Positions 1 to 64,000 of a DNA stretch of 64,000 nucleotides are shown one piece after another. The stretch is from positions 62,001 to 126,000 of IMG/VR virus record IMGVR_UViG_3300046758_000611; one strand, given 5' to 3'. Origin of the DNA: a virus. A program made the translations under genes and the position numbers. The notes under the pieces are model-generated. The model was given only the letters and a program-made list of their open reading frames with translations. It ran no database searches and was not told the DNA's origin. How positions within the stretch are numbered: position 1 is the first letter of the stretch; each line of letters begins with the position of its first letter.

Positions 1-429
1 ACTTTTTTTATGCCAATCCATTTGGTATCCGACTTTTATTATATCAGACTTCCAGTCACCTATGTTTTCTAGTTCCTGCATACTTTTTTCAATTGCATAG
101 TCAAGAATAGTATTTGTAAAAATTTCAAAGGTATCGTCAAAATTTTTTATTTCACATATTTTTTGAAATTGTGAAGTAATTGATTCGTATGGATTTAATG
201 TGGAGTTGCCAGAAATTAAATTATATACTTTATCGTATACACCCTCGTTTTCCATAAAAAAAACTTTATCTATATACGGATTGCAATTTAATAACTCAAG
301 TGGTTGTAAATAATTTATATCAAAGTGAATTTCACATAACTTGTTTTGCTTTATTTTTTTAGCAACACTACTTGCAAGTAGAATATCACCAATGTGAATA
401 TTTCTACATTTTATCAGTATCTTACTCAT
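1..429 (-). CDS. Glycosyltransferase family 9-like protein, N-terminal part (cut by window edge)
   Basis: Reading leftward from an ATG at 429, an open frame of 143 codons runs off the window without a stop. The N-terminus (KILIKCRNIHIGDILLASSV) matches the start of heptosyltransferase-type GT9 enzymes, which begin with a basic strand, a Gly-Asp turn and a helix. The later 'NPYIDKVFFM' also fits that family, where a predicted strand follows 'hPyID.V'. Members transfer heptose or related sugars from nucleotide donors. The start overlaps the end of the nuclease gene upstream (ATGAGTAA), so the two are translationally coupled. The donor-binding C-terminal half lies outside the window, so substrate and completeness cannot be judged. 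Confidence 0.6.
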   Translation of the reverse strand, partial: MSKILIKCRNIHIGDILLASSVAKKIKQNKLCEIHFDINYLQPLELLNCNPYIDKVFFMENEGVYDKVYNLISGNSTLNPYESITSQFQKICEIKNFDDTFEIFTNTILDYAIEKSMQELENIGDWKSDIIKVGYQMDWHKKS

Positions 430-1126
430 CTGCTATATTCCAACCATCAAGTTTATATTTATCTTGATTGCTTTCTGCTATAAATTTATGTTCAGTTTGA
501 TATTCCTGTAAAACTTGGTATTTGTGTATATCACCTAACATTACTATGTCATATCCGTCAAACATACCCAAATCAATATCACCACCCATGACCACATACC
601 CCACGTCTGTGCGACTTCTTTTTACTGCTCCGTGATAAACTGCTATCTTAGTTTTAATTGATTCATCTTTTATGTCAAATCCACGAACATAATTACTCGG
701 ATCGTCTAATATACTAAAAACACTAACTGCAACATCTCCTATTTTATATAACCCACTATTCTTTAAATAAAAAAGATTTTCATCATCCATCATATCCATT
801 ATTGGAGATAAAACATCAAGACGGTCAGGATTATTTAAATTACAATCATGGTTTCCTGCAATTACGAGAGTTGGGTGTAGTTTTGAACATTCACGTAAAA
901 AAGATGATATTTGGTGAATAAGTTCAGGACTCATTTCTGTTTTAGCATGAGCAATATCTCCACCAATAAAAATAATAGCATTATCGTAGTTATCTTCTTT
1001 AACTTGATTATAGAAGTTTTCAAAAACCTGAGAATATTCTGTATGCCTCTTTACATTTCGAATGTGTATATCTGCAAGATGGTATACTTTTTCAATATTT
1101 TTTAAATCTGTTTTTAACTCAAGCAT
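422..1126 (-). CDS. 47: Mre11/SbcD-type recombination nuclease, T4 gp47-like, short form
   Basis: A 234-residue calcineurin-like metallophosphatase. The metal-binding motifs are all visible in order: DIH (about 19-21), GGD (55-57), GNHD (91-94), a YHG histidine (about 165) and GDIH (about 198-201). In T4, gp47 pairs with the ATPase gp46 to resect DNA ends for recombination-dependent replication. The protein stops about 33 residues after the last motif, whereas gp47 and SbcD normally continue for 100 or more residues into a capping domain. The final stretch shows no resemblance to that domain. It overlaps the primase gene by 13 bases upstream and the GT9-like gene downstream. No gp46 gene is visible in the window. 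Confidence 0.75.
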   Translation of the reverse strand: MLELKTDLKNIEKVYHLADIHIRNVKRHTEYSQVFENFYNQVKEDNYDNAIIFIGGDIAHAKTEMSPELIHQISSFLRECSKLHPTLVIAGNHDCNLNNPDRLDVLSPIMDMMDDENLFYLKNSGLYKIGDVAVSVFSILDDPSNYVRGFDIKDESIKTKIAVYHGAVKRSRTDVGYVVMGGDIDLGMFDGYDIVMLGDIHKYQVLQEYQTEHKFIAESNQDKYKLDGWNIADE

Positions 1127-2058
1127 AATTTCTGTTTCATCAACTCACCAAAATCAAGTAGTTTGGTATTTTTTATTTTAGTAATCACCCGAAGAAATCC
1201 TACATCAGATGCATCCTCATCTTCCATTTTAACTAATCTAACTTTTATATTTTCCTTCATAAGAGATTCAGACATACTAATTGCATTTTTGTATGCATCA
1301 CTATCCAACACAATCGTAATTTCTTTTACATCGTGTTCTACTAATTTTAATCTTAACTTATTTGGAATGTTTTTACCAAGCAGGGGAATGGCATTTCTTC
1401 TTATCGCCATTGCATCAAAAACTCCTTCGCAAAAAATAATGGGTTCTTCGTAGTTTATTTGATTTTCAAAAACAACTACATCTTTACTAACAGGTGGGTT
1501 TTTGTATTTAAGATATGCAGATCCTGTATAGTCCCTTGCTAGAAAGTAATTTAGTTTGTTGTTGCAATCAAATGACGGAACTATAATACGACCACCGTAA
1601 TCCCCACCCGAACAATATCCTATTTCATATCGTTCCATGTCATATGATTGTATATTTCTTTTTTTCAAATAATTTAATGCCTTAGAGTAATCTAATTCAT
1701 TTCTATAATCACTTAGTTTTTTATATTCATATGGCAATGAAATAAATTGTTGTTCTGCATTTTCAAGTTTGGTATTCTTGGGTAACTTTACTATTTTTGA
1801 CAACTCAGCAAAATAATTATTTGGAACTTGTAATCTTTTAAACAATGAAAATATACTACGACCTTTTGCGTTGGTATCAATCCAACTTTGCCACCTCTGA
1901 GTAACGAGATTTACTGCCAACTTAGGTTTTCTATGATGAGAAAATGGGCATATAAACATAACCTCGTCTTTAGAGACGATTTTACCTGCTCCTAATACTT
2001 TTTGCAAAAGATTAAGAAGTTTTTGTTCGGAAATACCCACTATTTTAAAGAATACCAA
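1114..2058 (-). CDS. 61: DNA primase, T4 gp61-like (TOPRIM), with degenerate zinc-binding region
   Basis: A 314-residue protein, close to the 342 of T4 gp61, which lays RNA primers for lagging-strand synthesis with the gp41 helicase. Residues about 35-75 align with the primase zinc-ribbon region (CPFSHHRKPKLAVN, then W..W....AKGRSIFSLF). A TOPRIM core follows at about 205-290, with the catalytic Glu in 'IIFCEGVFDA' and the acidic pair in 'VLDSDAY'. Only Cys37 of the expected four zinc cysteines remains; the others appear as Ser40, Ser58 and Asp/Thr61-62. The start overlaps the resolvase gene by 19 bases. The fold and neighbourhood support a primase, but zinc binding is doubtful. Confidence 0.75.
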   Translation of the reverse strand: MVFFKIVGISEQKLLNLLQKVLGAGKIVSKDEVMFICPFSHHRKPKLAVNLVTQRWQSWIDTNAKGRSIFSLFKRLQVPNNYFAELSKIVKLPKNTKLENAEQQFISLPYEYKKLSDYRNELDYSKALNYLKKRNIQSYDMERYEIGYCSGGDYGGRIIVPSFDCNNKLNYFLARDYTGSAYLKYKNPPVSKDVVVFENQINYEEPIIFCEGVFDAMAIRRNAIPLLGKNIPNKLRLKLVEHDVKEITIVLDSDAYKNAISMSESLMKENIKVRLVKMEDEDASDVGFLRVITKIKNTKLLDFGELMKQKLCLS

Positions 2059-2573
2059 TGATAAAGAGATGCTACTACCGCATCAAGCATATCGTAGTTT
2101 TTTTTATCATAATTATTCTTATTATTATAGTGAACAAACTCGGACAAATCAAGCATTTTTTCAATATTATTTTTTACAAAAGTTTTACTATCCAATCCCT
2201 TTTCTCTACTTTTACCGAATACACTTTTCCGCAAGGTTGAAACATTGACGTGTTCTATTGGTATATTATACAATGCTTCTATTACATAACTTATTACCGC
2301 ATTGCATTTTGCGAGTTTTACAATTGTTTGTTGACTTGTTCTGCCACCACCAAATCCACTTAGTGAATCTTCTACTATTATTATATCAGGTGAATAATCA
2401 ACTTTATCTATACACTCAGCCACATAATGTGCTTTCGATGTTACATCAGTTTGCTTTTTGATATCAACAAAACCAGCAGATACTATTTTAGTTTTAGAAC
2501 TTGAAAAGCAATATCCTACTACTGTAGAACTTATATCAAGTCCCAAACATATATTTGTTTTTTGCATATGCAA
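2040..2573 (-). CDS. RuvC-like Holliday junction resolvase (RNase H fold)
   Basis: A 177-residue protein with the acidic residues of the RuvC family in the right order. Asp13 is in the first strand (CLGLDISSTVVGY), Glu68-Asp69 end the strand 'IIIVED', and Asp161/Asp164 sit in the last helix (YDMLDAVVASLYHW). Such enzymes cut four-way DNA junctions before packaging. T4 itself uses the unrelated endonuclease VII (gp49), so this looks like a non-orthologous replacement. The call starts at 2573 (ATG CAT ATG); the second ATG at 2567 is also possible, and neither has a good Shine-Dalgarno sequence. It lies upstream of the primase and nuclease genes, overlapping the primase by 19 bases. Confidence 0.7.
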   Translation of the reverse strand: MHMQKTNICLGLDISSTVVGYCFSSSKTKIVSAGFVDIKKQTDVTSKAHYVAECIDKVDYSPDIIIVEDSLSGFGGGRTSQQTIVKLAKCNAVISYVIEALYNIPIEHVNVSTLRKSVFGKSREKGLDSKTFVKNNIEKMLDLSEFVHYNNKNNYDKKNYDMLDAVVASLYHWYSLK

Positions 2574-2609
2574 TTATATGCAAATAAATCTAAAAAATCA
2601 AGTAATTAA

Positions 2610-3206
2610 TTAATATACGTTTTGACCACTTTTTGCACGAAAATCACCAGTTTGTCCGTTTCGGTTACCACGTGAGTTATCTGTACCACGAGAATCACTA
2701 AATGCAATAGTTTCTCCGTATCTACGTGTATCCATGTTTAACCGATAAAAACTTGCATCGGCCGCACTTGCTGGATTACCAGAACCGTAATCAGAGTTGT
2801 CTATTCCATAACTCATTATTTTACCACACATAAAACCACGATTGTTTGGTTTCCCGGTTACACCCTCTAAACTTGCATCGGCAGCTGCAGCCGAACGTGC
2901 TTGCTTTGTGAAAGCATTTCTGCCATTTCCAGAACCACGACCATATCCACCCAATGCTGAATCTTGTCCAAAGAAACTTACACCAGGACGATTATATTCT
3001 TTTAATTTATCTTCTGGTATACCAGGAGATCCTGCTAAGTTACCATATGTAGGTGCGGCCTGACGATATAGTGTACTTGCTGTGTTAAGACGTCCAAGAA
3101 GTCCTCCTGTTCCAACCCCCCCAAACTCAGAACCCATCGAGGGACGAGTTTTTCCGTTTTTAAATTCTACTGCCGGTGTTGCTTTATATTGTAGTACTGT
3201 TGCCAT
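2610..3206 (-). CDS. Gly/Ser/Ala-rich protein of unknown function, probably virion-associated
   Basis: Not recognised. The 198-residue protein is rich in Gly, Ser, Ala, Asn and Arg, low in hydrophobic residues and without membrane segments. It has several short near-repeats, for example 'SAAAADASLEGV' and 'PASAADASFYRL', and 'GYGRGSGNGRN' and 'DNSDYGSGNP'. It looks extended or disordered. The start at 3206 is backed by a good ribosome site (AAGGAAA, about 8 bases upstream). It sits alone between the replication genes and the virion block, with a promoter-like TATTTATA about 30 bases upstream. Composition and position suggest a structural or DNA-contacting role, which is inference only. Confidence 0.55.
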   Translation of the reverse strand: MATVLQYKATPAVEFKNGKTRPSMGSEFGGVGTGGLLGRLNTASTLYRQAAPTYGNLAGSPGIPEDKLKEYNRPGVSFFGQDSALGGYGRGSGNGRNAFTKQARSAAAADASLEGVTGKPNNRGFMCGKIMSYGIDNSDYGSGNPASAADASFYRLNMDTRRYGETIAFSDSRGTDNSRGNRNGQTGDFRAKSGQNVY

Positions 3207-3235
3207 AGTATGTTTCCTTAAAGTTTAATGTTTAA

Positions 3236-3243
3236 TATAAATA
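3236..3243 (-). promoter_or_regulatory. Candidate promoter motif TATTTATA upstream of the 2610-3206 gene
   Basis: On the coding (minus) strand the octamer TATTTATA lies about 30 bases before the ATG, within an AT-rich gap between two genes on the same strand. The same octamer or a one-mismatch version precedes many other transcription-unit starts here. It is the reverse complement of the T4 late promoter, so the direction of action is uncertain. Confidence 0.3.
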
Positions 3244-3256
3244 TTACATAAAATTC

Positions 3257-6200
3257 CTAAGAATCGTATTTTATTAAAAAATTAATTGGATAGTTTGGTA
3301 TTATCTTGACAGGCCTTCCTAATTTTGCCACCATTGCAAGTTCCGCACCGTGATATAATCCAATTGTAGTTGCATATGGTGCTAAATAACTTCCTTTTCT
3401 ATCTTTTGCAGTATTTTCACGAAAATCAAGAAAATCTTGTTTAATTTTTCTTCCATAATTCTTTCCTGTTTTTTCATCAAGATATTTTATTATTTCAAAA
3501 GAAGTAGAACGTTTCGCATTCGAACTTTCATCAATTAAGTTTTTTGTTAAGTCGTTTCCACGTCGTCCGACAAAATATCTTGCCAATAAATGTGCGTCAA
3601 TTGAACTTACCACACCATCACCGTCAATATCCAACCCATCTGATCCTAGTTCTTTTAAACGATCAAGATTATTAATTATTTTTTGATATTCACTTTCTTT
3701 TATATCAAACTTAGAAGTAGAAGAAAATAATGAATTAATTAACAACACATCTTCAGATTCTGTCATAATTATATCATCGTTTGGATTATTAGTATTCTGC
3801 CCCTCTTGAAGTTTTATTGCACCCGGGACATCACCTCCGGATGGAATTTTTAAAACCTGACCCACATATAAACTAAGATCACTTCTTAAATTATTTTCTT
3901 TTCTTAGAACATCTGTTGTAACCCCTGTCACGAGTGCAATGTGAACCATAGATTCAACTCGTTTTACAATGTGTCTTATTTTATTTTTAATGAGAACAAG
4001 CATTCCTATTTTAAATGTTCTGTCGGTTATTACATTTCCATACGAATCTTTAATGTCAGATACATCTACCTCATACTGTCTTGCTATTGTTTGTAAAGTT
4101 TCTCGTCCTACTATATACTCATCTTCACTTGAATCCCGTTGAGTTGGATCAACAAGTGATCCCATTATATATTTGTAAATATTTGCGACATCTCGTATAT
4201 CGAATAAAGCATCTTCGTTTATATCAAATGCTATCTTTTCATAAGTTAGTGCAGTTGGATTTGTGCTAACGTTAAATTCATAAGGTTCTACTCTACACAA
4301 GATTTCGTTTTCATAAATTGTATGAGAACCTTCAAACTCTAGTTCAAATCCACGTTCACCTGTACCGGAGAATAATTCGTCAAATTGTTCAAATACATTA
4401 GATATAACGGCAATTCCATTCTTATAAAATACATTTCCCACATAAGTCTTTTTGTTATCACGAATTGCAGTTGATTCATATGCAATAACCTTTCCACCAA
4501 TATTATAGTTTAAATAGTCAAGTTGGTTTATGGAAAAGTTACCAAAACTTGTGGCAACCGTTCCAACATCACTGAATAAGTAAATTTGATCTTCTTGCAT
4601 GGTATAAAGTCCAGAGACTGGAAATTTTCCTTCTACTGGACATCCAGAAAACATGAAATCTGAACTTAGTGCAACAGAAGTACCTGCTTGCTTTCTTATA
4701 CTATAACTCTGCTTATAACTTCTAATGGAGTTTCTTACCACAGGTTTATCTTCGTCAATTGAATAATAATAAACAGACCCCTCTACTGAATTTCTCTTTC
4801 CATAATAAACAAAATCAATTTCACTTATATCACTTGTAGAGTCTACAAGTGAACTTATATTATTTTGATCGATGCTTACAAAAAAATCTATAAAAACCAA
4901 ATCGTTTTCATATACCAACTGTGTTTGATCTCTGTAAATTCCACTATTTATAAATCCAAACTCACTATTATATCCACTTACCGAGGTGTCTATAAAATTA
5001 GCATATACTTCAAAATCTTTTAAATAGTCCAACTCTGGTTTCAAATTTGTAATGTTAATTCTAAGTTTACAATCAATAGGAGTTCCACCGAGTAATTCAT
5101 ATGTAAAATTTGTTTTAAGTATATTGTTAGAAATATAAAAATCTGTTTCTGATCCGTCAGAACCCTGTGTGTAATCAGATATACTTACGTTTTGCAAATC
5201 ACTATTTATTTCAATGCTACTCGTTTCATTACACGGAGAACCAACAATAAAGTTATTTCCGAGTATAGACACAGAATTTCCAAATCTAGTGGAAAATACA
5301 AGTTCATCAGTTTCCTCTCCATATATCTTATCTACAAAAATTAGACGTCCACTTTCTACCTTAAATACATACGCAGATCCTGCGGTCAGTGATGTTGAGT
5401 CGTTTCTTTGATTAAACTGACGGTCTGTTGGATCTCCTATAATACAGAAAGACTCATTTGCATCCATACATGACATAAAAGAACTATCTATATTAAAATT
5501 ATATTCGTATATTGTTTTAACCAGTGTATCCCTTGTTTGTACACCGTATGGGGAAACTCCTGTTGATATAGATATAACCGATTCGTTTCCATATAATAAA
5601 CCAAATTTTTCAAGACCAAAGTAAATTTTATTTACACCAGGTTCTAAATCAGAAAAGGGTATTTGAATACTATAAAATTTTCCACCAAAAACTTCAACAG
5701 AGTCTACGAATGTTCCACCGTGGGTAATCACCCGTTCAATATTTTTATTTAATGGTTGATTAACTCTATATATAAATCCATCTGATATATCAGAGTCATC
5801 TAAGACTAAATTATTAAGAGTAACCGAGACAATTTCATTTTCATAATCCACATCAAATGTAGTATCAAAATAAGAAGAAACTTCGGTTGGTTCTAAGTTA
5901 TACTCAAACATACCCAAATTGCTTATTGTTTGTTCATGTGTGTATGTAAATTCGTTATTTTCATTCATGGACCAAGTAAATACCGCACACATTTTATGTT
6001 CCCGTGAACCTATAAAAATATTTGTTTGTGTAAGTTTTACCACTTCACCAAATCTTTTAAATGATTTTAACTCATCATTTTTTATTGCTATTACACCGAC
6101 TAAATCATACGTTGGATCACCAATTGCAAAATCAGGTGTTCGTTCATATTCACCTTTTGTTGATATATATTTATCATCAAAAGTTACAACATCTATTGTT

Positions 6201-7675
6201 GAGTTCTCGACATAAGAAATTGGTGTATCTCTTTCCGAAATTACATTTTCTATTTTCCACCTAGTTACATTCTTATTTATTCTATTTACTTCATCTATAT
6301 CAGTTGGATAAGTTCCAGTGTGGGTTTCACTTTCCGTATCATAGTTATACTCATCGTAAACACTTGATACTCTAATCCAAGGGTGATTTTCGGTTCTAGA
6401 TGTCTTTTTAAAAACATAAACAACACCATTATCATTATCATGTGCAGGTGAACCTACAATCAAATAATCTTGATGCAAAGAGCACGAATATCCAAATTCA
6501 GAACCAGGTTCTCCTTCTAATATATTTATAAGACCCCAGTTGTCTATTCCACCTTTATTTTTATTGTAAATAAAGACATGACCATGTGCGTGTGTTTCAT
6601 TTGTTCCTCGTATGTGTGATTGAGGTGAACCCACAACGCATTCAGTTCGTGTTATGTCAACAGACTCACCAAACATATCATTTGTTGTATAGTTATCCTG
6701 AATGAGAAGATTGCCGAGTTGATCGGTCAATATATCATTTCCGTCACTGCTTATTTCCTGCGAAATTCCATTTTGAGTAAATGGACAATACAATTCCTTT
6801 AATAAATTAAACCCACCATCGTTCAGTCCTGATGTACTGTGTAGTAGTATTTCTGCTTTTCCAGTTTTAATATCAGTTGGGGCATCTTCAGACACAGGAC
6901 AACCCACTATTAAATATTTTTGATAAGCAGACACATTCTTACCAAAACTTAAATTATTAAAATCGAACTCATTTCCATCACCCACTTCTCTTGATATTTC
7001 ACGTGAATTTGAAGATATACCAACGGAATCACTTGAACTTAATGAAGAATCACTTATTATTAAATTAGTTGCACCATCATCTATTATCTTAACTGACCCA
7101 AGTTCTGAACTTTTATCTTTTATTGTAAACGAACTAGGAGAAACTTTATCTCCCATTTTATTTTTTGAAAAATCAAGAACCCACGCAGAGTCTCCGAGTT
7201 TTCTAATCTCTTGGTTTAGGTTTTCTCGTGAATTAATTGCATCAAGGTAATTCTCCTCCGTTCCATAAACACCGGTTTCTGATCCAAATACCATCAGTGG
7301 GTTTATTGTACCAAACTCTTCTTCTTGAGTTCCATAGTTGTTGTAAAACAGATGTCGTATTGAACTATAAATAGTTCTACAATATGTACCATCCTTGTTT
7401 ACAGGTTCTGTGTTTTCATCGTAATGGGAATGCCCCCTTGGATAAAATGTCCCATCGGTTTTTTTAGCAAATCTAATTGTTACCGCACTGTCCGATTCAG
7501 ATTGCTCAAGTGATAATTTATTGTTGATATCCGAAAATAAAGGTATTTTTGTTCCACCGTCTACTTCTTGTTCAAGAATTAGTTCGTTTGTGGATTCCAA
7601 CGAAGAATACTTCCACTTTCGGTTCGCACGAAATTTTCTTACATTCTTATCAGAAAGTTTTATATTCTTTATCAT
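3257..7675 (-). CDS. Large virion protein with FG-GAP-like, dockerin-like and LysM repeats
   Basis: A 1472-residue late protein. Residues about 250-1010 hold repeated FG-GAP-type beta-propeller blades, each with a signature such as 'YLIVGSPAHDNDNG', 'NFIVGSPCNE' or 'FCIIGDPTD'. A dockerin-like calcium loop follows at about 1152 (DINEDALFDIRD). Two LysM-type modules lie at about 1187-1230 and 1235-1280 (second ending 'YVGQVLKIP'), then a second dockerin-like loop at about 1349 (DIDGDGVVSSID). The last 45 residues share a motif (TTIGLY...AKL..PV) with the next gene upstream. Propeller, glycan-binding and calcium modules suggest a baseplate-peripheral or fibre protein acting on the host surface. 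The ATG at 7675 follows TATATTT with no Shine-Dalgarno sequence. Confidence 0.7.
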   Translation of the reverse strand: MIKNIKLSDKNVRKFRANRKWKYSSLESTNELILEQEVDGGTKIPLFSDINNKLSLEQSESDSAVTIRFAKKTDGTFYPRGHSHYDENTEPVNKDGTYCRTIYSSIRHLFYNNYGTQEEEFGTINPLMVFGSETGVYGTEENYLDAINSRENLNQEIRKLGDSAWVLDFSKNKMGDKVSPSSFTIKDKSSELGSVKIIDDGATNLIISDSSLSSSDSVGISSNSREISREVGDGNEFDFNNLSFGKNVSAYQKYLIVGCPVSEDAPTDIKTGKAEILLHSTSGLNDGGFNLLKELYCPFTQNGISQEISSDGNDILTDQLGNLLIQDNYTTNDMFGESVDITRTECVVGSPQSHIRGTNETHAHGHVFIYNKNKGGIDNWGLINILEGEPGSEFGYSCSLHQDYLIVGSPAHDNDNGVVYVFKKTSRTENHPWIRVSSVYDEYNYDTESETHTGTYPTDIDEVNRINKNVTRWKIENVISERDTPISYVENSTIDVVTFDDKYISTKGEYERTPDFAIGDPTYDLVGVIAIKNDELKSFKRFGEVVKLTQTNIFIGSREHKMCAVFTWSMNENNEFTYTHEQTISNLGMFEYNLEPTEVSSYFDTTFDVDYENEIVSVTLNNLVLDDSDISDGFIYRVNQPLNKNIERVITHGGTFVDSVEVFGGKFYSIQIPFSDLEPGVNKIYFGLEKFGLLYGNESVISISTGVSPYGVQTRDTLVKTIYEYNFNIDSSFMSCMDANESFCIIGDPTDRQFNQRNDSTSLTAGSAYVFKVESGRLIFVDKIYGEETDELVFSTRFGNSVSILGNNFIVGSPCNETSSIEINSDLQNVSISDYTQGSDGSETDFYISNNILKTNFTYELLGGTPIDCKLRINITNLKPELDYLKDFEVYANFIDTSVSGYNSEFGFINSGIYRDQTQLVYENDLVFIDFFVSIDQNNISSLVDSTSDISEIDFVYYGKRNSVEGSVYYYSIDEDKPVVRNSIRSYKQSYSIRKQAGTSVALSSDFMFSGCPVEGKFPVSGLYTMQEDQIYLFSDVGTVATSFGNFSINQLDYLNYNIGGKVIAYESTAIRDNKKTYVGNVFYKNGIAVISNVFEQFDELFSGTGERGFELEFEGSHTIYENEILCRVEPYEFNVSTNPTALTYEKIAFDINEDALFDIRDVANIYKYIMGSLVDPTQRDSSEDEYIVGRETLQTIARQYEVDVSDIKDSYGNVITDRTFKIGMLVLIKNKIRHIVKRVESMVHIALVTGVTTDVLRKENNLRSDLSLYVGQVLKIPSGGDVPGAIKLQEGQNTNNPNDDIIMTESEDVLLINSLFSSTSKFDIKESEYQKIINNLDRLKELGSDGLDIDGDGVVSSIDAHLLARYFVGRRGNDLTKNLIDESSNAKRSTSFEIIKYLDEKTGKNYGRKIKQDFLDFRENTAKDRKGSYLAPYATTIGLYHGAELAMVAKLGRPVKIIPNYPINFLIKYDS

Positions 7676-7705
7676 AAATATAAGTATATATTTACAACAA
7701 ATTAT

Positions 7706-9136
7706 TTAAAAATCTAACTTTACCTTTATAAGAGTTTCAGAGTCAAAACTTTTCAGTACAGGTGTACTTAATTTTGCAATAGCAACCAATTCATTGTTTT
7801 CCGTATACAATCCTATTGTTGTAATATACGTACGGGGATCAGATATAAAATCTTCATGTCGCACTCTTCCATACCAATAGTCCTTTGAAATTCCAGTTTC
7901 TATATTTTTTTGTTTTGCCTCGTCATTTTGATAAACATATGTCGGATTGTTGCTATAATTAAAGTCGGTATTTTTTACACGAATAAAATAATGCTTAGAC
8001 GGAATATTTTCTGTACTTCTACACTTTAGGTTTTCTCCATCTCGCAACGCATAAAATAATTTTAGAAAATTTTGATGGTTTCGTTCTGTTCCATATCTAA
8101 AATTACTATCAGAACCTTCTACATTTTCAATTCCACCGCACCAAGCAAAAAATGTACCAGCATTTTTATCATTATCTTGTGTTGAATATTCAGGTATTGC
8201 ATTTAGTTGTGATCTGAAAAAGTTTCCAGAATCGGATGCTATTGCGTATGGATTAAGTATTACGATTCCTAAGTCAGGATAAAATAATCCAAAACCCTCT
8301 CCGTCTCCAGTTAACCCACCTCCATCGGAATAATAGTCTTCGGTTTGTGGTGCTATGTCTGTGAGAGATCCTTTTATTATATTAAAAACCTTTCCTATTC
8401 GTGATCTACCTGCTTCAATTTGTGTATCAGATTGGTATCTACTATCGTCTCTAAATGTCTGCTCATACACAAACTCTTTTAGTTCATTTGTAGATGGATC
8501 AACATATTGATGTTTTAATTTTAAAGTAAACTCAAGATTTCCTTCATCCAATTTTTCTTTAATTCTACTTGAAGCAAAATTTATAATATAAATCGACTCT
8601 CGGTCCGCAACTTCGTCTCCTATTTTGGGAAATGTAAAAAAGGAATCACCAGGTCCCAAAAGTATATTTTTGTACTGATTATATATTGCCTTTGTAACAG
8701 ATGCTGATTTTTCTCCAACCCTTGAACCATAACCATTTTTATCACCATAAGAAACTGTAAATTGAACTTCCGAATTTGCTTCTGTTGTTGGTAAATTATA
8801 CACATTCGCATAATAGTCTCCACCTTTAACACTTGTCCAGTTATCTGTATGATATAAAGCAGTTTCTGACACATTAATGTTTTCAGAATAATTTTCTGTG
8901 TATGTTGGTGCGGTATTTGATGCAATGTAACTTGGTTTTTCAATATCTAGTTGTCCATCACCGTCATTATCTGCATTTGTTACCACATATGATAGTGGTG
9001 TGTCTAATTCCCCTCCGTCCGAATTGTCTATAAACATATCAGTCAATTGAAATTCATCATTAGAGAAAGCACCGGATGAAATCTTGAGAGTTCTTCCAGT
9101 AACTTTATCACTATCTTCTAGTTGTTTGTAAATCAT
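7706..9136 (-). CDS. Virion structural protein with shared TTIGLY C-terminal motif
   Basis: A 476-residue protein with no known catalytic motif. The N-terminal half contains an acidic Asp/Asn/Gly-rich stretch (DNDGDGQLDIEKPSY, about 80-95) that resembles a single calcium-binding loop. The C-terminus (about 430-476) carries 'TYITTIGLYTENNELVAIAK' followed by a lysine-rich strand, matching the end of the 1472-residue protein encoded next downstream. It starts one base after the stop of the gene upstream (9138-9803), and the 1472-residue protein follows after about 30 bases, so all three are probably cotranscribed. A tail or baseplate role is inferred from the shared motif and the gp6/gp25/gp5 block further upstream. 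Confidence 0.6.
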   Translation of the reverse strand: MIYKQLEDSDKVTGRTLKISSGAFSNDEFQLTDMFIDNSDGGELDTPLSYVVTNADNDGDGQLDIEKPSYIASNTAPTYTENYSENINVSETALYHTDNWTSVKGGDYYANVYNLPTTEANSEVQFTVSYGDKNGYGSRVGEKSASVTKAIYNQYKNILLGPGDSFFTFPKIGDEVADRESIYIINFASSRIKEKLDEGNLEFTLKLKHQYVDPSTNELKEFVYEQTFRDDSRYQSDTQIEAGRSRIGKVFNIIKGSLTDIAPQTEDYYSDGGGLTGDGEGFGLFYPDLGIVILNPYAIASDSGNFFRSQLNAIPEYSTQDNDKNAGTFFAWCGGIENVEGSDSNFRYGTERNHQNFLKLFYALRDGENLKCRSTENIPSKHYFIRVKNTDFNYSNNPTYVYQNDEAKQKNIETGISKDYWYGRVRHEDFISDPRTYITTIGLYTENNELVAIAKLSTPVLKSFDSETLIKVKLDF

Positions 9137-9137
9137 A

Positions 9138-9803
9138 TTAGTAATTTATTGCGTTTATTAGTTCACTCTCTGATTGGGATTCTGTGAATACTCGTACAGG
9201 GATTGTAATTGATCCACCGGTTTCATTTCCAATTATAGTTAGTGTTGTTACTACACTTTTTGTTAAAGAAGCATTTGGACGAAATGTAAATTGCAACCCA
9301 ACAGATGTAGTTGATTGTTCACTTGAGGTGTCACCTATAAACAATGAAGTTGTTTGTGATACAGAAGCATCTACACCAGACCCCTCCAGTGTACCAGCAT
9401 CACTATTTGACAACACGGCCGTATAACCAAGTGTTGTGTTGTATACAGGATCGGTTGTTGGAGTAATTGAAACAAATCCTTGGTAATCGGTATCCAATGT
9501 GATACTTTGTTGACCCAATTTTATTTTTGGGACCATTTGTGTTCCAGCTGGAAGTGTTACTAATTTATATTTCAATGCTTGTGTTTCATCAGTAAGTGGT
9601 TCAAAAACAGGCATTGTCCGTAAAGCTGCGTCATAATATTGCGAACCTTCTGGATGATTCGTATCGTAAAGTGTATAATCTATTTCGTCATCCGCAAGAG
9701 CAAAACTTGTAATGTTAAGTCCGTTTTCCGATGCTAATAGTTCTCTTCCTCGTTTTGTGAGGACTGCTTCAACCGTAATTGTTTCGTTATTTAAGTATCC
9801 CAT
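9138..9803 (-). CDS. Virion structural protein of the MGYLNNETITVEAVLTKRG type
   Basis: A 221-residue protein. The frame is open for 19 more codons upstream, but those residues are only Ile, Tyr and Lys from AT-rich DNA, while the ATG at 9803 starts a compact domain (MGYLNNETITVEAVLTKRGR). That N-terminus resembles structural proteins of marine T4-like phages as I recall them. Residues 100-220 are rich in Thr, Ser and Val with beta-strand character, such as 'TSLFIGDTSS' and 'GGSITIPVRV'. It ends one base before the 476-residue protein starts. A palindromic promoter-like element lies about 25 bases upstream. No enzyme motif is visible; a tail role is inferred from context. Confidence 0.6.
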   Translation of the reverse strand: MGYLNNETITVEAVLTKRGRELLASENGLNITSFALADDEIDYTLYDTNHPEGSQYYDAALRTMPVFEPLTDETQALKYKLVTLPAGTQMVPKIKLGQQSITLDTDYQGFVSITPTTDPVYNTTLGYTAVLSNSDAGTLEGSGVDASVSQTTSLFIGDTSSEQSTTSVGLQFTFRPNASLTKSVVTTLTIIGNETGGSITIPVRVFTESQSESELINAINY

Positions 9804-9825
9804 GTCTAATATATATATTTTATAG

Positions 9826-9839
9826 TATAAATATTTATA
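9826..9839 (-). promoter_or_regulatory. Palindromic candidate late promoter TATAAATATTTATA
   Basis: The 14-base perfect palindrome TATAAATATTTATA contains the exact T4 late-promoter octamer TATAAATA on the minus strand (9832-9839) and, overlapping it, the octamer TATTTATA seen elsewhere in this window. It lies 23-36 bases before the ATG at 9803. The gp55-like sigma factor encoded at 30245-30955 makes late-promoter function plausible. Confidence 0.45.
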
Positions 9840-9849
9840 TACAATATTT

Positions 9850-10803
9850 TTATGTTGCAATAATTCTTCCTTTTATTTTTCTAAATTTTCCGTTGGCAAC
9901 TTTCCTAATTCCATCGTTACTTCCACCAGTTACCACAAATTTCTGTTCTTCTATTTTTTCAGAATTAAGCAATGCCATTGCTTGTTTTTCCGTAAAACCC
10001 ATATTCATTTTATCAATTATATTGTTTGCATAGTTATCAAATGCTTCAACATATTTGTCTGATTGCATATAATAATAATCAAGTCCTCCGTTTATTTTTA
10101 GAAAATCTTGTTTTGTGATTGGTTGTCTTTCTGATTCATCTATATATGAAGTTTGTTGTGTTGTTCTTCCTTCGTGAAAAAAATAAGAAACTTCGGATGT
10201 TGTGTGTTCATTCAGTGAAACATTTCCATAATCAAGTATATCGGAATAAAACATAACATTATCTATCATACCACAAAATCTACCAATTTCAATATTATTA
10301 AAAGTAACAAATGGTCGTGTGAATCCAGTATCATGTGATCCTACATACACATTATCCACAAACAGCCTGGTAATTCCCGAAGGATAAAAATTTACTACAA
10401 CACAATGCCATGTCTCTTTTGTGAGTTTAAAAAAGAAACTTGAATCTTCACCGGATGCAGGTGTATTCCAATTTATACCAAGTTCAAGTTCTTCTTCGTT
10501 TGCGTTTACTACAACTCCTGTTCTATTATCAGTTTCAGGTGACCTATTTAACATAATACCCGAAGATGGAGCACTTTCTTGATCAAGATAAACCCAAAAC
10601 GCCATACAGGCAGAATTTGTATACACACTACTTTGTTGAACTACTTTGATATATTCGTGTGTATTTGTTTCATCTTCACTTACGTTATTTTTTAATTTAA
10701 CTATATTTCTATACTCACGATCAGGACCACCCGTAAGTAAGTCACCTCCATATAATACCCCATAGTTTGAGGTGTTGACTGAGTTTATTATTTTAACTGC
10801 CAT
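9850..10803 (-). CDS. Virion protein with concanavalin A-like (LamG) fold
   Basis: A 317-residue protein. Residues about 60-210 read as a LamG/concanavalin A-like jelly roll: '[10 protein letters not shown]', then '[20 protein letters not shown]' and '[20 protein letters not shown]' are the usual strands of that fold. Such domains bind glycans, which suits a tail adhesin. Residues about 230-317 form a separate polar helical tail, including '[20 protein letters not shown]'. The start overlaps the end of the 3511-residue protein by 11 bases, so translation is coupled to it. The glycan target is unknown. Confidence 0.65.
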
Positions 10804-13800
10804 TTTGAGTAACCTTTCTTAGTATATTAGATCCTATTGTGGTTTCAAGTTCTCCTTCGTAACAATCTCCATTACTTCGTATAAATCTAATTTTTAGAGG
10901 ATTTACAAAATTTCTTGATACTTCGATGGTCATACCACCTTGACTAAAATCACTAACATTAAACGGACATACATAGGAACGGGGAATCGTTGGTTCGGTT
11001 GAAGTATCATCAAAGCATATTGTTCCATCTTCTGATGATGAAACTTTAATACCCAAGTTGCCAAAATCACCAACCAAGTTTTCTATTTCTAATATAACAC
11101 CCAACTGACCACAACAATCAATTGGAGTTTGTGTTGGAGTTGGAGTTTGTGTTGGAGTTGGAGTTGGGGAAGGTGTGATAGTTTGTGTGGGTGTGGGTGT
11201 GGGGGTGAGTGTTGGGGTCTGCGTGAGTGTTGGGGTCTGCGTGGGTGTTAGGGTCTGCGTAGGGGATGGTGTGGGTGTTGGGGTTCGTTCCAATCGTGTA
11301 AATGGATAATTAACATTAAATTCGGGAGACACAGGTAAAATAGTTTCATAACAGACATTATCGTTTGTCACAAATCGTATCAATGTTTCGTTTACTAATT
11401 TTGAAGGTAAAGAAAGTGTCAACCCACCATTACTAAAATCTTCTTCAACAAATGGACAACTATAAATTATTGTAGTTGGGTTGTTCGTACTTCGTTCTAA
11501 ATTGTTGTAACATAGTGTACCTGCAATAGATGTAGTTACAACTATTGATTCAGATTCAATTGTATTTTGGCCCTCATTTAAGTTTTTTGTTTTTAATAAA
11601 CCTTGACAACACTCATATGGTGTGGGTGTCTGTGTTGGGGTTTGGGTTGGTGTGGGTGTCTGCGTTGGTGTCTGCGTTTGAGTAGGAGTTGGTGTTGGTG
11701 TTGGTGTTGATGTTTGCGTTGGTGTCTGAGTAGGAGTTGGTGTTGGAGTTTCTGCCAAAGATGTGGGTGTTTCTAAAACAAATGGTGTGGATGTGTAGGT
11801 TGGTGTTTCTGTGGGAGTTGGTGTTGGTGTTAAGTCAACATTGTCAGTTTCTTCAAACTTAAAATAAAATTCAGGTTGTTTATCAAGAGATAACATCGAT
11901 GGATATTGATCTTGTCTAAGGGTATTTGTGGTAACAACATTTTCAGTTGGTTTGTCTTCGATAAACCAAAATGAATCGTGCGATGCGTTTGTACTTATAG
12001 ACTTTGTTCTAACGACACATGGAGTGTAATTCAAATTTCCGTTAGAATCAACGGTAGTAGTTGAATTGTTAGTTGTTGACTTACTGAATATATATCTTTT
12101 CTTCCTGCTTCTAATTTTAGGTACACCACTTTCTATGAAATCACCACGATTTCCAATATCCACAAGGTTGTATCCTGAAAATTCAGTTGTTATATCGTGT
12201 AATATATTATTTCGTATAATGTGTTGATTTAGATCATAATCCAAATCAAAATTAGAAATAGAAAAATTTATATCAGTTGGTAAATTATATCTTTTAGAAT
12301 TTGTATAATTTTGAAATCGTCTTATATTAAAATTAAATTTAACATTATACTCTATTTCTTTTATATAATCTGGAACATGAACTCTTGAATTATTTGTTGA
12401 AATGACATCAGATGCTTCCCATGACTTCTGTGTATAGTTTATGTTTCTCCAATTGGCACTTTTGCTTTTATTATTAATTGTATTATTTACTGATATTGTA
12501 AGTGGTGGAACAAAAAAGTCACTTCTGTTAAAATTATCATTAAAATTAAATTCATATTTTAAAAAATCACCCAGTTCCGACGAGAATATATGTGGTGATG
12601 ATTTCATACTAATTGGACAAATGTTTGTTTTTATATTTTCATATGAATTTTTTGTGTAACCAAAATAAAAAATAGAAGTTTTGTGGATCGTGTTTGACCC
12701 GGAGTCTTTAAATTGTGGTAATAGAAAATCTTCTCCCAAAAATAAATTTTCATCAAATGACCAAAATATATCAACAGATTTTAAGTCAACATTTCTAATT
12801 AAATTTTTGATTTGAATTTCATTTTCCTCGTTTGTTTGTAAGTTTGTTAAAATTGTTTCCGTAAAATATTCACTCGTTTGATTTACAAGTGGGTGGGGTC
12901 TAAAGCTATCAAGTTCATATCCCCTCGGTTCTCCGTATATATTTTTTTTGATTTTATATGTGTAAATAGCAATCGGTAAAAGTGGTCGTTTATATGAAGT
13001 GTATGGCAATTTTTGTGTATTTGTTGTTTGTACTGTGTAAATTGGTTGTCTTTCTCCGACACACCCATCACATACATTATCAACGATATATCCAAATTTT
13101 AATTCATCGTCTTCAAATTTACGCAAACTTGCGTTTTTCCAAGCAAATGCGTTTTCTTCGTTTTCATCAAAGTTATTAATCTCTGAATTTGTATTTGAAT
13201 ACCCGACTCGTAAGTTAAGTAGTCTTTTCTCACAATTGGTAGCAGAATTTTCAAACATAACATAATAAGAACCCTCGTCCCTCGGATCATCGTTTACCAA
13301 TTTCCATGAAAGATTTAAATTATCATAAAAAATATACCAACCATTTACATTTTTATACAATGGATATTCATTTAGGAAATCACTGGTTTTCATGTAAAAT
13401 CCATCAACACCATCATACCTACCTCGTATATTTCTATTTGAAATAGTTATATATGGTAATATTTTATCTTCATTCAATTTACGATTAGTTAATATGCAAA
13501 ATGTTTTTGTTTTATCATCATGATATTCTCCATATGCAGGTAAAATTAAATTCAAAGAACGTACAGATACTGTCCATGCCAAGTTTTTGTTACTTATCGT
13601 TTGAAATGTTTTGAATAATCTTTTATTGGGAATCAAAACAAAAGAATCACCAGTTGCCACAAAATTTGTTTTTGATTCAATATTAATATCTTCGTCTGAT
13701 TTATATAAATCCTCAACGGCAATAACATCTGACTCATAAACCGACTCGTGGATTGGTGCATGAACTATTGTACCAACTTGAAAGTCAAAATTATTGTTGC

Positions 13801-16800
13801 TTTCATTTAAAGATGAATCAAACGTTGTAGTAACATTGCTCGAATTATTACGTATCCAACTTTTGTTTCTAGTCTTGTCGGCATTACTTATTACCCATTG
13901 CCACCCCTCTTTATATATAATCCACTCTCCGATGGGTTTTTGTCTATAATAAATACCAGACTGAGAACTTATTTTTTCATATTTTCCATTTACCCCTTCT
14001 CTGCTTTCTCGGAAACCAGATACCAAAACATCACCCTCCGAGTTAAAAACATTCGTATTTTTTGGAAAATAAAAATCACCCCCACCACCGTTTAGTGTGC
14101 TAAATTTAATAGGCCTACTTGATGCCTTTTCTTCATCAAATATGTAAACTAAATTTTCGTTTTTAAAATATTCTGATTCAGACTGGCCACTTCCGAGTGG
14201 GTCTATATTAGATAAAATCCACCGATCAAACAACACACTATAAAAAACATACCACCAAGTATTTTTATTATTTGTGAAAACTTCTTTTCCATTGAATGTT
14301 TCATACCCACGTATATATGTTCCATTTGCAGAATACATTACTCCGTGAAATGATGAAATTTTAAAACCAGAATATTCTCTTTCATTTAGTATCAAGAAAA
14401 AATTCTCAATTCCTCTCTGTGTGTATGTGTAACTGTCGTTGGAGAGTTCGTTTATTTCTATTTTATAGTTAGTGTACTCATCATTCATGTTCAACATAAG
14501 TTTACTGTCTAATACATCTTCTGAATATATAACTATTTTTTCACTTATCTGACTTTCGTTTTTACTAAACTCTCGTATGATACCCTGATCAAAAAACAAA
14601 GAATGCTTTGCTCTAAGAGCAAAATATACAAATGAATCATTTTTAGTTGCGGTTGATTTTAATATCTCGTTAAAATCACTATAGTCTGTTGGTTCGAAAA
14701 CTATTTTGTCAGACTCCGACTCTATGAGAGATTGTTCCCATTTACTATCACAGTTTGAAAGAAAATTTTCACTCTTTCCATCAATAGTTTCTGTTTTAAA
14801 TTCATCAAGATAGCAAACAAAATAAAATTTATTATCATACGAAACTCCCGCATCTGTGTATGTGTTTATTGTAAACTCAAAGTAACAAGTTCTAAGTCCA
14901 TCTTCGTTTAATAAGACATTGCTTTTTGCTTCCTCAAGTGCCGTTTCATTTAAAACAAGATTTTCATTTTCAGAAACCTCATTAGTTAAGTTATCTAGCA
15001 AATCTTGCTCACCTCCTCCGTATGAAATTGGTAAATTTGTTGGTAGTTTATAGTCTCCAATTGAATTTTTAGAGTTAGGAACAAACCCACTTCCATACTC
15101 TACCTTCTCAGGTGAATCACTTTTTAAAAAGGGTGTTGTAAATTTATATATACGATTTTCAGATAATGCATTTAAAAATTTATTACTATATTTTATGTTG
15201 TGTCCAGTTAGTGTTCCTTTTTTATTTAAAATAAGAGTTATATCGAGTAAATCAACATCTGGTATTTGTGTGCTAATTTCTTCAATTTGACCAATCTTCC
15301 AAATAAAAGAAACTTCATTTTTGATTTGAATTTGTTTATACTCGTTTAGTAATTGTTGTGAACAAGCTAGTAACTTTAAACTTCTAATATTATTTGTTTT
15401 AAGTTTGATTGTAGTCGCAATGTCATAATCTAACATAAAAGGTTTTTTAATGACATCGTTTACCATCACATCATACGAAGATGCATATAACCCAGAAGAA
15501 GTTCGTATTCCATTTTCATAAAAAATACTATAATCAGATTTTCGTATCCTAGCATCTATTTGTAGTTTTTCAGTTAGTTGCACGGTGTGTTTATTCTCAC
15601 TTGGAAGTGGAATAAAATCGTAATAAGAAAAATTTTTAAATCTACCGGTTGAGTTTGCATTGCTCTGTATTACTGGTACTAAATTAGAAGCACGAAATCC
15701 TAAGTTAAAATCAACTATATCATTTATACTTAACTCACCACTCGAATTTACCCCATCCGATGCTATATACGGAGAATTACAATCATAATAAGAAAATTCA
15801 TTAAAAACTTTACCAAGAACAACTAAATTAGATACATATCCGGTAAATAATCTTCCTATAAATTTACCAGACTGAACATTAATATTTTCAAACGAACCGT
15901 CAAATATTTTTTTATTATTTTCTGTATACTCGTAGAATTTACCATTATCATTTAAATCGATGTACCTACCATAAAACTCTCCATATATTCTGCAATTCAA
16001 TATCCCTCTAATATAACCCCCACCAACACGATTAATTTCAGAAGAGTGAGTATTTATTTGAAAAATTCTGTCATTTTTTATGTTTGTTGCTACGGTTGCT
16101 CCTCCATCCGAGTTTACATAGAATGTACTTATTGACGATGATACCTCCATTGATTGTAGTGGTGTTTTTACACAACCACCATCAAACTCACTACACATAT
16201 TAGAAAATAATACAGGTAAATTATCTACATTATTATTTGCAGTATCATTCTTTTTTTCTTTAATCCAATAATCCGCATCATCAAATATAGAAGGTTCTTG
16301 CAAGAACTCAGGATTTTTATTTATCAACATCCAACAATTATATGATTTACTAAAAAATATAAACCAAGTATTTGATTTGTTTTTGAATAATGGTTTGTTA
16401 TTTATATTTTTTTCAGAAGTGTATTCACCATTTGCTGAATAAAAACCAATGTACTGATCCCCTATTTTGGTATTTTTTATAAAACCTGAAATTGTTAATA
16501 CAATTGAATTATATACAAATGAATTTGTTCCTTTATTTTTATTTGAATTAAATAAATGCAAATTTTTGTTTATTTTTTCTACTTTATATTCATTTCCATC
16601 CGATGAATATATACCATTGTTTATAAATGTTCCAAAAACTCGTTCATCAAAGTCATTGTCAGGTATTATATTTCCTGTATAATTGTCGTTGTATGCATTT
16701 CCTTTGATTCTATCAATTGACATACTACTATCGATACTTAAAATATTTTTATCTCCTGGTTTAAATTTTACTTTAGAATCTTCGTTTGCGAAATTTGCAA

Positions 16801-19800
16801 TATTTTTTCTATCGTAACTTCTTGATCTTAAATTAATTTGTTTTAATTTCTCTATACTTTTGTTCGTTTTTGTTCCGTCTATAATAGTAGTTTCAATTAC
16901 ATTTTCAACTTTGGGTGATTTTATTTTATGTCGTTCTAGAATACTTGGTTCTATCAAAAGACCAGAAATTAGTCTTGTTCTTGCTGGCACCAACTTTTCT
17001 ATATTCTCAAAAAACGAAGCATCTACATAGGTTTTTAATATATTTAGAAATGCTTGCCAATCTATCTTACCAAACCCTTCTTTATAGAACACTTTTCTAA
17101 ATTGTTCAAATTTTTTGTATTCTTTATTGTATAAATCAAGTGGGTCTCCGATATATTCACCTATATCGTAGTTTCCAAAAAACCTTATTATTTCTCTGTT
17201 TAATATATCAGTTGGACTTATAGTGCATAAAACCGTATTGTTATCAATGGTTACTCTGTCAAGTTGCTTTCTTGTTACACTTTTTCTTGGATTTAAGACT
17301 CCTGTTCTTTTTTGTTTTTCATGCCTGATTTTTGCATTACTGAATGCCTGCGATCCGAAACTTGGAAGTCTTGCATACTGAACCGCTGCACTTCCTTTAA
17401 AGTCAAACGGATATTCTGTGCTTGTAAAGTTATATGCTTTTATATACTCCACCGAACTCGCAACCGCAGAGTTTTCTAGTTTTCCGTATCCACCGTCCGT
17501 GGATTGGGTGCTTATATCATGTGGTAAATCAAAGTTTAACTTTACAAACAAATTATCAACAACCAATTTAGGGTCATCCAAACTATATCCTTGGTCGTAA
17601 AATATATGGTCATTAAAATTATCAGAAGTAATTTCTTTTTTATATAATCTTAATTTATCAAGTTCTCCACAAAACAAAGAAGAAGAATAATTACCAACAT
17701 ATAAATTATTATCATCAGTTTCGTGTAAATCACTACAAAAGTTCTGATATTCATAGTCTGTTATTTTTATACTAGAAATTTCGTTCAAAGTAACTTTTCC
17801 GTCAATTTGCTTTCTAATGTATGTTTCTATAAAATATGATGATAGTTTGGTATCATCTTTTACTATTTGCAAAAGAACATGAATGTATTCATCTGTGAAA
17901 AGATATACAGGATTTTTTTGTTCGGTTGGTGTATATATTTTATCATTTAATACAAACGAAGAACCTATATTTTTATATTGAAAATAGAATCTTCCGTATT
18001 CATAATTTTTATTTGAATCAAATTCAATGCAAAATTTCCATGTATTTGTTTCTAATAGTATTATGTCACTTACACTACCAGAATTTAGTTTTTCTGCTTC
18101 TATGATGTTTTTTACTTGTAATTCATTTAATTTAAAGCACAACTCGATGGATTTTATTTGATGTGAGTTCCATTCTATCTCTAGATATTTTGACGAGTCT
18201 AGTCCACCAATGTCATTATTAAACACTAAAGAAAAACTATAAGAATCAAATTCAAACCAATTATCACCACTTGATGTTTCGGTTGAAAGTCCACCATATT
18301 CTTTTATACTTAAGAAGTGATTAGGAAGTCCATAGCACTTCATTAATGCACCGATTGACTTTTCAGTACCTATGTGTTTTATTATATAAGGTAGGTTATT
18401 TAGTATACGTCTCCATATTGTCGATCTTCTTGTAGAAATCAACGATGACGTACTATTAACCTCTGCACTTGCATCATCACCAGAGTCATCTTCACCCGTA
18501 AACGATAATCCTAATGATGACAACATATATTGTACTAATTTGTTTGGAATTCCTCTATCTGGATGGTTAGATGCGTTTCTAACTTTTCCCATGTTGTCTA
18601 TATAAGACACAAGTGTGTCAAACTGCACTCCAACTGAATTTAGAAAAAGTAAAAAGTCATTGTTGTCTTCATTTCGTGTGAGGAATTCAGGTATGCTATT
18701 TACAAGGGAAGCATCATTTTTATCATCGTAAGTTTTTGCATCTTTTGCTTGAAATAAATACCACTGATAAGTCCCTGTTGATACAAAATCCTCGATTTTC
18801 TCAGGAAGAATCTCTGGTAGTCTTTTCAAAACACCTTCGTGATTTTGAATGCTTTCGTATCTAACCGAAACAACTTCATCTTTAAATGAGTTACTACAAT
18901 TAGAACTTAGTTTAATTTCGTTACTTATATAACTCAGTGTTGAAATTTTAAACCAATCTGCGTTAGCAGTTGTTCTTTCTTTATTCGAAACTACCCAACG
19001 TTTGTGTGTTTCGTTAGTTTCTTCCTCAAATACTACTTCGTAGAAAATGTAAAAGTTGGAAATTCTATGCTTGAATTCACGTTGATTGTTAAAAAACCCA
19101 ATTTGTTCATATGTACCGTTTGCCCAACCAAGAGAACCAAATGTATCTTGGTTTTTGGCTATACCACTTACCTCTAAATTATTTGTCCGTGGCCAGGTCG
19201 TTGATACTTCTGATATATATGTGGTATATGCAATTGATGTTTGCTCTTTATTTTCATCCTCGTATGTCCATAGCAGATTTGAAATAATTGGAGTGCTACT
19301 ATCTGTAAATGCTTCATCATTTATTGAAGATAAACGCACAACTATTTTATTTGCTGTGGAAAATGAAAAGTAAGGATTTGGTGTTTCACTTTTAACAGAA
19401 CTTGACTTGTCATGTTTTTTTCGAAACCACCTTCCTATTTGATTGCTTATTTCAGATGCAAGTGCATGGGGTTGCATTCCTTCGTATATACTAATATCTC
19501 CGTAGTTTGGTGTCTTTTTGGATGTAAACTTTATTGTAATAAAGTCATTATCAGGTAGATTTATTTCAAATCCATATATCTGCGGAATAGACTGATTTCT
19601 ATTAATCGTTGTCTGTTCACTTGGTTGGTTTGTTATACTATCTAAATTATTAAATTCTATGATCGCAGTTGCATCATCACTTTTATTTTCAAAAAACAAA
19701 TATCTTTCGTATCCGTCTAGTTTTGCTAAAATTTCACTTTTTGTTTTATTTTCTTTTGAAATTTCAAGTGTTCTAAGAAGACGTATCGAGTTTTCAGAAA

Positions 19801-21328
19801 TTTTTGCTTCAATGTTACCTATACTTGTTTCGTATTGTAAATTGTATATTTCTTTTTCTATATTTTTTATCTTGTGAACTATAACTGAGAAGTTTGTCAT
19901 TTTGAACAAAAACGAGTCAATTCTAGATTTTGCAGAAGAGTATTTAACAAAATTATTAAAATCTGAATAATCTACATTCAAATTTAAGTCAGATGATGAT
20001 GATGTATTGAAGTATTTTGCTACATCATCGGTTACATTTTCAATTAAATCTTCTTGGTTATACTCTTTCGTTCCACGTGATGTACTTACTAAAGTTAAAT
20101 CTGGTTGTCTCAGTTTTTTTGTTGGGACAATTGATGTTTTATTCAGTATTGTTGTAAAATACAGATCATCTGAATAATATAATCCACTTATATACATTCT
20201 TGTATTTATTTCAATGTCTTGGTCAAGTGGTTTGGCAAGTTTAATTACAATTGGAGTATATGCAGAATCCGATACGACCTCGGTTGACTTTGCGTATTTT
20301 ACAATAGGAATTCCATTACCAAATCCAAGATTAATTATGTTATTTAAAAATCTATCAAATCTTCTTGCGTAAACTTCATTTACATAACCCACATCATAAG
20401 AATACATTATCAAATCACGATAAAACAAAACGGAAGTATCGGATGCTGGCAATAAACTTAGTGCCGGGTGTTTTGAGATTATATAGTTTACTGCAAGTGA
20501 ATATTCTTCGTAGAAATCTGACTCAGCAAACACATTGTTGTATTTTGTTAAGATTAAGTTGCGATATAGTTTTTTACACTTATCATAAAACTTATTTATA
20601 TCAATTAGTAAATCATTTTTACTTAAGTTTAATGATTTTGTAAGTTCGTTAAATTTTGTTTCAAAGTCCGCTATCTGCAACTCAAGTTCATTAAATATAT
20701 CTGAAGACGAGTAGTTTATTGTTTTTATAAACTTTTCGGTTTCATAAAAAATATGAGACACTACAATTCTTCTGTTCGCAAAGTTTTCAAATTCAAACCC
20801 CAGTGCAACATCCTCTGACTTATTTGATGCACGGGATGCTTCTGGTATTATCTTAATCTCGTTTCTACTTGGAGATATTTCTTTAATTATTAGAAAAGAA
20901 CTTGACTCAGACGAACCAACTATATCATTACGCATAGATATACCAACTTTATATGCACTTGGAGCAGTTGCTCCAAGTTTTTTCAGTTGGTCAGTAAATG
21001 ACAATATTAATTTTCCATCTTTTACGAAATATCGTGAACCAATTACATCTATACTCCCTTGTACATTATCATCGTTATAATCAAAAAAATTAAAGTTTAC
21101 TTTTTTAAAGTCATCATCACCAGGAATAGTTGACCAATACAATAAATCATTAGAAGTAGAGTATACCGAAAACTCAACTATATCCTTCGAGGATTTTCCA
21201 AAAATAAGTTTTGTTGGTTTTTCGTCTAATACAATATCAAGTAAACTTTCGTCTACTACATACCCACGTTGAAACGGTTCGTTTTCTTTAATATTGGGTT
21301 CTTTAATATGTTGTATTAACGAATTCAT
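10793..21328 (-). CDS. Giant 3511-residue tail protein with repeated adhesin-like domains
   Basis: The largest gene here. Residues about 885-1010 resemble the P2 gpI-like tail proteins of other phages ('[20 protein letters not shown]', '[17 protein letters not shown]'). Residues about 1015-1290 look like a concanavalin A-type fold ('[16 protein letters not shown]'). A module of about 45-50 residues with the pattern G-x-Y...W-x-[IV]-[FY]-Y...W-x-[LIV]-x-N recurs near 733, 1628, 2331, 2444 and 2634. Near the C-terminus, two Thr-Pro/Gln-rich linkers (about 3165-3236 and 3347-3401) each precede a similar Cys-rich domain. It is probably a baseplate-attached fibre or tip protein, with receptor binding the likely role. 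TATAAATA only 5 bases before the ATG is probably chance. Confidence 0.7.
11124..11286 (-). repeat. Second Thr-Pro/Gln linker-coding tandem repeat
   Basis: Imperfect 6-base units coding Thr-Pro, Thr-Gln and Ser-Pro in the giant tail gene. The repeat lies between the two Cys-rich C-terminal domains and ends just before the last one (CCGQLG). Length changes in multiples of six would keep the frame. Confidence 0.7.
11620..11832 (-). repeat. First Thr-Pro/Gln linker-coding tandem repeat
   Basis: Imperfect 6-base units coding Thr-Pro and Thr-Gln, interrupted by a short insert ([11 protein letters not shown]), just before the first Cys-rich C-terminal domain (ECCQGLL). It forms an extended, probably flexible spacer in the 3511-residue tail protein. 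Confidence 0.7.
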
Positions 21329-21342
21329 GAATTATTTATATT

Positions 21343-21930
21343 TTAATTTCCCAAAAAAGGAAATTGATCTACATCTAGGTTCATACCTTCTTCAACTTGG
21401 TCTTGCGTAAGTGGTAGAAATGGAAACTTTGAACTAAAGTCATCCTTGGATTTGCCTTCTCCGTTTTGAATTCTTTGGCTTATTATTAAATCTTTAGTCG
21501 CCGTGTACATTTCAGATGCCTCTTCTTTAAATTTTACATTTCGTTCCATTTCTTTATCAAGAATAGAACTTAATTCATCAATCTGTGCCTGTAATAGTTG
21601 TTCCTCTTCTATTCTGTTTTCTTGCTCTTCTTCAATCTCCGAATATAAATCAGAAATGTCTTCTTCGGTATCCACCCCCTCAACAGAAGTAAATTCTTCA
21701 AAGTCCACGGAGAAGAATGTTTCAACTTGATCTTGTTTTTGAACTGTTTTTTCAACAGGAACACCGACTAAGTAATCTCCAATTTTGCTTTCTTCTGTAA
21801 TGTCATCAAACGAGATATTATAGTTTCCAGTGGAATCAACATTGTTTACAATGCTTCCGGTTTTCAAAAGATTATCCAATTCTTCTTTATTGAAATTTTC
21901 TTCTGAAATATATTTTGGTAAATTGTACAT
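21343..21930 (-). CDS. Acidic coiled-coil protein of unknown function in the tail operon
   Basis: Not recognised. A 195-residue protein with an acidic N-terminal half and a strong predicted coiled coil at about 95-150 (EEEQENRIEEEQLLQAQIDE and onward). The C-terminus contains two similar hydrophobic patches, 'KFPFLPL' and 'QFPFLGN', the latter being the end of the protein. It lies between the giant tail protein (15 bases downstream) and the DNRLRE-type protein (1 base upstream), so it belongs to the same late operon. A chaperone or small structural role for the giant protein is possible but is inferred from position only. Confidence 0.55.
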   Translation of the reverse strand: MYNLPKYISEENFNKEELDNLLKTGSIVNNVDSTGNYNISFDDITEESKIGDYLVGVPVEKTVQKQDQVETFFSVDFEEFTSVEGVDTEEDISDLYSEIEEEQENRIEEEQLLQAQIDELSSILDKEMERNVKFKEEASEMYTATKDLIISQRIQNGEGKSKDDFSSKFPFLPLTQDQVEEGMNLDVDQFPFLGN

Positions 21931-21931
21931 A

Positions 21932-23380
21932 TTATGATATAATTCTAAAGTTTCGTTTATCTATGTGAATTTCTACATCTTCGTCAATTTCTGTTTTTAT
22001 GTGAAATGTATAAAACCTCCCCACAGCAAGACACCCAAAGTCAAAATTAAAATAGTGGCCGTTTGAATCACACGATATTTTTGTATATTCACCGAACCCA
22101 ATAACAACCTCAGATGTCTCTGAGTCTCTAACTGAATAAAACATATTGTTGGTTACAAAATTATCAAGAGAGTAGTCTGACTTTGAAGAAAATGTTTTTA
22201 TTGGTCGTTTGCTTCTAATCCCAACTCTTATTTTTTTTCTTTCAGATTGTTTATATTCTTTTTTAATTGTTTTTATTATTGGAATAAACTCGTCAGAAAC
22301 GATCTGATTTATATTAGATTTTTTTACTAAAATTTTTTCTGTTGGTTTTCCGAAGGTACCAGTTGTGTTGTTTTCGTCTGAACATTGTTTATTCGTGAAT
22401 ATATCCGTATCTGTTATTGATGCGGATTCAAGACTCGTGGATTCAAGTGAACTAGATTCAATGGAACCCGACTCAATGGAACCAGATTCAATGGAACCCG
22501 ACTCAATGGAACCAGATTCAATAGATGATGATTCTATACTTCCTGAATTAAGTACACCAGATTCTAATGAACCAGAATCAAGTGTATCAACATTAATTGA
22601 CATATCAGTTTTTGTACCAAGTGAATCTGTATTATGACAATGTTCTGTCGTACACGATATGCTTTTTATATATACTTGTTCACATGGTTCAAACTTGTAA
22701 TCATCGTATAATATTTCTAAATAAGGGTAGTAAATCGTATTTGTATCCTTCGAGAAAAATTGTATAGATGAATGTGCGTCTATTGTTTCTTCTATAAATT
22801 TTATTAAAAATCCGTTGTTCTCGATATCACCAACCAACCATGATTTTACAATACTTGTTACATCAACCTTTACATCAGAGAATGCACCTTTAAACTTAAA
22901 TATCAGATCGGTGTCATCGGTGTTAGTTCTTTGTGGTATTTCGTTGTGTTCGTAGAACTCACCACCCCCCAAATAGTTGGTTGTGTTTGCATCTTGATTC
23001 CAAAAATTTTTACCAAAATCTGCGTATCTCCAACTTGCACCTTTGTATGAAAAAGATGATGATTTTGTGTCTTGGTATCGTCCAGTTCCTTCGTCCCAAT
23101 ACTTTTTAACAGGGTATACACCAAGAGAGTCACCCATCGATAACTCAGACGAATTTGCTACTTTTAAGTTTAAATAAAACTCCGAATTTATAAGTTTGTT
23201 TTTATTCGCCGTGAACAATTCATTATCGAACTCAATTAAAATTCTACTTAAAACAAGTCCATCGGTGTCTGTGTTAATTTTTTTAAGTTCAAGAATCTCA
23301 TCGTATCCAGAGTTGAGTTCAAGTAACCGTCTGTGTTTATACAAAGTGGTATCTTTGGTTGGATATATAAAATAAATCAT
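21932..23380 (-). CDS. Virion protein: DNRLRE-like domain plus SIESG pentapeptide-like repeats
   Basis: A 482-residue protein. Residues about 1-230 fit the DNRLRE (TGF-beta propeptide-like) beta domain found in secreted and surface proteins: a first strand with 'KDTTLY', then 'WDEGTGRY', and near the end 'VTSIVKSWLVGDIENNGFLI'. Residues about 265-325 are eleven or so five-residue units of the type S-[IL]-E-S-[GS], which would form a pentapeptide-type quadrilateral beta-helix. Residues 350-482 form another domain with a conserved-looking end (IHIDKRNFRIIS). The start overlaps the gp6-like gene by 4 bases. A baseplate or fibre role is likely given its place next to gp6. Confidence 0.65.
   Translation of the reverse strand: MIYFIYPTKDTTLYKHRRLLELNSGYDEILELKKINTDTDGLVLSRILIEFDNELFTANKNKLINSEFYLNLKVANSSELSMGDSLGVYPVKKYWDEGTGRYQDTKSSSFSYKGASWRYADFGKNFWNQDANTTNYLGGGEFYEHNEIPQRTNTDDTDLIFKFKGAFSDVKVDVTSIVKSWLVGDIENNGFLIKFIEETIDAHSSIQFFSKDTNTIYYPYLEILYDDYKFEPCEQVYIKSISCTTEHCHNTDSLGTKTDMSINVDTLDSGSLESGVLNSGSIESSSIESGSIESGSIESGSIESGSIESSSLESTSLESASITDTDIFTNKQCSDENNTTGTFGKPTEKILVKKSNINQIVSDEFIPIIKTIKKEYKQSERKKIRVGIRSKRPIKTFSSKSDYSLDNFVTNNMFYSVRDSETSEVVIGFGEYTKISCDSNGHYFNFDFGCLAVGRFYTFHIKTEIDEDVEIHIDKRNFRIIS
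22456..22515 (-). repeat. Two perfect 30-bp tandem repeats inside the SIESG-coding region
   Basis: Two identical 30-base units (22456-22485 and 22486-22515), each made of two 15-base sub-units that differ slightly. They encode four SIESG units. Degenerate 15-base copies extend the array on both sides (about 22411-22590). The perfect identity points to a recent duplication. Confidence 0.8.
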
Positions 23381-25341
23381 AAAACTCGTCCTGTTATGTC
23401 CCTGGTTGGGTATTTTAATTCAAAAATAGATGGGTCTTTCGATGGATAGATTGTTTTGTTCATAGTTGCAGAATTTATATCATATTCATTTTCAGAGTAA
23501 TTGCCATCGTTTATATTAAGATTTTTAATTATAAGTTTTGTAACATTTTTTACACCAGAAACCTTTGACATCTCAACTTCTAGTGTACCGGTGTCAATTG
23601 GTTGTGATATTTGCCATTTATCTATATCAAAAAAATCTGCTATTATTTCATTTAATGAAAAAAGTATTTCTTTTTTATTAAAGTTCATATAAGAGGTTAC
23701 TTCGTATTCTACTCCTATGTTAATAATAAAAGCATTTGTCATGTTTATTCCATCGGTTAGCATTCTATAGTTGGAAAGATACTTACTTAAATTTTGATAA
23801 ACAAGATCATTTGGGGTTATTAGTTTCTTGTTTTCGTCAAAACTCAATACATACAAATTTACTGCAAACGGATTGTTTATCTCTCCATACACACGATTTA
23901 GTTCTTGTGGTTGAACCTCCTGATTAATTGAATAAGAATTTTTGACTATATCCGTTTGTGAGAATGAGTCAAGAGAACCATCTTTACTTACAAATGCTTT
24001 TGCTATACTTCCAAGTCTCGGTGGCATACTATATGCTCTTATTACATAATCTTCACGGGTGACTGCTCTATTTTGCGAAGAAAAACTAGAAAGACCTTTG
24101 ATTCGTATTTCGTCAATTGACTCCTCACCACGACCACCCAACGCAGGATCTGGATTATTCACCCCAACTGTATTTTTGATTGTCTCCAATACTCCCTCTT
24201 CACCCTCTGATAAAAATGCGTTTGTTTCATTATACTTAATTTGGGTAATAGTTGTAAGTGTATTTGATTTCAAGTTAGACTCGACACCACCACCAGAATA
24301 ATACTCGATTGTAAGTGTTGTGTTTGCAGGTGCTTCTCCATATGTATCAGACTTCAAGAAATTTGCGGGATCGTAAGACGATTCAAATTTTTTTGTTGAT
24401 TTTAATGATGATCCAACAGTGTTGAGGGATGGAATTACAATCTCTTCGTCAATTTTGTCCTTTCCTGCACCAAATTCTAAGGTTGTGGTGTTATCACTAT
24501 TTACAAATGTTGAAAATCGTTTCGATGTTTTAATATATCGCAATAAATACGGTACACTTAATGATAAATTGCTTGTGTTTGGACTCGTTTTATCATTGTT
24601 TGGTTCTTCGATCAAAATTGTATCTTGTGATAGATAATCAACTTCATAGTATTTGTTTCCAGTCGAATCTATTACTGAAATTATTTCGAGTACATCCGTA
24701 TCAGGAAGTTCAACTTGAAAAAACTCACTTGCTTCTCCAACTGTTATTGTGTATGTTTTTCTGGTGCCGGCCGATGCCATTACCTTTTTGTTGAATAAGT
24801 AAAATTGAGGTTGACCAAGTTGGTCTCGTTGAAATACACTTATTTCGGTTGGTGAACTTGCTTCGTCAAGACCAAAGTTTACAGGTTCTGTTGTTCTAAA
24901 AATAGTTGCCGAACCTCCAGTTGAAATAACCTCCATACCCTCATCAATGTTTAAAGCAAATTTCATGTCGGGTTCAACTGTGCCGTCTTCTGAAATTTTC
25001 GATGGTATTAGTTGAAATATATCCAACATGGTTGTGGCTGCCACACTTGCCTTTGGTTTATATCCCAAGTAATTTGCAAGAGTAATTACATTTTTTCTTT
25101 CACTTGCATATTGTAAAAACCCTTCTTTAAATTGATAGTCTACATAGTAAGATAAAACATCACCCACATAACTTACCAAATCTACAAACATCATTCCAGT
25201 TGAGTTCTCACTGAAGTCTTTGTATGTTTTGGAATAATATGTCTTAATATAGTCGATTAAGTTAGACTTAAAACTATCAAAGTCTTTGCTTAAATAGTTT
25301 ATTTCTTTTTTTCCGTCTTGGATGGTGTTTAAATTATCCAT
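23377..25341 (-). CDS. 6: Baseplate wedge protein, T4 gp6-like
   Basis: A 654-residue protein, against 660 for T4 gp6. The N-terminus (about 12-115) matches gp6 and baseplate J-type proteins: 'YLSKDFDSFKSNLIDYIKTY', then 'GMMFVDLVSYVGDVLSYYVD' and 'ASERKNVITLANYLGYKPKA'. Later 'GGRGEESIDEIRIKG' and 'RAVTREDYVIRA' (about 400-430) are typical of the J-like core. gp6 dimers form the ring that joins the wedges around the hub. A ribosome site AGGA lies 8 bases before the ATG. The gp25-like gene ends 4 bases upstream, the same gene pair as in T4-like baseplates. Confidence 0.85.
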   Translation of the reverse strand: MDNLNTIQDGKKEINYLSKDFDSFKSNLIDYIKTYYSKTYKDFSENSTGMMFVDLVSYVGDVLSYYVDYQFKEGFLQYASERKNVITLANYLGYKPKASVAATTMLDIFQLIPSKISEDGTVEPDMKFALNIDEGMEVISTGGSATIFRTTEPVNFGLDEASSPTEISVFQRDQLGQPQFYLFNKKVMASAGTRKTYTITVGEASEFFQVELPDTDVLEIISVIDSTGNKYYEVDYLSQDTILIEEPNNDKTSPNTSNLSLSVPYLLRYIKTSKRFSTFVNSDNTTTLEFGAGKDKIDEEIVIPSLNTVGSSLKSTKKFESSYDPANFLKSDTYGEAPANTTLTIEYYSGGGVESNLKSNTLTTITQIKYNETNAFLSEGEEGVLETIKNTVGVNNPDPALGGRGEESIDEIRIKGLSSFSSQNRAVTREDYVIRAYSMPPRLGSIAKAFVSKDGSLDSFSQTDIVKNSYSINQEVQPQELNRVYGEINNPFAVNLYVLSFDENKKLITPNDLVYQNLSKYLSNYRMLTDGINMTNAFIINIGVEYEVTSYMNFNKKEILFSLNEIIADFFDIDKWQISQPIDTGTLEVEMSKVSGVKNVTKLIIKNLNINDGNYSENEYDINSATMNKTIYPSKDPSIFELKYPTRDITGRVL

Positions 25342-25345
25342 TTAA

Positions 25346-25750
25346 TTATCCTGCATCTAATGATAAACTTAGTGTGCTTTCTGTGTCTGGGACACTTGCT
25401 ATCATATATTTAATATTTAATTCTACTTTATGTGGGTCTTTATCAAAATCAGAACTTACATCCACGGAAATAACTTCTACATCCGGCATCCAATTTGCGG
25501 TGGTATCTTTTATTTCATCTAAAAATATTTTATCTACGTGTTCTGTAATATTTGGATCGAAAAGCAGTCTACGTAAATTACTTCCATATTCTGGCATCAT
25601 AGGCCGTTCACCTTTTGCTGTCATTAAGAGCATCATTAAATTATATTTTGACCTCTCAATTACAGAGTAAGTTTGAGCAAAAAATCCATCTTTTTCACCC
25701 CGTGTATATGGAATAGAAATTCCAACTGGCACTTTAAGGTTTTCGTACAC
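25346..25750 (-). CDS. 25: Baseplate wedge protein, T4 gp25-like (GPW/gp25 family)
   Basis: A 134-residue protein, against 132 for T4 gp25. Family features include 'FFAQTYSVIERSKYNLMMLL', then 'GERPMMPEYGSNLRRLLFDP' (about 46-65), where the E-Y-G and arginine-rich loop are typical, and a C-terminal strand pair (VEVISVDV, VELNIKYMI). gp25 joins gp6 and gp53 in the core bundle of the wedge and helps trigger sheath contraction. The start codon is GTG at 25750, with GGAAA about 9 bases upstream. It sits 3 bases after the stop of the 130-residue gene and 4 bases before gp6. Confidence 0.85.
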   Translation of the reverse strand: MYENLKVPVGISIPYTRGEKDGFFAQTYSVIERSKYNLMMLLMTAKGERPMMPEYGSNLRRLLFDPNITEHVDKIFLDEIKDTTANWMPDVEVISVDVSSDFDKDPHKVELNIKYMIASVPDTESTLSLSLDAG

Positions 25751-25753
25751 CTA

Positions 25754-26146
25754 CTATTTTCCTTTCTTTTTACTCTCAATTGCGTTTATCAACTCAGAGT
25801 AATCACGGGTTAGTGCGTTTGATACACTTTCCGGTAAGTCTTTTATATTCAATTCGTTTCCGTTAAAGTCTGTTTGCTTGTTTGTTTCCATAGTCGATGA
25901 AACCAACTGACCTTCTTGGGGGACTCCACCAACAGTAGCACGAAGTGCTTCGTTTATTTTTTCATTGCGAGAATAAACTTTATCTGAATTCGTTGATTTG
26001 GTTTTTATTTTTGCCTCGGTTTTTTCTATTTTAACATTTGACTTTTTATTTTGTGTTTTATATTCAGACAATATTTCAGGAAGAGTCGTTTTTAACTCTT
26101 CTCTAACTGCTAATTTTATTATCGTTATTAGTTCACTTTTTTTCAT
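25754..26146 (-). CDS. Small polar protein of unknown function between gp25- and gp5-like genes
   Basis: Not recognised. A 130-residue, lysine- and glutamate-rich protein with a helical N-terminus (about 1-30, 'ELITIIKLAVREELKTTLPE') and a polar middle. The C-terminal part (about 65-130) contains 'EALRATVGGVPQEGQ' and a final helix. It is transcribed between the spike gene and gp25 with a 3-base gap to gp25. Position in the baseplate block suggests an assembly or minor baseplate role. The upstream gap to 26188 is AT-rich with several TAAATA-like words but no clear promoter. Confidence 0.55.
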   Translation of the reverse strand: MKKSELITIIKLAVREELKTTLPEILSEYKTQNKKSNVKIEKTEAKIKTKSTNSDKVYSRNEKINEALRATVGGVPQEGQLVSSTMETNKQTDFNGNELNIKDLPESVSNALTRDYSELINAIESKKKGK

Positions 26147-26187
26147 AATATCGGTTTCTTATAATATATATTTATTTATTTACTTAT

Positions 26188-29100
26188 TTATCCATCTATA
26201 AATACTCTCGTACTTAATAATGTTGGCAATCTTGAACGTAAAGATGCCAAACTTCCTTGTTGAGCAGGTCTTGATGTGGTTATATAAGGGTCGTGGTGTA
26301 CATGACTAGATAGCCAGCCACACAAAGAACTTAACCAGTCAATCGTATTATTTCCTTTCAAAACTGGATGTCTTCGTGTTATATATGCTCCGAGGTGTAT
26401 TGTAGGAGAAATAACAGATGTGTGTGTTTTTGTTTCTGTGACAAATCTGTCTATGCAATTCATAGTTATTTCATCATCAGTTGCTACGAAAAATTTCTTT
26501 TTCGCATAAATTCCTGTTTCTTGTGTTTTTGAAGAAATTAAAATTCGTTCTGAGTTTATTATAATTTGATTTCCTGTTAAAGCCGGCAATTGTTTTCCGA
26601 ATATGACTTTTGCCTCAGATGCTTCTTTTAAAACTTGCTTTTCCAGTTTACTAAGGTTTGAGTTTAATTTTTTCTTTTTTGCTTGCTTTGCTGTATTAAT
26701 TGATTCATTTACCTTATCAGTATCTTTTAATGTTTCTAAGTCTTCAGGATGTAATAACGAAACGGCATTCATATCAGCATTTTGAATTGGTGTTCCTTTT
26801 AATGAATCACGTGTAATTGTTTCTCCTGTGTGAAATGATTTTACTTCATCAGGATCTTGTGGGGCTGCTTTTACATTATTAGGTTTTGTTGTTTGTGTTT
26901 TTTTGGACTTTACGCCTTCACTTACACCATCGTCCTGTTTTTCGTTAGACTTCGGTGTATCAGAACTTTTGTTGTCTGATCGAGTCTCTTCTTTTTTGTT
27001 TTCTGTTGATGTGTCGTTGGATTCGTATTTTACACCATCAGTATCCGTTTCATACGATACTCCACTTTTTTGATTTTCTTTTTTTGAATTTACAACTTCG
27101 GTTTTTTCGGACACTGTTACACTTGATGATTCTTTTAAAATTTCTTGATTTCCACTAGGACTTTCTATTTTGGTTCCGGGTGTTGCATTTATTTTAGTTC
27201 CGGCGGGAACATTCATAGAGGCAGGATTATTGTTGTTTTCAATATTTTGGTTAGTCTCTATACTTGAACCAGCTGCGAGTGTTATATTTGAACCGGCTGC
27301 TATTTGATTAGTTTGACCAGAATTTGTTTTTGTGAGTGTAGTTCCTTGAGATGCGGTAAAGTTTGTTCCTGCTTGTAGTCCAACACTTGACATACTGCTA
27401 TTTTGTGTTCTGGTTGGTTGTGGTCTCGTCCCACCCCCACTTAGTGTTCCACCAAAACTTGCACCAAGTTGACCTACCCCCTGATTATACTGAATACCTG
27501 ATGATGATTCTGCTTGGTAACTTATACCAGAAGATCCAACATTTCCAGTGGATTGTTGCATAGACATTGTAGACGATGTGCCACCAGTACCTTCTTTATT
27601 TCTATATAACCCAGTCATGGGGTCAAATGTCATAGTTGCCACTTCTTCATTTCCCTTTTGCAAAGATGCAAATCCTGACACACCACCACCACCACCTTTG
27701 AGTGAAGTACCGAGGTCACCAAAGTCATCTCCGAGAGCAGAAAATTGTTGATCAAAGTCTGGATGGTTTTTTGCATAAGGTCCGAATGTTCCATCTGCTT
27801 TCATTTGATTACCCATTTGTTGGGTAAGCATTTTGTTTAATTCTGTATCAAGTGTATCGGTCAACGAGTTTCCCCACTCTATTTGATTTACAAAATCACA
27901 CAAATCAAATAAAAAATCTTTTAATGAGAATCCAATCAAGAAACCTAAAGCAAATTTAAGATTTCTTAGTTTGTCAAAAATTGACATTAAAATTCCAAGC
28001 AATGCAATGTTTATGCCAAATGATAATAACCACCCAAGTGATTCTTCTGTTTTTGATCCATGTGTTCCTTTCTTTTTTCCCAAAAGTCCACAAATTGCCA
28101 TAATTCCCATTGATGCCAATTTAAAAATCTTAAACATCAAACTATCTTCTTTGTTTATTCCGATATCACCAAGACCAGGTATATCAATTCCAAGTGAATT
28201 TGCGGCCGATAGTGCAGGACCGGCTGGTGTTCCTGCAAGTGCATTTTGTCCAACCTTGTTTGAAGATGCAATTGAACCTACAATACCGGTTTCAAATGTT
28301 TGATTCAATTTAAAGTTACCAGAACCAATATCACCTAAAAAGTTTGCACGTTTAATCGCACCGGATGAAACCGACCCTCCTCCAGTTTTGCTTAACCCAC
28401 CACTTATTGCTATACCAGCCCCAACGGCTCCAATTTTTCCTAAAGTTCCAACTCCTCCACTTGATCCTTCTGTTGATGCGACTTTTGTTTCGACATTTAT
28501 TCCAGATGAGGCAGACCCCGAGACTATGCTAGTTCCGTTGCTTGAGTTTGGTGTTTCTATAAACTTGCTTGCAGTTTCGGTGTCCATTTTACCTATTCTG
28601 TCACCAATTACTTCTCCATCTTCTTCTCCAACTGCTTCTTTGAATCCTTCTTTCATTGCCGATCCGTGGTCACCTTTTGATGCTTTCTCGGCCATTTTTC
28701 TCTGAGTTTCGTGACTTTCGTCTGGAGTTACAATGTCACTTTGTCCATTTACTTCTTTAACATCTTCGGTTTTTTTATTACTAGGAGAACTTTTTGGTTT
28801 TATTTTTTTAGTACCAACTGAAGAGTTCGATAAACTTCCAAGAGATGCAGATATACCTGGATTCTTAACTCGTTTTGGTTGTACTAAAGCCCTACCGAGT
28901 GTGTGGGTAAACTTTGATAGTGTTTTTCCAGAGGTTATTTGAATTGAAGAACCATCACGATTTACATCCTCAAGTATGGTGTGACCATATTGTAATTCAG
29001 AACCAACAAGGGGACGTTGTCGGTTGCGAATTAGAATCATCGGATTTCCCAAGTTTCCTGCATAAGACTCTCCGTGACCAGACGAAGTACCGATATCAAA

Positions 29101-29796
29101 GTTGGGAGAGTCAACAAAGTTTCCAAATCTAATGCTACTACCAAATCTACTTTCTATTATAGTGTCACCTTCATAGTGCATAAGTGGACGAATCATGTTA
29201 TTTGCTTTAAAATATTTTCCCAAATTACTTCCTATCTGATTGCTAACCTGAGATACGTTCGATTTGTTTCTTGTTAACGAAAGATTTGCACTTTTATCTT
29301 TCGTAATGGGAGTTCCTCCACCAGTTCTTAATTCATGACGATAATCTGCGTTATTGTTTATAAAATTTTTATCATTTAATCTACGAGAGTAATATACAGT
29401 AGTCATGTATCTGGAAGCAATAACTACTTCATTGATTAATGGAAATTCTTTTACTCCTGCTTCAAGTGGTATTGCCCAACTCAATTGTTCTATTGGTAAA
29501 TTAGTTTGACTAAATAGCATTCTTATTTTTACACGACCTATCCAAGAAGCATAATCTAAAACCTGCGTATCATTGAAACCCTCGGGCCACTCTTCTTCTG
29601 TAACAAATGGTTGAGTTGATTTATTTTTAAATATCGGGTGGTTTTCATCACGTATTACATCAATAACAACGGCTGGCTCTAATTCGTAGAACATCAACGA
29701 ATCATTTGATTTATTCGCAACAGACCTACCACTTGCTAAACTCTTTTGTGAAGCCTCAGCAGTTATGGAGTTTTTTAAATAATTAGTGTATGCCAT
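26188..29796 (-). CDS. 5: Baseplate hub/spike protein, T4 gp5-like, without visible lysozyme domain
   Basis: A 1202-residue protein. Residues about 38-130 match the gp5/VgrG OB-fold ('ELEPAVVIDVIRD', 'WIGRVKIRM', 'WAIPLEAGVKEFPLINEVVI'). Residues about 550-635 hold three hydrophobic stretches ('MGIMAICGLLG', 'SFGINIALLGILMSIF', 'FALGFLIGFSL'), odd for a tail spike. Residues about 760-880 are a Ser/Thr/Gly/Asn-rich region with 'AAGS' and 'PAGT' repeats like a beta-prism. The last 170 residues ('NQIIINSERILISSK', 'EITMNCIDRFVTE') resemble the shaft of membrane-piercing spikes. T4 gp5 carries a lysozyme here, but no lysozyme motif is seen. The start overlaps the upstream gene by 14 bases. Confidence 0.75.
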   Translation of the reverse strand: MAYTNYLKNSITAEASQKSLASGRSVANKSNDSLMFYELEPAVVIDVIRDENHPIFKNKSTQPFVTEEEWPEGFNDTQVLDYASWIGRVKIRMLFSQTNLPIEQLSWAIPLEAGVKEFPLINEVVIASRYMTTVYYSRRLNDKNFINNNADYRHELRTGGGTPITKDKSANLSLTRNKSNVSQVSNQIGSNLGKYFKANNMIRPLMHYEGDTIIESRFGSSIRFGNFVDSPNFDIGTSSGHGESYAGNLGNPMILIRNRQRPLVGSELQYGHTILEDVNRDGSSIQITSGKTLSKFTHTLGRALVQPKRVKNPGISASLGSLSNSSVGTKKIKPKSSPSNKKTEDVKEVNGQSDIVTPDESHETQRKMAEKASKGDHGSAMKEGFKEAVGEEDGEVIGDRIGKMDTETASKFIETPNSSNGTSIVSGSASSGINVETKVASTEGSSGGVGTLGKIGAVGAGIAISGGLSKTGGGSVSSGAIKRANFLGDIGSGNFKLNQTFETGIVGSIASSNKVGQNALAGTPAGPALSAANSLGIDIPGLGDIGINKEDSLMFKIFKLASMGIMAICGLLGKKKGTHGSKTEESLGWLLSFGINIALLGILMSIFDKLRNLKFALGFLIGFSLKDFLFDLCDFVNQIEWGNSLTDTLDTELNKMLTQQMGNQMKADGTFGPYAKNHPDFDQQFSALGDDFGDLGTSLKGGGGGVSGFASLQKGNEEVATMTFDPMTGLYRNKEGTGGTSSTMSMQQSTGNVGSSGISYQAESSSGIQYNQGVGQLGASFGGTLSGGGTRPQPTRTQNSSMSSVGLQAGTNFTASQGTTLTKTNSGQTNQIAAGSNITLAAGSSIETNQNIENNNNPASMNVPAGTKINATPGTKIESPSGNQEILKESSSVTVSEKTEVVNSKKENQKSGVSYETDTDGVKYESNDTSTENKKEETRSDNKSSDTPKSNEKQDDGVSEGVKSKKTQTTKPNNVKAAPQDPDEVKSFHTGETITRDSLKGTPIQNADMNAVSLLHPEDLETLKDTDKVNESINTAKQAKKKKLNSNLSKLEKQVLKEASEAKVIFGKQLPALTGNQIIINSERILISSKTQETGIYAKKKFFVATDDEITMNCIDRFVTETKTHTSVISPTIHLGAYITRRHPVLKGNNTIDWLSSLCGWLSSHVHHDPYITTSRPAQQGSLASLRSRLPTLLSTRVFIDG

Positions 29797-30214
29797 CCTC
29801 AGTTTCCTCTTCTATCGTTTCGTCTAGGTCTTCCGAGGAAATTTTTGGTATGCTTATAGCTTTTTTGCTAATTTCTTTTAATTCTTTTTCGGCAGACTGT
29901 AGTAATTGTTGCTTTTCTTCATCGGTTAGTGAGTAATCCCCGCCACCGTCAGAATCCCCACCACTACCTCCGTTTATTATTCTCTGTAACACGGCCGAAA
30001 GTTTTACTAATTGATCGTCATTTTTAACACCCACATCTATATAGTCACGGATCATTGGGGCAATAACAGTGGCACTACCTGCATCTTTTACCATTGTACG
30101 CAAGTCTTTTATTAATTGGTTAATTTGTTCTTTTTTATGACTTGAATTGAAGTATATATCTTTTACCAAAGAAGAAAAGGTCTTTCCCTCGAAAATTTCA
30201 ATGTCTTTATCCAT
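29783..30214 (-). CDS. Small acidic protein of unknown function upstream of gp5-like gene
   Basis: Not recognised. A 143-residue protein with a helical N-terminal half (about 15-90), a Gly/Asp linker (GGSGGDSDGGGD, about 93-104) and a charged helical C-terminus (LTDEEKQQLLQSAEKELKEI). It is translationally coupled to the gp5-like gene, whose start lies within its last codons. The ATG at 30214 is preceded by TATTTATATATA with no Shine-Dalgarno sequence, so a leaderless or weakly initiated message is possible. A structural or assembly role is inferred from position. Confidence 0.55.
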   Translation of the reverse strand: MDKDIEIFEGKTFSSLVKDIYFNSSHKKEQINQLIKDLRTMVKDAGSATVIAPMIRDYIDVGVKNDDQLVKLSAVLQRIINGGSGGDSDGGGDYSLTDEEKQQLLQSAEKELKEISKKAISIPKISSEDLDETIEEETEDGIH

Positions 30215-30244
30215 TATATATAAATATAAATGTATATATTTTTT

Positions 30245-30955
30245 TTAATATTCGCCTGAAGATAATGTTCCCTTTTCTAGATACCTAGCATATAAATTTG
30301 ACTGAATATCTTTCATTTTATTTACTACCTTTGTGATATGCTGAGTTTTACAATTAGTCATTTCACGAATAAATAAATAAAGTGCTTTTTTATTAAAGTT
30401 TTCTATAACGTCTGATTTTCTGAATATTTCAAGAACTGCATATGCTATTCGTTTTTCTTGGTCTTTTTTGTATATAGTATCGATGTTATCTTCAAGGTGA
30501 TCTACCATTAGTTTTATAAACTCAGAAAGTTCCTTTTTTTTAGTCTCTGCTCTTGGGTTAAATGTAAGTTCTTTTTGCTCGTATATAATTTCATCGTCAT
30601 CAACACTTGTGTGTCTTTTAAATTTTTTGTAGTTTCCGTTATTGTATAGAATTAAAAAATTTTTTGCTATAATACTAAAATATGAAAATGCCTTTCCGTT
30701 ATTTGCTTTGTATTTGTGCATATTGCTTACAAGGTTACTAACCACTTCTCGTTGAACATCTTCATGACTGCACTGGAAATACGAAAACTTAAATGTGTTT
30801 AGAATGTTTTCTGCCAATTTCTCAAATGGATACTTTATATGTTCTTCGTATATTTTATTTCGTTCCACCATGTCATCTGAGTTATTATATAAAACTATAT
30901 TGTCCTCAGTTTCTTGTGTGAAATACATTTTCTTTTTCGATTTTGGTCTTGCCAT
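30245..30955 (-). CDS. 55: Late-transcription sigma factor, T4 gp55-like
   Basis: A 236-residue protein, longer than the 185 of T4 gp55. The central part (about 80-110, 'HKYKANNGKAFSYFSIIAKN') matches sigma region 2 of the gp55 group, with the aromatic residues used to melt the promoter. The N-terminus begins MARPKSKKKMYF. gp55 directs host RNA polymerase to TATAAATA late promoters with the sliding clamp and gp33. No normal region 4 is visible, as expected for gp55. Its ATG follows directly on the stop of the small membrane protein gene (TAAATG). Its presence supports late promoters in this window, although the commonest upstream motif here is the reverse complement of the T4 one. Confidence 0.75.
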   Translation of the reverse strand: MARPKSKKKMYFTQETEDNIVLYNNSDDMVERNKIYEEHIKYPFEKLAENILNTFKFSYFQCSHEDVQREVVSNLVSNMHKYKANNGKAFSYFSIIAKNFLILYNNGNYKKFKRHTSVDDDEIIYEQKELTFNPRAETKKKELSEFIKLMVDHLEDNIDTIYKKDQEKRIAYAVLEIFRKSDVIENFNKKALYLFIREMTNCKTQHITKVVNKMKDIQSNLYARYLEKGTLSSGEY

Positions 30956-31228
30956 TTAGTTTAGTTCCCTTTGTTTGAAGTCTTCTATTATTTGCTTAAT
31001 TTCATCAAATGCAACACCGACTTCATCGTCTTTTTCAAAAATTTCTCGTTGATCAACATTTTTAATATTTTTATACAAATCTTCAAATTTATTTCTTATG
31101 TCAATCGTCCAATTTTCATATATTATATTTTTTCTATATAAATTGAAAGATGTATAAAGTGTTATAAGTAACAACATTGACAGAAATATAAGTAGATATA
31201 TATACATTCCTATATAATAGTCTAACAT
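30956..31228 (-). CDS. Small membrane-anchored protein of unknown function
   Basis: A 90-residue protein when started at the ATG at 31228; an in-frame TTG at 31243 is less likely. One transmembrane segment covers about residues 3-28 (YYIGMYIYLLIFLSMLLLIT and on), followed by a charged region with a short predicted coiled coil (about 40-90). The topology resembles a spanin-like or anchor protein, but no specific family is recognised. It is directly coupled to the gp55-like gene, sharing TAAATG. Confidence 0.55.
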   Translation of the reverse strand: MLDYYIGMYIYLLIFLSMLLLITLYTSFNLYRKNIIYENWTIDIRNKFEDLYKNIKNVDQREIFEKDDEVGVAFDEIKQIIEDFKQRELN

Positions 31229-31249
31229 ATATTGATATGTCAATAAAAT

Positions 31250-32020
31250 TTATTTATTATCATCTTTTTTTTCTTTAAATGGAACATTTCCGAGGGTACT
31301 TCCTGGAATATACCTTTTTTTGTATACAATTTTCCCTTCGTATTTTTTATATGCATCCATGCTTGTTTTTTTCCAAGGAACATAATAAGGTCCTCGTGTG
31401 GGTGGTTCTGGTTCAACTTCCTGGGTGTCGTACATTGGGGTTGATGTTGAATTTACATCTTCTTTTATTTTATTTTTTATTATATAACTTTCAGTTTTAC
31501 TTGAAAACATAGTTGGACTTGGAGTAGGACTTGGAGTTGGAGTAGGAGTTGGTGTAGGGGTGGGACTTGGAGTTGGAGTGGGAGTTGGACTTGGGGTAGG
31601 AGTTGGAGTGGGAGTTGGTGTAGGAGTTGGTGTAGGGGTGGGACTTGGAGTTGGAGTGGGAGTTGGAGTGGGAGTTGGTGTAGGGGTGGGACTTGGAGTT
31701 GGAGTGGGAGTGGGAGTTGGTGTAGGAGTTGGACTTGGGGTAGGAGTTGGACTTGGGGTAGGAGTTGGAGTTGGAGTTGGACTTGGTGTAGGAGTTGGTG
31801 TTGGGGTGGGGGTAGGGCTTGGAGTTGGAGTGGGGGTTGGGGTAGGGCTTGGAGTTGGAGTGGGGGTTGGGGTAGGGCTTGGAGTTGGAGTGGGAGTTGG
31901 ACTTGGTGTAGGAGTTGGAGTGGGAGTTGGACTTGGGGTGGGAGTTACTTCAATTACATCTTCTATAAAATCACCTTCTTCTTGGAATTTATCAGCAAAG
32001 GGTAGATTATCTATCCAATT
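31250..32020 (-). CDS. Frameshifted extension: Thr-Pro linker and C-terminal tail
   Basis: This frame is -1 relative to the membrane protein gene (32011-33105). It is open from a stop at 32074 to a stop at 31250. No ATG, GTG or TTG lies between that upstream stop and the repeat, and the only ATG (31510) comes after it. Entered by a -1 shift at the A10 tract, it would add 256 residues: an acidic stretch ([17 protein letters not shown]), 145 residues of Thr-Pro/Ser-Pro, and an 86-residue tail starting MFSSKTES and ending in a polar region with '[19 protein letters not shown]'. The whole product would be about 618 residues. The shorter reading, an 86-residue protein from 31510, is possible, but its ATG is embedded in the repeat frame. 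Confidence 0.55.
31511..31945 (-). repeat. Tandem 6-bp repeat array coding (Thr/Ser-Pro)n, about 435 bp
   Basis: About 72 imperfect copies of a hexamer (ACTCCA and variants, minus strand), all kept in one frame as Thr-Pro or Ser-Pro. It shares character with the Thr-Pro linkers of the giant tail gene but is purer and longer. Copy-number change by slippage would alter linker length without breaking the frame. Confidence 0.85.
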
Positions 32021-33105
32021 TTTTTTTTCGGCAACTCTTCTCCTAGAGTCATTTTCCCACCTACCATAATATTATATGCCAATACAAGTGCAACTGCAAC
32101 AGGGTCAAAAACTAAAACAATTACAATAATAAACCACTTTACAACTTGGTCTACTGGCATTCCAAATGATTCTGCTATAAAACGAAAACTACCAATATCA
32201 GTTGCACGAATTCCTTCTTTTTCTTTTAATATCTCTGCTTGGTTTTCTTTTATTTTGTCGTATTTATCTTCAATAGTGGTTACATTATCCAGGTCGTTTG
32301 TTGTATCACGAAGACCATTTACTTTTTCTACAAATTTATCATATTCACTTGAAATTTGATCATCAATTTTGGCAAGAGCATCATTGTATGATTTTGTTGC
32401 AGAAGTTTCTTCGTCTGTTATTGCTGATAATGATTTTGCGATAGAATCTCGCTCAGGTTGTTGTGTTATCCTTAGTTCTTCTATTTTCTTTTTGTTATTA
32501 CTAAATAACCCACCTGGTTTTGATTCTAATTCACTTTTTGCTTTATCCAATACCGCAAGACGATCCATAAATTGTTGTCTACGAAATCCTCTTGCTTCGG
32601 TGTCTGTTTTGTTTCTATTAGCAAGTGCTTCCTGTCGTTTTCTTCCGTCTGCCACATAATCGTCATAGATTTTTTGAAAACCTACTATTGTTTCAGTTTT
32701 TTTATCTTCTACTGTTACATCCGTATTTTTAAGTGTTTCAATTTCAGTTTCAATTACTACTATTTCTTTATTTAGGGTTTCTATGTTATTTTCATGCATT
32801 TCCACCCTTGATCGTGTGTCATCGTAAGCATCACTTAGAAATCCGTAAATGCCCAACGAGGTTATTCCAATCAGAACCACAACTGCAATTGTACAATACC
32901 ATTTTAATATCCTTGGTATTCTTTCCCAATAACGGTATAAAAATGAAGTCATTGCTAATTTTCCTGCTTCAAGAACTCCCGCCATTACCATGGCTGCGAT
33001 AGCCGCACCTGCAAATAATAACCCAATACCTCGCACAGAAAAGAAAGCAGCCGTTCCTGCTACTGCCAGTGCCAACCCACCTATAATCGCAGTAAATACT
33101 TTCAT
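32011..33105 (-). CDS. Multi-pass membrane protein with long coiled coil; probable zero-frame product of a frameshift gene
   Basis: A 364-residue protein in its own frame. Predicted membrane segments lie at about 4-25, 28-50 and 70-95 ([17 protein letters not shown]), then a long charged coiled coil at about 100-300 ([20 protein letters not shown] and on), then a fourth segment near 328-355 ([20 protein letters not shown]). It ends in [10 protein letters not shown], where the KKK codons form the A10 tract. A -1 shift there would add the Thr-Pro linker and tail at 31250-32020. GGGAG lies about 15 bases before the ATG, and a TATTTATA motif 48 bases upstream follows the Hsp20 terminator. Function is unknown; a role in the host membrane is suggested by topology. 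Confidence 0.7.
32017..32029 (-). other. Candidate -1 frameshift (slippery) site: A10 tract
   Basis: On the coding strand the zero-frame reading is CCG AAA AAA AAA ATT GGA TAG. The ten consecutive A residues (32019-32028) include the slippery heptamer A AAA AAA. A -1 slip would continue as AAT TGG ATA GAT and on into the Thr-Pro array. A long A tract also permits transcriptional slippage, and it is a common place for sequencing errors. No clear downstream pseudoknot was identified by eye. Confidence 0.55.
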
Positions 33106-33152
33106 ATTAATACATATCTCCCAATTCTATTTTATTAAACCTTATCAATGTA

Positions 33153-33160
33153 TATAAATA
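33153..33160 (-). promoter_or_regulatory. Candidate promoter TATTTATA after the Hsp20 terminator
   Basis: TATTTATA on the coding strand, 48 bases before the ATG of the membrane protein gene and just downstream of the intrinsic terminator that ends the Hsp20 message. The terminator-then-motif order makes a new transcription start here likely. Confidence 0.4.
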
Positions 33161-33171
33161 TAATATAGTTA

Positions 33172-33204
33172 TAAAAAAAGAGGGTAAAATTAAATTTACC
33201 CTCT
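33172..33204 (-). terminator. Intrinsic terminator of the Hsp20 transcript
   Basis: On the minus strand a perfect 10-bp stem (AGAGGGTAAA pairing with TTTACCCTCT, 33179-33188 and 33195-33204) with a 6-base loop is followed by seven T residues (33172-33178). This is a classical rho-independent terminator about 24 bases after the Hsp20 stop. In the plus direction the stem is followed by TATAGT, so it acts leftward only. Confidence 0.85.
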
Positions 33205-33227
33205 TATAGTAAAATTAAATGTTATTT

Positions 33228-33725
33228 TTAAAGTATTTTAACTTTTTTGGTTTTCGTTTCTACGATTTTTCTTTTTGGAATACTGATGTTCAAGATTCCG
33301 TTATCAAACTTAGCAGAAATTTTGTCAACTTGAAGTGTTGCTTCATCTACCTTAAACGAACGACGAAACGATGATCTTTTAAGTTCCCTGTATACATACT
33401 TTACGTCTGGATCTTCTAACTCAGTTTTTTTATCACCGGATATAGTAAGCAAACTATCTTCGTATTCAACAGATACATCACTTTTGGTGAGGCCTGCAAT
33501 TTCTGCTTCTATTCTAACTTCGTTCTTATGGTCGGCAACATTTACTCTCGGGTATGAACTATTTCCGAAAAAATTTACACCAAACTCCTGCCCAAAGTTG
33601 GGGAATGCTTGATTTACCATTTTGTCAAATATTGAGTCAAACGGAGTTAAGAACTCATCTCGCATAGTTGGAACATATTTATTAAGTCCTGTTCCAGAGG
33701 ACTTATTTAATCCTAAGTTTTTCAT
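33228..33725 (-). CDS. Small heat shock protein Hsp20 (alpha-crystallin domain)
   Basis: A 165-residue chaperone. The alpha-crystallin domain spans about 58-155, from 'YPRVNVADHKNEVRIEAEIA' through 'SVEYEDSLLTISGDKK' to 'SAKFDNGILNISIPKR'. The conserved A-x-x-x-N-G-[IV]-L motif is present, and the C-terminal 'VKIL' matches the I-x-I/L tail. It would bind unfolded proteins during infection; Hsp20 genes are common in marine T4-like phages. A good ribosome site (AAGGAAA) lies about 9 bases before the ATG. The leader carries TATTTATA 79 bases upstream and the message ends at a strong terminator, so this is probably a one-gene unit. Confidence 0.9.
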   Translation of the reverse strand: MKNLGLNKSSGTGLNKYVPTMRDEFLTPFDSIFDKMVNQAFPNFGQEFGVNFFGNSSYPRVNVADHKNEVRIEAEIAGLTKSDVSVEYEDSLLTISGDKKTELEDPDVKYVYRELKRSSFRRSFKVDEATLQVDKISAKFDNGILNISIPKRKIVETKTKKVKIL

Positions 33726-33803
33726 TTTAGTTTTCCTTTTTTTTTAGTTACAAACCCCGTTTTGGGCATTTGTCGAACAACCTCAAACGAGCATTGTTCT
33801 ACT

Positions 33804-33811
33804 TATAAATA
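33804..33811 (-). promoter_or_regulatory. Candidate promoter motif TATTTATA upstream of hsp20
   Basis: TATTTATA on the coding strand, 79 bases before the Hsp20 ATG. The 105-base gap between the HD-domain gene and Hsp20 would leave a leader of about 70 bases with a small inverted repeat (TTGT-TCG-ACAA) of unknown meaning. Confidence 0.35.
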
Positions 33812-33830
33812 TTAATTACATAAAAAATTA

Positions 33831-34493
33831 TTAAAATTTAAAATTGTGGTCTGTGAGTGACTTTTCGACAACACATGACATATGATCTGCCCAGTGTATT
33901 ACCCGTGGAAGTTCGGTTTTAAGTCCGTTTCCAGGATTATGGGTCTTGAGGTATTGTATATTTGCTTCATCATACATACCGTCTGATAGTTTTATCGCCA
34001 GACATTCTTTTTGTGTGTATTTTATATCAAAGTGTTGTAAAAGAAACAGTGAACGATCCGTGACTCCCATCCAATGAATATCTGTATTCATCTTATATAC
34101 CTTTCCTTGGTTTTTAATATGCCACTCACTGTCGTTTGGTGTATATTGCTCACCCTCAAGAGAACCAAGTTTACCTAAGTCGTGGTTTAGTGCAGAAAAT
34201 AGCAACTCATCATCTGTGAAGTCAATTCTTGCACCCATGCTTTGAAGTAAAACCTTTTGACCTCTAGCTGCCTTACATACATTCATTACATGGTCTATAT
34301 ACCCCCCTGCATAACAATTATGATAATGGATTGTGCCACTTGCAGGCGCAATAAGTGCTCTTAGACCAAGACACCCCTCATCAGTTCCGTACATATGTAA
34401 CAGTTTTTCTTGTCGTTCACCTTCAAAGGTATCCTCAATAAACCTTAAAAATGATTTGTAGTTTTCTTCTAATTGATTTTCTGTATAGTTCAT
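33831..34493 (-). CDS. HD-domain phosphohydrolase
   Basis: A 220-residue protein with HD-superfamily metal-binding residues: a histidine pair in 'TIHYHNCYAGGYIDHVMNV' (about 54-72), the HD doublet in 'ALNHDLGKLG' (about 102-111), and a later Asp in 'VIHWADHMSCVVE' (about 200-212). Members hydrolyse nucleotides or phosphodiesters. The substrate cannot be told from sequence, though nucleotide-pool or second-messenger hydrolysis would be typical. The ATG at 34493 has no strong ribosome site; the 34-base gap to the glycosyltransferase gene upstream holds no clear terminator. Confidence 0.7.
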   Translation of the reverse strand: MNYTENQLEENYKSFLRFIEDTFEGERQEKLLHMYGTDEGCLGLRALIAPASGTIHYHNCYAGGYIDHVMNVCKAARGQKVLLQSMGARIDFTDDELLFSALNHDLGKLGSLEGEQYTPNDSEWHIKNQGKVYKMNTDIHWMGVTDRSLFLLQHFDIKYTQKECLAIKLSDGMYDEANIQYLKTHNPGNGLKTELPRVIHWADHMSCVVEKSLTDHNFKF

Positions 34494-34527
34494 AATCCCA
34501 TTATATTATATAATTCTGGGAGTTAAG

Positions 34528-35886
34528 TCAATTAAAAATAGAATATATGTTCTGAAGAGCATTTTGTTGCTCTTCTATACCAAGTTTCTGTATGTCTTCT
34601 AGGAGGTTACTATATGCTTGTTTGGTTTGTTTTAAAATTAAGTCAGACGATATTAAAAAACACCCACTTGTGGTTGTTTGTTTATTTTTTATAAACCTAG
34701 TTTTTTCCGGAAACAACCACTCAAAATCTGCGTTGCGTTGTTCATACTTTTGTAAGTTAATGTTTTTTATTTTGTTTTTTAACAAAATTATATCTTTTTT
34801 ATTTTTAGAAAATAAATTATTAGCAAATAATAAAGTTTGATTTATTTCAAAGTTATCGTAATTTCGTACTATATACTTTATGTAATATGTTATCGCACTC
34901 TTTTTTATTTTGGTTTTTCTCATCCCACCTCGGGTGTAAACAAGTTTAGGTTCTTCTACTATTAATGCTTTTTTTATATCTGTGTTTTCGGTCTCAATTT
35001 CTTCTAAATAATCAACGCAGATAATCCCATGTTTGGGTCGTTTCCATACTAAATTTGTTTTATTTGCTTCTTTATTACCTATCTGAGGTTTATGAATTAT
35101 AGTAGGGATTGTTGTTTTTTTATTTTGTCGTGATCTGTGTTCTATTCTTATATTATTTGGTATATTTTTAACAGTGTCCACGGAAACTCTGTTTGTCGGT
35201 TTATTAAAAGTACCACCGAGGTTCTCAAACAAGGTACGATTGTATATAGCATTGGATTTACTTGCTTTGTCGTGGTATAAATGAAAAGCCTGCCGGTCTA
35301 CGAATGATTTGATGTTTTCCTCCTTTAACCGATTTTGAACAAAATCAAGATCTTGAAAACCCCACCCTCTAAAGTCCTCATTCATACCACCCACATCATT
35401 GAATGTTTCGGTTTTTACTATAAAACTGTATTTTCCGTCTTGTGAATTTGATATATATTCTTTGTTTTGAAGTTCTAGTTTATTTAGACTATATAAAGAT
35501 TCTGTTTCAAGTTTATCTAACAAAACTACATTGGAGAACGGACGAATAAAGTCAGAGTATTGATGATGTGTATTTTTTACTTGTTCAATAATGTAATTAT
35601 AGTCTGTGTAAAAATCCGCATCCATAACCCAACCATACTTGGTTGATATACTTTTAAATGCTTTATTTATTAATAATGATTTGTTGAAATAATCAATATC
35701 TAGTTTTTCACACGTATATGAAACATAATTAAATCTTTTTAAGAATTTTTCAACTACCAAACTTTGTGTAGATTCTTGTTCATAAACAAGTATTTTGGAG
35801 TTTACGTTTCTAAGTTGCTTTATCAGGAAGCAAAAGTTATTGAATCTATATCCCCTTAAATTGTAAACTGGTATTACTATCGTCAT
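34528..35886 (-). CDS. GT2-type glycosyltransferase with C-terminal extension
   Basis: A 452-residue protein. Residues about 1-240 form a GT-A fold: the opening 'MTIVIPVYNLRGYRFNN', a D-x-D-like 'WVMDADFYTDY' (about 86-96) and the acceptor-loop motif 'GGMNEDFRGWGFQDLDFVQN' (about 165-185), typical of chondroitin-synthase-type transferases. Residues about 250-452 are lysine-rich, mostly helical and unrecognised. It overlaps the end of the 813-residue virion gene by 4 bases (ATGA), so it is coupled to structural genes. That suggests it could glycosylate a virion protein, which is inference. Confidence 0.7.
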   Translation of the reverse strand: MTIVIPVYNLRGYRFNNFCFLIKQLRNVNSKILVYEQESTQSLVVEKFLKRFNYVSYTCEKLDIDYFNKSLLINKAFKSISTKYGWVMDADFYTDYNYIIEQVKNTHHQYSDFIRPFSNVVLLDKLETESLYSLNKLELQNKEYISNSQDGKYSFIVKTETFNDVGGMNEDFRGWGFQDLDFVQNRLKEENIKSFVDRQAFHLYHDKASKSNAIYNRTLFENLGGTFNKPTNRVSVDTVKNIPNNIRIEHRSRQNKKTTIPTIIHKPQIGNKEANKTNLVWKRPKHGIICVDYLEEIETENTDIKKALIVEEPKLVYTRGGMRKTKIKKSAITYYIKYIVRNYDNFEINQTLLFANNLFSKNKKDIILLKNKIKNINLQKYEQRNADFEWLFPEKTRFIKNKQTTTSGCFLISSDLILKQTKQAYSNLLEDIQKLGIEEQQNALQNIYSIFN

Positions 35887-38324
35887 AGGTTACACAAGTT
35901 AGAGGAGTAGAAAGTATCATCCATTTGCTTAATTTCATCTAGTGTGAAATGACTTCCTCTAAGTGTACCGTTGAACTTGAAAGCAATACAACATGACGCA
36001 CGACCATCTGGTTCATTTGCATTTAGTGTTAACCTAATTGTTTTTCCTACCAATGATTCAGTTGCTCCGATTTCAATTAATGTAAATCTTGGATCATAGT
36101 CTTCCGATGTTCTATTTAAATCCGGATATGCGTGTTTTGTTGCGAGTGCACTGTTGTCGTAAATTGTCATGAATCTAGGTTCATTACCGGCCGGAAGGTT
36201 TCTTGGGTAACATAGTTGCATATTTTCTCTCATGTTTTTCCATGATACAATCATTTGACTTGTTTGGTCTATTTGTGAGAAATTATATGGTGATTTACTT
36301 GGATCAAATGTATAAAATCTTGGATCAATATTATTTCCAATTATGTCAATGTGACTTGGATCTAATATTTCAAGTATAGCAACCTCTGTTCCAGAACCCT
36401 CGGATGTAGTTGTTGATATAATGTTGTATGCGGTTTCTGGTTCACAACAAGAGGTACTATCACAGGTAACTGAAATTTCCTTTTGTGGTATTACTCTATT
36501 TGCCCAGTGGTTTGGATGAAGTTCAGAACCATCTCCGTTTACCACCTTTAGTTTAACAGGACTTGTTGTAATCCCCTCGTTTGTGTCTGTTGCAGGGAAA
36601 ATTTCAACTTCAGGTGCACCGTTCGTGAGTTTAAATGATGTAATAATTGGATTATCAAGTTCTTCACTGCTTATTTCAACAAATAGGTTTTCTGCCATTT
36701 CTATAATAGCATTACATTCGTGTGTAGAGGTTGCGTAATTAGCAATTGGTTCGTATGTATTTGTGCTTGGATTTAGTCTCAACCCATATCCTTTGTTTGC
36801 ACCTAGAATCTGATATGGACCAGACTCAAGATCAACACACGCAGATGAACTACTTCCTTCACAATCAACGCATTGATTTATAATTTCCTGCTCAGTTGGA
36901 TTAAATAAATTGTTATTGAGTCTTGTATTCTGTGTGCCAAGTTTAATGTTAAAGATAGCACCATCCGTAATATCGTTCATTTCAGATTCTGCCAAGATAA
37001 CTTCACCTGCACTTGACTCTGGTGATGTTACATATGTATTCTCAATTTCAGGTTTATCGTTTATGATTTCTTCGTTGCTTACAGTTCTACAATATTCGTC
37101 TACAACAAGATTCGGAATTCTTTCCACGGCAGGATGTTCCTCCATTATTTTTAGTCCATCGAGCAGAGTATTGTTGGGATTCATAATAGGAGTTGTTTTT
37201 ACCGCAACCCTAAGTTTTCCAACACCGTTAATTCCGTTTCTTCGTATATCCGGATTCGTACTTGCTACTCCGTATTCAGTTGATGATGCAATTATTTCTG
37301 CCTCCCAGTAGTTACAAGTTTCACTCGATGTGCCTTGTTGTGCAGCTGCTTCCTGTGCGGTACACAGTTCACCAATTGGTATATATCTTGTATAAACCTC
37401 CTGACCCTGTAGTTCGTCTCTAGGACCTACCATTCTGTCATAATCAAGTTGTATGAATAGGGGATAACGACTTGACAATGTTCCGATGTTGGTAACACGT
37501 ACTCTCCAACCACCATCAATAACTTTGGTTGTAATTGAGTATTCCTCACGCAGTTCACGACCACCGGTTGGTGATCCAGTTAGAGGACGATATGATAATA
37601 CGACTGCTTCCTTTTTTCCTGTTGCTAGGATTAGAGGTTTACTTATTGCAGGTTCAAGTGTTGTTACATTATTCGCAATTCCGTAAATACTTACTGCGTC
37701 TGGAAATGAACCATCCCATAAATAATAAACTTGCCCTGGATATAGGTCGTTTGATAATTTGTCGGAAAATGAAATCCTACCCGCCATTACAATTGTTGCA
37801 TTAAAGTTAATGGTGTCTCCGTTTTCGTCAAGTTGCTCTTGTTGCTGGGTTCCGTGACAATCTACCGAAACACTTTCAACAACACCCACAACCTCAATGA
37901 GGTGTTCCATGTCAAGTTCATTGTTAATGTCAATTGCAGCCATCGCAAGATCATATCCACCAGTTCCGTTGTTTAGTTGTGGATTCCAACGAACCGCATC
38001 ACCCACTTTGGGGCATTCGTAGTCAAGGTTCACCTTGATTGCAATTCGGTCAGACTCAAGTCCGTGTCTTTGAATTTCACGAGCAACCTCCTTGCGAATT
38101 ACTTCGTTTAGATTCTGAGGAGAACCTAAATTTGGCACTATATCTGTTGTGAGGTAGTCTTTTAGGTTTACCAACTCTTGTTGTGTGAGTTCGTTTTGCG
38201 AAACCCAGTTTACGTTTATCTGATCGGTAGATACATTTAGTCCACATGAACCACTTCCACCGGAAGCCGACCCACCGAAATTTTGACATCCTCTTAAGTT
38301 AAATGCTGATCTGTAGTTTCCCAT
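35883..38324 (-). CDS. Virion structural protein, 813 residues, with domain shared with the 593-residue protein
   Basis: A late structural-type protein without catalytic motifs. The N-terminus is Gly/Ser/Cys-rich (GCQNFGGSASGGSGSCGL). Residues about 90-260 contain a beta-rich domain with the pattern VGD.V...VGVV...G.I.F...L..G..Y.L...SKP..LATGK...V..YR.L, also found in the 593-residue protein encoded at 38733-40514. The C-terminal third has Cys-containing strands ('CDSTSCCEPETAYN') and ends 'QMDDTFYSSNLCNL'. It starts 1 base after the 134-residue gene ends. Tail fibre, decoration or baseplate roles are all possible. Confidence 0.6.
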   Translation of the reverse strand: MGNYRSAFNLRGCQNFGGSASGGSGSCGLNVSTDQINVNWVSQNELTQQELVNLKDYLTTDIVPNLGSPQNLNEVIRKEVAREIQRHGLESDRIAIKVNLDYECPKVGDAVRWNPQLNNGTGGYDLAMAAIDINNELDMEHLIEVVGVVESVSVDCHGTQQQEQLDENGDTINFNATIVMAGRISFSDKLSNDLYPGQVYYLWDGSFPDAVSIYGIANNVTTLEPAISKPLILATGKKEAVVLSYRPLTGSPTGGRELREEYSITTKVIDGGWRVRVTNIGTLSSRYPLFIQLDYDRMVGPRDELQGQEVYTRYIPIGELCTAQEAAAQQGTSSETCNYWEAEIIASSTEYGVASTNPDIRRNGINGVGKLRVAVKTTPIMNPNNTLLDGLKIMEEHPAVERIPNLVVDEYCRTVSNEEIINDKPEIENTYVTSPESSAGEVILAESEMNDITDGAIFNIKLGTQNTRLNNNLFNPTEQEIINQCVDCEGSSSSACVDLESGPYQILGANKGYGLRLNPSTNTYEPIANYATSTHECNAIIEMAENLFVEISSEELDNPIITSFKLTNGAPEVEIFPATDTNEGITTSPVKLKVVNGDGSELHPNHWANRVIPQKEISVTCDSTSCCEPETAYNIISTTTSEGSGTEVAILEILDPSHIDIIGNNIDPRFYTFDPSKSPYNFSQIDQTSQMIVSWKNMRENMQLCYPRNLPAGNEPRFMTIYDNSALATKHAYPDLNRTSEDYDPRFTLIEIGATESLVGKTIRLTLNANEPDGRASCCIAFKFNGTLRGSHFTLDEIKQMDDTFYSSNLCNL

Positions 38325-38325
38325 C

Positions 38326-38730
38326 TTATGAATTAAAATCTAAATTAAGTGTTTTTAGTGGTTTTTGTAGTGAAAGTTGCCATATAGGTTCTGTGTTGTT
38401 GTCTTCAAACAATCGTCTATATACATATATATTTTCAACTTTAGTATTTAGTTTACCATCTACAACATTTTGAGAAATATATGTTACATACGCATGATCA
38501 CCCTCTGAACCAAAACCATAAATCCCTTGCCATGGCCATACTGCATTTAAGTAGTTTTTTATTTGTACATCGTGGTGAATTTTCTTGGCAAGATTTTCTT
38601 CAACGAGATTTCCCTCAGAATCGTATGTTTCATCACCTGTATGTATGTGACACCCTTCACCTGTTTCTGTACACCCATAAAATGTGAAGTGTTTATATCT
38701 AAAATTTCCTATATCGTACAATGAACCCAT
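38326..38730 (-). CDS. Small virion-type protein between two structural genes
   Basis: Not recognised. A 134-residue protein rich in aromatic residues and His ('RYKHFTFYGCTETGEGCHIH', 'HHDVQIKNYLNAVWPWQGIY'), likely a compact beta fold, with two N-terminal cysteines about seven residues apart. It has a good ribosome site (GGAGAAAGG, about 8 bases before the ATG) and sits between two larger structural genes with gaps of 1 and 2 bases. A minor virion protein is the likely role. Confidence 0.55.
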   Translation of the reverse strand: MGSLYDIGNFRYKHFTFYGCTETGEGCHIHTGDETYDSEGNLVEENLAKKIHHDVQIKNYLNAVWPWQGIYGFGSEGDHAYVTYISQNVVDGKLNTKVENIYVYRRLFEDNNTEPIWQLSLQKPLKTLNLDFNS

Positions 38731-38732
38731 TT

Positions 38733-40514
38733 TTAAACCTTTCTCCAGTTGCCCCCTATTGTACCCACACCACCACTAATTTTTTGATATTTATAGTTAG
38801 TAATAGTTTTGGATGTAAAATTAATTAAAACAATATTTGCCAAATCGGACTCAGTTGCATCCTCCCATAGACTATTTAGTTGTTCACTATAAACAAGTTG
38901 AGTTTCGGAATCTGCCCAATCACTTACATGAAATGTGCGTTCTTCACTTTTAACACTAAAGCAGGTTTCTGTTTGAAATACTTCTGCTAAATTACAAGTA
39001 TCTATTGTGCTTGGGTATGTGGGACGATCAAGTAATACAATTCTATCATCGTCAATAGCATGAAATACAGGTTTTGAATAAGCACCAACACTTCCGTCAC
39101 CAGTTCTTCTAAAAAAGGGATTATGCAATGTACTGTTTCTAAATGGAGTTATTTCTCCAAAAATATCCTTAAATTGATCTTCTTGTTGTGGTGTGGTTAC
39201 ACTTTCAGGGAAAGAAGCACTTTCAGTTGGACTTAAATAATTGGATATTTCGTGTGATGTATAATCATAAATAGTATTTCTAACGATCCCCGTTTTTAGA
39301 TTTGGGTTAATATTAGATTGATTATTAATTTCATAAGCATCAAGGTAGTATGTATATCCTTTCTTAAAAATTTTATCTACTCCAGTTGGTTTGTCAAATT
39401 TTATCATCCCACTTGTTTGGATTTGAAAGTAGTCTGATGTGGCCACAATAACCATACCAAGAATTTCGGAAGCATATGCATCTTCACCATCAGGTAAATT
39501 ATTTGAATCTGTTTTCTGTGCGGCTGCGTTACTTAAAACATATGGTGACTCCCCTGTGGCAGCCCCAAGGTTGTCTGGTTTTACTATTTCAGGATTCTCA
39601 TCTGAATATATAACGATTCCATCTGAGTTGATTCTTGGTTGGTGGTTTCGTTTTACTCTTACAATATCTCCAACTTTTATGTCACTACATGATGCAGTAT
39701 ACTCTATAATAAACTTTTTTGCCTCTTCTTCGTCCCCTTCACATATGAGTCCACGATAGTTCACAATTACTCCAGATTGCTTTCCGGTTGCAATGAGCAT
39801 TGGTTTTGATACATGAACTCCGGTTGTTTGTAGTGAGGTTGATGGATCAAATTCAGCAAGACATCCTTGTGTACCTAGAAAATATGTTCTTCCGTCAACT
39901 AACTCACTCTGAAGAGGGGGTTCATTACCAGACAATGTTTCGTTTTCAATAAAGACAAGTTCTTCAAAGTCAATGTGACCATTGAATACAATGTTTATAT
40001 AGTGTTCTGTTTCAGATGAGTTTTCAGATTCAACCTGTTTAATCTTACGAATAATACCAACGGCTTCTGCACTATCAACATCACCAGATGTGGCCTTTTT
40101 GTATACAACCTGTCCTGTTGAAATAACCCCACGTGTAATTACGTCACCAACTCTGTAGTTCTCTATTGGATCAAAGTTTGAAATATTTACAGAAATCTCG
40201 GCTGCTCCAGGTGCATCTGTAAACTCTAGACCACTTGCGTCATCTTTGATTTTAATATACCCCCCTTCAAATCCTGTGTATTCATTGGGGACATCGGCAA
40301 GGTTCTTTAAGTTTATACCAACATCACCCTGTTGAAGTGTTGCGAGTTCCGATGCCAGAGTTGACGCCGATATTGCTTTAGTTTCACCGGTTGAAGATGA
40401 ACCATATGATGGAACAGCATCACGATCTACTACAAGTAAGAGATCATTAGATGATAGTGGATCTGAATCTCCTCCTAATAGTTTCTTTAAATCTGTAATT
40501 TTTTGGTTTGCCAT
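38733..40514 (-). CDS. Virion structural protein, 593 residues, with two copies of a shared domain
   Basis: The N-terminus (ANQKITDLKKLLGGDSDPLS, then 'SNDLLLVVDRD') is typical of phage fibre and tail proteins that begin with a 'KITDL...D.LLVVD' segment. Residues about 105-260 and 275-400 look like two copies of the VGD...G.I.F...Y.L domain also present in the 813-residue protein: 'VGDVITRGVISTGQVVY' and 'VGDIVRVKRNHQPRI', then 'GHIDFEELVF' and 'SGMIKFDKPTG'. The C-terminal 120 residues are unique. TATTTATA lies 18 bases before the ATG, so this is probably the first gene of the three-gene virion unit. Confidence 0.6.
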   Translation of the reverse strand: MANQKITDLKKLLGGDSDPLSSNDLLLVVDRDAVPSYGSSSTGETKAISASTLASELATLQQGDVGINLKNLADVPNEYTGFEGGYIKIKDDASGLEFTDAPGAAEISVNISNFDPIENYRVGDVITRGVISTGQVVYKKATSGDVDSAEAVGIIRKIKQVESENSSETEHYINIVFNGHIDFEELVFIENETLSGNEPPLQSELVDGRTYFLGTQGCLAEFDPSTSLQTTGVHVSKPMLIATGKQSGVIVNYRGLICEGDEEEAKKFIIEYTASCSDIKVGDIVRVKRNHQPRINSDGIVIYSDENPEIVKPDNLGAATGESPYVLSNAAAQKTDSNNLPDGEDAYASEILGMVIVATSDYFQIQTSGMIKFDKPTGVDKIFKKGYTYYLDAYEINNQSNINPNLKTGIVRNTIYDYTSHEISNYLSPTESASFPESVTTPQQEDQFKDIFGEITPFRNSTLHNPFFRRTGDGSVGAYSKPVFHAIDDDRIVLLDRPTYPSTIDTCNLAEVFQTETCFSVKSEERTFHVSDWADSETQLVYSEQLNSLWEDATESDLANIVLINFTSKTITNYKYQKISGGVGTIGGNWRKV

Positions 40515-40531
40515 TGATTAAGTTGTATCAG

Positions 40532-40539
40532 TATAAATA
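40532..40539 (-). promoter_or_regulatory. Candidate promoter motif TATTTATA (first of a pair)
   Basis: TATTTATA on the coding strand, 18 bases before the ATG of the 593-residue virion gene; a second copy lies at 40560-40567 in the same AT-rich gap downstream of phoH. The paired copies support a regulatory role but AT-rich chance is not excluded. Confidence 0.35.
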
Positions 40540-40571
40540 TACATATATTTTTATATTTCTATAAATATAAT

Positions 40572-41315
40572 CTATTTTAAACTTTTTATCTTCTTAACGA
40601 TAAATTTCACAAGTTCACTACGAACAATGTCATCTTCGTTGAATTCAAAGCATCTAATTCCTTGCTTTTTTGATTCATCATCTGAAAATAATTTAGTTAT
40701 TTGCGTGAATCCACTTTTGTTTCCAATATCACTCTGCATATCATCACCACATATAAAAACTTTAGTATTTGGGCCTATTCTGGTTATTGTGGTTATAATT
40801 TCTTTTTCTGTTAAATTCTGTGCTTCATCAATTAAGATAAATTTATCTTCCCAACTTGCACCTCGCAGAAATCCAACTGGTATTCCATATATTCGTTCTT
40901 CACCCTGTAGGTATCTTACATCTACCGGTGATAAAAATTCTTGTAGTTTATCTTTAAATGGTTCTAGGTACGGTGCCATTTTATCATCCTGTGCCCCTGG
41001 TAGAAAACCCAACTTAGAGTCTGAACTTTCTACAGCACTTCTTATATAAACCATTTCAGATACTAATTGCTGATTCATTAATTCCAACCCACAATAAACA
41101 CTTATATATGTCTTGGAACACCCTGCAGGACCTGGTATAAAAACAATTTTTGTTTTTGGGTCAAGTGCTACATCTATAAATTTTTTCTGCTTGTCCGTGA
41201 ACTTCTTATGAGATATATTAAGTGGTCTTGAGAGTCTGTTGTTTTCAATAGACTCAAGTAAATGACATTCGTTAATTGTGTTTTTTGCAACTGTTTTGGA
41301 TTTTTTTCTTGACAT
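40572..41315 (-). CDS. phoH: PhoH-like P-loop ATPase
   Basis: A 247-residue protein of the PhoH/RecD-like group. Walker A is GPAGCSKT (62-69), where most relatives have GPAGTGKT. Walker B is FILIDEAQN (about 158-166), and the later 'KVFICGDDMQSDIGNKSGF' fits motif III and its surroundings. PhoH proteins are widespread in marine phages; their role (phosphate stress, RNA metabolism) is unsettled. It follows the small 102-residue gene by 44 bases, and a pair of promoter-like motifs lies just beyond its stop. Confidence 0.85.
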   Translation of the reverse strand: MSRKKSKTVAKNTINECHLLESIENNRLSRPLNISHKKFTDKQKKFIDVALDPKTKIVFIPGPAGCSKTYISVYCGLELMNQQLVSEMVYIRSAVESSDSKLGFLPGAQDDKMAPYLEPFKDKLQEFLSPVDVRYLQGEERIYGIPVGFLRGASWEDKFILIDEAQNLTEKEIITTITRIGPNTKVFICGDDMQSDIGNKSGFTQITKLFSDDESKKQGIRCFEFNEDDIVRSELVKFIVKKIKSLK

Positions 41316-41359
41316 GGTCTTGTTTAACTTTCATTCTATTAGCTAACTATTACTACTTA

Positions 41360-41668
41360 TTAGTCTTTAATATCTATTTCTACTATTTTTATTAATTTAT
41401 TTATAATATTACATTTTTCATATTCTTCAATAGAAACATAGTAGTCTAGTAAATTTTTAAGATTGGATATGTAGTTTTTCTTTTTAATTAGGATTTCCAA
41501 ATTAGTATCAGAAAACTTAAAAAAGTATATTTTATCGCATACGTCATTTTCTTTTATATGCTCACAGAACACTTTAAAAATGTGATCCATATATTCTGGT
41601 TTTCTCTTTTTTAAATCAATATCGAGGTCAGAATTGTTATTTGGTATTGTAAATTTTTCAGAACTCAT
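41360..41668 (-). CDS. Small protein with UVR-like C-terminal helix pair
   Basis: A 102-residue, Lys/Glu/Ile-rich protein. The C-terminal part (about 65-97, 'LKNLLDYYVSIEEYEKCNII') resembles the UVR motif of UvrB/UvrC and clamp-loader-like small phage proteins, in which two helices with an E-x-Y-E-K turn pair up. The N-terminal half is unrecognised. It is divergent from the plus-strand gene at 41706, with only 37 AT-rich bases between the two starts, so promoters for both directions would have to overlap. Confidence 0.5.
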   Translation of the reverse strand: MSSEKFTIPNNNSDLDIDLKKRKPEYMDHIFKVFCEHIKENDVCDKIYFFKFSDTNLEILIKKKNYISNLKNLLDYYVSIEEYEKCNIINKLIKIVEIDIKD

Positions 41669-41705
41669 TATATATAAGTATATTACTTAACATTAAATTT
41701 CAGAA

Positions 41706-42113
41706 ATGGGTGTTTTTAAATTCTATAAAAATAAAAAAGATGACAATGAAGGTCAACAGTCTAACGAAAAAACAGACAATAAATCTAACGAGCCGTCTAA
41801 GCAATTAGAAAATAAATCTTCACAAGAACCAAACAAAACTTACTATGAATCGGAGTCAGAAAAGTTAGGTTTCAAGAAGTTGGCAAAGAATCTTTCACAA
41901 TCTTTGATTGCGTGGAACAAAGCAGGACGACCTATTGTTAGTACTACACAATGGGATTATCGTCTGTCTATATGTAGAGGATGTGAGTTCTGGCAAGAAG
42001 TTGGAAAAACTCAAATAGCACGTTGCAAGAAATGCGGATGCAGTAGTGGTAAACTTTTACTTGCTACAAGTTCATGTCCACTCAGTCCACCTAAATGGAA
42101 AGCATATAAATAA
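41706..42113 (+). CDS. Zinc-ribbon-like small phage protein
   Basis: A 135-residue protein. Residues about 1-55 are polar and probably disordered (Asn, Glu, Ser, Lys). Residues 85-135 carry a cysteine pattern: C-x2-C (ICRGCEFW), C-x2-C-x-C (RCKKCGC) and a last Cys before 'PLSPPKW', as seen in many short marine-phage proteins predicted to bind zinc. It opens the plus-strand island. The role is unknown; nucleic-acid binding is plausible. Confidence 0.6.
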   Translation: MGVFKFYKNKKDDNEGQQSNEKTDNKSNEPSKQLENKSSQEPNKTYYESESEKLGFKKLAKNLSQSLIAWNKAGRPIVSTTQWDYRLSICRGCEFWQEVGKTQIARCKKCGCSSGKLLLATSSCPLSPPKWKAYK

Positions 42114-42133
42114 TATAAAAAAGACTTTTTATA
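42114..42133 (+). terminator. Weak AT-rich hairpin, possible terminator
   Basis: TATAAAAA (42114-42121) can pair with TTTTTATA (42126-42133) around a 4-base loop just after the zinc-ribbon gene stop, followed by ATTTTTATT. The stem has no G-C pairs, so it may be only AT-rich sequence. Confidence 0.25.
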
Positions 42134-42176
42134 ATTTTTATTAAAGAAAAGTAATATTAGTAAATATTTATGTATA

Positions 42177-42374
42177 ATGAATGATGCAAACTACAAATTA
42201 ACAACGGTAAAGGTCTTATCGGAGAATTACTCAAACTTCAAAGTTGATACCCTTAATACTGAAATGACATTACAGAAACTTGTAAATCGTGCTATTCACC
42301 TATACTTAAATGACGAAAAGTTTAAAAAGCAAGTAGATGAATCGGCACCAGTAACAAATAATTCAAAGTATTGA
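42177..42374 (+). CDS. Ribbon-helix-helix-like small DNA-binding protein
   Basis: A 65-residue protein with the layout of an Arc/MetJ-type ribbon-helix-helix domain: a short strand (LTTVKVLSENY), helix A (SNFKVDTLNTE) and helix B with 'LQKLVNRAIHLYL' (about 33-46). Such dimers bind DNA by their paired strands and often act as local repressors. It sits just upstream of the glycosyltransferase genes, so it could regulate the island, which is inference. The upstream AT-rich gap contains AATATTTATG about 15 bases before the ATG. Confidence 0.5.
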   Translation: MNDANYKLTTVKVLSENYSNFKVDTLNTEMTLQKLVNRAIHLYLNDEKFKKQVDESAPVTNNSKY

Positions 42375-42410
42375 GTTGACATTGAGGTGGTGATTGCCTA
42401 CATTGGGTAG

Positions 42411-43673
42411 GTGCGAAAAAGAAAAGTAGTTATAGTAAGTGATGATATAAGGTATCCATCTGGAGTATCTAATATAACAAAACAAATTATATTAGGAACT
42501 CAGAGTGATTTTGATTGGGTTCAAATAGCAGCTAATAGTACGGAACGAGAAAATAACACAGTTATTGATGTATCGGAGTCTGTTAAGTCAATTACAAAAC
42601 TGAGTGATGCTTATACTCGTTTGTATTGTACGCACGGGTACGGTAACTATGCAACATTTAATAAGGTAATAACAAGTGAGAATCCCGATTTACTTTTGCA
42701 TATGTCAGATCCACATTATTTTGATTGGATTTATGAAAATGAATACGAAATAAGAAAAAAAATACCAATAGGTTATTATCATGTGTGGGACAACTTCCCA
42801 TCTCCAACCTTTAATGAATGTGTATATAAAAGTTGTGACACGATTGCAACTATAAGTAAACTTACGAACAAAGTAGTAAAAGATATAATCGGTGAAGAGG
42901 TTTTAACTCAATATATTCCACATGGTGTTGACACCGACATATATAAAAAACTTGATGATAAAAATATTATTAATTGTCGTAAAAATTTATTAGACACAGA
43001 GTGTGAGTTTGTTCTATTTTGTAACAATAGAAATTTAAAAAGAAAACAATTACTGACTTTATTAGAATCGTATAATTTATTTTGCGATAAAATAGGACAT
43101 AGCAAAGCAGATAAAACTCTTCTCTTGATTCACACAAATCCAATTGGAAAGCACACATCGAATTTATATGAAGCATCTGAGTACATAAGCACACATGGAA
43201 ATGTGAAATTTTCCGAAACGGTGGTGTCGGAGCAAACACTCTGTCAAATGTATAATGTAGCAAATGTAACCATTAATATAGCAAGCAATGAAGGTTTTGG
43301 TTTATCAACATTAGAATCTCTTGCGTGTGAAACACCGATCATAGTTAACAAAACAGGTGGTCTGTCCGAGCAAATTGATGATAACAATTCATGGGGTATA
43401 GGAATAGAACCAACACATAAAGTTCTGAACGGAAGTCCAAAAGTACCGTTCATATACGAAGATTACACCAATAAAGAATCAACATCAGATGCTATTTTGG
43501 AGATGTATAATTACAGTGAAGAAACACGAAACGAAATGGGAAATGCTGGTAGAAAATTTATAAAATCAAACAATTATACATCAAGTGACATGATCCGTGA
43601 CTTTAAGAATTACATAAACACAACTATTGATAATTTTTCCCCAAGAAAAGACTATACAGTAACCAAATTTTAG
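42411..43673 (+). CDS. Glycosyltransferase family 4-like (GT-B fold)
   Basis: A 420-residue protein. The N-terminal Rossmann domain starts 'KVVIVSDDIRYPSGVSNI', the typical 'G.S.h' donor-free lobe. The C-terminal lobe has 'FVLFCNNRNLKRKQLLTLLE' and the GT4 signature E-x7-E in 'NEGFGLSTLESLACETPIIV' (about 292-312), which binds the nucleotide-sugar. The start is GTG at 42411, with GTAGG just before it and GAGGTGGTG about 20 bases upstream. Probably a hexosyltransferase; donor and acceptor are unknown. It is followed after one base by a second GT4 gene. Confidence 0.8.
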   Translation: MRKRKVVIVSDDIRYPSGVSNITKQIILGTQSDFDWVQIAANSTERENNTVIDVSESVKSITKLSDAYTRLYCTHGYGNYATFNKVITSENPDLLLHMSDPHYFDWIYENEYEIRKKIPIGYYHVWDNFPSPTFNECVYKSCDTIATISKLTNKVVKDIIGEEVLTQYIPHGVDTDIYKKLDDKNIINCRKNLLDTECEFVLFCNNRNLKRKQLLTLLESYNLFCDKIGHSKADKTLLLIHTNPIGKHTSNLYEASEYISTHGNVKFSETVVSEQTLCQMYNVANVTINIASNEGFGLSTLESLACETPIIVNKTGGLSEQIDDNNSWGIGIEPTHKVLNGSPKVPFIYEDYTNKESTSDAILEMYNYSEETRNEMGNAGRKFIKSNNYTSSDMIRDFKNYINTTIDNFSPRKDYTVTKF

Positions 43674-43674
43674 T

Positions 43675-44862
43675 ATGAAAATAATTTTATTTGCACCTAT
43701 ATACTCAAGAAGTGGTTACGGAGATCACTCACGTGAAGTCGTAAGTTATTTATTAAATGATGATGATATTGATTTAAACATAGCACCAGTAAGTTGGGGA
43801 AAAAACTCTGATAGTTATTATACACATGAATCCGAACTTATACAAAAAATAAACGATAAAGTTATCACCACGATAAACGACAAACAATATGATGTGTGTA
43901 TTACAATAGGAATGCCAACTGAGTTTAAGCACATCGGTGACTACAATATAGGAATTACGGCCGGAGTAGAAACCACTAGAATTTCTAAAGAATTTATATA
44001 TCATTCAAACAAAATGGATTTGTTAATTGTTCCTTCTAATTTTACAAGAAATATTTTTGAAAAAACTAAATACATAAATGACTCCCAAAACGAACTATCT
44101 CTTACCTGTGAAATTCAAGTCGTACCTGAGTATGCTTCCCCTTTATTCTACAAAAAGAAAACGGACTTAAATAAAGATATATTAAAAGATGTAAAGGAAG
44201 ATTTTTGTTTTTTATCAGTTGGTCAGTGGATAAGTTCAGACACAGATGACGGTGGACGAAAAAACTTTGCATCTCTTATTGACACATTTGTGAATGCATT
44301 CAGACAACATAAAAATAAACCTGCACTCATATTAAAAACAAATGGATGTAATTATAGTATTACAGACAAAATCAAGGTTGAGAAAAAAATAAGAACCCAT
44401 TTGGAGTTATATGAAGAACGAGGTCGACCAAATGTATACCTTTTGCACGGTGACTTGAACGAACAACAGATGTATGACCTATATAACAACACCAAAGTAA
44501 AATGTTTCGTTTCACATACCAAGGGTGAAGGGTTTGGTAGACCTATGTTAGAGGCCAGTTTATCGGAGTTGCCTATAATTTGCCCAAAGTTTAGTGGGTA
44601 CCTGGACTTCTTAAACGATGATAACTCCACGTTAATAAACGGAAAACTGCTTGATGTCGGAGTTACGAACTCTTTATTTTGTGAAAACGCAAAGTGGATT
44701 CATGTAGATGAAGAAAAATCAAAAAACGCAATGATTGATGTTTATGAAAATTACAAAGTGTATAAAGAAAAAATAAAAAACCACACACCGTCACTTTTAA
44801 ATAACTATTCTATACAAACATCGCATAAAAAGTATAACGATATTTTTACAAAGTTGAAATAA
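43675..44862 (+). CDS. Glycosyltransferase family 4-like (GT-B fold), second copy
   Basis: A 395-residue protein. Start 'MKIILFAPIYSRSGYGDHSR' fits GT4 N-lobes, and the C-lobe holds 'FCFLSVGQWISSDTDDGGRK' and the E-x7-E motif in 'TKGEGFGRPMLEASLSELPI' (about 281-300). It lies one base after the previous GT4 gene and may act with it on the same glycan. Sequence outside the motifs differs, so they are not a recent duplication. Confidence 0.75.
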   Translation: MKIILFAPIYSRSGYGDHSREVVSYLLNDDDIDLNIAPVSWGKNSDSYYTHESELIQKINDKVITTINDKQYDVCITIGMPTEFKHIGDYNIGITAGVETTRISKEFIYHSNKMDLLIVPSNFTRNIFEKTKYINDSQNELSLTCEIQVVPEYASPLFYKKKTDLNKDILKDVKEDFCFLSVGQWISSDTDDGGRKNFASLIDTFVNAFRQHKNKPALILKTNGCNYSITDKIKVEKKIRTHLELYEERGRPNVYLLHGDLNEQQMYDLYNNTKVKCFVSHTKGEGFGRPMLEASLSELPIICPKFSGYLDFLNDDNSTLINGKLLDVGVTNSLFCENAKWIHVDEEKSKNAMIDVYENYKVYKEKIKNHTPSLLNNYSIQTSHKKYNDIFTKLK

Positions 44863-44898
44863 ACTTTAAGACATAAACTTTTATATACTTATAGATGA

Positions 44899-45609
44899 AT
44901 GGACTACTATAAAGTATATTTAAAAAAATTGGTAGGTGGATTTTTGTCAACTACACCGACACGATTAAAACCTGGACAGATAGTTACCTTCAAATATCGT
45001 GACGATATTCCATCGAGAAGAAAATTAAGTCGCATGATATTGGTTCTATCTAGTCGTCCAGGTAAAAACGGAAAATTGATTCATGGAATATCATTACAAT
45101 TTATACCGTGGCAATTGTTTCGGTCATTTATGCAAAAGGTTATCACATTTGATACACTTTTACTAATTCAAAGAAGACTTGAAATACAAGCACCACTAAA
45201 TGAGTTCCTAGAGAAACCTATTAGTTTTTATAGTTCATATATTAAAAGATACTTAAAAAACTATGATTGTTACAGGACATATAGTTTATCCAAAATAACA
45301 TCACCACGCATATCATGCCTTGATTACTCAACCATGTTTCCAACGGGAAAAAAAGAAGAACGTGCATTGTTAGTAAATCGTAGAGATTCACTTAGTGACA
45401 TTTTAAAAGAACGTGAAGTTATTGAAAAATTATTAAAGTCCGATGAAAAAATTTCAATTGATAACAGAAACGCAAGACGAATGATTATTAAAAGATTCGG
45501 AAGTGTAGAAAATTTCTATGACGCAGTACGCAAACTAGATTCACTGGTTGATGACAATCAGGATGTAGATGATATATACAAAAGCATAAAATCAAATATG
45601 AAAAAATGA
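44899..45609 (+). CDS. Conserved-type phage protein of unknown function
   Basis: A 236-residue basic protein. The N-terminal 90 residues look like a small beta barrel ('RLKPGQIVTFKY', 'RMILVLSSRPGKNGKLIHGI'), which I recall from unannotated proteins in marine T4-like phages. The C-terminal half is Lys/Arg/Asp-rich and helical. The ATG at 44899 is used because the nearer ATG at 44895 opens only a 5-codon frame. It overlaps the next glycosyltransferase by 4 bases. Sitting among glycan genes but with no transferase motif, it may be a bystander. Confidence 0.5.
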   Translation: MDYYKVYLKKLVGGFLSTTPTRLKPGQIVTFKYRDDIPSRRKLSRMILVLSSRPGKNGKLIHGISLQFIPWQLFRSFMQKVITFDTLLLIQRRLEIQAPLNEFLEKPISFYSSYIKRYLKNYDCYRTYSLSKITSPRISCLDYSTMFPTGKKEERALLVNRRDSLSDILKEREVIEKLLKSDEKISIDNRNARRMIIKRFGSVENFYDAVRKLDSLVDDNQDVDDIYKSIKSNMKK

Positions 45610-46241
45610 AACCCTCAATTAGTTTTGCCATAACCACACACAATGAATTCATTCAGTTAAAAAAATCTATTGATATTATAGAGAGATTTAAAGATGATTT
45701 GGATGAGTTATTATTTTTAGATGATTTTTCTGACAACGACAAAACATTGAAACTTCTTGAAAGTAGAAACACATTTAAACGTAAATTTGAAAAAGATTAC
45801 TCGGATCATAAGAATTATTTAAATTCATTATGCAATTGTGATTATATTTTACAACTAGACGGTGACGAAATATTAAGTCAAAAACTTATCGCAAATGTTA
45901 AAAATATAATAAAAGATAATTCAGATATAGATTTATTCTATATACCCAGAGCAAACTATGTTCAGGGTATAAATAAGAGTTATCTAAAACGATGGAATTG
46001 GAAAATGGATAATAAAAAAAGAATTAATTATCCTGATTTTCAAGGCAGACTTTTCAAGAATAATGAAAAACTATATTGGCATCGTTCCGTGCATGAAAGA
46101 ATTACGGGAAATAAAAATTTTAGCAAGTTACCATTAGATAACGATCTTGATATTATTCACGAAAAGCATATTCAAAAGCAAATCGCAAACAACAACTTTT
46201 ATTCGGAAAATTACAATCGTGACTGCACAAGAAAACAATAA
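45606..46241 (+). CDS. GT2-type glycosyltransferase, short
   Basis: A 211-residue protein with a GT-A fold. Features are 'SFAITTHNEFIQLKKSIDII' at the N-terminus, an acidic 'LLFLDDFSDND' and a D-x-D-x-E in 'YILQLDGDEILS' (about 80-92), followed by 'FQGRLFKNNEKLYWHRSVHE' typical of the acceptor side. It is short for the family (usually 250-350), so the C-terminus may be reduced. It overlaps its neighbours at both ends by 4 and about 23 bases. Confidence 0.7.
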   Translation: MKPSISFAITTHNEFIQLKKSIDIIERFKDDLDELLFLDDFSDNDKTLKLLESRNTFKRKFEKDYSDHKNYLNSLCNCDYILQLDGDEILSQKLIANVKNIIKDNSDIDLFYIPRANYVQGINKSYLKRWNWKMDNKKRINYPDFQGRLFKNNEKLYWHRSVHERITGNKNFSKLPLDNDLDIIHEKHIQKQIANNNFYSENYNRDCTRKQ

Positions 46242-47892
46242 AAAAAAATTAGGCATAGTAACTTGTTATTTTAATCCACGTAACTATCTAACAAAATTTA
46301 TTAATTTTCTTGATTTCTATTACAAGTTAAGAAAATCAAAAAATGTAGATATTATTGTTGTTGAGTCTTGTATGAGTGATTCTGTTTATACATTAAAAAA
46401 CACTATACATAACAATCTTATATCATTGAATACAAATTCCGTATATTGGCAGAAAGAAGAATTGATAAATATAGGACTTAGAAAACATAAAGACACCGGT
46501 TACAAAAACTTGTGCTGGTTGGATAGTGATATTGAATTTTTAAACGATAATTGGGCAGATGTGATAATAGAAGATCTAAATGAGTATGATATAGTTCAGG
46601 TATTTGAGTATAGTCACGAAATAATTGACACTAAAGCAAACACAATAAAACATAACTCCTATATAAAAAAAATAAAAGAGGGTAACAACCATCCATTTAA
46701 AAGAATCGGTGAACTTGGTTATGGTTATGCTTACAAACGAACATCTCTTACCGATAAACTTTTATATGAAAATGCGGTAGTTGGTGGTGGTGATTTTTTA
46801 AATATATTACCATTTGTAAATATGAATACCACAATGAATATCACAGAAGATAGATATTTTAAAAACGCAAATATAGAAATGATAGATGATTACATGGATT
46901 GGTATGAAGATAAATCTAAATTAAAAACAAGTTACTCAAAAAACGAAATAAAGGTTGCGTACCACGGAGATAGAAAATTCAGAAACTATTTAAAACGAGA
47001 GCAGATTTTAAAAAACTTGAATTTTTGTCCAAAGACTGACCTTGAAAAAACAAATAATAACTCACTTAGACTTCTTAAAAATAAAAATGTAGAGAATTAT
47101 TTGAAAAAATATTTCAAGGAAAGAAATGAGGATTACTTTAATGATAATTTACAATCAAAAAGATTCTTTAAAAAAATAATCAACAGAGTGGCGTACAATT
47201 TAGATGTAGAAAATATTGAAACCGAACCTATGCTACGCACGGTTGAAAAAATAAAAAACCACGAAAATAAAGTACAAAAAAATAATAATATAGATATAAA
47301 ACTAAATAGAGTATGTGTTTGGTCTAAAAATAATATTAAAGAGATAAATGTAAGTTCCTTTGATTTTATGCAAAACATAATATACGATAAATCAGATAGA
47401 CATCAAATAAATTCTATAAAGTGCAATCGTAGTGATAGATTTCCACATACATATTTAAAATTCATTATTAGTAATTACGAAAATCTTCCAAGTGTGGTTA
47501 TATTCTGTAATGATTATATTGAACAATCGTTTATATTAAGTACGATCAGCATACTTAGAAACATACCAAACGATGAAAACTTAAAGTTTACACAAATCAT
47601 AGAGTGCAAACAACCAGTGCGATTGGATACATCTGGTCATATTTTAGGACTTTACAAAAAAACCTCTGTAAAGAAAAGTAAACATACATTCCAAGAATGG
47701 AATCGTTATCATTGTAATAAAGAAAAGGAAGGTAGCGATTTTTATGTTTATCCAATTTTTTATTTAGGAAGAAACATTATACAAAACAAAAAAATAGAAT
47801 ACTACGAAAACCTGTTAAGTAGTATATCGTCAGACTCACTTACCGAAGACGAACTTTATCTAAACCGCAGTTGGGACAACATATTTCAATGA
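46219..47892 (+). CDS. Two-domain protein: GT-A glycosyltransferase plus DUF3431-like domain
   Basis: The frame is open from 46147, but a GTG at 46219 (VTAQENNKKKLG) gives a sensible start that overlaps the previous gene by 23 bases; the exact start is uncertain. The N-terminal part begins 'KKLGIVTCYFNPRNYL' and has 'NLCWLDSDIEFLN' (D-x-D) about 90 residues later. After residue 330 comes a second domain with 'FPHTYLKFIISNYENLPSVV', which resembles the DUF3431 motif 'HTYL..I..NYD.LPD...F', ending at 'RSWDNIFQ'. Such fusions are found near polysaccharide genes. It could build and then modify one glycan; the specificity is unknown. Confidence 0.55.
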   Translation: MTAQENNKKKLGIVTCYFNPRNYLTKFINFLDFYYKLRKSKNVDIIVVESCMSDSVYTLKNTIHNNLISLNTNSVYWQKEELINIGLRKHKDTGYKNLCWLDSDIEFLNDNWADVIIEDLNEYDIVQVFEYSHEIIDTKANTIKHNSYIKKIKEGNNHPFKRIGELGYGYAYKRTSLTDKLLYENAVVGGGDFLNILPFVNMNTTMNITEDRYFKNANIEMIDDYMDWYEDKSKLKTSYSKNEIKVAYHGDRKFRNYLKREQILKNLNFCPKTDLEKTNNNSLRLLKNKNVENYLKKYFKERNEDYFNDNLQSKRFFKKIINRVAYNLDVENIETEPMLRTVEKIKNHENKVQKNNNIDIKLNRVCVWSKNNIKEINVSSFDFMQNIIYDKSDRHQINSIKCNRSDRFPHTYLKFIISNYENLPSVVIFCNDYIEQSFILSTISILRNIPNDENLKFTQIIECKQPVRLDTSGHILGLYKKTSVKKSKHTFQEWNRYHCNKEKEGSDFYVYPIFYLGRNIIQNKKIEYYENLLSSISSDSLTEDELYLNRSWDNIFQ

Positions 47893-48746
47893 TTATTTTA
47901 TCAATACATTTATTTCCATTTGAAATGAAACGATTCCAACGAATCGTTAATTCAATAAATTTAAATTTAAAATATACGAGATGTGAAGAACTACTCGTTC
48001 ATGCTACTCTAAATAAAAATTCTAATATTCTTGAACACGAGTATGATGTTGACGAAGTCTTCATCAATCTTATGAAAACTATAAATTGCGATGTATTTTA
48101 TGAAATCAAAAACGAAGTAAATTTTTTAGGAGTAAATGAACATAGACGAAAAACCATACAACTATCAGACAAAGATGATTACATCATTTATATAGATAGT
48201 GATCTTATATTCAACGACAGAATACTAGCAAATCAAATTATTGCAATAGATTATTTAAAAAACAAAAATGACTACTTTATAGTAACCCCAAATACAATTA
48301 GATTGTGGGATAAAACATGGGATATAATTACACATGAAAAGTACCTAACTGAATCATTTGAATTCCACAGAAACGCAAACTTTTACGATATAGTAAATCA
48401 AAACTATGGAAAAATATATCTAGAGAAAATAAACAAATTTAAATGGGGTGGGGGGTGGTTTAATTGTTTTTCAGCAAATCTGCTTAAATTGATAAAAATC
48501 CCAACTTCATTTAAAGGTTATGGGCCAGATGACACATTTGTCATGGAGTGTTGTAATATATTAAAAAAAGAAGGAGAGAACGTATCACAATATATTATGA
48601 AAAACATGATTGTATGTGAGGATATAAAAATTGATTCAAAAAAATATTTCAAGAAAAAAACAAAAAATTTCAGAGAATTGTGCAATAAAAACTTTAATAA
48701 AGAGTTATCAAATTTTTATATTTCTTATAAAAAAGAAATAATTTAA
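47889..48746 (+). CDS. GT-A-type glycosyltransferase
   Basis: A 285-residue protein. The ATG at 47889 overlaps the TGA of the previous gene (ATGA), so that start is preferred over the TTG at 47871. 'DYIIYIDSDLIFNDR' (about 98-112) is the D-x-D metal/nucleotide site, and 'WGGGWFNCFSANLLKLIKIP' then 'FKGYGPDDTFVMECC' form the acceptor loop. It is the last of the five plus-strand glycosyltransferases. Acceptor unknown. Confidence 0.65.
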   Translation: MIILSIHLFPFEMKRFQRIVNSINLNLKYTRCEELLVHATLNKNSNILEHEYDVDEVFINLMKTINCDVFYEIKNEVNFLGVNEHRRKTIQLSDKDDYIIYIDSDLIFNDRILANQIIAIDYLKNKNDYFIVTPNTIRLWDKTWDIITHEKYLTESFEFHRNANFYDIVNQNYGKIYLEKINKFKWGGGWFNCFSANLLKLIKIPTSFKGYGPDDTFVMECCNILKKEGENVSQYIMKNMIVCEDIKIDSKKYFKKKTKNFRELCNKNFNKELSNFYISYKKEII

Positions 48747-48751
48747 TATAT

Positions 48752-49555
48752 ATGTGTATGAAGAAACGGCAAATTTTAACATTTGTGGTGGTGAGTTTAA
48801 CTTTAACATTTACACAGGGTTGTGTAACAATTCCCTGGGGGTTGAAAGATGACAGAATTAAAATCAATTCTGACATAGAAAAAAAAGACACAGAACTTAG
48901 CCGTCATCTTAAATCTTATGTAACAGGAACTGTTGAAACACTGTCGTATGTAGATAATAAAAACAAAACACAACAAGTTGCATTAAATTTAGCACAAAAG
49001 GCACAAGAAATTGTAGGACTCCCAGACCCAGGGGACAAAATCAATGTAATTGATGTAATAAACAAAAACGGAGTTGCACTTGAGAACCTAGAAGACAGAA
49101 ATGCAGATGTAATAAGTTTATCTAGGCAAAAACAGGTCCTAGGACATGAACTAAGTGACACAGAAGATAAACTCATAGAACTGGGTGAGGCATCGAGAAC
49201 AGAAGATAATTTTTTTGCAAAAGCATGGGGTTGGTTAAAAACTACATTTGGCATATTAGGTGCAATTGCTATATTAATAATTGGAGGTCCTGCAATTTTA
49301 CCTATTTTGGGGCAAATAATTGCGTGGGTAGTTACAAAAATACCAGGACTTGTAGGTTGGATGGGTCTTACGAGTTTTTCGTTAACAAAGAATATTATCA
49401 AGGGAGTGCATGATGCAAAAGAAAAAATAAAAATGGCAGACGAAGAACGGAAGTTTTCAAAGAATGAAGTTCTTGACTTATTTAAATCAAATCTTGGCAA
49501 CTCAACAAACCACTCCGACAAGAATATAATCAGCAGAATAAAAAGAAAGTTCTAA
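48752..49555 (+). CDS. Putative exported membrane protein with Cys after signal peptide
   Basis: A 267-residue protein; the ATG at 48758 is an alternative start. The N-terminus (KKRQILTFVVVSLTLTFTQG then Cys) is a signal peptide with a weak lipobox, so it may be a lipoprotein. A coiled-coil stretch (about 55-145) follows, then a long hydrophobic region (about 158-200, 'FGILGAIAILIIGGPAILPI' and 'GQIIAWVVTKIPGLVGWM') that could span the membrane once or twice, and a charged C-terminus. Topology recalls spanin or holin-like proteins, but no family is recognised. Its stop overlaps the ATG of the next gene (TAATG). Confidence 0.55.
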   Translation: MCMKKRQILTFVVVSLTLTFTQGCVTIPWGLKDDRIKINSDIEKKDTELSRHLKSYVTGTVETLSYVDNKNKTQQVALNLAQKAQEIVGLPDPGDKINVIDVINKNGVALENLEDRNADVISLSRQKQVLGHELSDTEDKLIELGEASRTEDNFFAKAWGWLKTTFGILGAIAILIIGGPAILPILGQIIAWVVTKIPGLVGWMGLTSFSLTKNIIKGVHDAKEKIKMADEERKFSKNEVLDLFKSNLGNSTNHSDKNIISRIKRKF

Positions 49556-50181
49556 TGAAAGAAATACTTGTAGAGAATAAAAAATTTAAAGGTGATCCAG
49601 AAAAATTTAAAGGAAGTCGTGACGATAACGCACTTGGGTTCGGCTGGAGGCCTGGTCAGGAAGAAACAACAATAACTATAAATAATTGCGAAATAGATGC
49701 TAACGGAGTAGCAGAGGGTCTTAAATTAAGTTATTGTAAAAATGTAAAAGTTACCAATTGTACAATAATAGGTGGGTACGAAGATTGCGTAGATATTGTG
49801 CGTGGTTCAAATATAGTATTTCATAAATGTAAGTTTATAGCAAATAACACAAAACATCATTTCACAATAAAGTGTAATGTAGATGGTGTTAAAATAATAG
49901 ATTGTGAATTTATAAATGAATTTAATAATATATTAGATGGTGCTTGCGTTGATTTAGGAAACTGGGGAGATTATGATGTGGACATACTTCCCAAAACAAA
50001 GAACATAGAAATTGTAAATTGCAAATTAACAAATTTTAGAAAATTTAAAAAAATCATAACAAGAAGATTATATGCAGAAACACCGTGTGTAAAAAGTGAA
50101 GGGTTTGCACTTAATATTCCAAAAATCTTTGTTTCTTTGTTTTTTTCATATAAAAGGTTTGAAAGTAAACAAAAAAAATAG
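49555..50181 (+). CDS. Right-handed beta-helix protein (pectate-lyase-like)
   Basis: A 208-residue protein with successive beta-helix turns of about 22 residues: 'TTITINNCEIDANGV', 'NVKVTNCTIIGGYEDCVDIV', 'NIVFHKCKFIANNT', 'GVKIIDCEFINEFNN' and 'NIEIVNCKLTNF', with a Cys or Asn at the same turn position each time. Such folds occur in polysaccharide lyases and tailspikes, but this one has no signal peptide and no obvious catalytic pair. The C-terminal 45 residues (after 160) are basic. It may bind or cut a glycan made by the neighbouring genes. Confidence 0.6.
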   Translation: MKEILVENKKFKGDPEKFKGSRDDNALGFGWRPGQEETTITINNCEIDANGVAEGLKLSYCKNVKVTNCTIIGGYEDCVDIVRGSNIVFHKCKFIANNTKHHFTIKCNVDGVKIIDCEFINEFNNILDGACVDLGNWGDYDVDILPKTKNIEIVNCKLTNFRKFKKIITRRLYAETPCVKSEGFALNIPKIFVSLFFSYKRFESKQKK

Positions 50182-50243
50182 TTTTCTTTATTATACTTAT
50201 AAAAAAGGTTATATCGCATTATTAAACATGGAGATTGCGTTAT

Positions 50244-51119
50244 ATGAAAATAGGAGTTGTGGGAAATGGGTTTGTGGGTCATGCAATGACATTGCTGAGA
50301 CCTTATGTGGATGTACTTGTGTGGGATATAGTTCCAGATAAAAGAGATCCACAAACATTAGATATTGAAACGTTTGTAGAAGAGTCGGAAATAATTTTTG
50401 TTGCCGTTCCCACACCAATGAATTCAGACGGAAGTGCTAATTTAAATATAGTAAGAGCAGTTTGCGAAGAAATTCAAGCAATTGATGATGAAAAATATAT
50501 TGTACTTCGTTCTACTGTACCACCCGGAACAAGTGAAGAATTAGATGTAGCATTTATGCCAGAGTTTCTTACTGAAAAAAACTGGAAGGATGATTTTAAA
50601 AATTGCAATCAATGGATACTTGGTTCAACCGATCCATTCTTATATGAAAAAATGAAAAGAATGTTTGAACTTGCATATAATGATGGAAATGGTGCGATTG
50701 TAAACAAAGAATTAATTCAATGCAAACCAAGTGAAGCAGAAATGATAAAATACTTGAAAAATGTATTTTTAAGTGTAAAGGTCGGTTTCTTTAATGAACT
50801 TGAATCAATTTGCTCAGAGATGGACATTAATTATGAAAATGTTCGTTGTATTGCAACAGAAGACCCTAGAATTGGAAACGGACACACAAAAGTTCCCGGA
50901 CACGATGGTCTTCGTGGATTTGGGGGAACGTGTTTTCCAAAAGATACGAATGCACTTGCAAACTTTGCAAATGAAAATTTCGTACCAACTCCTATACTTA
51001 ATGCAGTTATTAAACGAAACGAAGAAGTAGACAGACCTGAAAAAGACTGGATGGCAGACAAAGGGAGAGCAGTTTCTGCTGAAGTAAATCCCAACGAAAA
51101 GAAGAAAAAGACAACATGA
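50244..51119 (+). CDS. UDP-glucose/GDP-mannose dehydrogenase-like, short form
   Basis: A 291-residue NAD-dependent nucleotide-sugar dehydrogenase. The Rossmann start is 'KIGVVGNGFVGHAM' (G-x-G-x-x-G), then 'EIIFVAVPTPMNSDGSANLN', and the catalytic Cys lies in 'GLRGFGGTCFPKD' (about 239-251). These enzymes oxidise a sugar 6-OH to a uronic acid. Family members are usually 390-450 residues; this one ends about 40 residues after the catalytic Cys and so lacks the C-terminal nucleotide-sugar domain. The ATG at 50244 has GGAG 10 bases upstream, which rules out the TTG at 50235. Its end overlaps the DHH gene by 4 bases. Confidence 0.7.
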   Translation: MKIGVVGNGFVGHAMTLLRPYVDVLVWDIVPDKRDPQTLDIETFVEESEIIFVAVPTPMNSDGSANLNIVRAVCEEIQAIDDEKYIVLRSTVPPGTSEELDVAFMPEFLTEKNWKDDFKNCNQWILGSTDPFLYEKMKRMFELAYNDGNGAIVNKELIQCKPSEAEMIKYLKNVFLSVKVGFFNELESICSEMDINYENVRCIATEDPRIGNGHTKVPGHDGLRGFGGTCFPKDTNALANFANENFVPTPILNAVIKRNEEVDRPEKDWMADKGRAVSAEVNPNEKKKKTT

Positions 51120-52072
51120 AAAACATTGACTTCTTCAATGGAGATGCAGACGGAATAATAAGTCTACATCAGTACCGATTATTCTCACCGACTGATAGTG
51201 AATTATTTACTGGTGTTAAAAGGGATGTTAAACTTTTAAGACATTGCGTTGGGGTTAAAAACTGCAACTTAACGGTATTTGATGTATCACTATTATCTAA
51301 CATAGAATATGTAAAACAAATATTAAAAAAGAAAAATAAAATAAAATGGTTTGACCATCATGAACCGGGTGAAACAAAGTTAGGAAAAAACTTTTCAATA
51401 AAAGTAGACTCCGATCCCAATTGTTGTACAAATATATTAGTTGATAAATACATAGACGGGTTACACAGACCCTGGACAATATGTGGTGCGTTTGGAGATA
51501 ATTTACACGAACAGGCAGAAAAACTAAATCCTTGTTTTGACGAGCAGACAATGAATAAGTTAAAAGAAATTGGAGAAACACTAAATTACAATGGATACGG
51601 AAACAAAGAGTCTGATTTAACTGTACACCCAAAAAACGTATACCTTGATTTAAAACAATATGAATCACCGTTTCGTTACAGAAGCAAATCAGAAATATAC
51701 AATAAAATTTATACACAAATGAAGTCTGATGAAAAAGAACTAAATTCATCCGAAATTTTACATGAAACAAAAACAGGGAAAGTCATTTTGCTTCCAGACA
51801 CAAAAGCATCCATTAGGTACTCTGGTATATACAGTAACCAACAAACAACCGATAATCCCGATAAAGCATTTGCAATTCTTACATTAACAAACAATGATAA
51901 TTACCGAATAAGCATAAGGTCACCAAAAAACAATCCATACGGAGCAAGCAAGTTGGCATTGAGTTTTCCAACAGGAGGTGGTCGTGAAAAAGCAGCCGGT
52001 ATAAACGAATTACCAAAAACAGAACTTAAAAAATTTATTGAAACATTTGAAAATATTTATGGAAATGAATAA
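51116..52072 (+). CDS. DHH/DHHA1 phosphoesterase (NrnA/RecJ-like)
   Basis: A 318-residue protein. Motif I is 'FFNGDADGIISL' (about 6-17), the DHH motif is 'IKWFDHHEPGE' (about 76-86) and the DHHA1 domain carries 'GGGREKAAGI' (about 291-300), where relatives have GGGH..A.G. Such enzymes cleave nano-RNA, pAp or single-stranded DNA using manganese. The replaced histidine in the DHHA1 motif (R for H) may affect substrate contact. It starts within the end of the dehydrogenase gene and its stop overlaps the start of the 43-residue ORF (ATGAATAA). Confidence 0.65.
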   Translation: MKNIDFFNGDADGIISLHQYRLFSPTDSELFTGVKRDVKLLRHCVGVKNCNLTVFDVSLLSNIEYVKQILKKKNKIKWFDHHEPGETKLGKNFSIKVDSDPNCCTNILVDKYIDGLHRPWTICGAFGDNLHEQAEKLNPCFDEQTMNKLKEIGETLNYNGYGNKESDLTVHPKNVYLDLKQYESPFRYRSKSEIYNKIYTQMKSDEKELNSSEILHETKTGKVILLPDTKASIRYSGIYSNQQTTDNPDKAFAILTLTNNDNYRISIRSPKNNPYGASKLALSFPTGGGREKAAGINELPKTELKKFIETFENIYGNE

Positions 52073-52196
52073 ACAAAAAAAAGTATTTATTAAAACAAAA
52101 AAACCTAGTATAATATTCCTTAATAAATCAATAAATTATAAACAACCAACACAAACTGAAATATCTAAACAAGATTTAGCGGATAGGTGGGGATAG
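52065..52196 (+). CDS. 43-residue small ORF coupled to DHH and cupin genes
   Basis: The ATG at 52065 overlaps the stop of the DHH gene (ATGAATAA), and the TAG at 52194 lies 3 bases before the ATG of the cupin gene. The 43-residue protein is strongly basic at the N-terminus (MNKQKKVFIKTKKP) and ends LADRWG. No family is recognised. Exact stop-start couplings at both ends favour a real small gene or a coupling leader, but with AT-rich sequence the alternative is a chance open frame in a 127-base spacer. Confidence 0.45.
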   Translation: MNKQKKVFIKTKKPSIIFLNKSINYKQPTQTEISKQDLADRWG

Positions 52197-52199
52197 ATT

Positions 52200-52571
52200 A
52201 TGAGAAATCAAGATGAAAGTATAAGACCTTGGGGAAATTATGAAATTCTATTAGACGCAGAATACTGCAAAGTCAAACGTATCTTTGTAAAACCAGGACA
52301 AAGATTAAGTTATCAATACCACCACAAACGACAAGAAGCATGGACGGTTGTTAGTGGTGTTGCGAGAATAACTTTAGACGATGTCACAGAAGATTATAAA
52401 CCAGGAGAAACGGTTTTAATTCCTATTGGAGCAAAACACCGCATGGCAAATCCAAGTGGTACAGAAGATATGATTTTAATTGAAGTTCAAACAGGAACTT
52501 ATTTTGGTGAAGATGATATTGTCAGAGTCCAAGATGATTATGATCGTCCAGAAAAACACGAATCAAATTAA
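52200..52571 (+). CDS. Cupin, mannose-6-phosphate isomerase type II-like
   Basis: A 123-residue single cupin. The sequence follows the ManC/ManA C-terminal cupin closely: 'RPWGNYEILLDAEYCKVKRI', 'KPGQRLSYQYHHKRQEAWTV' with metal-binding His and Glu (about 41-47), and 'PIGAKHRMANPS' with the second His. It isomerises fructose-6-P to mannose-6-P in relatives, feeding GDP-sugar synthesis. It lies between the DHH gene and an HxGH nucleotidyltransferase, consistent with a sugar-nucleotide role. Confidence 0.75.
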   Translation: MRNQDESIRPWGNYEILLDAEYCKVKRIFVKPGQRLSYQYHHKRQEAWTVVSGVARITLDDVTEDYKPGETVLIPIGAKHRMANPSGTEDMILIEVQTGTYFGEDDIVRVQDDYDRPEKHESN

Positions 52572-52575
52572 AATT

Positions 52576-52983
52576 ATGAAAACCGTAGCAGTTAGTGGAT
52601 ACTTTGACCCAATTCATGTGGGTCATTTAGAATATCTTGAGTTGGCAAAAAAACTTGGTGATCGTCTTGTTGTTATTGTAAACAACAATCATCAATGTGT
52701 TCTTAAAAAAGGCAAACCATTTATGGATGAAGCAGACCGAGTAAAAATCGTAGAAGCACTCGGAATAGTTGATGAAGTTTTTCTCAGTATCGATGGAGAC
52801 AAAAGTGTATGTGCTTCTCTTGATGCAATTAAACCCGACATCTTTGCAAATGGTGGAGATAGAAGCACAGGTGAAGTACCCGAAAGTGTTATTTGCAAAA
52901 AGCATGGCATTGAAATGGTCGATGGACTTGGTGATAAAATTAGAAGTTCAAGTGATTTGACTGGCTTAAAAGAAAAGAAGTAG
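52576..52983 (+). CDS. HxGH nucleotidyltransferase (RfaE C-domain/cytidylyltransferase-like)
   Basis: A 135-residue protein; the frame is open upstream to 52480 but the ATG at 52576, 4 bases after the cupin stop, starts the domain exactly. 'SGYFDPIHVGHLEYLELAKK' contains the HxGH motif, and 'IFANGGDRSTGEVPES' (about 94-109) fits the second motif (family R-S-S-S/T seen later as 'KIRSSSDLT'). Such enzymes join a sugar- or polyol-phosphate to AMP or CMP; heptose-1-P adenylyltransferase and glycerol-3-P cytidylyltransferase are the closest types. The substrate is undecided. Confidence 0.75.
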   Translation: MKTVAVSGYFDPIHVGHLEYLELAKKLGDRLVVIVNNNHQCVLKKGKPFMDEADRVKIVEALGIVDEVFLSIDGDKSVCASLDAIKPDIFANGGDRSTGEVPESVICKKHGIEMVDGLGDKIRSSSDLTGLKEKK

Positions 52984-53002
52984 TTCCTATCTATTTATTT
53001 GT

Positions 53003-53908
53003 ATGAATAAAGTCTTGATAACGGGTGGTGCTGGTTTTGTTGGAACTGCACTTATACGCAAACTTATACGAAAGTACAAGAATATTCAGATCATCAGCAT
53101 TGACAATTATAGTAGTGGATTTGAAAGCAATCATATAAAAAGTAAAAAAGTAACGTATCTTAATAAGGATACTCAAACTTTGATTCCGAAAAAATTTGAT
53201 GCAAACAATACCAAGATGGATATTGCAGATGCCTTCGAACCAGATGTTGTCTTTCACTTCGGTGAGTTCTCACGAATCGTAACGAGTTTTGATGCGTTTG
53301 ATAATTGTTGGGACTATAATATGCAAGGAACTAAAATGGTTCTTGATTATTGCGTAGCAAAAAAGGCAAAGTTAATTTATAGTGCAAGTTCAAGTAAATT
53401 TGGAAACGATGGCAAAGACGAAAATCTTTCTCCATATGCTTGGATGAAAGCAAAAATGGTTGAACTTATTAAAAACTATTCAGACTGGTTTGATTTAAAA
53501 TACGAAATAACATACTTTTACAATGCGTACGGTCCTGGACAAGTAAGAACAGGAGATTACGCAACCGTGATAGGAATATTCGAAGAGCAATATTCCAAAG
53601 GAGAACCACTTACAGTTGTAGAACCAGGTGAACAATCAAGAGACTTTACCCATGTTGATGATATCGTAAATGGAGTTGTGTTAGCAGCCGTCAAAGGTCA
53701 ACAATGTGAATATCCACTTGGAACAGGAATTCCACACAAAATAATTGATGTTGCTAAACTGTTCAATCATAAACATATTATGATACCAGAAAGACGTGGT
53801 GAGAGATTCTACGGAAAAGCAATTCCATCTCTAACCTACCAACATCTTGGTTGGAACGCAAAAATTAAACTAGAAGATTATATCAAAAAAATAGTTGACG
53901 CCAAATAA
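53003..53908 (+). CDS. NAD-dependent sugar epimerase/dehydratase (extended SDR)
   Basis: A 301-residue extended SDR. The glycine motif is 'ITGGAGFVGTALIRKL' (about 6-21), the catalytic Tyr-Lys is in 'SPYAWMKAK' (Y-x3-K, about 146-154), and 'GPGQVRTGDYATVIGIFEEQ' with 'GEQSRDFTHVDDIVNGV' belong to the substrate lobe. Close to UDP-glucose 4-epimerase and related enzymes. With the cupin and nucleotidyltransferase upstream it probably makes a nucleotide-activated sugar for the glycosyltransferases. Confidence 0.85.
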   Translation: MNKVLITGGAGFVGTALIRKLIRKYKNIQIISIDNYSSGFESNHIKSKKVTYLNKDTQTLIPKKFDANNTKMDIADAFEPDVVFHFGEFSRIVTSFDAFDNCWDYNMQGTKMVLDYCVAKKAKLIYSASSSKFGNDGKDENLSPYAWMKAKMVELIKNYSDWFDLKYEITYFYNAYGPGQVRTGDYATVIGIFEEQYSKGEPLTVVEPGEQSRDFTHVDDIVNGVVLAAVKGQQCEYPLGTGIPHKIIDVAKLFNHKHIMIPERRGERFYGKAIPSLTYQHLGWNAKIKLEDYIKKIVDAK

Positions 53909-53929
53909 ATTTGTTTATATAATATATAG

Positions 53930-55216
53930 ATGAATTTTAGAAATGTTGAACTTGAATATCCTAAGCCGTTTCACAACGGAAAGAAGTGGGTCTATGCGGA
54001 TAGTCCAATTTACGACAACTTATTAAATTGCTTTTGGGAAACACAACATCCAGAAGACTCATATAAAGATTCACCTAGATTACGTGATCCGTTTAGAAAA
54101 ATAAACAATATGACGAATCAGAAACTTCTTGGTCATAAAGAAGATACATACGAAAAAGTTGATTGGGTGGAAGATGAAAATGGAATTATTCGTGCTTGTA
54201 TTTTATATTTTGATATTCCAAAAATGCACTCTAAGAAAAAGAAAATAGTAAGTTTTACAGGTCGTGAAATTACTTTAAGTGCAAATGATGCGTATATTCA
54301 AGAAGTTGCTTGCTATCCTGGTTACGAAGAATGGTTAGGTAAACTAATTAAAAAGCACGAAGCAAAAGGAAACTTCTTTGAAGAAGGAGTTACAGTCATT
54401 GAATGTGATATGCAACTCAAAAGAATTCGTGAACTTCTTGCATCTATTGGTTATACACGAAAAGATAATCTTATCAGCAGTTTCGCAGATATGTATGGAT
54501 TTTGGTTTAAAGGTGGTGAATACCCACACATAGATCCTGCACAAGAAATTGCCTTACAAAGATTAGCAATGCCGGGTGTTCCAAATCCTAAGAAAATCAT
54601 GGAACAATTAAATAAAGTAAGTTCCGAGTTTTCTAATCATTATTCAAATTACAATAAAAGTGATTCGTGGTCAGGAGTAACAGTATCTGGTTATGGAGGC
54701 GAATGGGATTTTATTATCAAACCAAGTGAAATGAACAACAAGTGGAAAAAGAATAATTCAGAGAAATTAAAATGGAAAGTAGAAGATACTCCACTTCGTG
54801 CAAAACTACCTGCCGTAGAAGAATATTTAAAACTTCTTCCTTATGAATTTGAAAGAATTAGAATTCTTAAACTTGCTGGTGGTGAGGGAGAGTTACAACG
54901 ACACACAGACCGTCAAGACAAAGAAGCAGGTATTTCGGACAACCAATGGGCAAGAGTTCATTTTCCAATTCAAACAAATCCAAAAGTACAATTCACACTT
55001 TGGAACACAGACGGAACAAAAACGGTTGACAAAATGAAAGAAGGAGAATTGTGGTATCTTGATATGAGGAAACCACATACTGCATTTAATGGTGGATCAC
55101 AGGATCGTTATCATCTGGTTGTTGATTTAAAAGCAAATCAAAACTTTAGAGATTGGTTGGTTGAAAGTAGCAAGTTGTATCCACCCACCAAAGATGCTGA
55201 CAATTATATTGAATGA
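53930..55216 (+). CDS. Aspartyl/asparaginyl beta-hydroxylase-like 2OG-Fe(II) oxygenase
   Basis: A 428-residue protein. The C-terminal double-stranded beta-helix domain (about 310-410) has the iron-binding H-x-D in 'GELQRHTDRQDKE' and the distal His in 'DMRKPHTAFNGGSQDRYHLV', with the 2OG-binding Arg following. The N-terminal 300 residues are unrecognised. Aspartyl-hydroxylase-like enzymes hydroxylate peptides or small molecules; here the target could be an amino acid, sugar, protein or base. Its TGA overlaps the ATG of the next gene (ATGA). Confidence 0.7.
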   Translation: MNFRNVELEYPKPFHNGKKWVYADSPIYDNLLNCFWETQHPEDSYKDSPRLRDPFRKINNMTNQKLLGHKEDTYEKVDWVEDENGIIRACILYFDIPKMHSKKKKIVSFTGREITLSANDAYIQEVACYPGYEEWLGKLIKKHEAKGNFFEEGVTVIECDMQLKRIRELLASIGYTRKDNLISSFADMYGFWFKGGEYPHIDPAQEIALQRLAMPGVPNPKKIMEQLNKVSSEFSNHYSNYNKSDSWSGVTVSGYGGEWDFIIKPSEMNNKWKKNNSEKLKWKVEDTPLRAKLPAVEEYLKLLPYEFERIRILKLAGGEGELQRHTDRQDKEAGISDNQWARVHFPIQTNPKVQFTLWNTDGTKTVDKMKEGELWYLDMRKPHTAFNGGSQDRYHLVVDLKANQNFRDWLVESSKLYPPTKDADNYIE

Positions 55217-55683
55217 AAATTTCAGAAGAACGACTGCAAACTATGTATGAGTTAGCAGGTTTAAATAAACAAACTCTACATGATGCTCTTCGTATCATGG
55301 GAAAAAAGCATCTTAAAACAAAGTTGATGAAAGAAGGATGGACACACGACAATCCAACTAAAAACTATTGTTATGTAATTGCAGAATTTGTTTATTATTA
55401 TTTATCACCAAGAGGGTCTAAACCATATAAGTTACCTGGCATACCAGGAGACGATGGATTGCATCGTTTTATTATGTGGCCAGATTATTCTGTTGTGGAT
55501 TTGGCAGTTGACCAATTTCCTAATTTTGAAGATGTAGATTATACAAAAGCAAAAATATGCTATTTTATGGTAAATACATTCGGAGTACCTGGACCATCAA
55601 AACGAACAAGAATTTTAGCAGAACTCATGGGATATGAGTTATCAGAAGAACGAGCAATTAAAGTAAATACAAAATCATGGTAA
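55213..55683 (+). CDS. Protein of unknown function with possible Cys-His-Asp triad
   Basis: A 156-residue protein. The arrangement 'NYCYVIAEFVYYYL' (Cys53), 'GDDGLHRFIMWP' (His84) and 'YSVVDLAVDQF' (Asp96/100) resembles the order of a papain- or NlpC-like Cys-His-Asp site, although spacing is short. It may be a small thiol protease, amidase or transglutaminase-like enzyme. Its role in the cassette is unknown. It overlaps the next gene by 1 or 7 bases, depending on which start is used. Confidence 0.45.
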   Translation: MKISEERLQTMYELAGLNKQTLHDALRIMGKKHLKTKLMKEGWTHDNPTKNYCYVIAEFVYYYLSPRGSKPYKLPGIPGDDGLHRFIMWPDYSVVDLAVDQFPNFEDVDYTKAKICYFMVNTFGVPGPSKRTRILAELMGYELSEERAIKVNTKSW

Positions 55684-56504
55684 TGTTATCAAAATTTATA
55701 GAATCAGTATACGAAGACAACACAGGTAATATGTGGAGTGAAGATCAATTGTTAAATTTGGTTAAAGATTGGGAAGACCCAAATCCAAAACCTATTATTA
55801 TGAACTACGAAGGAATTGATGTGGTTAGAGATGATCTTCTAAATCACGGTAGTAAAATTCGTTTCGTAGATAAACTTATTCGTGAAACTTCTGCAAAAGA
55901 AATTGTATTTGGGTGTTGCCCTGCAACAGGTTATGCACAAATATCTTTACCAGCAGTTGCACAGAAATACAACAAAAAAGTTGTATTGTTTATGGCAAAA
56001 CGCAATCCAGAAAACTATCATGAATATCAAAAAAGAGGAATGGACTTGGGTGCTATATACGAGTGGGTAAATATGGGAATGTTATCAGTTACAAAATCAA
56101 GAGCAAAAAAATATGTAGCAGAGGACCCAGAAAATAGAATGGAATTTCCAATCGGATTAGAACACCCAACGGTTGTAGCAAGTATTATTAAAGTTGCAAG
56201 AAATGCTTTATCCGAAAATCCACCAAGTGAAATTTGGAGTGTTGGATCAAGTGGAACAATTAGTCGTGGTTTACAACTTGCTTTTCCTGAGATACCTGTT
56301 AATGTAGTATCTGTTGGACACAAAATGAACGAAAGAGAAATAGGACGAGCAAAATATTACAGATCAGAATATCAGTTTGATAAGGCAATAAAGGAAAATG
56401 AAATGCCACCATTTCCATCTGCCCCAACATATGATGCCAAAGCATGGAAGTTTGTAAAAGAACACGCAAAAGAAGGTGCTTTGTTTTGGAATGTAGGTGC
56501 ATAA
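55677..56504 (+). CDS. PLP fold-type II enzyme, ACC-deaminase/D-cysteine-desulfhydrase-like
   Basis: A 275-residue protein. 'GIDVVRDDLLNHGSKIRFVD' (about 46-65) matches the PLP-lysine region of this family, where relatives read 'KRDD...GGNK.RKL'; Lys61 would carry PLP. 'FGCCPATGYAQISLPAVAQK' and 'SVGSSGTISRGL' fit the substrate and phosphate-binding loops. It is shorter than ACC deaminases (about 340). Two starts are possible, ATG at 55677 or the TAATG-coupled ATG at 55683. Such an enzyme would act on an amino acid, for deamination or beta-elimination. Confidence 0.55.
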   Translation: MVMLSKFIESVYEDNTGNMWSEDQLLNLVKDWEDPNPKPIIMNYEGIDVVRDDLLNHGSKIRFVDKLIRETSAKEIVFGCCPATGYAQISLPAVAQKYNKKVVLFMAKRNPENYHEYQKRGMDLGAIYEWVNMGMLSVTKSRAKKYVAEDPENRMEFPIGLEHPTVVASIIKVARNALSENPPSEIWSVGSSGTISRGLQLAFPEIPVNVVSVGHKMNEREIGRAKYYRSEYQFDKAIKENEMPPFPSAPTYDAKAWKFVKEHAKEGALFWNVGA

Positions 56505-56505
56505 T

Positions 56506-58095
56506 ATGAAAAAATACTTTTATGAAAAAAACAATCTTGCGGAATGTAGAGTCAATATAACATTCCACGAACTTCTTCAAAAGAATGGAAAAGAATTAGA
56601 AGAGTGGATTGATGAACTTAGAAACTATATTGTTGAAACTTGGGATAACGAAGGTCTTCCTCCGAGAACTGGTAAAAACGAAAAAGACATCATAGCAAAT
56701 TTAAATAAGTTATCAGGATATAATGTATATAAGTTTCAACACACAGACGAAATGGACGGAACAAATACCATCATTAAAAACTTTAATAAGTTCGCAACTG
56801 TGGTTGATCAGTTTTTTCCAACGATGCTTAAAACTAAAATAGGTTCTAGTAAGCATACATCTTGGAGTGTATATGATTGCTTTGCTAATCCAGAGAAACG
56901 AGAAAGTTTCCACACTTGTATGAGAAGAACGGTCCGACGAGATTCATTTTATGCTCACGGAAGAACAATCAAGAAAAATGATTATGATGTTCCGTGTCCA
57001 ACTGAAAACGCAGAAGAGTGGGTTCGTAATTTTGTCAAAGAGAAACATCTACATCCATATAACGACTTTTGGATTATTGAGTTGTTTACAGAAAAAAAGT
57101 TTGATTCATATGAAGCAAGCAGTTTAATGTTAACGGCAAAGCAAATCAAGAAATTATACAAAGAAGGTTTGCTTAAATTAAACAACATTAGAAATTTAGA
57201 AAGAACTGCAAACTTCGGTGACGATATAGAAAATATAAATGATGTAATTATCGAAGACGAAAAAGAAGTACAATTCAAATTCAGTATTCGTTACTACAAC
57301 AAGAACTCAAGAATCTTTCCGTCAGCAATGGAAGCATTTAAACTTGGTCTTAGTCAACCAGCAGTAAACTTTCCTCCGTTGACTGCAAAGTATATTTATC
57401 AGACGTACACAGATCACATTCAAGATAAAAGCAATCTTCATATATATGATCCAAGTGCAGGTTGGGGTGGACGTATTCTAGGTGCTATGTCAGTACACGA
57501 TAGACAAATTCATTATATAGGAACTGATCCAAACACAGACAATTATATAGATGAACTAAATCAAAGTCGTTATGAATATCTTGCCGACTTCTTTAATGAC
57601 AAAACAAACGGAGGTAATCCGTTCTTTGGTCATCGTAACACTTACGATGTTTATCAGAATGGAAGTGAAGAAATTCACAAGAATCCGAGTTTTCAAAAAT
57701 ACAAAGGTAAACTTGATTTGGTTTTTACAAGTCCACCATATTTTAATCGTGAACAATATTCAGCAGATGAATCTCAGAGTTTCAAAAAGTTTCCAGAGTA
57801 TGAAGATTGGAGAGACAACTTTCTTCGTCCTACTTTGAAGACGGCTGCCGAGTATTTGAAGAACGATAGATATCTACTTTGGAATATCGCAGACATCGCA
57901 GACGGAGACGGATTTATGCCATTAGAAAAAGATAGTCGTGATATTCTTGCGGAATATGGACTTGAGTATGTTGAAACTCTTAAAATGCTTATGACAACAA
58001 TGCGTGGTGTTAAAGCAGAAACGGTTAAGAATTGTTGCAAGATAAACGGAGAGTTGCAAAAGTATGAACCTATCTTTGTGTTTTACAAGAAGTAA
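56506..58095 (+). CDS. DNA methyltransferase-like protein (SPPY motif) with large N-terminal region
   Basis: A 529-residue protein starting at the ATG one base after the PLP gene stop; a GTG at 56497 is an alternative. The C-terminal 230 residues are a class I methyltransferase: SAM-binding 'YDPSAGWGGRILGAM' (about 313-327) and catalytic motif IV 'VFTSPPYFNREQY' (about 407-419), as in N6-adenine or N4-cytosine DNA methylases. The first 300 residues are unrecognised and include a Cys/His cluster ('FHTCMRRTVRR'). They might be a target-recognition domain. Its stop abuts the convergent gene at 58096. Confidence 0.7.
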   Translation: MKKYFYEKNNLAECRVNITFHELLQKNGKELEEWIDELRNYIVETWDNEGLPPRTGKNEKDIIANLNKLSGYNVYKFQHTDEMDGTNTIIKNFNKFATVVDQFFPTMLKTKIGSSKHTSWSVYDCFANPEKRESFHTCMRRTVRRDSFYAHGRTIKKNDYDVPCPTENAEEWVRNFVKEKHLHPYNDFWIIELFTEKKFDSYEASSLMLTAKQIKKLYKEGLLKLNNIRNLERTANFGDDIENINDVIIEDEKEVQFKFSIRYYNKNSRIFPSAMEAFKLGLSQPAVNFPPLTAKYIYQTYTDHIQDKSNLHIYDPSAGWGGRILGAMSVHDRQIHYIGTDPNTDNYIDELNQSRYEYLADFFNDKTNGGNPFFGHRNTYDVYQNGSEEIHKNPSFQKYKGKLDLVFTSPPYFNREQYSADESQSFKKFPEYEDWRDNFLRPTLKTAAEYLKNDRYLLWNIADIADGDGFMPLEKDSRDILAEYGLEYVETLKMLMTTMRGVKAETVKNCCKINGELQKYEPIFVFYKK

Positions 58096-59841
58096 TTAAA
58101 TAGAACTTGAAAAATCTACTCGGTCTACATCAACTCCGAAAAATTTCATAAGTAGTCTAATTGCTTTTTTACCTTGTGCTACTATAAAGTCAAATGCAGC
58201 GGATATAGCATCTGACACCCATTTCCATGCTTTTTTCAAAACTTCCATAGTTGAATCTTTAAGTTTCTTGAATCCACCTTTTACGTTATCGACACCCTTT
58301 TTTAATAAATCAGTTGCATCACTAAAAAAACCTTCACACATCAATAACCTAAGAGAGTTAAACAATTCCATTTCATTTAGATTTTGGAAATTTTCATTTA
58401 ATACTTTATTTCCACCATCCACTTTATTAAATGCTTCTTTCATGATTGTAGAAAACGTTGGTATATATTTTACTCCATCCTTTTCCTCGGCAAGTCGGTT
58501 CACGGCAGACTCAGCTGCTTTCTTTGCAGTATCAGCTGCTTTCATAATATTACCACGCAGAGCAATATATGGAGTTGATCCAGAACCTGTTTTAAACGAA
58601 GCATAAAAGTGACACTTTGATGTCAAATCACTTAATCCTGCTTCGATATCAAAATACTTAGTAACTTTACCAGAGGGAGGATCAAATTCTACAATCGTAT
58701 CAGCACGTGAATCAGATGCAGTACCGAACTTAACATCACCCGAAGCAGCCTCAAACACAAATGCTTCTTTTAATTTAGGATTACTACTAAACTCTTGATT
58801 CAGATTCAACGTAATTACATTTCCTGCCTGTGTTGCATCTTCAACATCTTTTATTTGGTTTTGCATATCTTCAAGTTCTTTTAAAGCTTGTGGTGATCCA
58901 TCGTCTTTTAGTTTTTTTACTTTATCTTTGAATGCATCAATCGTTCCTTTATATCCTGATTTGCTTGTATCAAGCACCCCCGTTTTCAAAGTATTAAAAA
59001 CTTTTTTTAGTTCTGAACTTTCGTTTTCCCCAAATTTTTGGAAAGCAACCTCAAGTGTAGCAAATGCTTCAATTCTTTTGGCACTCATAATTTGAGAACC
59101 ACCTTTCTTTTTCAATGAAATTCGTTGACCACGATCACCCTTAACATCAGTTTTGGGAGTTTTACTTGGTTTATCTTTTTTACCTGCATCTGTGAATATT
59201 TTTGACCACTCGGAACTAACAGGAGCACCCCCCTTTCCACCTCCAATTTGTTGTAAAGCTCCTATTCCCTCTTTAAGAAATGCGTCTGCGAGGTTATTTG
59301 CCTGATCTCTAAGACCAGCCGAACCCCAAAATCCTTTATCGTTAATGCGTTTCCATTCATCTGCATATTCACCACTTGATAAATCTGCATTTTTGTTTTT
59401 CTTAAACGCAAGAGCAACTGCAATCATTGCTTCCCAATCTTCACCAGAAGGTTTCTTTGCACCCTTTACGGTTGACAGATCATTGAATGCTTTTCCTATG
59501 TATGCAGGAACTACACCGAACAGTTGATTTATCTTTCCTTTTTTATTACCCCAATCAACCAGATCATCTTTGTTGTTTGCTTTTAAAAGTTCTGCTTTCA
59601 TTTGTTTCCACAACTTTTTATCTTTAATCTTTAACTTTTTGTTTTTGTTATCTCTAAGATCATTTGAATCTACTTTTGAAATAAACATTTTCTTGTTATC
59701 TCTATGAGAATCAATAGTAAACAGAGTTGCCAATCCACCAAGACCACCATTTTTATCAGATGCTTCGTTTAGTAACTCGGCAAAATCTGTCGGAATCTCA
59801 ACCAAAGATGAATTCTTTATATAATGCTCTATAATGTCCAC
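58096..59841 (-). CDS. Conserved-type large phage protein of unknown function
   Basis: A 581-residue, Lys/Ala/Asp-rich protein starting with GTG at 59841; no ATG lies nearby. Most of it looks helical. Residues about 360-430 contain 'FEAASGDVKFGTASDSRADT' and 'KVTKYFDIEAGLSDLT', a pattern I recall in unannotated proteins of T4-like phages near the tail and packaging genes, and possibly nuclease-like. The last 60 residues are amphipathic ('AAFDFIVAQGKKAIRLLMKF'). The start is preceded by TATTTATT. Role unknown. Confidence 0.5.
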   Translation of the reverse strand: MDIIEHYIKNSSLVEIPTDFAELLNEASDKNGGLGGLATLFTIDSHRDNKKMFISKVDSNDLRDNKNKKLKIKDKKLWKQMKAELLKANNKDDLVDWGNKKGKINQLFGVVPAYIGKAFNDLSTVKGAKKPSGEDWEAMIAVALAFKKNKNADLSSGEYADEWKRINDKGFWGSAGLRDQANNLADAFLKEGIGALQQIGGGKGGAPVSSEWSKIFTDAGKKDKPSKTPKTDVKGDRGQRISLKKKGGSQIMSAKRIEAFATLEVAFQKFGENESSELKKVFNTLKTGVLDTSKSGYKGTIDAFKDKVKKLKDDGSPQALKELEDMQNQIKDVEDATQAGNVITLNLNQEFSSNPKLKEAFVFEAASGDVKFGTASDSRADTIVEFDPPSGKVTKYFDIEAGLSDLTSKCHFYASFKTGSGSTPYIALRGNIMKAADTAKKAAESAVNRLAEEKDGVKYIPTFSTIMKEAFNKVDGGNKVLNENFQNLNEMELFNSLRLLMCEGFFSDATDLLKKGVDNVKGGFKKLKDSTMEVLKKAWKWVSDAISAAFDFIVAQGKKAIRLLMKFFGVDVDRVDFSSSI

Positions 59842-59867
59842 GACAATAAATATATATCAAAGTAGAT

Positions 59868-61424
59868 TTATTGTATTCTTTCGGGATAATCTGTAAATAC
59901 ACCATTTACACCCAACTCACGCAAATATCTAATAGCACGAAGTTCATTCACGGTATATACATATATTTTCATGTTATTTTCATTACAATACTCAACGATG
60001 GGTGGTGTAATATCTTCTATATACAAATTTACAGAATATATATTTTTTTCAAAGTAGTCTTTCTTAAAATTCTTTATGTCTCTCAGTATGACATTATCTT
60101 CGTGAAATAATTGGGACACATTAATATCGGAATCACTTCGTCTTATCAAATTGACGGTTGCACAACTAAACGAACTTAATACAATATCAACATTCCTCCA
60201 TTGTTTCTTTTTTTGATAATCTCTAACAATAGCAACAATATTAGTTGCAATGCTACTATCCTTAACTTCAATATTAACACCACACCTTCCATCTATGCAA
60301 TCCAATGCTTGTTGCAAAGTGGGAATTCTTTCACAATTAGCATAAATTAATTTATCAAATTCATGTGATTCCAAATCACTCATTTTTTTATCTACACCAA
60401 ACATTCTATTTGCATTGTAATCGTGAAATACACACATTTTCCTATCAATATATTGAACATCAAATTCAATCATATCACAATTATATTCAATTGCTTTTTC
60501 AAACGCAGAAAGTGTATTTTCAGTGCAAGTGCCACTTGCCCCACGATGAGCAATATTAACAAACTTATACTCTTCTATTTCCGAAAAAAATTGTTTTATT
60601 TTACAAAACACACTACATTCTAACCCCTTGTCATAAATTGTAAGATGTGTATTTAATTTTGTTGTATATAATTTTTTGTATGTTGATGCAATCTTTTTGA
60701 AAGCACGAACACCACTACTATAAAAGACAGTAGGATCATTATATTCTTGTATTTGAAACACAGGACACAGAATTCTATCTAATATAGTTTTAGAAACATT
60801 AGACATTTTACGAAGTTCATTTGTTGCGGACAAATTAATTAGTGGTTGATTTAGTTCAGGCATCTCACTATGATTCGTAATACACTCAAGCATTATTTTT
60901 TGTAGATTAAATTTCTTACAAATTTTATTGTAAATCATGACACCTGGTAAAAGTTTATTGAATACATTTTTAACCCCAAACGGGCAATTAATTAAAACCA
61001 TACCCGCAAATCTTACATCTTTTAAAGTAGACACATAAGCACCCACACAACCACCAAGTGAAAATCCTATAAAGTAAACTTTATCACACTCATTAGAAAC
61101 TTTTTCATATTTACTTTTTACGTCATCTACCCAATCATTCCAAGTCACTTTTGTAATATTATCAGAATCGTATCCGTGACCACGCAATTCAACAAGATGA
61201 GTATCCCATCCGAAATTTTCAAAAACAAAATCACTAAGAGGGACCATTTGTTCGTGCTTTGATAAAAAACCATGACACAAAATAACCCCAACTTTTTGAG
61301 TTGAGGTTTTTTTGACCTTCTTTGATGAAATGCTTTTTTGCATTTCATTTTCCATGCACATATTGTTGTGTTTGCAACTTATTGGATATTTACATTCTTT
61401 TTTTGTGCATTTTTGTGATTCCAT
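59868..61424 (-). CDS. Alpha/beta-hydrolase fused to glycerophosphodiester phosphodiesterase
   Basis: A 518-residue fusion. Residues 6-23 have four Cys (positions 6, 11, 17, 23) that could bind metal. Residues about 44-280 form an alpha/beta-hydrolase of the lysophospholipase type: oxyanion HG at 51-52, nucleophile Ser122 in 'GFSLGG', acid candidate Asp230; where the catalytic His is expected ('DKGLEC', about 265-270) there is none. Residues 288-518 are a GDPD domain with all key residues: 'AHRGASGTCTENT' (His293, Glu302), 'MIEFDV' (Glu320, Asp322), 'FHD' (His334) and 'NIEVKD'. The pair could deacylate a phospholipid and split the remaining glycerophosphodiester. Confidence 0.75.
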   Translation of the reverse strand: MESQKCTKKECKYPISCKHNNMCMENEMQKSISSKKVKKTSTQKVGVILCHGFLSKHEQMVPLSDFVFENFGWDTHLVELRGHGYDSDNITKVTWNDWVDDVKSKYEKVSNECDKVYFIGFSLGGCVGAYVSTLKDVRFAGMVLINCPFGVKNVFNKLLPGVMIYNKICKKFNLQKIMLECITNHSEMPELNQPLINLSATNELRKMSNVSKTILDRILCPVFQIQEYNDPTVFYSSGVRAFKKIASTYKKLYTTKLNTHLTIYDKGLECSVFCKIKQFFSEIEEYKFVNIAHRGASGTCTENTLSAFEKAIEYNCDMIEFDVQYIDRKMCVFHDYNANRMFGVDKKMSDLESHEFDKLIYANCERIPTLQQALDCIDGRCGVNIEVKDSSIATNIVAIVRDYQKKKQWRNVDIVLSSFSCATVNLIRRSDSDINVSQLFHEDNVILRDIKNFKKDYFEKNIYSVNLYIEDITPPIVEYCNENNMKIYVYTVNELRAIRYLRELGVNGVFTDYPERIQ

Positions 61425-61457
61425 CCTAATACAATATATATTGGACAGAATTCAAAA

Positions 61458-61784
61458 TCAATCCCAATTTCCTTGTGCAGGATACATATCGTAGTTGGAA
61501 TTTAGATAACTATTTTTTTGATCAAGATATTCTTCATACATTTCCTTTTGACGATACTCAGTAAGTTTATCATTCATACGTTTACCCATCCACAATGCCT
61601 CTAATGCCAATTCACGAATTGCTCCGAGATTATATGCTTCGTCTTGGGCATTTTCAAATATCAAACGAACTACATTACATACGGTTCTTTTCTCGTCCAT
61701 ATTAGACGGAACAATGTCTTTTAATGCTTGTTCTCTATCTTCCTTTGAAAAGGGTTTTCCTTTAAATTCTTTTTTATCTGCCAT
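61458..61784 (-). CDS. Small helical protein of unknown function
   Basis: Starting at the ATG at 61784 gives 108 residues: a charged N-terminus (MADKKEFKGKPFSKEDREQA) and mainly helices (about 35-90), ending 'MYPAQGNWD'. An upstream extension to 61847 is open but begins within the SET gene. TATTTATA lies 4-11 bases before the ATG, too close for a normal leader. No family is recognised. Confidence 0.5.
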   Translation of the reverse strand: MADKKEFKGKPFSKEDREQALKDIVPSNMDEKRTVCNVVRLIFENAQDEAYNLGAIRELALEALWMGKRMNDKLTEYRQKEMYEEYLDQKNSYLNSNYDMYPAQGNWD

Positions 61785-61795
61785 GTCTATAAATA

Positions 61796-62125
61796 TTATA
61801 AAAACTGACTTTTCTTCCAACTTTCTGAGCTTTCTATGTTGATACAAATATCTGCGTTTTCGTAAAAGTTAATTGTAAGTTCATCTCCACATTTAACATC
61901 ATTGATAGTAAACATATGCAAATCTTTGCCGACAATTTTATTTATACAATTATTAGTATTGCTATGATTCTGAAAATTACCAACATCGGTTGCTTCACCA
62001 ACAACAACTTTGTGGTTAATCAATCCAATTCCTATATGACTTAAACCAATATCAGTATTTGCTTTTATATTCTCGGTAGCAATTAAACCGTGTCCGTGAA
62101 TATAAGATTCACTCAGTTTAAACAT
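61796..62125 (-). CDS. Minimal SET-domain protein
   Basis: A 109-residue protein with the SET hallmarks in order: 'GHGLIATENIKANTDIG' (about 11-27, N-terminal SET strand), 'GNFQNHSNTNNCIN' (about 49-62, the N-H-S-x2-x-N-C motif that binds SAM) and 'INDVKCGDELTINFY' (about 74-88, the G-x-E-L-x3-Y motif). SET proteins methylate lysines; the closest in size is the about 119-residue viral vSET. The Tyr of the last motif is present. A ribosome site GGAAG lies 6 bases before the ATG, inside the end of the upstream gene. Confidence 0.65.
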   Translation of the reverse strand: MFKLSESYIHGHGLIATENIKANTDIGLSHIGIGLINHKVVVGEATDVGNFQNHSNTNNCINKIVGKDLHMFTINDVKCGDELTINFYENADICINIESSESWKKSQFL

Positions 62126-63048
62126 TATCTTCCTGCGAAGTCATCCATCTTGAACTTCGTCTTAAACTTTTTGTTAATGTCATCGAGAAACTTCTGAGAT
62201 TCAGGAGCAGTTACTTCACCCCAATCCAAATCACCATCAAATGTTTCAAGACTTCCGTCACGATTCATAGCAACCGACATAAGATGTCCGTTATCAACCA
62301 TAAAGGCAGCCCCATACTTTTCCATAGGAATCATTTTGGCTTTCTTTGCTTCGTTCATATTCAATTTATTTTTTAAATAACCACGAACAAGTTCACGTAA
62401 TTTTGTTTCTTGTTCGGCAAATACCTTACCACTATATTTATCAGATTTCAATTTATATTTCCTTACTATACTAGATAGTGCAGGTGCATTACCTGCAAAG
62501 TGTTTATTTGTTTCTTTGAAAAATGCTAAAAGTGCTTCTTTACCTTTTAAATCCATTTTACTTTTAAGTGCAGATTTAATAGCATCTCCACCTTTGATTA
62601 CTTGCAAACTAACTGGATTAGCATTTGAACCTGTATTCTTTTTAATTTTGTCCAACATTCCTGTAACGGTGCTTCCGATTGCGACAATCAAAGTTTTCAT
62701 TTCAAGGTCTTCTAAATTAGCAGGAAGAATACGAGCATTAAATTTTGCTTCTTTCATTGTATCTTGAAATATCTGCTCTTCCATTGAATACATTTTATTT
62801 GCTTGCCAAGTTTCAAATCGTCCGGCCTCTTTTCCGTTAACCATCCCATGCATAACCCAAGTAAATCTTTTTGAATTTGATTCGGCATCAAGGTCTTTAT
62901 ATTTTTTCTGTGCATCTTTTAGGTTCTTAAACACCTCAACACCACTTCCGTTAGATGTAATTTTTCCATTTTTTACACCAACAACTTGAACAGGCATATT
63001 AGGACGATACCCTTTCCACTCCTCACAAACAATATTTTCGGACTTCAT
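62125..63048 (-). CDS. Basic protein of unknown function upstream of SET gene
   Basis: A 307-residue protein from the ATG at 63048; 17 more open codons upstream are Ile/Phe-rich, AT-rich and unlikely. It is Lys-rich, with 'ALSSIVRKYKLKSDKYSGKV' in the middle and 'AAFMVDNGHLMSVAMNRDGS' then 'KKFKTKFKMDDFAGR' at the end. No domain is recognised. Its stop overlaps the SET gene start (TAATG), so they are coupled, and it might supply the SET substrate or partner. TATTTATT lies about 5 bases before the ATG. Confidence 0.5.
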   Translation of the reverse strand: MKSENIVCEEWKGYRPNMPVQVVGVKNGKITSNGSGVEVFKNLKDAQKKYKDLDAESNSKRFTWVMHGMVNGKEAGRFETWQANKMYSMEEQIFQDTMKEAKFNARILPANLEDLEMKTLIVAIGSTVTGMLDKIKKNTGSNANPVSLQVIKGGDAIKSALKSKMDLKGKEALLAFFKETNKHFAGNAPALSSIVRKYKLKSDKYSGKVFAEQETKLRELVRGYLKNKLNMNEAKKAKMIPMEKYGAAFMVDNGHLMSVAMNRDGSLETFDGDLDWGEVTAPESQKFLDDINKKFKTKFKMDDFAGR

Positions 63049-63079
63049 AAATAATAAATATATATCTATAACAAAAAAG

Positions 63080-63265
63080 TTATGGTTTATAATAAACACT
63101 TGCAGTTACCATCAATTGCTTGCCTTCGTATGACTCAGTTGTAATGTTTCTTCCACTTGAACTTGCAATAATTTTTGTTTTCCCACTTGCAGAATCTTTT
63201 GGTTCTTTTTCTATCGGCAAACGAATGACTACTTCATTTGTTTCTTTGTCTATTTCTACTTTCAT
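63080..63265 (-). CDS. Small 61-residue protein of unknown function
   Basis: Not recognised. A 61-residue protein with three or four predicted beta strands ('NEVVIRLPIEKE', 'GKQLMVTASVYYKP'). It has a strong ribosome site AAAGGAG about 8 bases before the ATG, which supports it as a real gene. It is the last protein gene before the tRNA cluster, 18 bases from the tRNA-Ala CCA end. Confidence 0.6.
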   Translation of the reverse strand: MKVEIDKETNEVVIRLPIEKEPKDSASGKTKIIASSSGRNITTESYEGKQLMVTASVYYKP

Positions 63266-63283
63266 TTTGATGCTCCTTTGAAA

Positions 63284-63359
<76 letters not shown>

Positions 63360-63408
63360 AATTATTTATATATAATGTATATATACATATATGTGTATAT
63401 AATAAAAG

Positions 63409-63498
63409 TGGCGGAGGATGCAGGATTCGAACCTGCGGAACCCGTAAGAGTTCAATGGTTTTCAAGACCACCGCCTTAAACCACTCAGCCAATCCTCC
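63409..63498 (-). tRNA. tRNA-Ser (TGA)
   Basis: Cloverleaf with a long variable arm as expected for serine. Anticodon loop CTTGAAA gives anticodon TGA; acceptor GGAGGAT/ATCCTCC, discriminator G and encoded CCA. Confidence 0.95.
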
Positions 63499-63510
63499 AG
63501 TTTTTATTTG

Positions 63511-63601
63511 TGGCGGAGAGAACAGGATTCGAACCTGCGGAAGGATTTATTCCTTCAACGGTTTAGCAAACCGTCGCCTTAAGCCACTCAGCCATCTCTC
63601 C
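63511..63601 (-). tRNA. tRNA-Ser (GCT)
   Basis: Second serine tRNA with a long variable arm (AAGGA...TCCTT hairpin). Anticodon loop TTGCTAA gives GCT; acceptor GGAGAGA/TCTCTCC, discriminator G, encoded CCA. Confidence 0.95.
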
Positions 63602-63611
63602 TTACTTAAAT

Positions 63612-63688
63612 TGGCCTCCTCACGGAGATTCGAACTCCGGTTGCATGGATGAAAACCATGTGTCCTAACCTGACTAGACGATAAGGAG
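63612..63688 (-). tRNA. tRNA-Glu (TTC)
   Basis: Acceptor CTCCTTA/TGAGGAG with one T-G pair. Anticodon loop TTTTCAT gives TTC; T arm CGGAG-TTCGAAT-CTCCG; discriminator G and encoded CCA. Confidence 0.9.
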
Positions 63689-63696
63689 AAAAAATA

Positions 63697-63771
63697 TGGC
63701 TGCTCGGGTTGGATTCGAACCAACGACCAAGTGATTAACAGTCACCTGCTCTGCCACTGAGCTACCGAGCA
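63697..63771 (-). tRNA. tRNA-Asn (GTT)
   Basis: Acceptor TGCTCGG/CCGAGCA, anticodon loop CTGTTAA giving GTT, T arm GTTGG-TTCGAAT-CCAAC, discriminator G, encoded CCA. Confidence 0.95.
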
Positions 63772-63796
63772 ACACTGAAGACTCTTATTAAAGTTG

Positions 63797-63873
63797 TGGT
63801 CGGGATAGCAGGATTTGAACCTGCGACCTCTTGCTCCCAAAGCAAGCGCGATACCAGGCTACGCTATATCCCG
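63797..63873 (-). tRNA. tRNA-Pro (TGG)
   Basis: Acceptor CGGGATA/TATCCCG, anticodon loop TTTGGGA giving TGG, T arm GCAGG-TTCAAAT-CCTGC, discriminator A, encoded CCA. Confidence 0.95.
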
Positions 63874-63884
63874 ATATAAAAAAA

Positions 63885-63960
63885 TGGAGCCACCTGTCGG
63901 AATCGAACCGACGACATCCTCATTACAAGTGAGGTGCTCTACCAGCTGAGCTAAGGTGGC
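63885..63960 (-). tRNA. tRNA-Thr (TGT)
   Basis: Acceptor GCCACCT/AGGTGGC, anticodon loop CTTGTAA giving TGT, T arm GTCGG-TTCGATT-CCGAC, discriminator T, encoded CCA. Confidence 0.95.
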
Positions 63961-63974
63961 AATAAAATTGATTA

Positions 63975-64000
63975 TGGAGCATCGGACAGGACTCGAACCT
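63975..64000 (-). tRNA. Partial tRNA, 3' end only, cut by the window edge
   Basis: Only the T arm start (GGTTCGAGTCC), the 3' acceptor half CCGATGC, discriminator T and encoded CCA are visible. The anticodon lies outside the window, so its identity is unknown. Confidence 0.8.

Follow-up and report, generated by a model that had tools for sequence, protein, structure and literature searches.

The gene C product, a 1472-residue protein encoded from an ATG start on the minus strand (3257-7675) of the window, the 64,000-nucleotide stretch of DNA analysed here (bases 62001-126000 of a 170,221-base virus record), carries the modules F-hand 1, LysM, LysM and F-hand 2 in an unusual order, nested in a single conserved C-terminal domain. 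The most likely role of this protein is that of a glycan-binding tail protein. We favor, with a probability of about 0.6, the more specific reading that it serves in adhesion by the tail: two F-hands would form a calcium-stabilised clamp bearing a LysM arm, and a propeller would occupy a second insertion site, site 1.

Module content and the site 1 propeller

The original prediction placed FG-GAP, LysM and dockerin-like modules in one protein and proposed profile searches as a check. In the 1472-residue protein, all three were borne out by Pfam: FG-GAP_2 (E 2.7e-19, three stretches), LysM (E 5.5e-10, 39.5 bits against a cut-off of 20.9, two stretches) and Dockerin_1 (E 5.7e-5, 23.7 bits, barely above the cut-off of 22.9, on F-hand 2 only). 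Both of the dockerin-like loops claimed were found, at residues 1151-1162 and 1349-1360. The earlier reading missed that these loops flank the LysM pair, and that the whole block splits a conserved virion-type domain. Read from the N- to the C-terminus, an N-terminal core is followed by seven FG-GAP blades and the first half of the conserved domain; then come F-hand 1, two LysM modules, a linker, F-hand 2 and a helical stretch, and the conserved domain is completed by its second half. The presence of several large domains within one open reading frame might reflect chance coding read-through, or an assembly chimera joining unrelated domains. However, the same architecture was found in three further contigs (100, 83 and 72% identity) and a related one in contig L095, and this recurrence excludes an assembly artefact; together with the low dN/dS across the insert described below, it leaves such an origin with practically no credibility.

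The N-terminal core (residues 1-212; 7040..7675, minus strand) is kept across the gene C family, and alignment revealed core motifs common to Microcystis phage Mel-JY01, Flavobacterium phage immuto, the uncultured phage LR756508 and the minimal orthologues L123, L126 and L147. The N-terminal alignment also located site 1, as the minimal orthologues pass straight from a '..DDG..NL' strand to 'GN[VI]FY'. In the window, this site holds residues 213-1040 (4556..7039, minus strand), delimited by Pfam FG-GAP_2, a blade profile and a model of the relative L099. The blade profile recognised FG-GAP blades in seven places (residues 243, 333, 392, 541, 739, 797 and 998; one of the matches is weak, E 0.02), with extra beta segments interspersed among the blades. 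The AlphaFold model of L099 (1055 residues, 25 sequences, pLDDT 70.6) matched integrin alpha propellers (E 1.4e-12, TM 0.59 by target) and also viral FG-GAP proteins, among them one from cyanophage S-TIM5 with a virion protein annotation. On the basis of the blade motifs and this fold match, the site 1 insert of the window is a predicted seven-bladed integrin-alpha-like propeller, differing from integrin alpha in being an insert of a phage protein and in its additional beta segments.

Site 1 carried FG-GAP in 9/9 F-hand-bearing members scanned with Pfam, and LamG in Mel-JY01-type proteins; the minimal proteins L123 and L147 gave no Pfam match. The Mel-JY01 orthologue (WWT39517.1) shares gene position, N-terminal core and C-terminal domain with the window protein, but has LamG at its site 1 and, at site 2, the insertion site within the C-terminal domain, no more than a short loop. 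In L122, L134, L139, L142 and L152 the N-terminal core sits in its own upstream open reading frame, which gives this subclade a split gene C; in L142 and L152, MBG-like and RCC1-like repeats were discerned by eye in a separate upstream frame. The literature searched contained nothing on FG-GAP combined with a baseplate.

A conserved C-terminal domain in an A-B-C cassette

Alignments divided the C-terminal domain of the window protein into a first half (residues 1041-1141, ending in EFNVSTNPT; 4253..4555, minus strand), which is 92-98% identical among close relatives, and a second half (residues 1432-1472, YATTIGLY...; 3260..3382, minus strand). When residues 1044-1141 and 1432-1472 were joined, six phage records matched, each in one contiguous piece (E 2e-14 to 4e-8): Mel-JY01, four immuto records and LR756508 (484 kb). 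Since the joined halves align unbroken to other phages, the gene C protein is an expanded form of a protein family that is widespread and apparently unnamed. In these phages, as in most of the IMG/VR contigs inspected, FN..NP[ST] and ITT[IV]GLY lie 17-42 residues apart; in the window the distance is 292. Some loop lengths were taken from regular expressions, alignment serving as a check on those of the F-hand clade and a selection of others. Copies of the domain abound in IMG/VR, where at least 598 stretches (598 of the 600 listed) are candidates. The minimal gene C forms scanned had no Pfam or PHROG match, and a core profile of the domain had no sequence-profile match in the PDB.

The upstream neighbor, gene B (7706..9136, minus strand), carries the same domain at its C-terminal end without any interruption (FNYSNNPT-37 aa-YITTIGLY), and the cassette starts with gene A (9138..9803, minus strand), which encodes a conserved MGYLNN protein. 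The synteny of A, B and C is kept in Mel-JY01, immuto and LR756508, and the window protein has the features that define the gene C family, namely the N-terminal core, the split C-terminal domain and a position downstream of genes A and B. The cassette lies downstream of baseplate genes; a baseplate wedge gene is found upstream in the window, and in immuto the cassette is flanked by a baseplate wedge gene and tail fiber/spike genes. From this synteny and from the C-terminal domain shared with the gene B protein we infer a virion location for the gene C product, which agrees to that extent with its original description as a late virion protein. Our searches found neither virion proteomics nor a solved structure for relatives, and no gene A relatives that would link the cassette to a host in GTDB genomes.

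Several further features were observed around the cassette and in the window. A separate Laminin_G_3 protein (9850-10803, minus strand) lies beside the cassette. A 3511-residue open reading frame (10793-21328, minus strand) has long Thr-Pro stretches (TPTPTQTPT) near its C-terminus and no Pfam match. A phage protein with an aspartyl/asparaginyl beta-hydroxylase domain is encoded at 53930-55216 (plus strand), and a fusion of an alpha/beta hydrolase with a glycerophosphodiester phosphodiesterase, for which the best PHROGs family is named tail fiber, at 59868-61424 (minus strand). In the 484-kb phage L009, transposase-like (zinc-finger) and endonuclease-like open reading frames break up the A-B-C region, and L096 and L097 have a very long gene C (3152 residues in L097) with repeated SWKNFRENVSFSYP-type modules.

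The site 2 insert: F-hands, LysM modules and their history

F-hand 1 (residues 1151-1172, DINEDALFDIRDVANIYKYIMG; 4160..4225, minus strand) was placed by alignments, by an F-hand profile in relatives and by an AlphaFold helix, and its loop is DINEDALFDIRD (residues 1151-1162). F-hand 2 (residues 1349-1370, DIDGDGVVSSIDAHLLARYFVG; 3566..3631, minus strand), with the loop DIDGDGVVSSID (residues 1349-1360), was placed by Pfam Dockerin_1, alignment and a PDB profile search, and is followed in the alignments by a helical tail (residues 1371-1431; 3383..3565, minus strand). Both window loops show the dockerin type I ligand pattern at positions 1, 3, 5, 9 and 12. The calcium ligands are conserved in sequence among the F-hands, F-hand 1 being degenerate in L122, L133 and L134. 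A profile of F-hand 2 recognised the orthologous F-hand 1 position in L099, L104, L102, L142 and L098 (E 4e-8 to 9e-6, as compared with 4.6e-5 for the best of 750 shuffles), and was unconvincing in the close relatives of the window. F-hand 1 of the window scored weakly on its own, and its identity as a putative F-hand rests on the alignment and the ligand pattern. When a profile of the LysM-less inserts was searched against the PDB, cellulosomal dockerins ranked first (best 1e-8), the best stretches given for them all falling on F-hand 2. A generic EF-hand reading was rejected, as calmodulins ranked far under the dockerins in this search (about 0.005-0.01).

The LysM modules lie between the two F-hands. 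Module 1 (residues 1187-1229; 3989..4117, minus strand) corresponds to the second Pfam LysM stretch and to a partial LysM match, and gave a weak PDB profile match to the LysM pair of 4uz2. Module 2 (residues 1235-1278; 3842..3973, minus strand) matched Pfam LysM (PF01476) over its full length (43/43), above the curated cut-off, and matched LytE in the PDB (3.9e-7). These modules differ from familiar LysM in lying between two F-hands of a tail-region protein, without a catalytic domain. Structure prediction, also proposed originally, gave a divided result: the propeller fold was matched for L099 as described above, but the model of window residues 1038-1472 (29 sequences) was of low confidence (pLDDT 64, pTM 0.45) and Foldseek returned no significant neighbor for it, with nothing below 0.26 and LysM modules as the best matches.

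The original prediction had further suggested calcium-dependent assembly and a search for cohesins. A true dockerin, binding a cohesin carried by the host surface or by some other phage protein, would fit the closer similarity of F-hand 2 to cellulosomal dockerins than to EF-hands in the PDB profile search, and one sub-threshold cohesin-like match was obtained, to the gene B protein encoded in the L104 record, at 14 bits (11.4 bits and E 0.38 on rescanning). However, no cohesin reached the Pfam cut-off in the phage's own record or in nine relatives (10 phage records in all, several of them fragments). The gene B match (9634-10734), beside the dockerin-like protein, appeared in L104 and L105 and in none of the eight other gene B proteins scanned; a gene B profile found nothing in the PDB, and we judged the match to be probably chance and rejected gene B as a cohesin partner. 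In addition, the first aspartates (D1) of the two F-hands are 198 residues apart in the window, 72-100 in LysM-less relatives and 228 in L095, as compared with roughly 30-36 residues in canonical dockerins, and the F-hands of the window are not adjacent within the compact 60-70 residues or so of dockerin type I. A true dockerin is therefore very improbable, and docking to a cohesin is not supported. Type I dockerin (PF00404) and the insert are alike in their two F-hands, their calcium ligand pattern and the helix that follows, and dockerins gave the top PDB profile matches; they differ in spacing, in the extra helices of the insert, in the lack of any cohesin found and in the occasional degeneracy of F-hand 1. 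Given the spacing of 72-228 residues and no cohesin above the cut-off, the insert is, as judged from its sequence, best named a dockerin-type F-hand pair, not a dockerin. Such F-hands in a phage tail protein appear to be essentially undescribed in the literature searched. Another very improbable idea is that the pair forms a clade-unique, calcium-operated docking or gating element that either catches a cohesin-like fold of an adjacent tail protein (e.g., that of gene B) or swings the LysM arm into position; if so, the F-hands would pair on meeting calcium near the cell, and host contact would be calcium-gated.

The combination of modules, originally called unusual, is indeed unusual in its order; it is, however, no isolated fusion event, but the last stage of a series of insertions, one nested in another, that can be traced among relatives. 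Site 2 ranges from a short loop of about 20-40 residues through a 56-78 residue extension and an F-hand pair of 164-195 residues (L094, L097, L098, L099, L102, L104, L112, L122, L133 and others) to F-hands with LysM of 292-323 residues, ordered F-hand 1-LysM-LysM-F-hand 2 (the window, L002, L003 and L095). The contig loci were picked by similarity, so that the proportions of module types among them should not be read as those of a survey. In a tree of genes A and B, which is independent of gene C, a single change suffices for the F-hand insert, the F-hand branch of 20 rows having an SH-aLRT of 100, and rows with the 56-78 residue extension occupy the neighboring branch; this supports a single origin of the F-hand insert. 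A careful 23-row tree placed the four LysM rows on one side of a branch (support 73/75, not starred), with L094, L097 and L098, which have F-hands without LysM, around them; a quicker 67-row tree left the placement of L094 and L095 unresolved. Thus, the simplest course, weakly supported, is that LysM was added once, later, into an F-hand pair already in place; less simply, LysM may have been gained and then lost in L094, or gained twice.

The site 2 insert is under purifying selection. Between the window and L002, dN/dS was 0.06 for the F-hand 1 segment, 0.12 for LysM module 1, 0.05 for LysM module 2 and 0.07 for F-hand 2, while the propeller had 0.135 and the conserved domain 0.009-0.03; values of 0.04-0.15 were obtained across the insert segments where computable. 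These values are rough because synonymous sites are near saturation, and all are far under 1.

A proposed role in tail adhesion

LysM domains are, as a family, binders of N-acetylglucosamine-containing glycans. In the tail adhesion reading, the gene C protein would be a conserved accessory component of the tail or baseplate region, the N- and C-terminal cores presumably anchoring it in the virion, with two loops of this anchored portion serving as permissive sites for ligand-binding modules. The propeller at site 1 probably touches the cell surface. At site 2, the F-hand pair may bind calcium and clamp the insert shut at its base, bringing together the two ends of the LysM arm and presenting two LysM modules, which would bind an N-acetylglucosamine-containing glycan such as peptidoglycan. 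The calcium and cell-wall-glycan role originally proposed is partly supported, the modules being real, the calcium ligands conserved and a glycan-binding tail protein the most likely product; docking to a cohesin is not supported. The known hosts of relatives are Flavobacterium and Microcystis; in Gram-negative hosts, peptidoglycan would be exposed only past the outer membrane.

A purely structural LysM in phage tails is possible, as in Mu gp43 (PMC11915804). One alternative explanation is accordingly that the F-hands and LysM stabilise contacts between tail subunits, and that only the propeller or other proteins bind the host. As this explanation would have it, conservation is higher in most of the insert than in the propeller (LysM module 2, 90%; F-hand 2, 89%; propeller, 65%; window against L003), but LysM module 1 is as variable as the propeller (64%), and LysM is missing from the close relatives L094, L097 and L098, which have the same cassette, showing that LysM is dispensable for the core. 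We consider the structural explanation unlikely, though worth keeping in mind, and prefer the tail adhesion reading.

In siphophages that infect Gram-positive bacteria, evolved Dit proteins carry carbohydrate-binding modules inserted in tail-protein loops (PMC7291167), and these inserts promote adsorption to exopolysaccharide-bearing hosts (PMC10688798). Gene C resembles them in having putative binding modules in loops of a conserved tail protein, but the scaffold protein appears to be another one, the modules and phage type are different, and gene C has an insert within an insert and two sites. Since the core profile has no PDB match, the comparison is an analogy only, by which the inserts probably confer additional host-binding functions on a conserved component of the tail.

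These data bring to light a widespread, apparently unnamed phage protein family with two defined module-accepting loops, and suggest an order of insertion at site 2 from a loop to an F-hand pair and then to LysM within the F-hand pair. How uncultured myovirus-like phages evolve modular devices for tail adhesion thereby becomes directly testable, and such phages may build their host-binding devices stepwise.

Follow-up and report, generated by a model that had tools for sequence, protein, structure and literature searches.

What does an uninterrupted run of ten A residues do at the end of a phage membrane protein gene, and does the long open frame behind it belong to the same gene? In the stretch of 64,000 nucleotides analysed here (the window), which belongs to a 170,221-base virus record, a 364-residue frame on the minus strand ends P-K-K-K-I-G-stop, and the ten A's comprise its three Lys codons and the first base of the ATT that follows. 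In the -1 frame no stop occurs between 32071 and a TAA at 31252-31250; this open stretch passes through 145 residues of Thr/Ser-Pro repeat, and its earliest ATG, GTG or TTG lies past the repeat, at 31510 (an ATG). The original prediction had described this arrangement, and we confirm it in each of these particulars. A mechanical listing of open reading frames shows two items, the 364-residue protein and an ORF of 86 aa, and misses the link between them. The features of the junction are as follows.

32011 to 33105, minus strand: ORF of the short product, 364 aa, ending P-K-K-K-I-G-TAG, with hydrophobic helices at the N-terminus, then a long coiled coil and then a C-terminal hydrophobic helix
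32040 to 32044, minus strand: SD-like AGGAG, 11 nt upstream of the tract and 13 nt upstream of A_AAA_AAA, a possible ribosomal stimulator that is not conserved throughout the relatives
32019 to 32028, minus strand (a T run on the plus strand): A10, the candidate slippage tract, with CCG before it and TTGG after it
32011 to 32013, minus strand: 0-frame stop TAG of the short product, two codons past the tract (PKKK[I/T]G-stop in relatives)
31946 to 32020, minus strand: first 25 codons of the -1-frame tail
31511 to 31945, minus strand: Thr/Ser-Pro repeat linker of 145 codons, its length and repeat unit differing among relatives
31250 to 31510, minus strand: C-terminal segment of the tail, 86 residues, which holds the conserved tip
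31253 to 31444, minus strand: codons of the tip, STPMYDT...GPYYVPWKK and a further 11 residues, followed by the tail stop TAA at 31252-31250

Counted from the tract, the tail comprises 25 + 145 (Thr/Ser-Pro) + 86 = 256 residues, and with 362 residues before the shift the long product comes to 618, as the original prediction had estimated. On the plus strand, a Gly-Val repeat ORF at 31560-32069 is the antisense of the Thr/Ser-Pro repeat and presumably no gene.

Homopolymers are error-prone on some sequencing platforms, and from the window alone a sequencing or assembly error, with a true tract of nine or eleven A's and a single frame, is not excludable; the original prediction had left this explanation standing. 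Relatives were collected by a protein search of viral contigs, which gave 39 loci (L001-L039), 36 of them reaching the tract and three (L028, L034 and L037) ending short of it. An alignment search (best 80 of 354 relatives) added L041-L044, and a search with the tail tip added L115. L040 is the window itself in plus orientation and was left out of the counts; L001 is identical to the window, and the two may be the same virus. The 41 contigs that reach the junction belong to uncultured phages, come from 37 metagenome datasets and contain 27 distinct upstream regions. The tract is exactly ten A's long in all 41, down to 64-66% protein identity, and all 41 have both the 0-frame stop two codons past the tract and the -1-frame tail. 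The scan accepted any tract of 6-14 or 8-14 A's bounded by fixed flanks and reported its misses, so other lengths within this range would have shown; tracts of nine or eleven A's, which would have turned the locus into a simple single frame, number 0/41. With the 0-frame stop kept and both frames under selection as described below, we regard the error as excluded by the relatives for every practical purpose. A tracts also mutate through replication slippage, and the length of the tract could in principle shift within the viral population and toggle the tail. The absence of any other length from the 41 assemblies argues against such phase variation as far as majority alleles go, which are all that assemblies show, and we consider it highly unlikely.

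The tail frame is likewise kept, being intact to the limit of the contig in 40 of the 41. The exception is L043 (a contig also recovered as L128), in which the frame is broken within the Pro-Thr repeat; its close relative L044 has an intact tail frame, and the break in L043 is either an assembly error or the mark of a decayed copy. The bases flanking the tract are nearly constant, with CCG before it in 39 contigs and TTGG after it in 37. The two remaining contigs on the upstream side (L041 and L042) carry CCC, so the G preceding the tract is not fixed. The four on the downstream side (L041-L044) carry CTGG, and the C replaces the 0-frame Ile with Thr and is silent in the tail frame, where Asn is unchanged. 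Judged by these codons, it is the tail frame that is kept in L041-L044.

Synonymous change points to constraint on the tract itself. The 32 full-length genes among L001-L039 reduce to 23 after dereplication (<97% DNA identity), a set that leaves out L041-L044 and with them the two CCC sequences. In these 23 the P-K-K-K-I codons show zero synonymous change, the lowest window in a gene whose mean pS is 0.556. Fourteen Lys columns are invariant across the 32 full-length sequences; the three in the tract are always AAA, and ten of the eleven others mix AAA and AAG. The Pro adjacent to the tract is CCG in 32/32, CCA being the commonest Pro codon of the gene. This silence is local, with pS at 0.30-0.34 in the 12 columns before the tract and at 0.46-0.60 in the tail frame after it.

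The first codons of the tail are constrained at the level of protein. Among 26 distinct tails read in the -1 frame, pN/pS is 0.056 for codons 1-8 and 0.229 for codons 1-20, and the DNA of codons 1-20 gives 0.83 and 1.85 when read in the other two frames. These values bear on the possibility of a separate tail gene, whose translation would begin past the 0-frame stop, either by re-initiation or at a start of its own. In the window the ATG at 31510 could open the 86-aa ORF after the repeat, and 26 of 40 relatives have some ATG, GTG or TTG in the tail frame ahead of the tip or of the contig end. However, tail codons 1-11, which include the eight on which protein-level selection is strongest, contain no such codon in any of 40 relatives, and 8 of 31 complete tails lack a start codon ahead of the tip altogether. 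The first codons would thus be translatable only as part of a fusion, barring a non-standard start.

The distribution of the tip leads to the same view of a separate gene. A search with the tip alone found 48 loci, of which 33 lie on contigs that extend upstream and 15 on contigs that end within or just past the repeat. Every one of the 33 has the A10, and the tip lies in the -1 frame in 32 of them, L128 with its broken repeat being the exception. None of the 33 encodes the tip apart from the tract, and a separate tail gene is accordingly very improbable. The original prediction had named a tract of nine or eleven A's and a separate tail gene as outcomes that would refute it, and the relatives show neither. 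Beyond these loci, the tip had no match in phage records (single query), and a search of genome contigs gave one pattern match and zero confirmed ones. Fourteen columns of the tip are invariant among 16 chosen sequences; its model (pLDDT 61.2) contains one helix and no confident fold. Across 31 loci the whole tail measures 181-357 residues (median 218), and the linker varies in both length and repeat unit. Two tails hold an extra domain of about 115 residues before the repeat (L030:5173-5514 and L032:5161-5511), with many Trp and several Cys; it has no Pfam match at E 0.01, and the L032 copy has no PDB sequence match at E 0.1.

Comparison among the relatives, then, establishes the A10, the two frames and selection on the tail frame at the level of sequence, and it supports the two-product gene of about 364 and about 618 residues that the original prediction had joined at the A10. 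That the junction is real and conserved and is best read as a programmed slippage gene is well supported. Very probably the site is programmed, whether by polymerase or by ribosome.

The original prediction had named both ribosomal and polymerase slippage, and the evidence between them, which is indirect, leans to the polymerase and does not settle the choice. The ribosomal route would be programmed -1 frameshifting on A_AAA_AAA, in which tRNA-Lys would slip on the final two Lys codons and give the same 364- and 618-residue products, perhaps aided by the SD-like sequence upstream, as such a sequence assists frameshifting in dnaX. Since the heptamer stands in the right frame in 41/41 contigs, ribosomal slipping is possible in every relative. 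Nor does the exact length of the tract decide between polymerase and ribosome, because any three AAA Lys codons with ATT or ACT behind them necessarily make an A10; an exact A10 is equally compatible with ribosomal slipping. The SD-like sequence is present as AGGAG, GGGAG or GGAG in 18 of the 27 distinct upstream regions, and together with the modest synonymous dip over the 12 columns before the tract it fits an SD stimulator and counts against the polymerase. However, one further region has GGGG only, and in 8 of the 27, the most divergent among them, the 25 nt preceding the CCN contain no SD-like match, for which reason we rejected an SD as the general stimulator. A conserved downstream stem-loop was rejected as well. 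Single-sequence secondary-structure folds of the 70 nt downstream of the tract in the 27 distinct relatives, the region being incomplete in L019, lie close to mononucleotide shuffles, with z from -2.5 (L025) to 1.7, and no shared structure was seen among them. A conserved stimulator of either kind, the mark of ribosomal -1 frameshifting, was thus not found at the site, although the available account of one proven E. coli IS site likewise gives it no established stimulator (PMC4066793).

Transcriptional realignment would be expected at an A or T homopolymer of at least about nine bases, such as the A10, in a genome whose other genes avoid such runs, and both are observed. Within 50 ORFs of the window there is a single run of nine or more A's, the junction tract itself, against 12.0 expected from 1000 synonymous-codon shuffles whose minimum was 6. 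Two other 9-base runs in the window (33737-33745 and 46240-46248) lie outside ORFs or at a stop codon. In 122 flanking ORFs from 16 chosen relatives, which are partly orthologous to one another, 2 such runs are seen and 15.0 are expected (200 shuffles, minimum 7). An A10 is found in a glycosyltransferase-like ORF of L008 (L008:1966-2568) and an A9 in L044. Neither was accepted as a recoding site, as the other frames close within 12 codons (in L008 after 2 and 10), and both count against the polymerase in that they sit where slippage would only cost.

The shorter slip motifs weigh on both sides. A_AAA_AAG is not avoided in the ribosomal slip frame of the window (15 seen, 9.6 expected), which speaks against the ribosome, the motif being tied to high frameshifting efficiency in E. 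coli (PMC4066793). Against the polymerase, A_AAA_AAA itself falls short in the slip frame, with 24 seen where 41.4 are expected, though its depletion is about as strong in the two others (29 against 46.4 and 17 against 30.5). Loss of A7 in every frame, set beside the unavoided A_AAA_AAG, counts for the polymerase. The relevant part of PMC4066793 similarly describes a shortage of A7 in E. coli genes whichever of the three frames is considered, with transcriptional slippage or indel mutation as suggested explanations. The part of Baranov et al. (PMC1088944) drawn on here finds avoidance to be evident from nine nucleotides in a large share of bacterial genomes; it adds that avoidance of long A runs may equally stem from replication slippage, which would be indistinguishable and likewise weakens the case for the polymerase. 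Because no stimulator is conserved throughout, and because runs of nine or more A's are avoided and A_AAA_AAG is not, we favour RNA-polymerase slippage from A10 to A11 as the somewhat more probable route on these comparative grounds. Ribosomal frameshifting has a real chance of being the right account, though one well short of even. The 27 distinct natural upstream versions allow the two to be tested against each other.

The protein that carries the tract belongs to a family with members in large phages, at 24-43% identity in a 28-row alignment. Thirteen phage records matched and six were retrieved, including Pelagibacter phage Mosig, Flavobacterium immuto, Stenotrophomonas RAS14, Microcystis Mel-JY01 and Salicola SCTP-2. 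Fourteen residues are invariant in all 28 rows (S23, G26, L30, F31, E46, K49, T82, S83, G85, G88, L90, D334, P335 and N345), and the invariant Glu, Lys, Asp-Pro and Asn lie in or beside helices of the membrane core. Hydropathy places hydrophobic stretches in the N-terminal part, as far as residue 93, and another at 313-354, with an acidic coil between them, and the AlphaFold2 model is nearly all helical (mean pLDDT 76.8, pTM 0.41). The loop between helices 2 and 3 has a net positive charge in 28/28 members. By the positive-inside rule this loop would place the coil in the periplasm and the C-terminus, with any tail, in the cytoplasm. Counter to this topology, the first 15 residues past the last helix are not consistently positive.

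Searches for a named relative gave little. Compared with the PDB, the model had a best E of 0.014 and no match at 0.001, and five viral matches reached 1e-3 or lower, no function being named for any of them. Sequence searches of Pfam, PHROGs and the PDB returned coil-type or weak matches only, the strongest in PHROGs being to phrog_5105, of unknown function (4/28 members, best E 1.2e-5). DUF4407 (PF14362) combines N-terminal transmembrane helices, a coiled coil and a C-terminal transmembrane helix, a layout like that of the window protein, but the match is not significant: four of the 28 members match weakly (best E 0.11) and the window protein does not match at E 1, so membership was rejected. 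Rz-like spanins (phrog_739) have one N-terminal transmembrane helix and a periplasmic coil. Matches to phrog_739 are weak (9/28, best E 1.4e-4; residues 72-154 of the window protein, E 0.0057), and we rejected this assignment because the several N-terminal hydrophobic stretches and the C-terminal one in the family do not fit.

More distant members of the family carry tails of another kind. In 46 distant loci (L045-L090), C-terminal extensions continue in frame beyond the last helix. Many of these C-termini end in motifs particular to a clade, such as NPDLADPN in one clade and G[YF]FSF (GYFSF, GFFSF or similar) in L077-L084, and their recurrence suggests tip-like docking motifs across the family (L046-L084). 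A frameshifted Pro-Thr tail past the stop was found in none of 30 distant relatives examined. Four (L045, L059, L079 and L084) have a start-less other frame of 40-53 codons past the stop with few Pro or Thr, which we take as chance. Since distant members are tailed in frame and, in the 30 examined, lack a frameshifted tail, a move of the tail out of frame seems to have taken place in the clade with the frameshift. A tail out of frame would become optional for each molecule, which may in turn yield a mixed complex of tailed and tailless subunits. The presence of the family, with in-frame tails, in distant large phages offers a lead to an inner-membrane function at the host.

In the wider window, the gene at 23377-25341 encodes a baseplate wedge protein (phrog_10646, E 9.7e-19), which points to a contractile-tailed phage, and its best matches among phage records, at 35-41% identity, are in Microcystis phage Mel-JY01, an uncultured 484-kb phage and Flavobacterium immuto phages. 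A gene order common with Microcystis phage Mel-JY01 was considered and rejected, the two neighbour pairs compared having no similarity. Other features of the window, on the minus strand, are a 3511-residue ORF with no Pfam match at E 0.01 (10793-21328), a 1472-residue protein with FG-GAP, LysM and dockerin-like matches and weak endolysin matches (3257-7675), and a cluster of seven tRNA genes (63284-63960).

With polymerase slippage as the favoured route, the locus could work as follows. Most transcripts would carry A10 and give the 364-residue inner-membrane protein. In a fraction of them RNA polymerase would add one A, and the resulting A11 would join 362 residues in frame to the 256-residue tail, made up of a short conserved segment, the Thr/Ser/Pro linker and the conserved tip. 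Both products would then be made, and the phage would have a mixture of tailless and tailed subunits, possibly within one oligomer. The tail would lie in the cytoplasm, where the linker may serve as a flexible arm, holding out the tip to a docking partner. We put forward as plausible, if a little short of probable, that slippage meters a membrane machine, a fixed fraction of whose subunits receives a cytoplasmic Pro-Thr docking arm, and that an ancestral, always-tailed design was in this way turned into a mixed one.

A literature search, with most subscription papers outside its scope, found no description of this gene or of A-tract recoding in a phage membrane protein. If the reading proposed here is true, a phage membrane protein joins the genes that obtain two length variants by way of a long A tract. 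Phages are already known to make minority C-terminally extended products by frameshifting, as in the G/GT tail-assembly chaperone and Ig-domain genes, which PMC5009743 describes, in the part concerned with them, as ribosomal; those products are tail chaperones or virion proteins, whereas the protein here is a membrane protein. Insertion sequences provide another likeness, in that a conserved long A run joins two frames in the elements treated in the relevant part of PMC1088944, but these are insertion-sequence genes. In Shigella, transcriptional slippage in spa13 and mxiE likewise gives a longer C-terminus, the spa13 product being extended in 25-30% of cases according to the corresponding part of PMC5009743, in other proteins and organisms and in non-phage genes. 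The closest parallel in layout is tssM1 of Citrobacter rodentium, in which a long A run (A11) just before the stop of an inner-membrane protein gene undergoes transcriptional frameshifting at about 20-25%, adding a C-terminal domain and giving two lengths of protein (PMC4256274, in the part relating to this site). Unlike the window gene, tssM1 is a bacterial secretion gene whose C-terminal domain meets an outer-membrane lipoprotein, and its slippage was shown by experiment, whereas the case in the window is made by comparison. Both forms of TssM1 are needed, and so, in the same part of that account, is their ratio.
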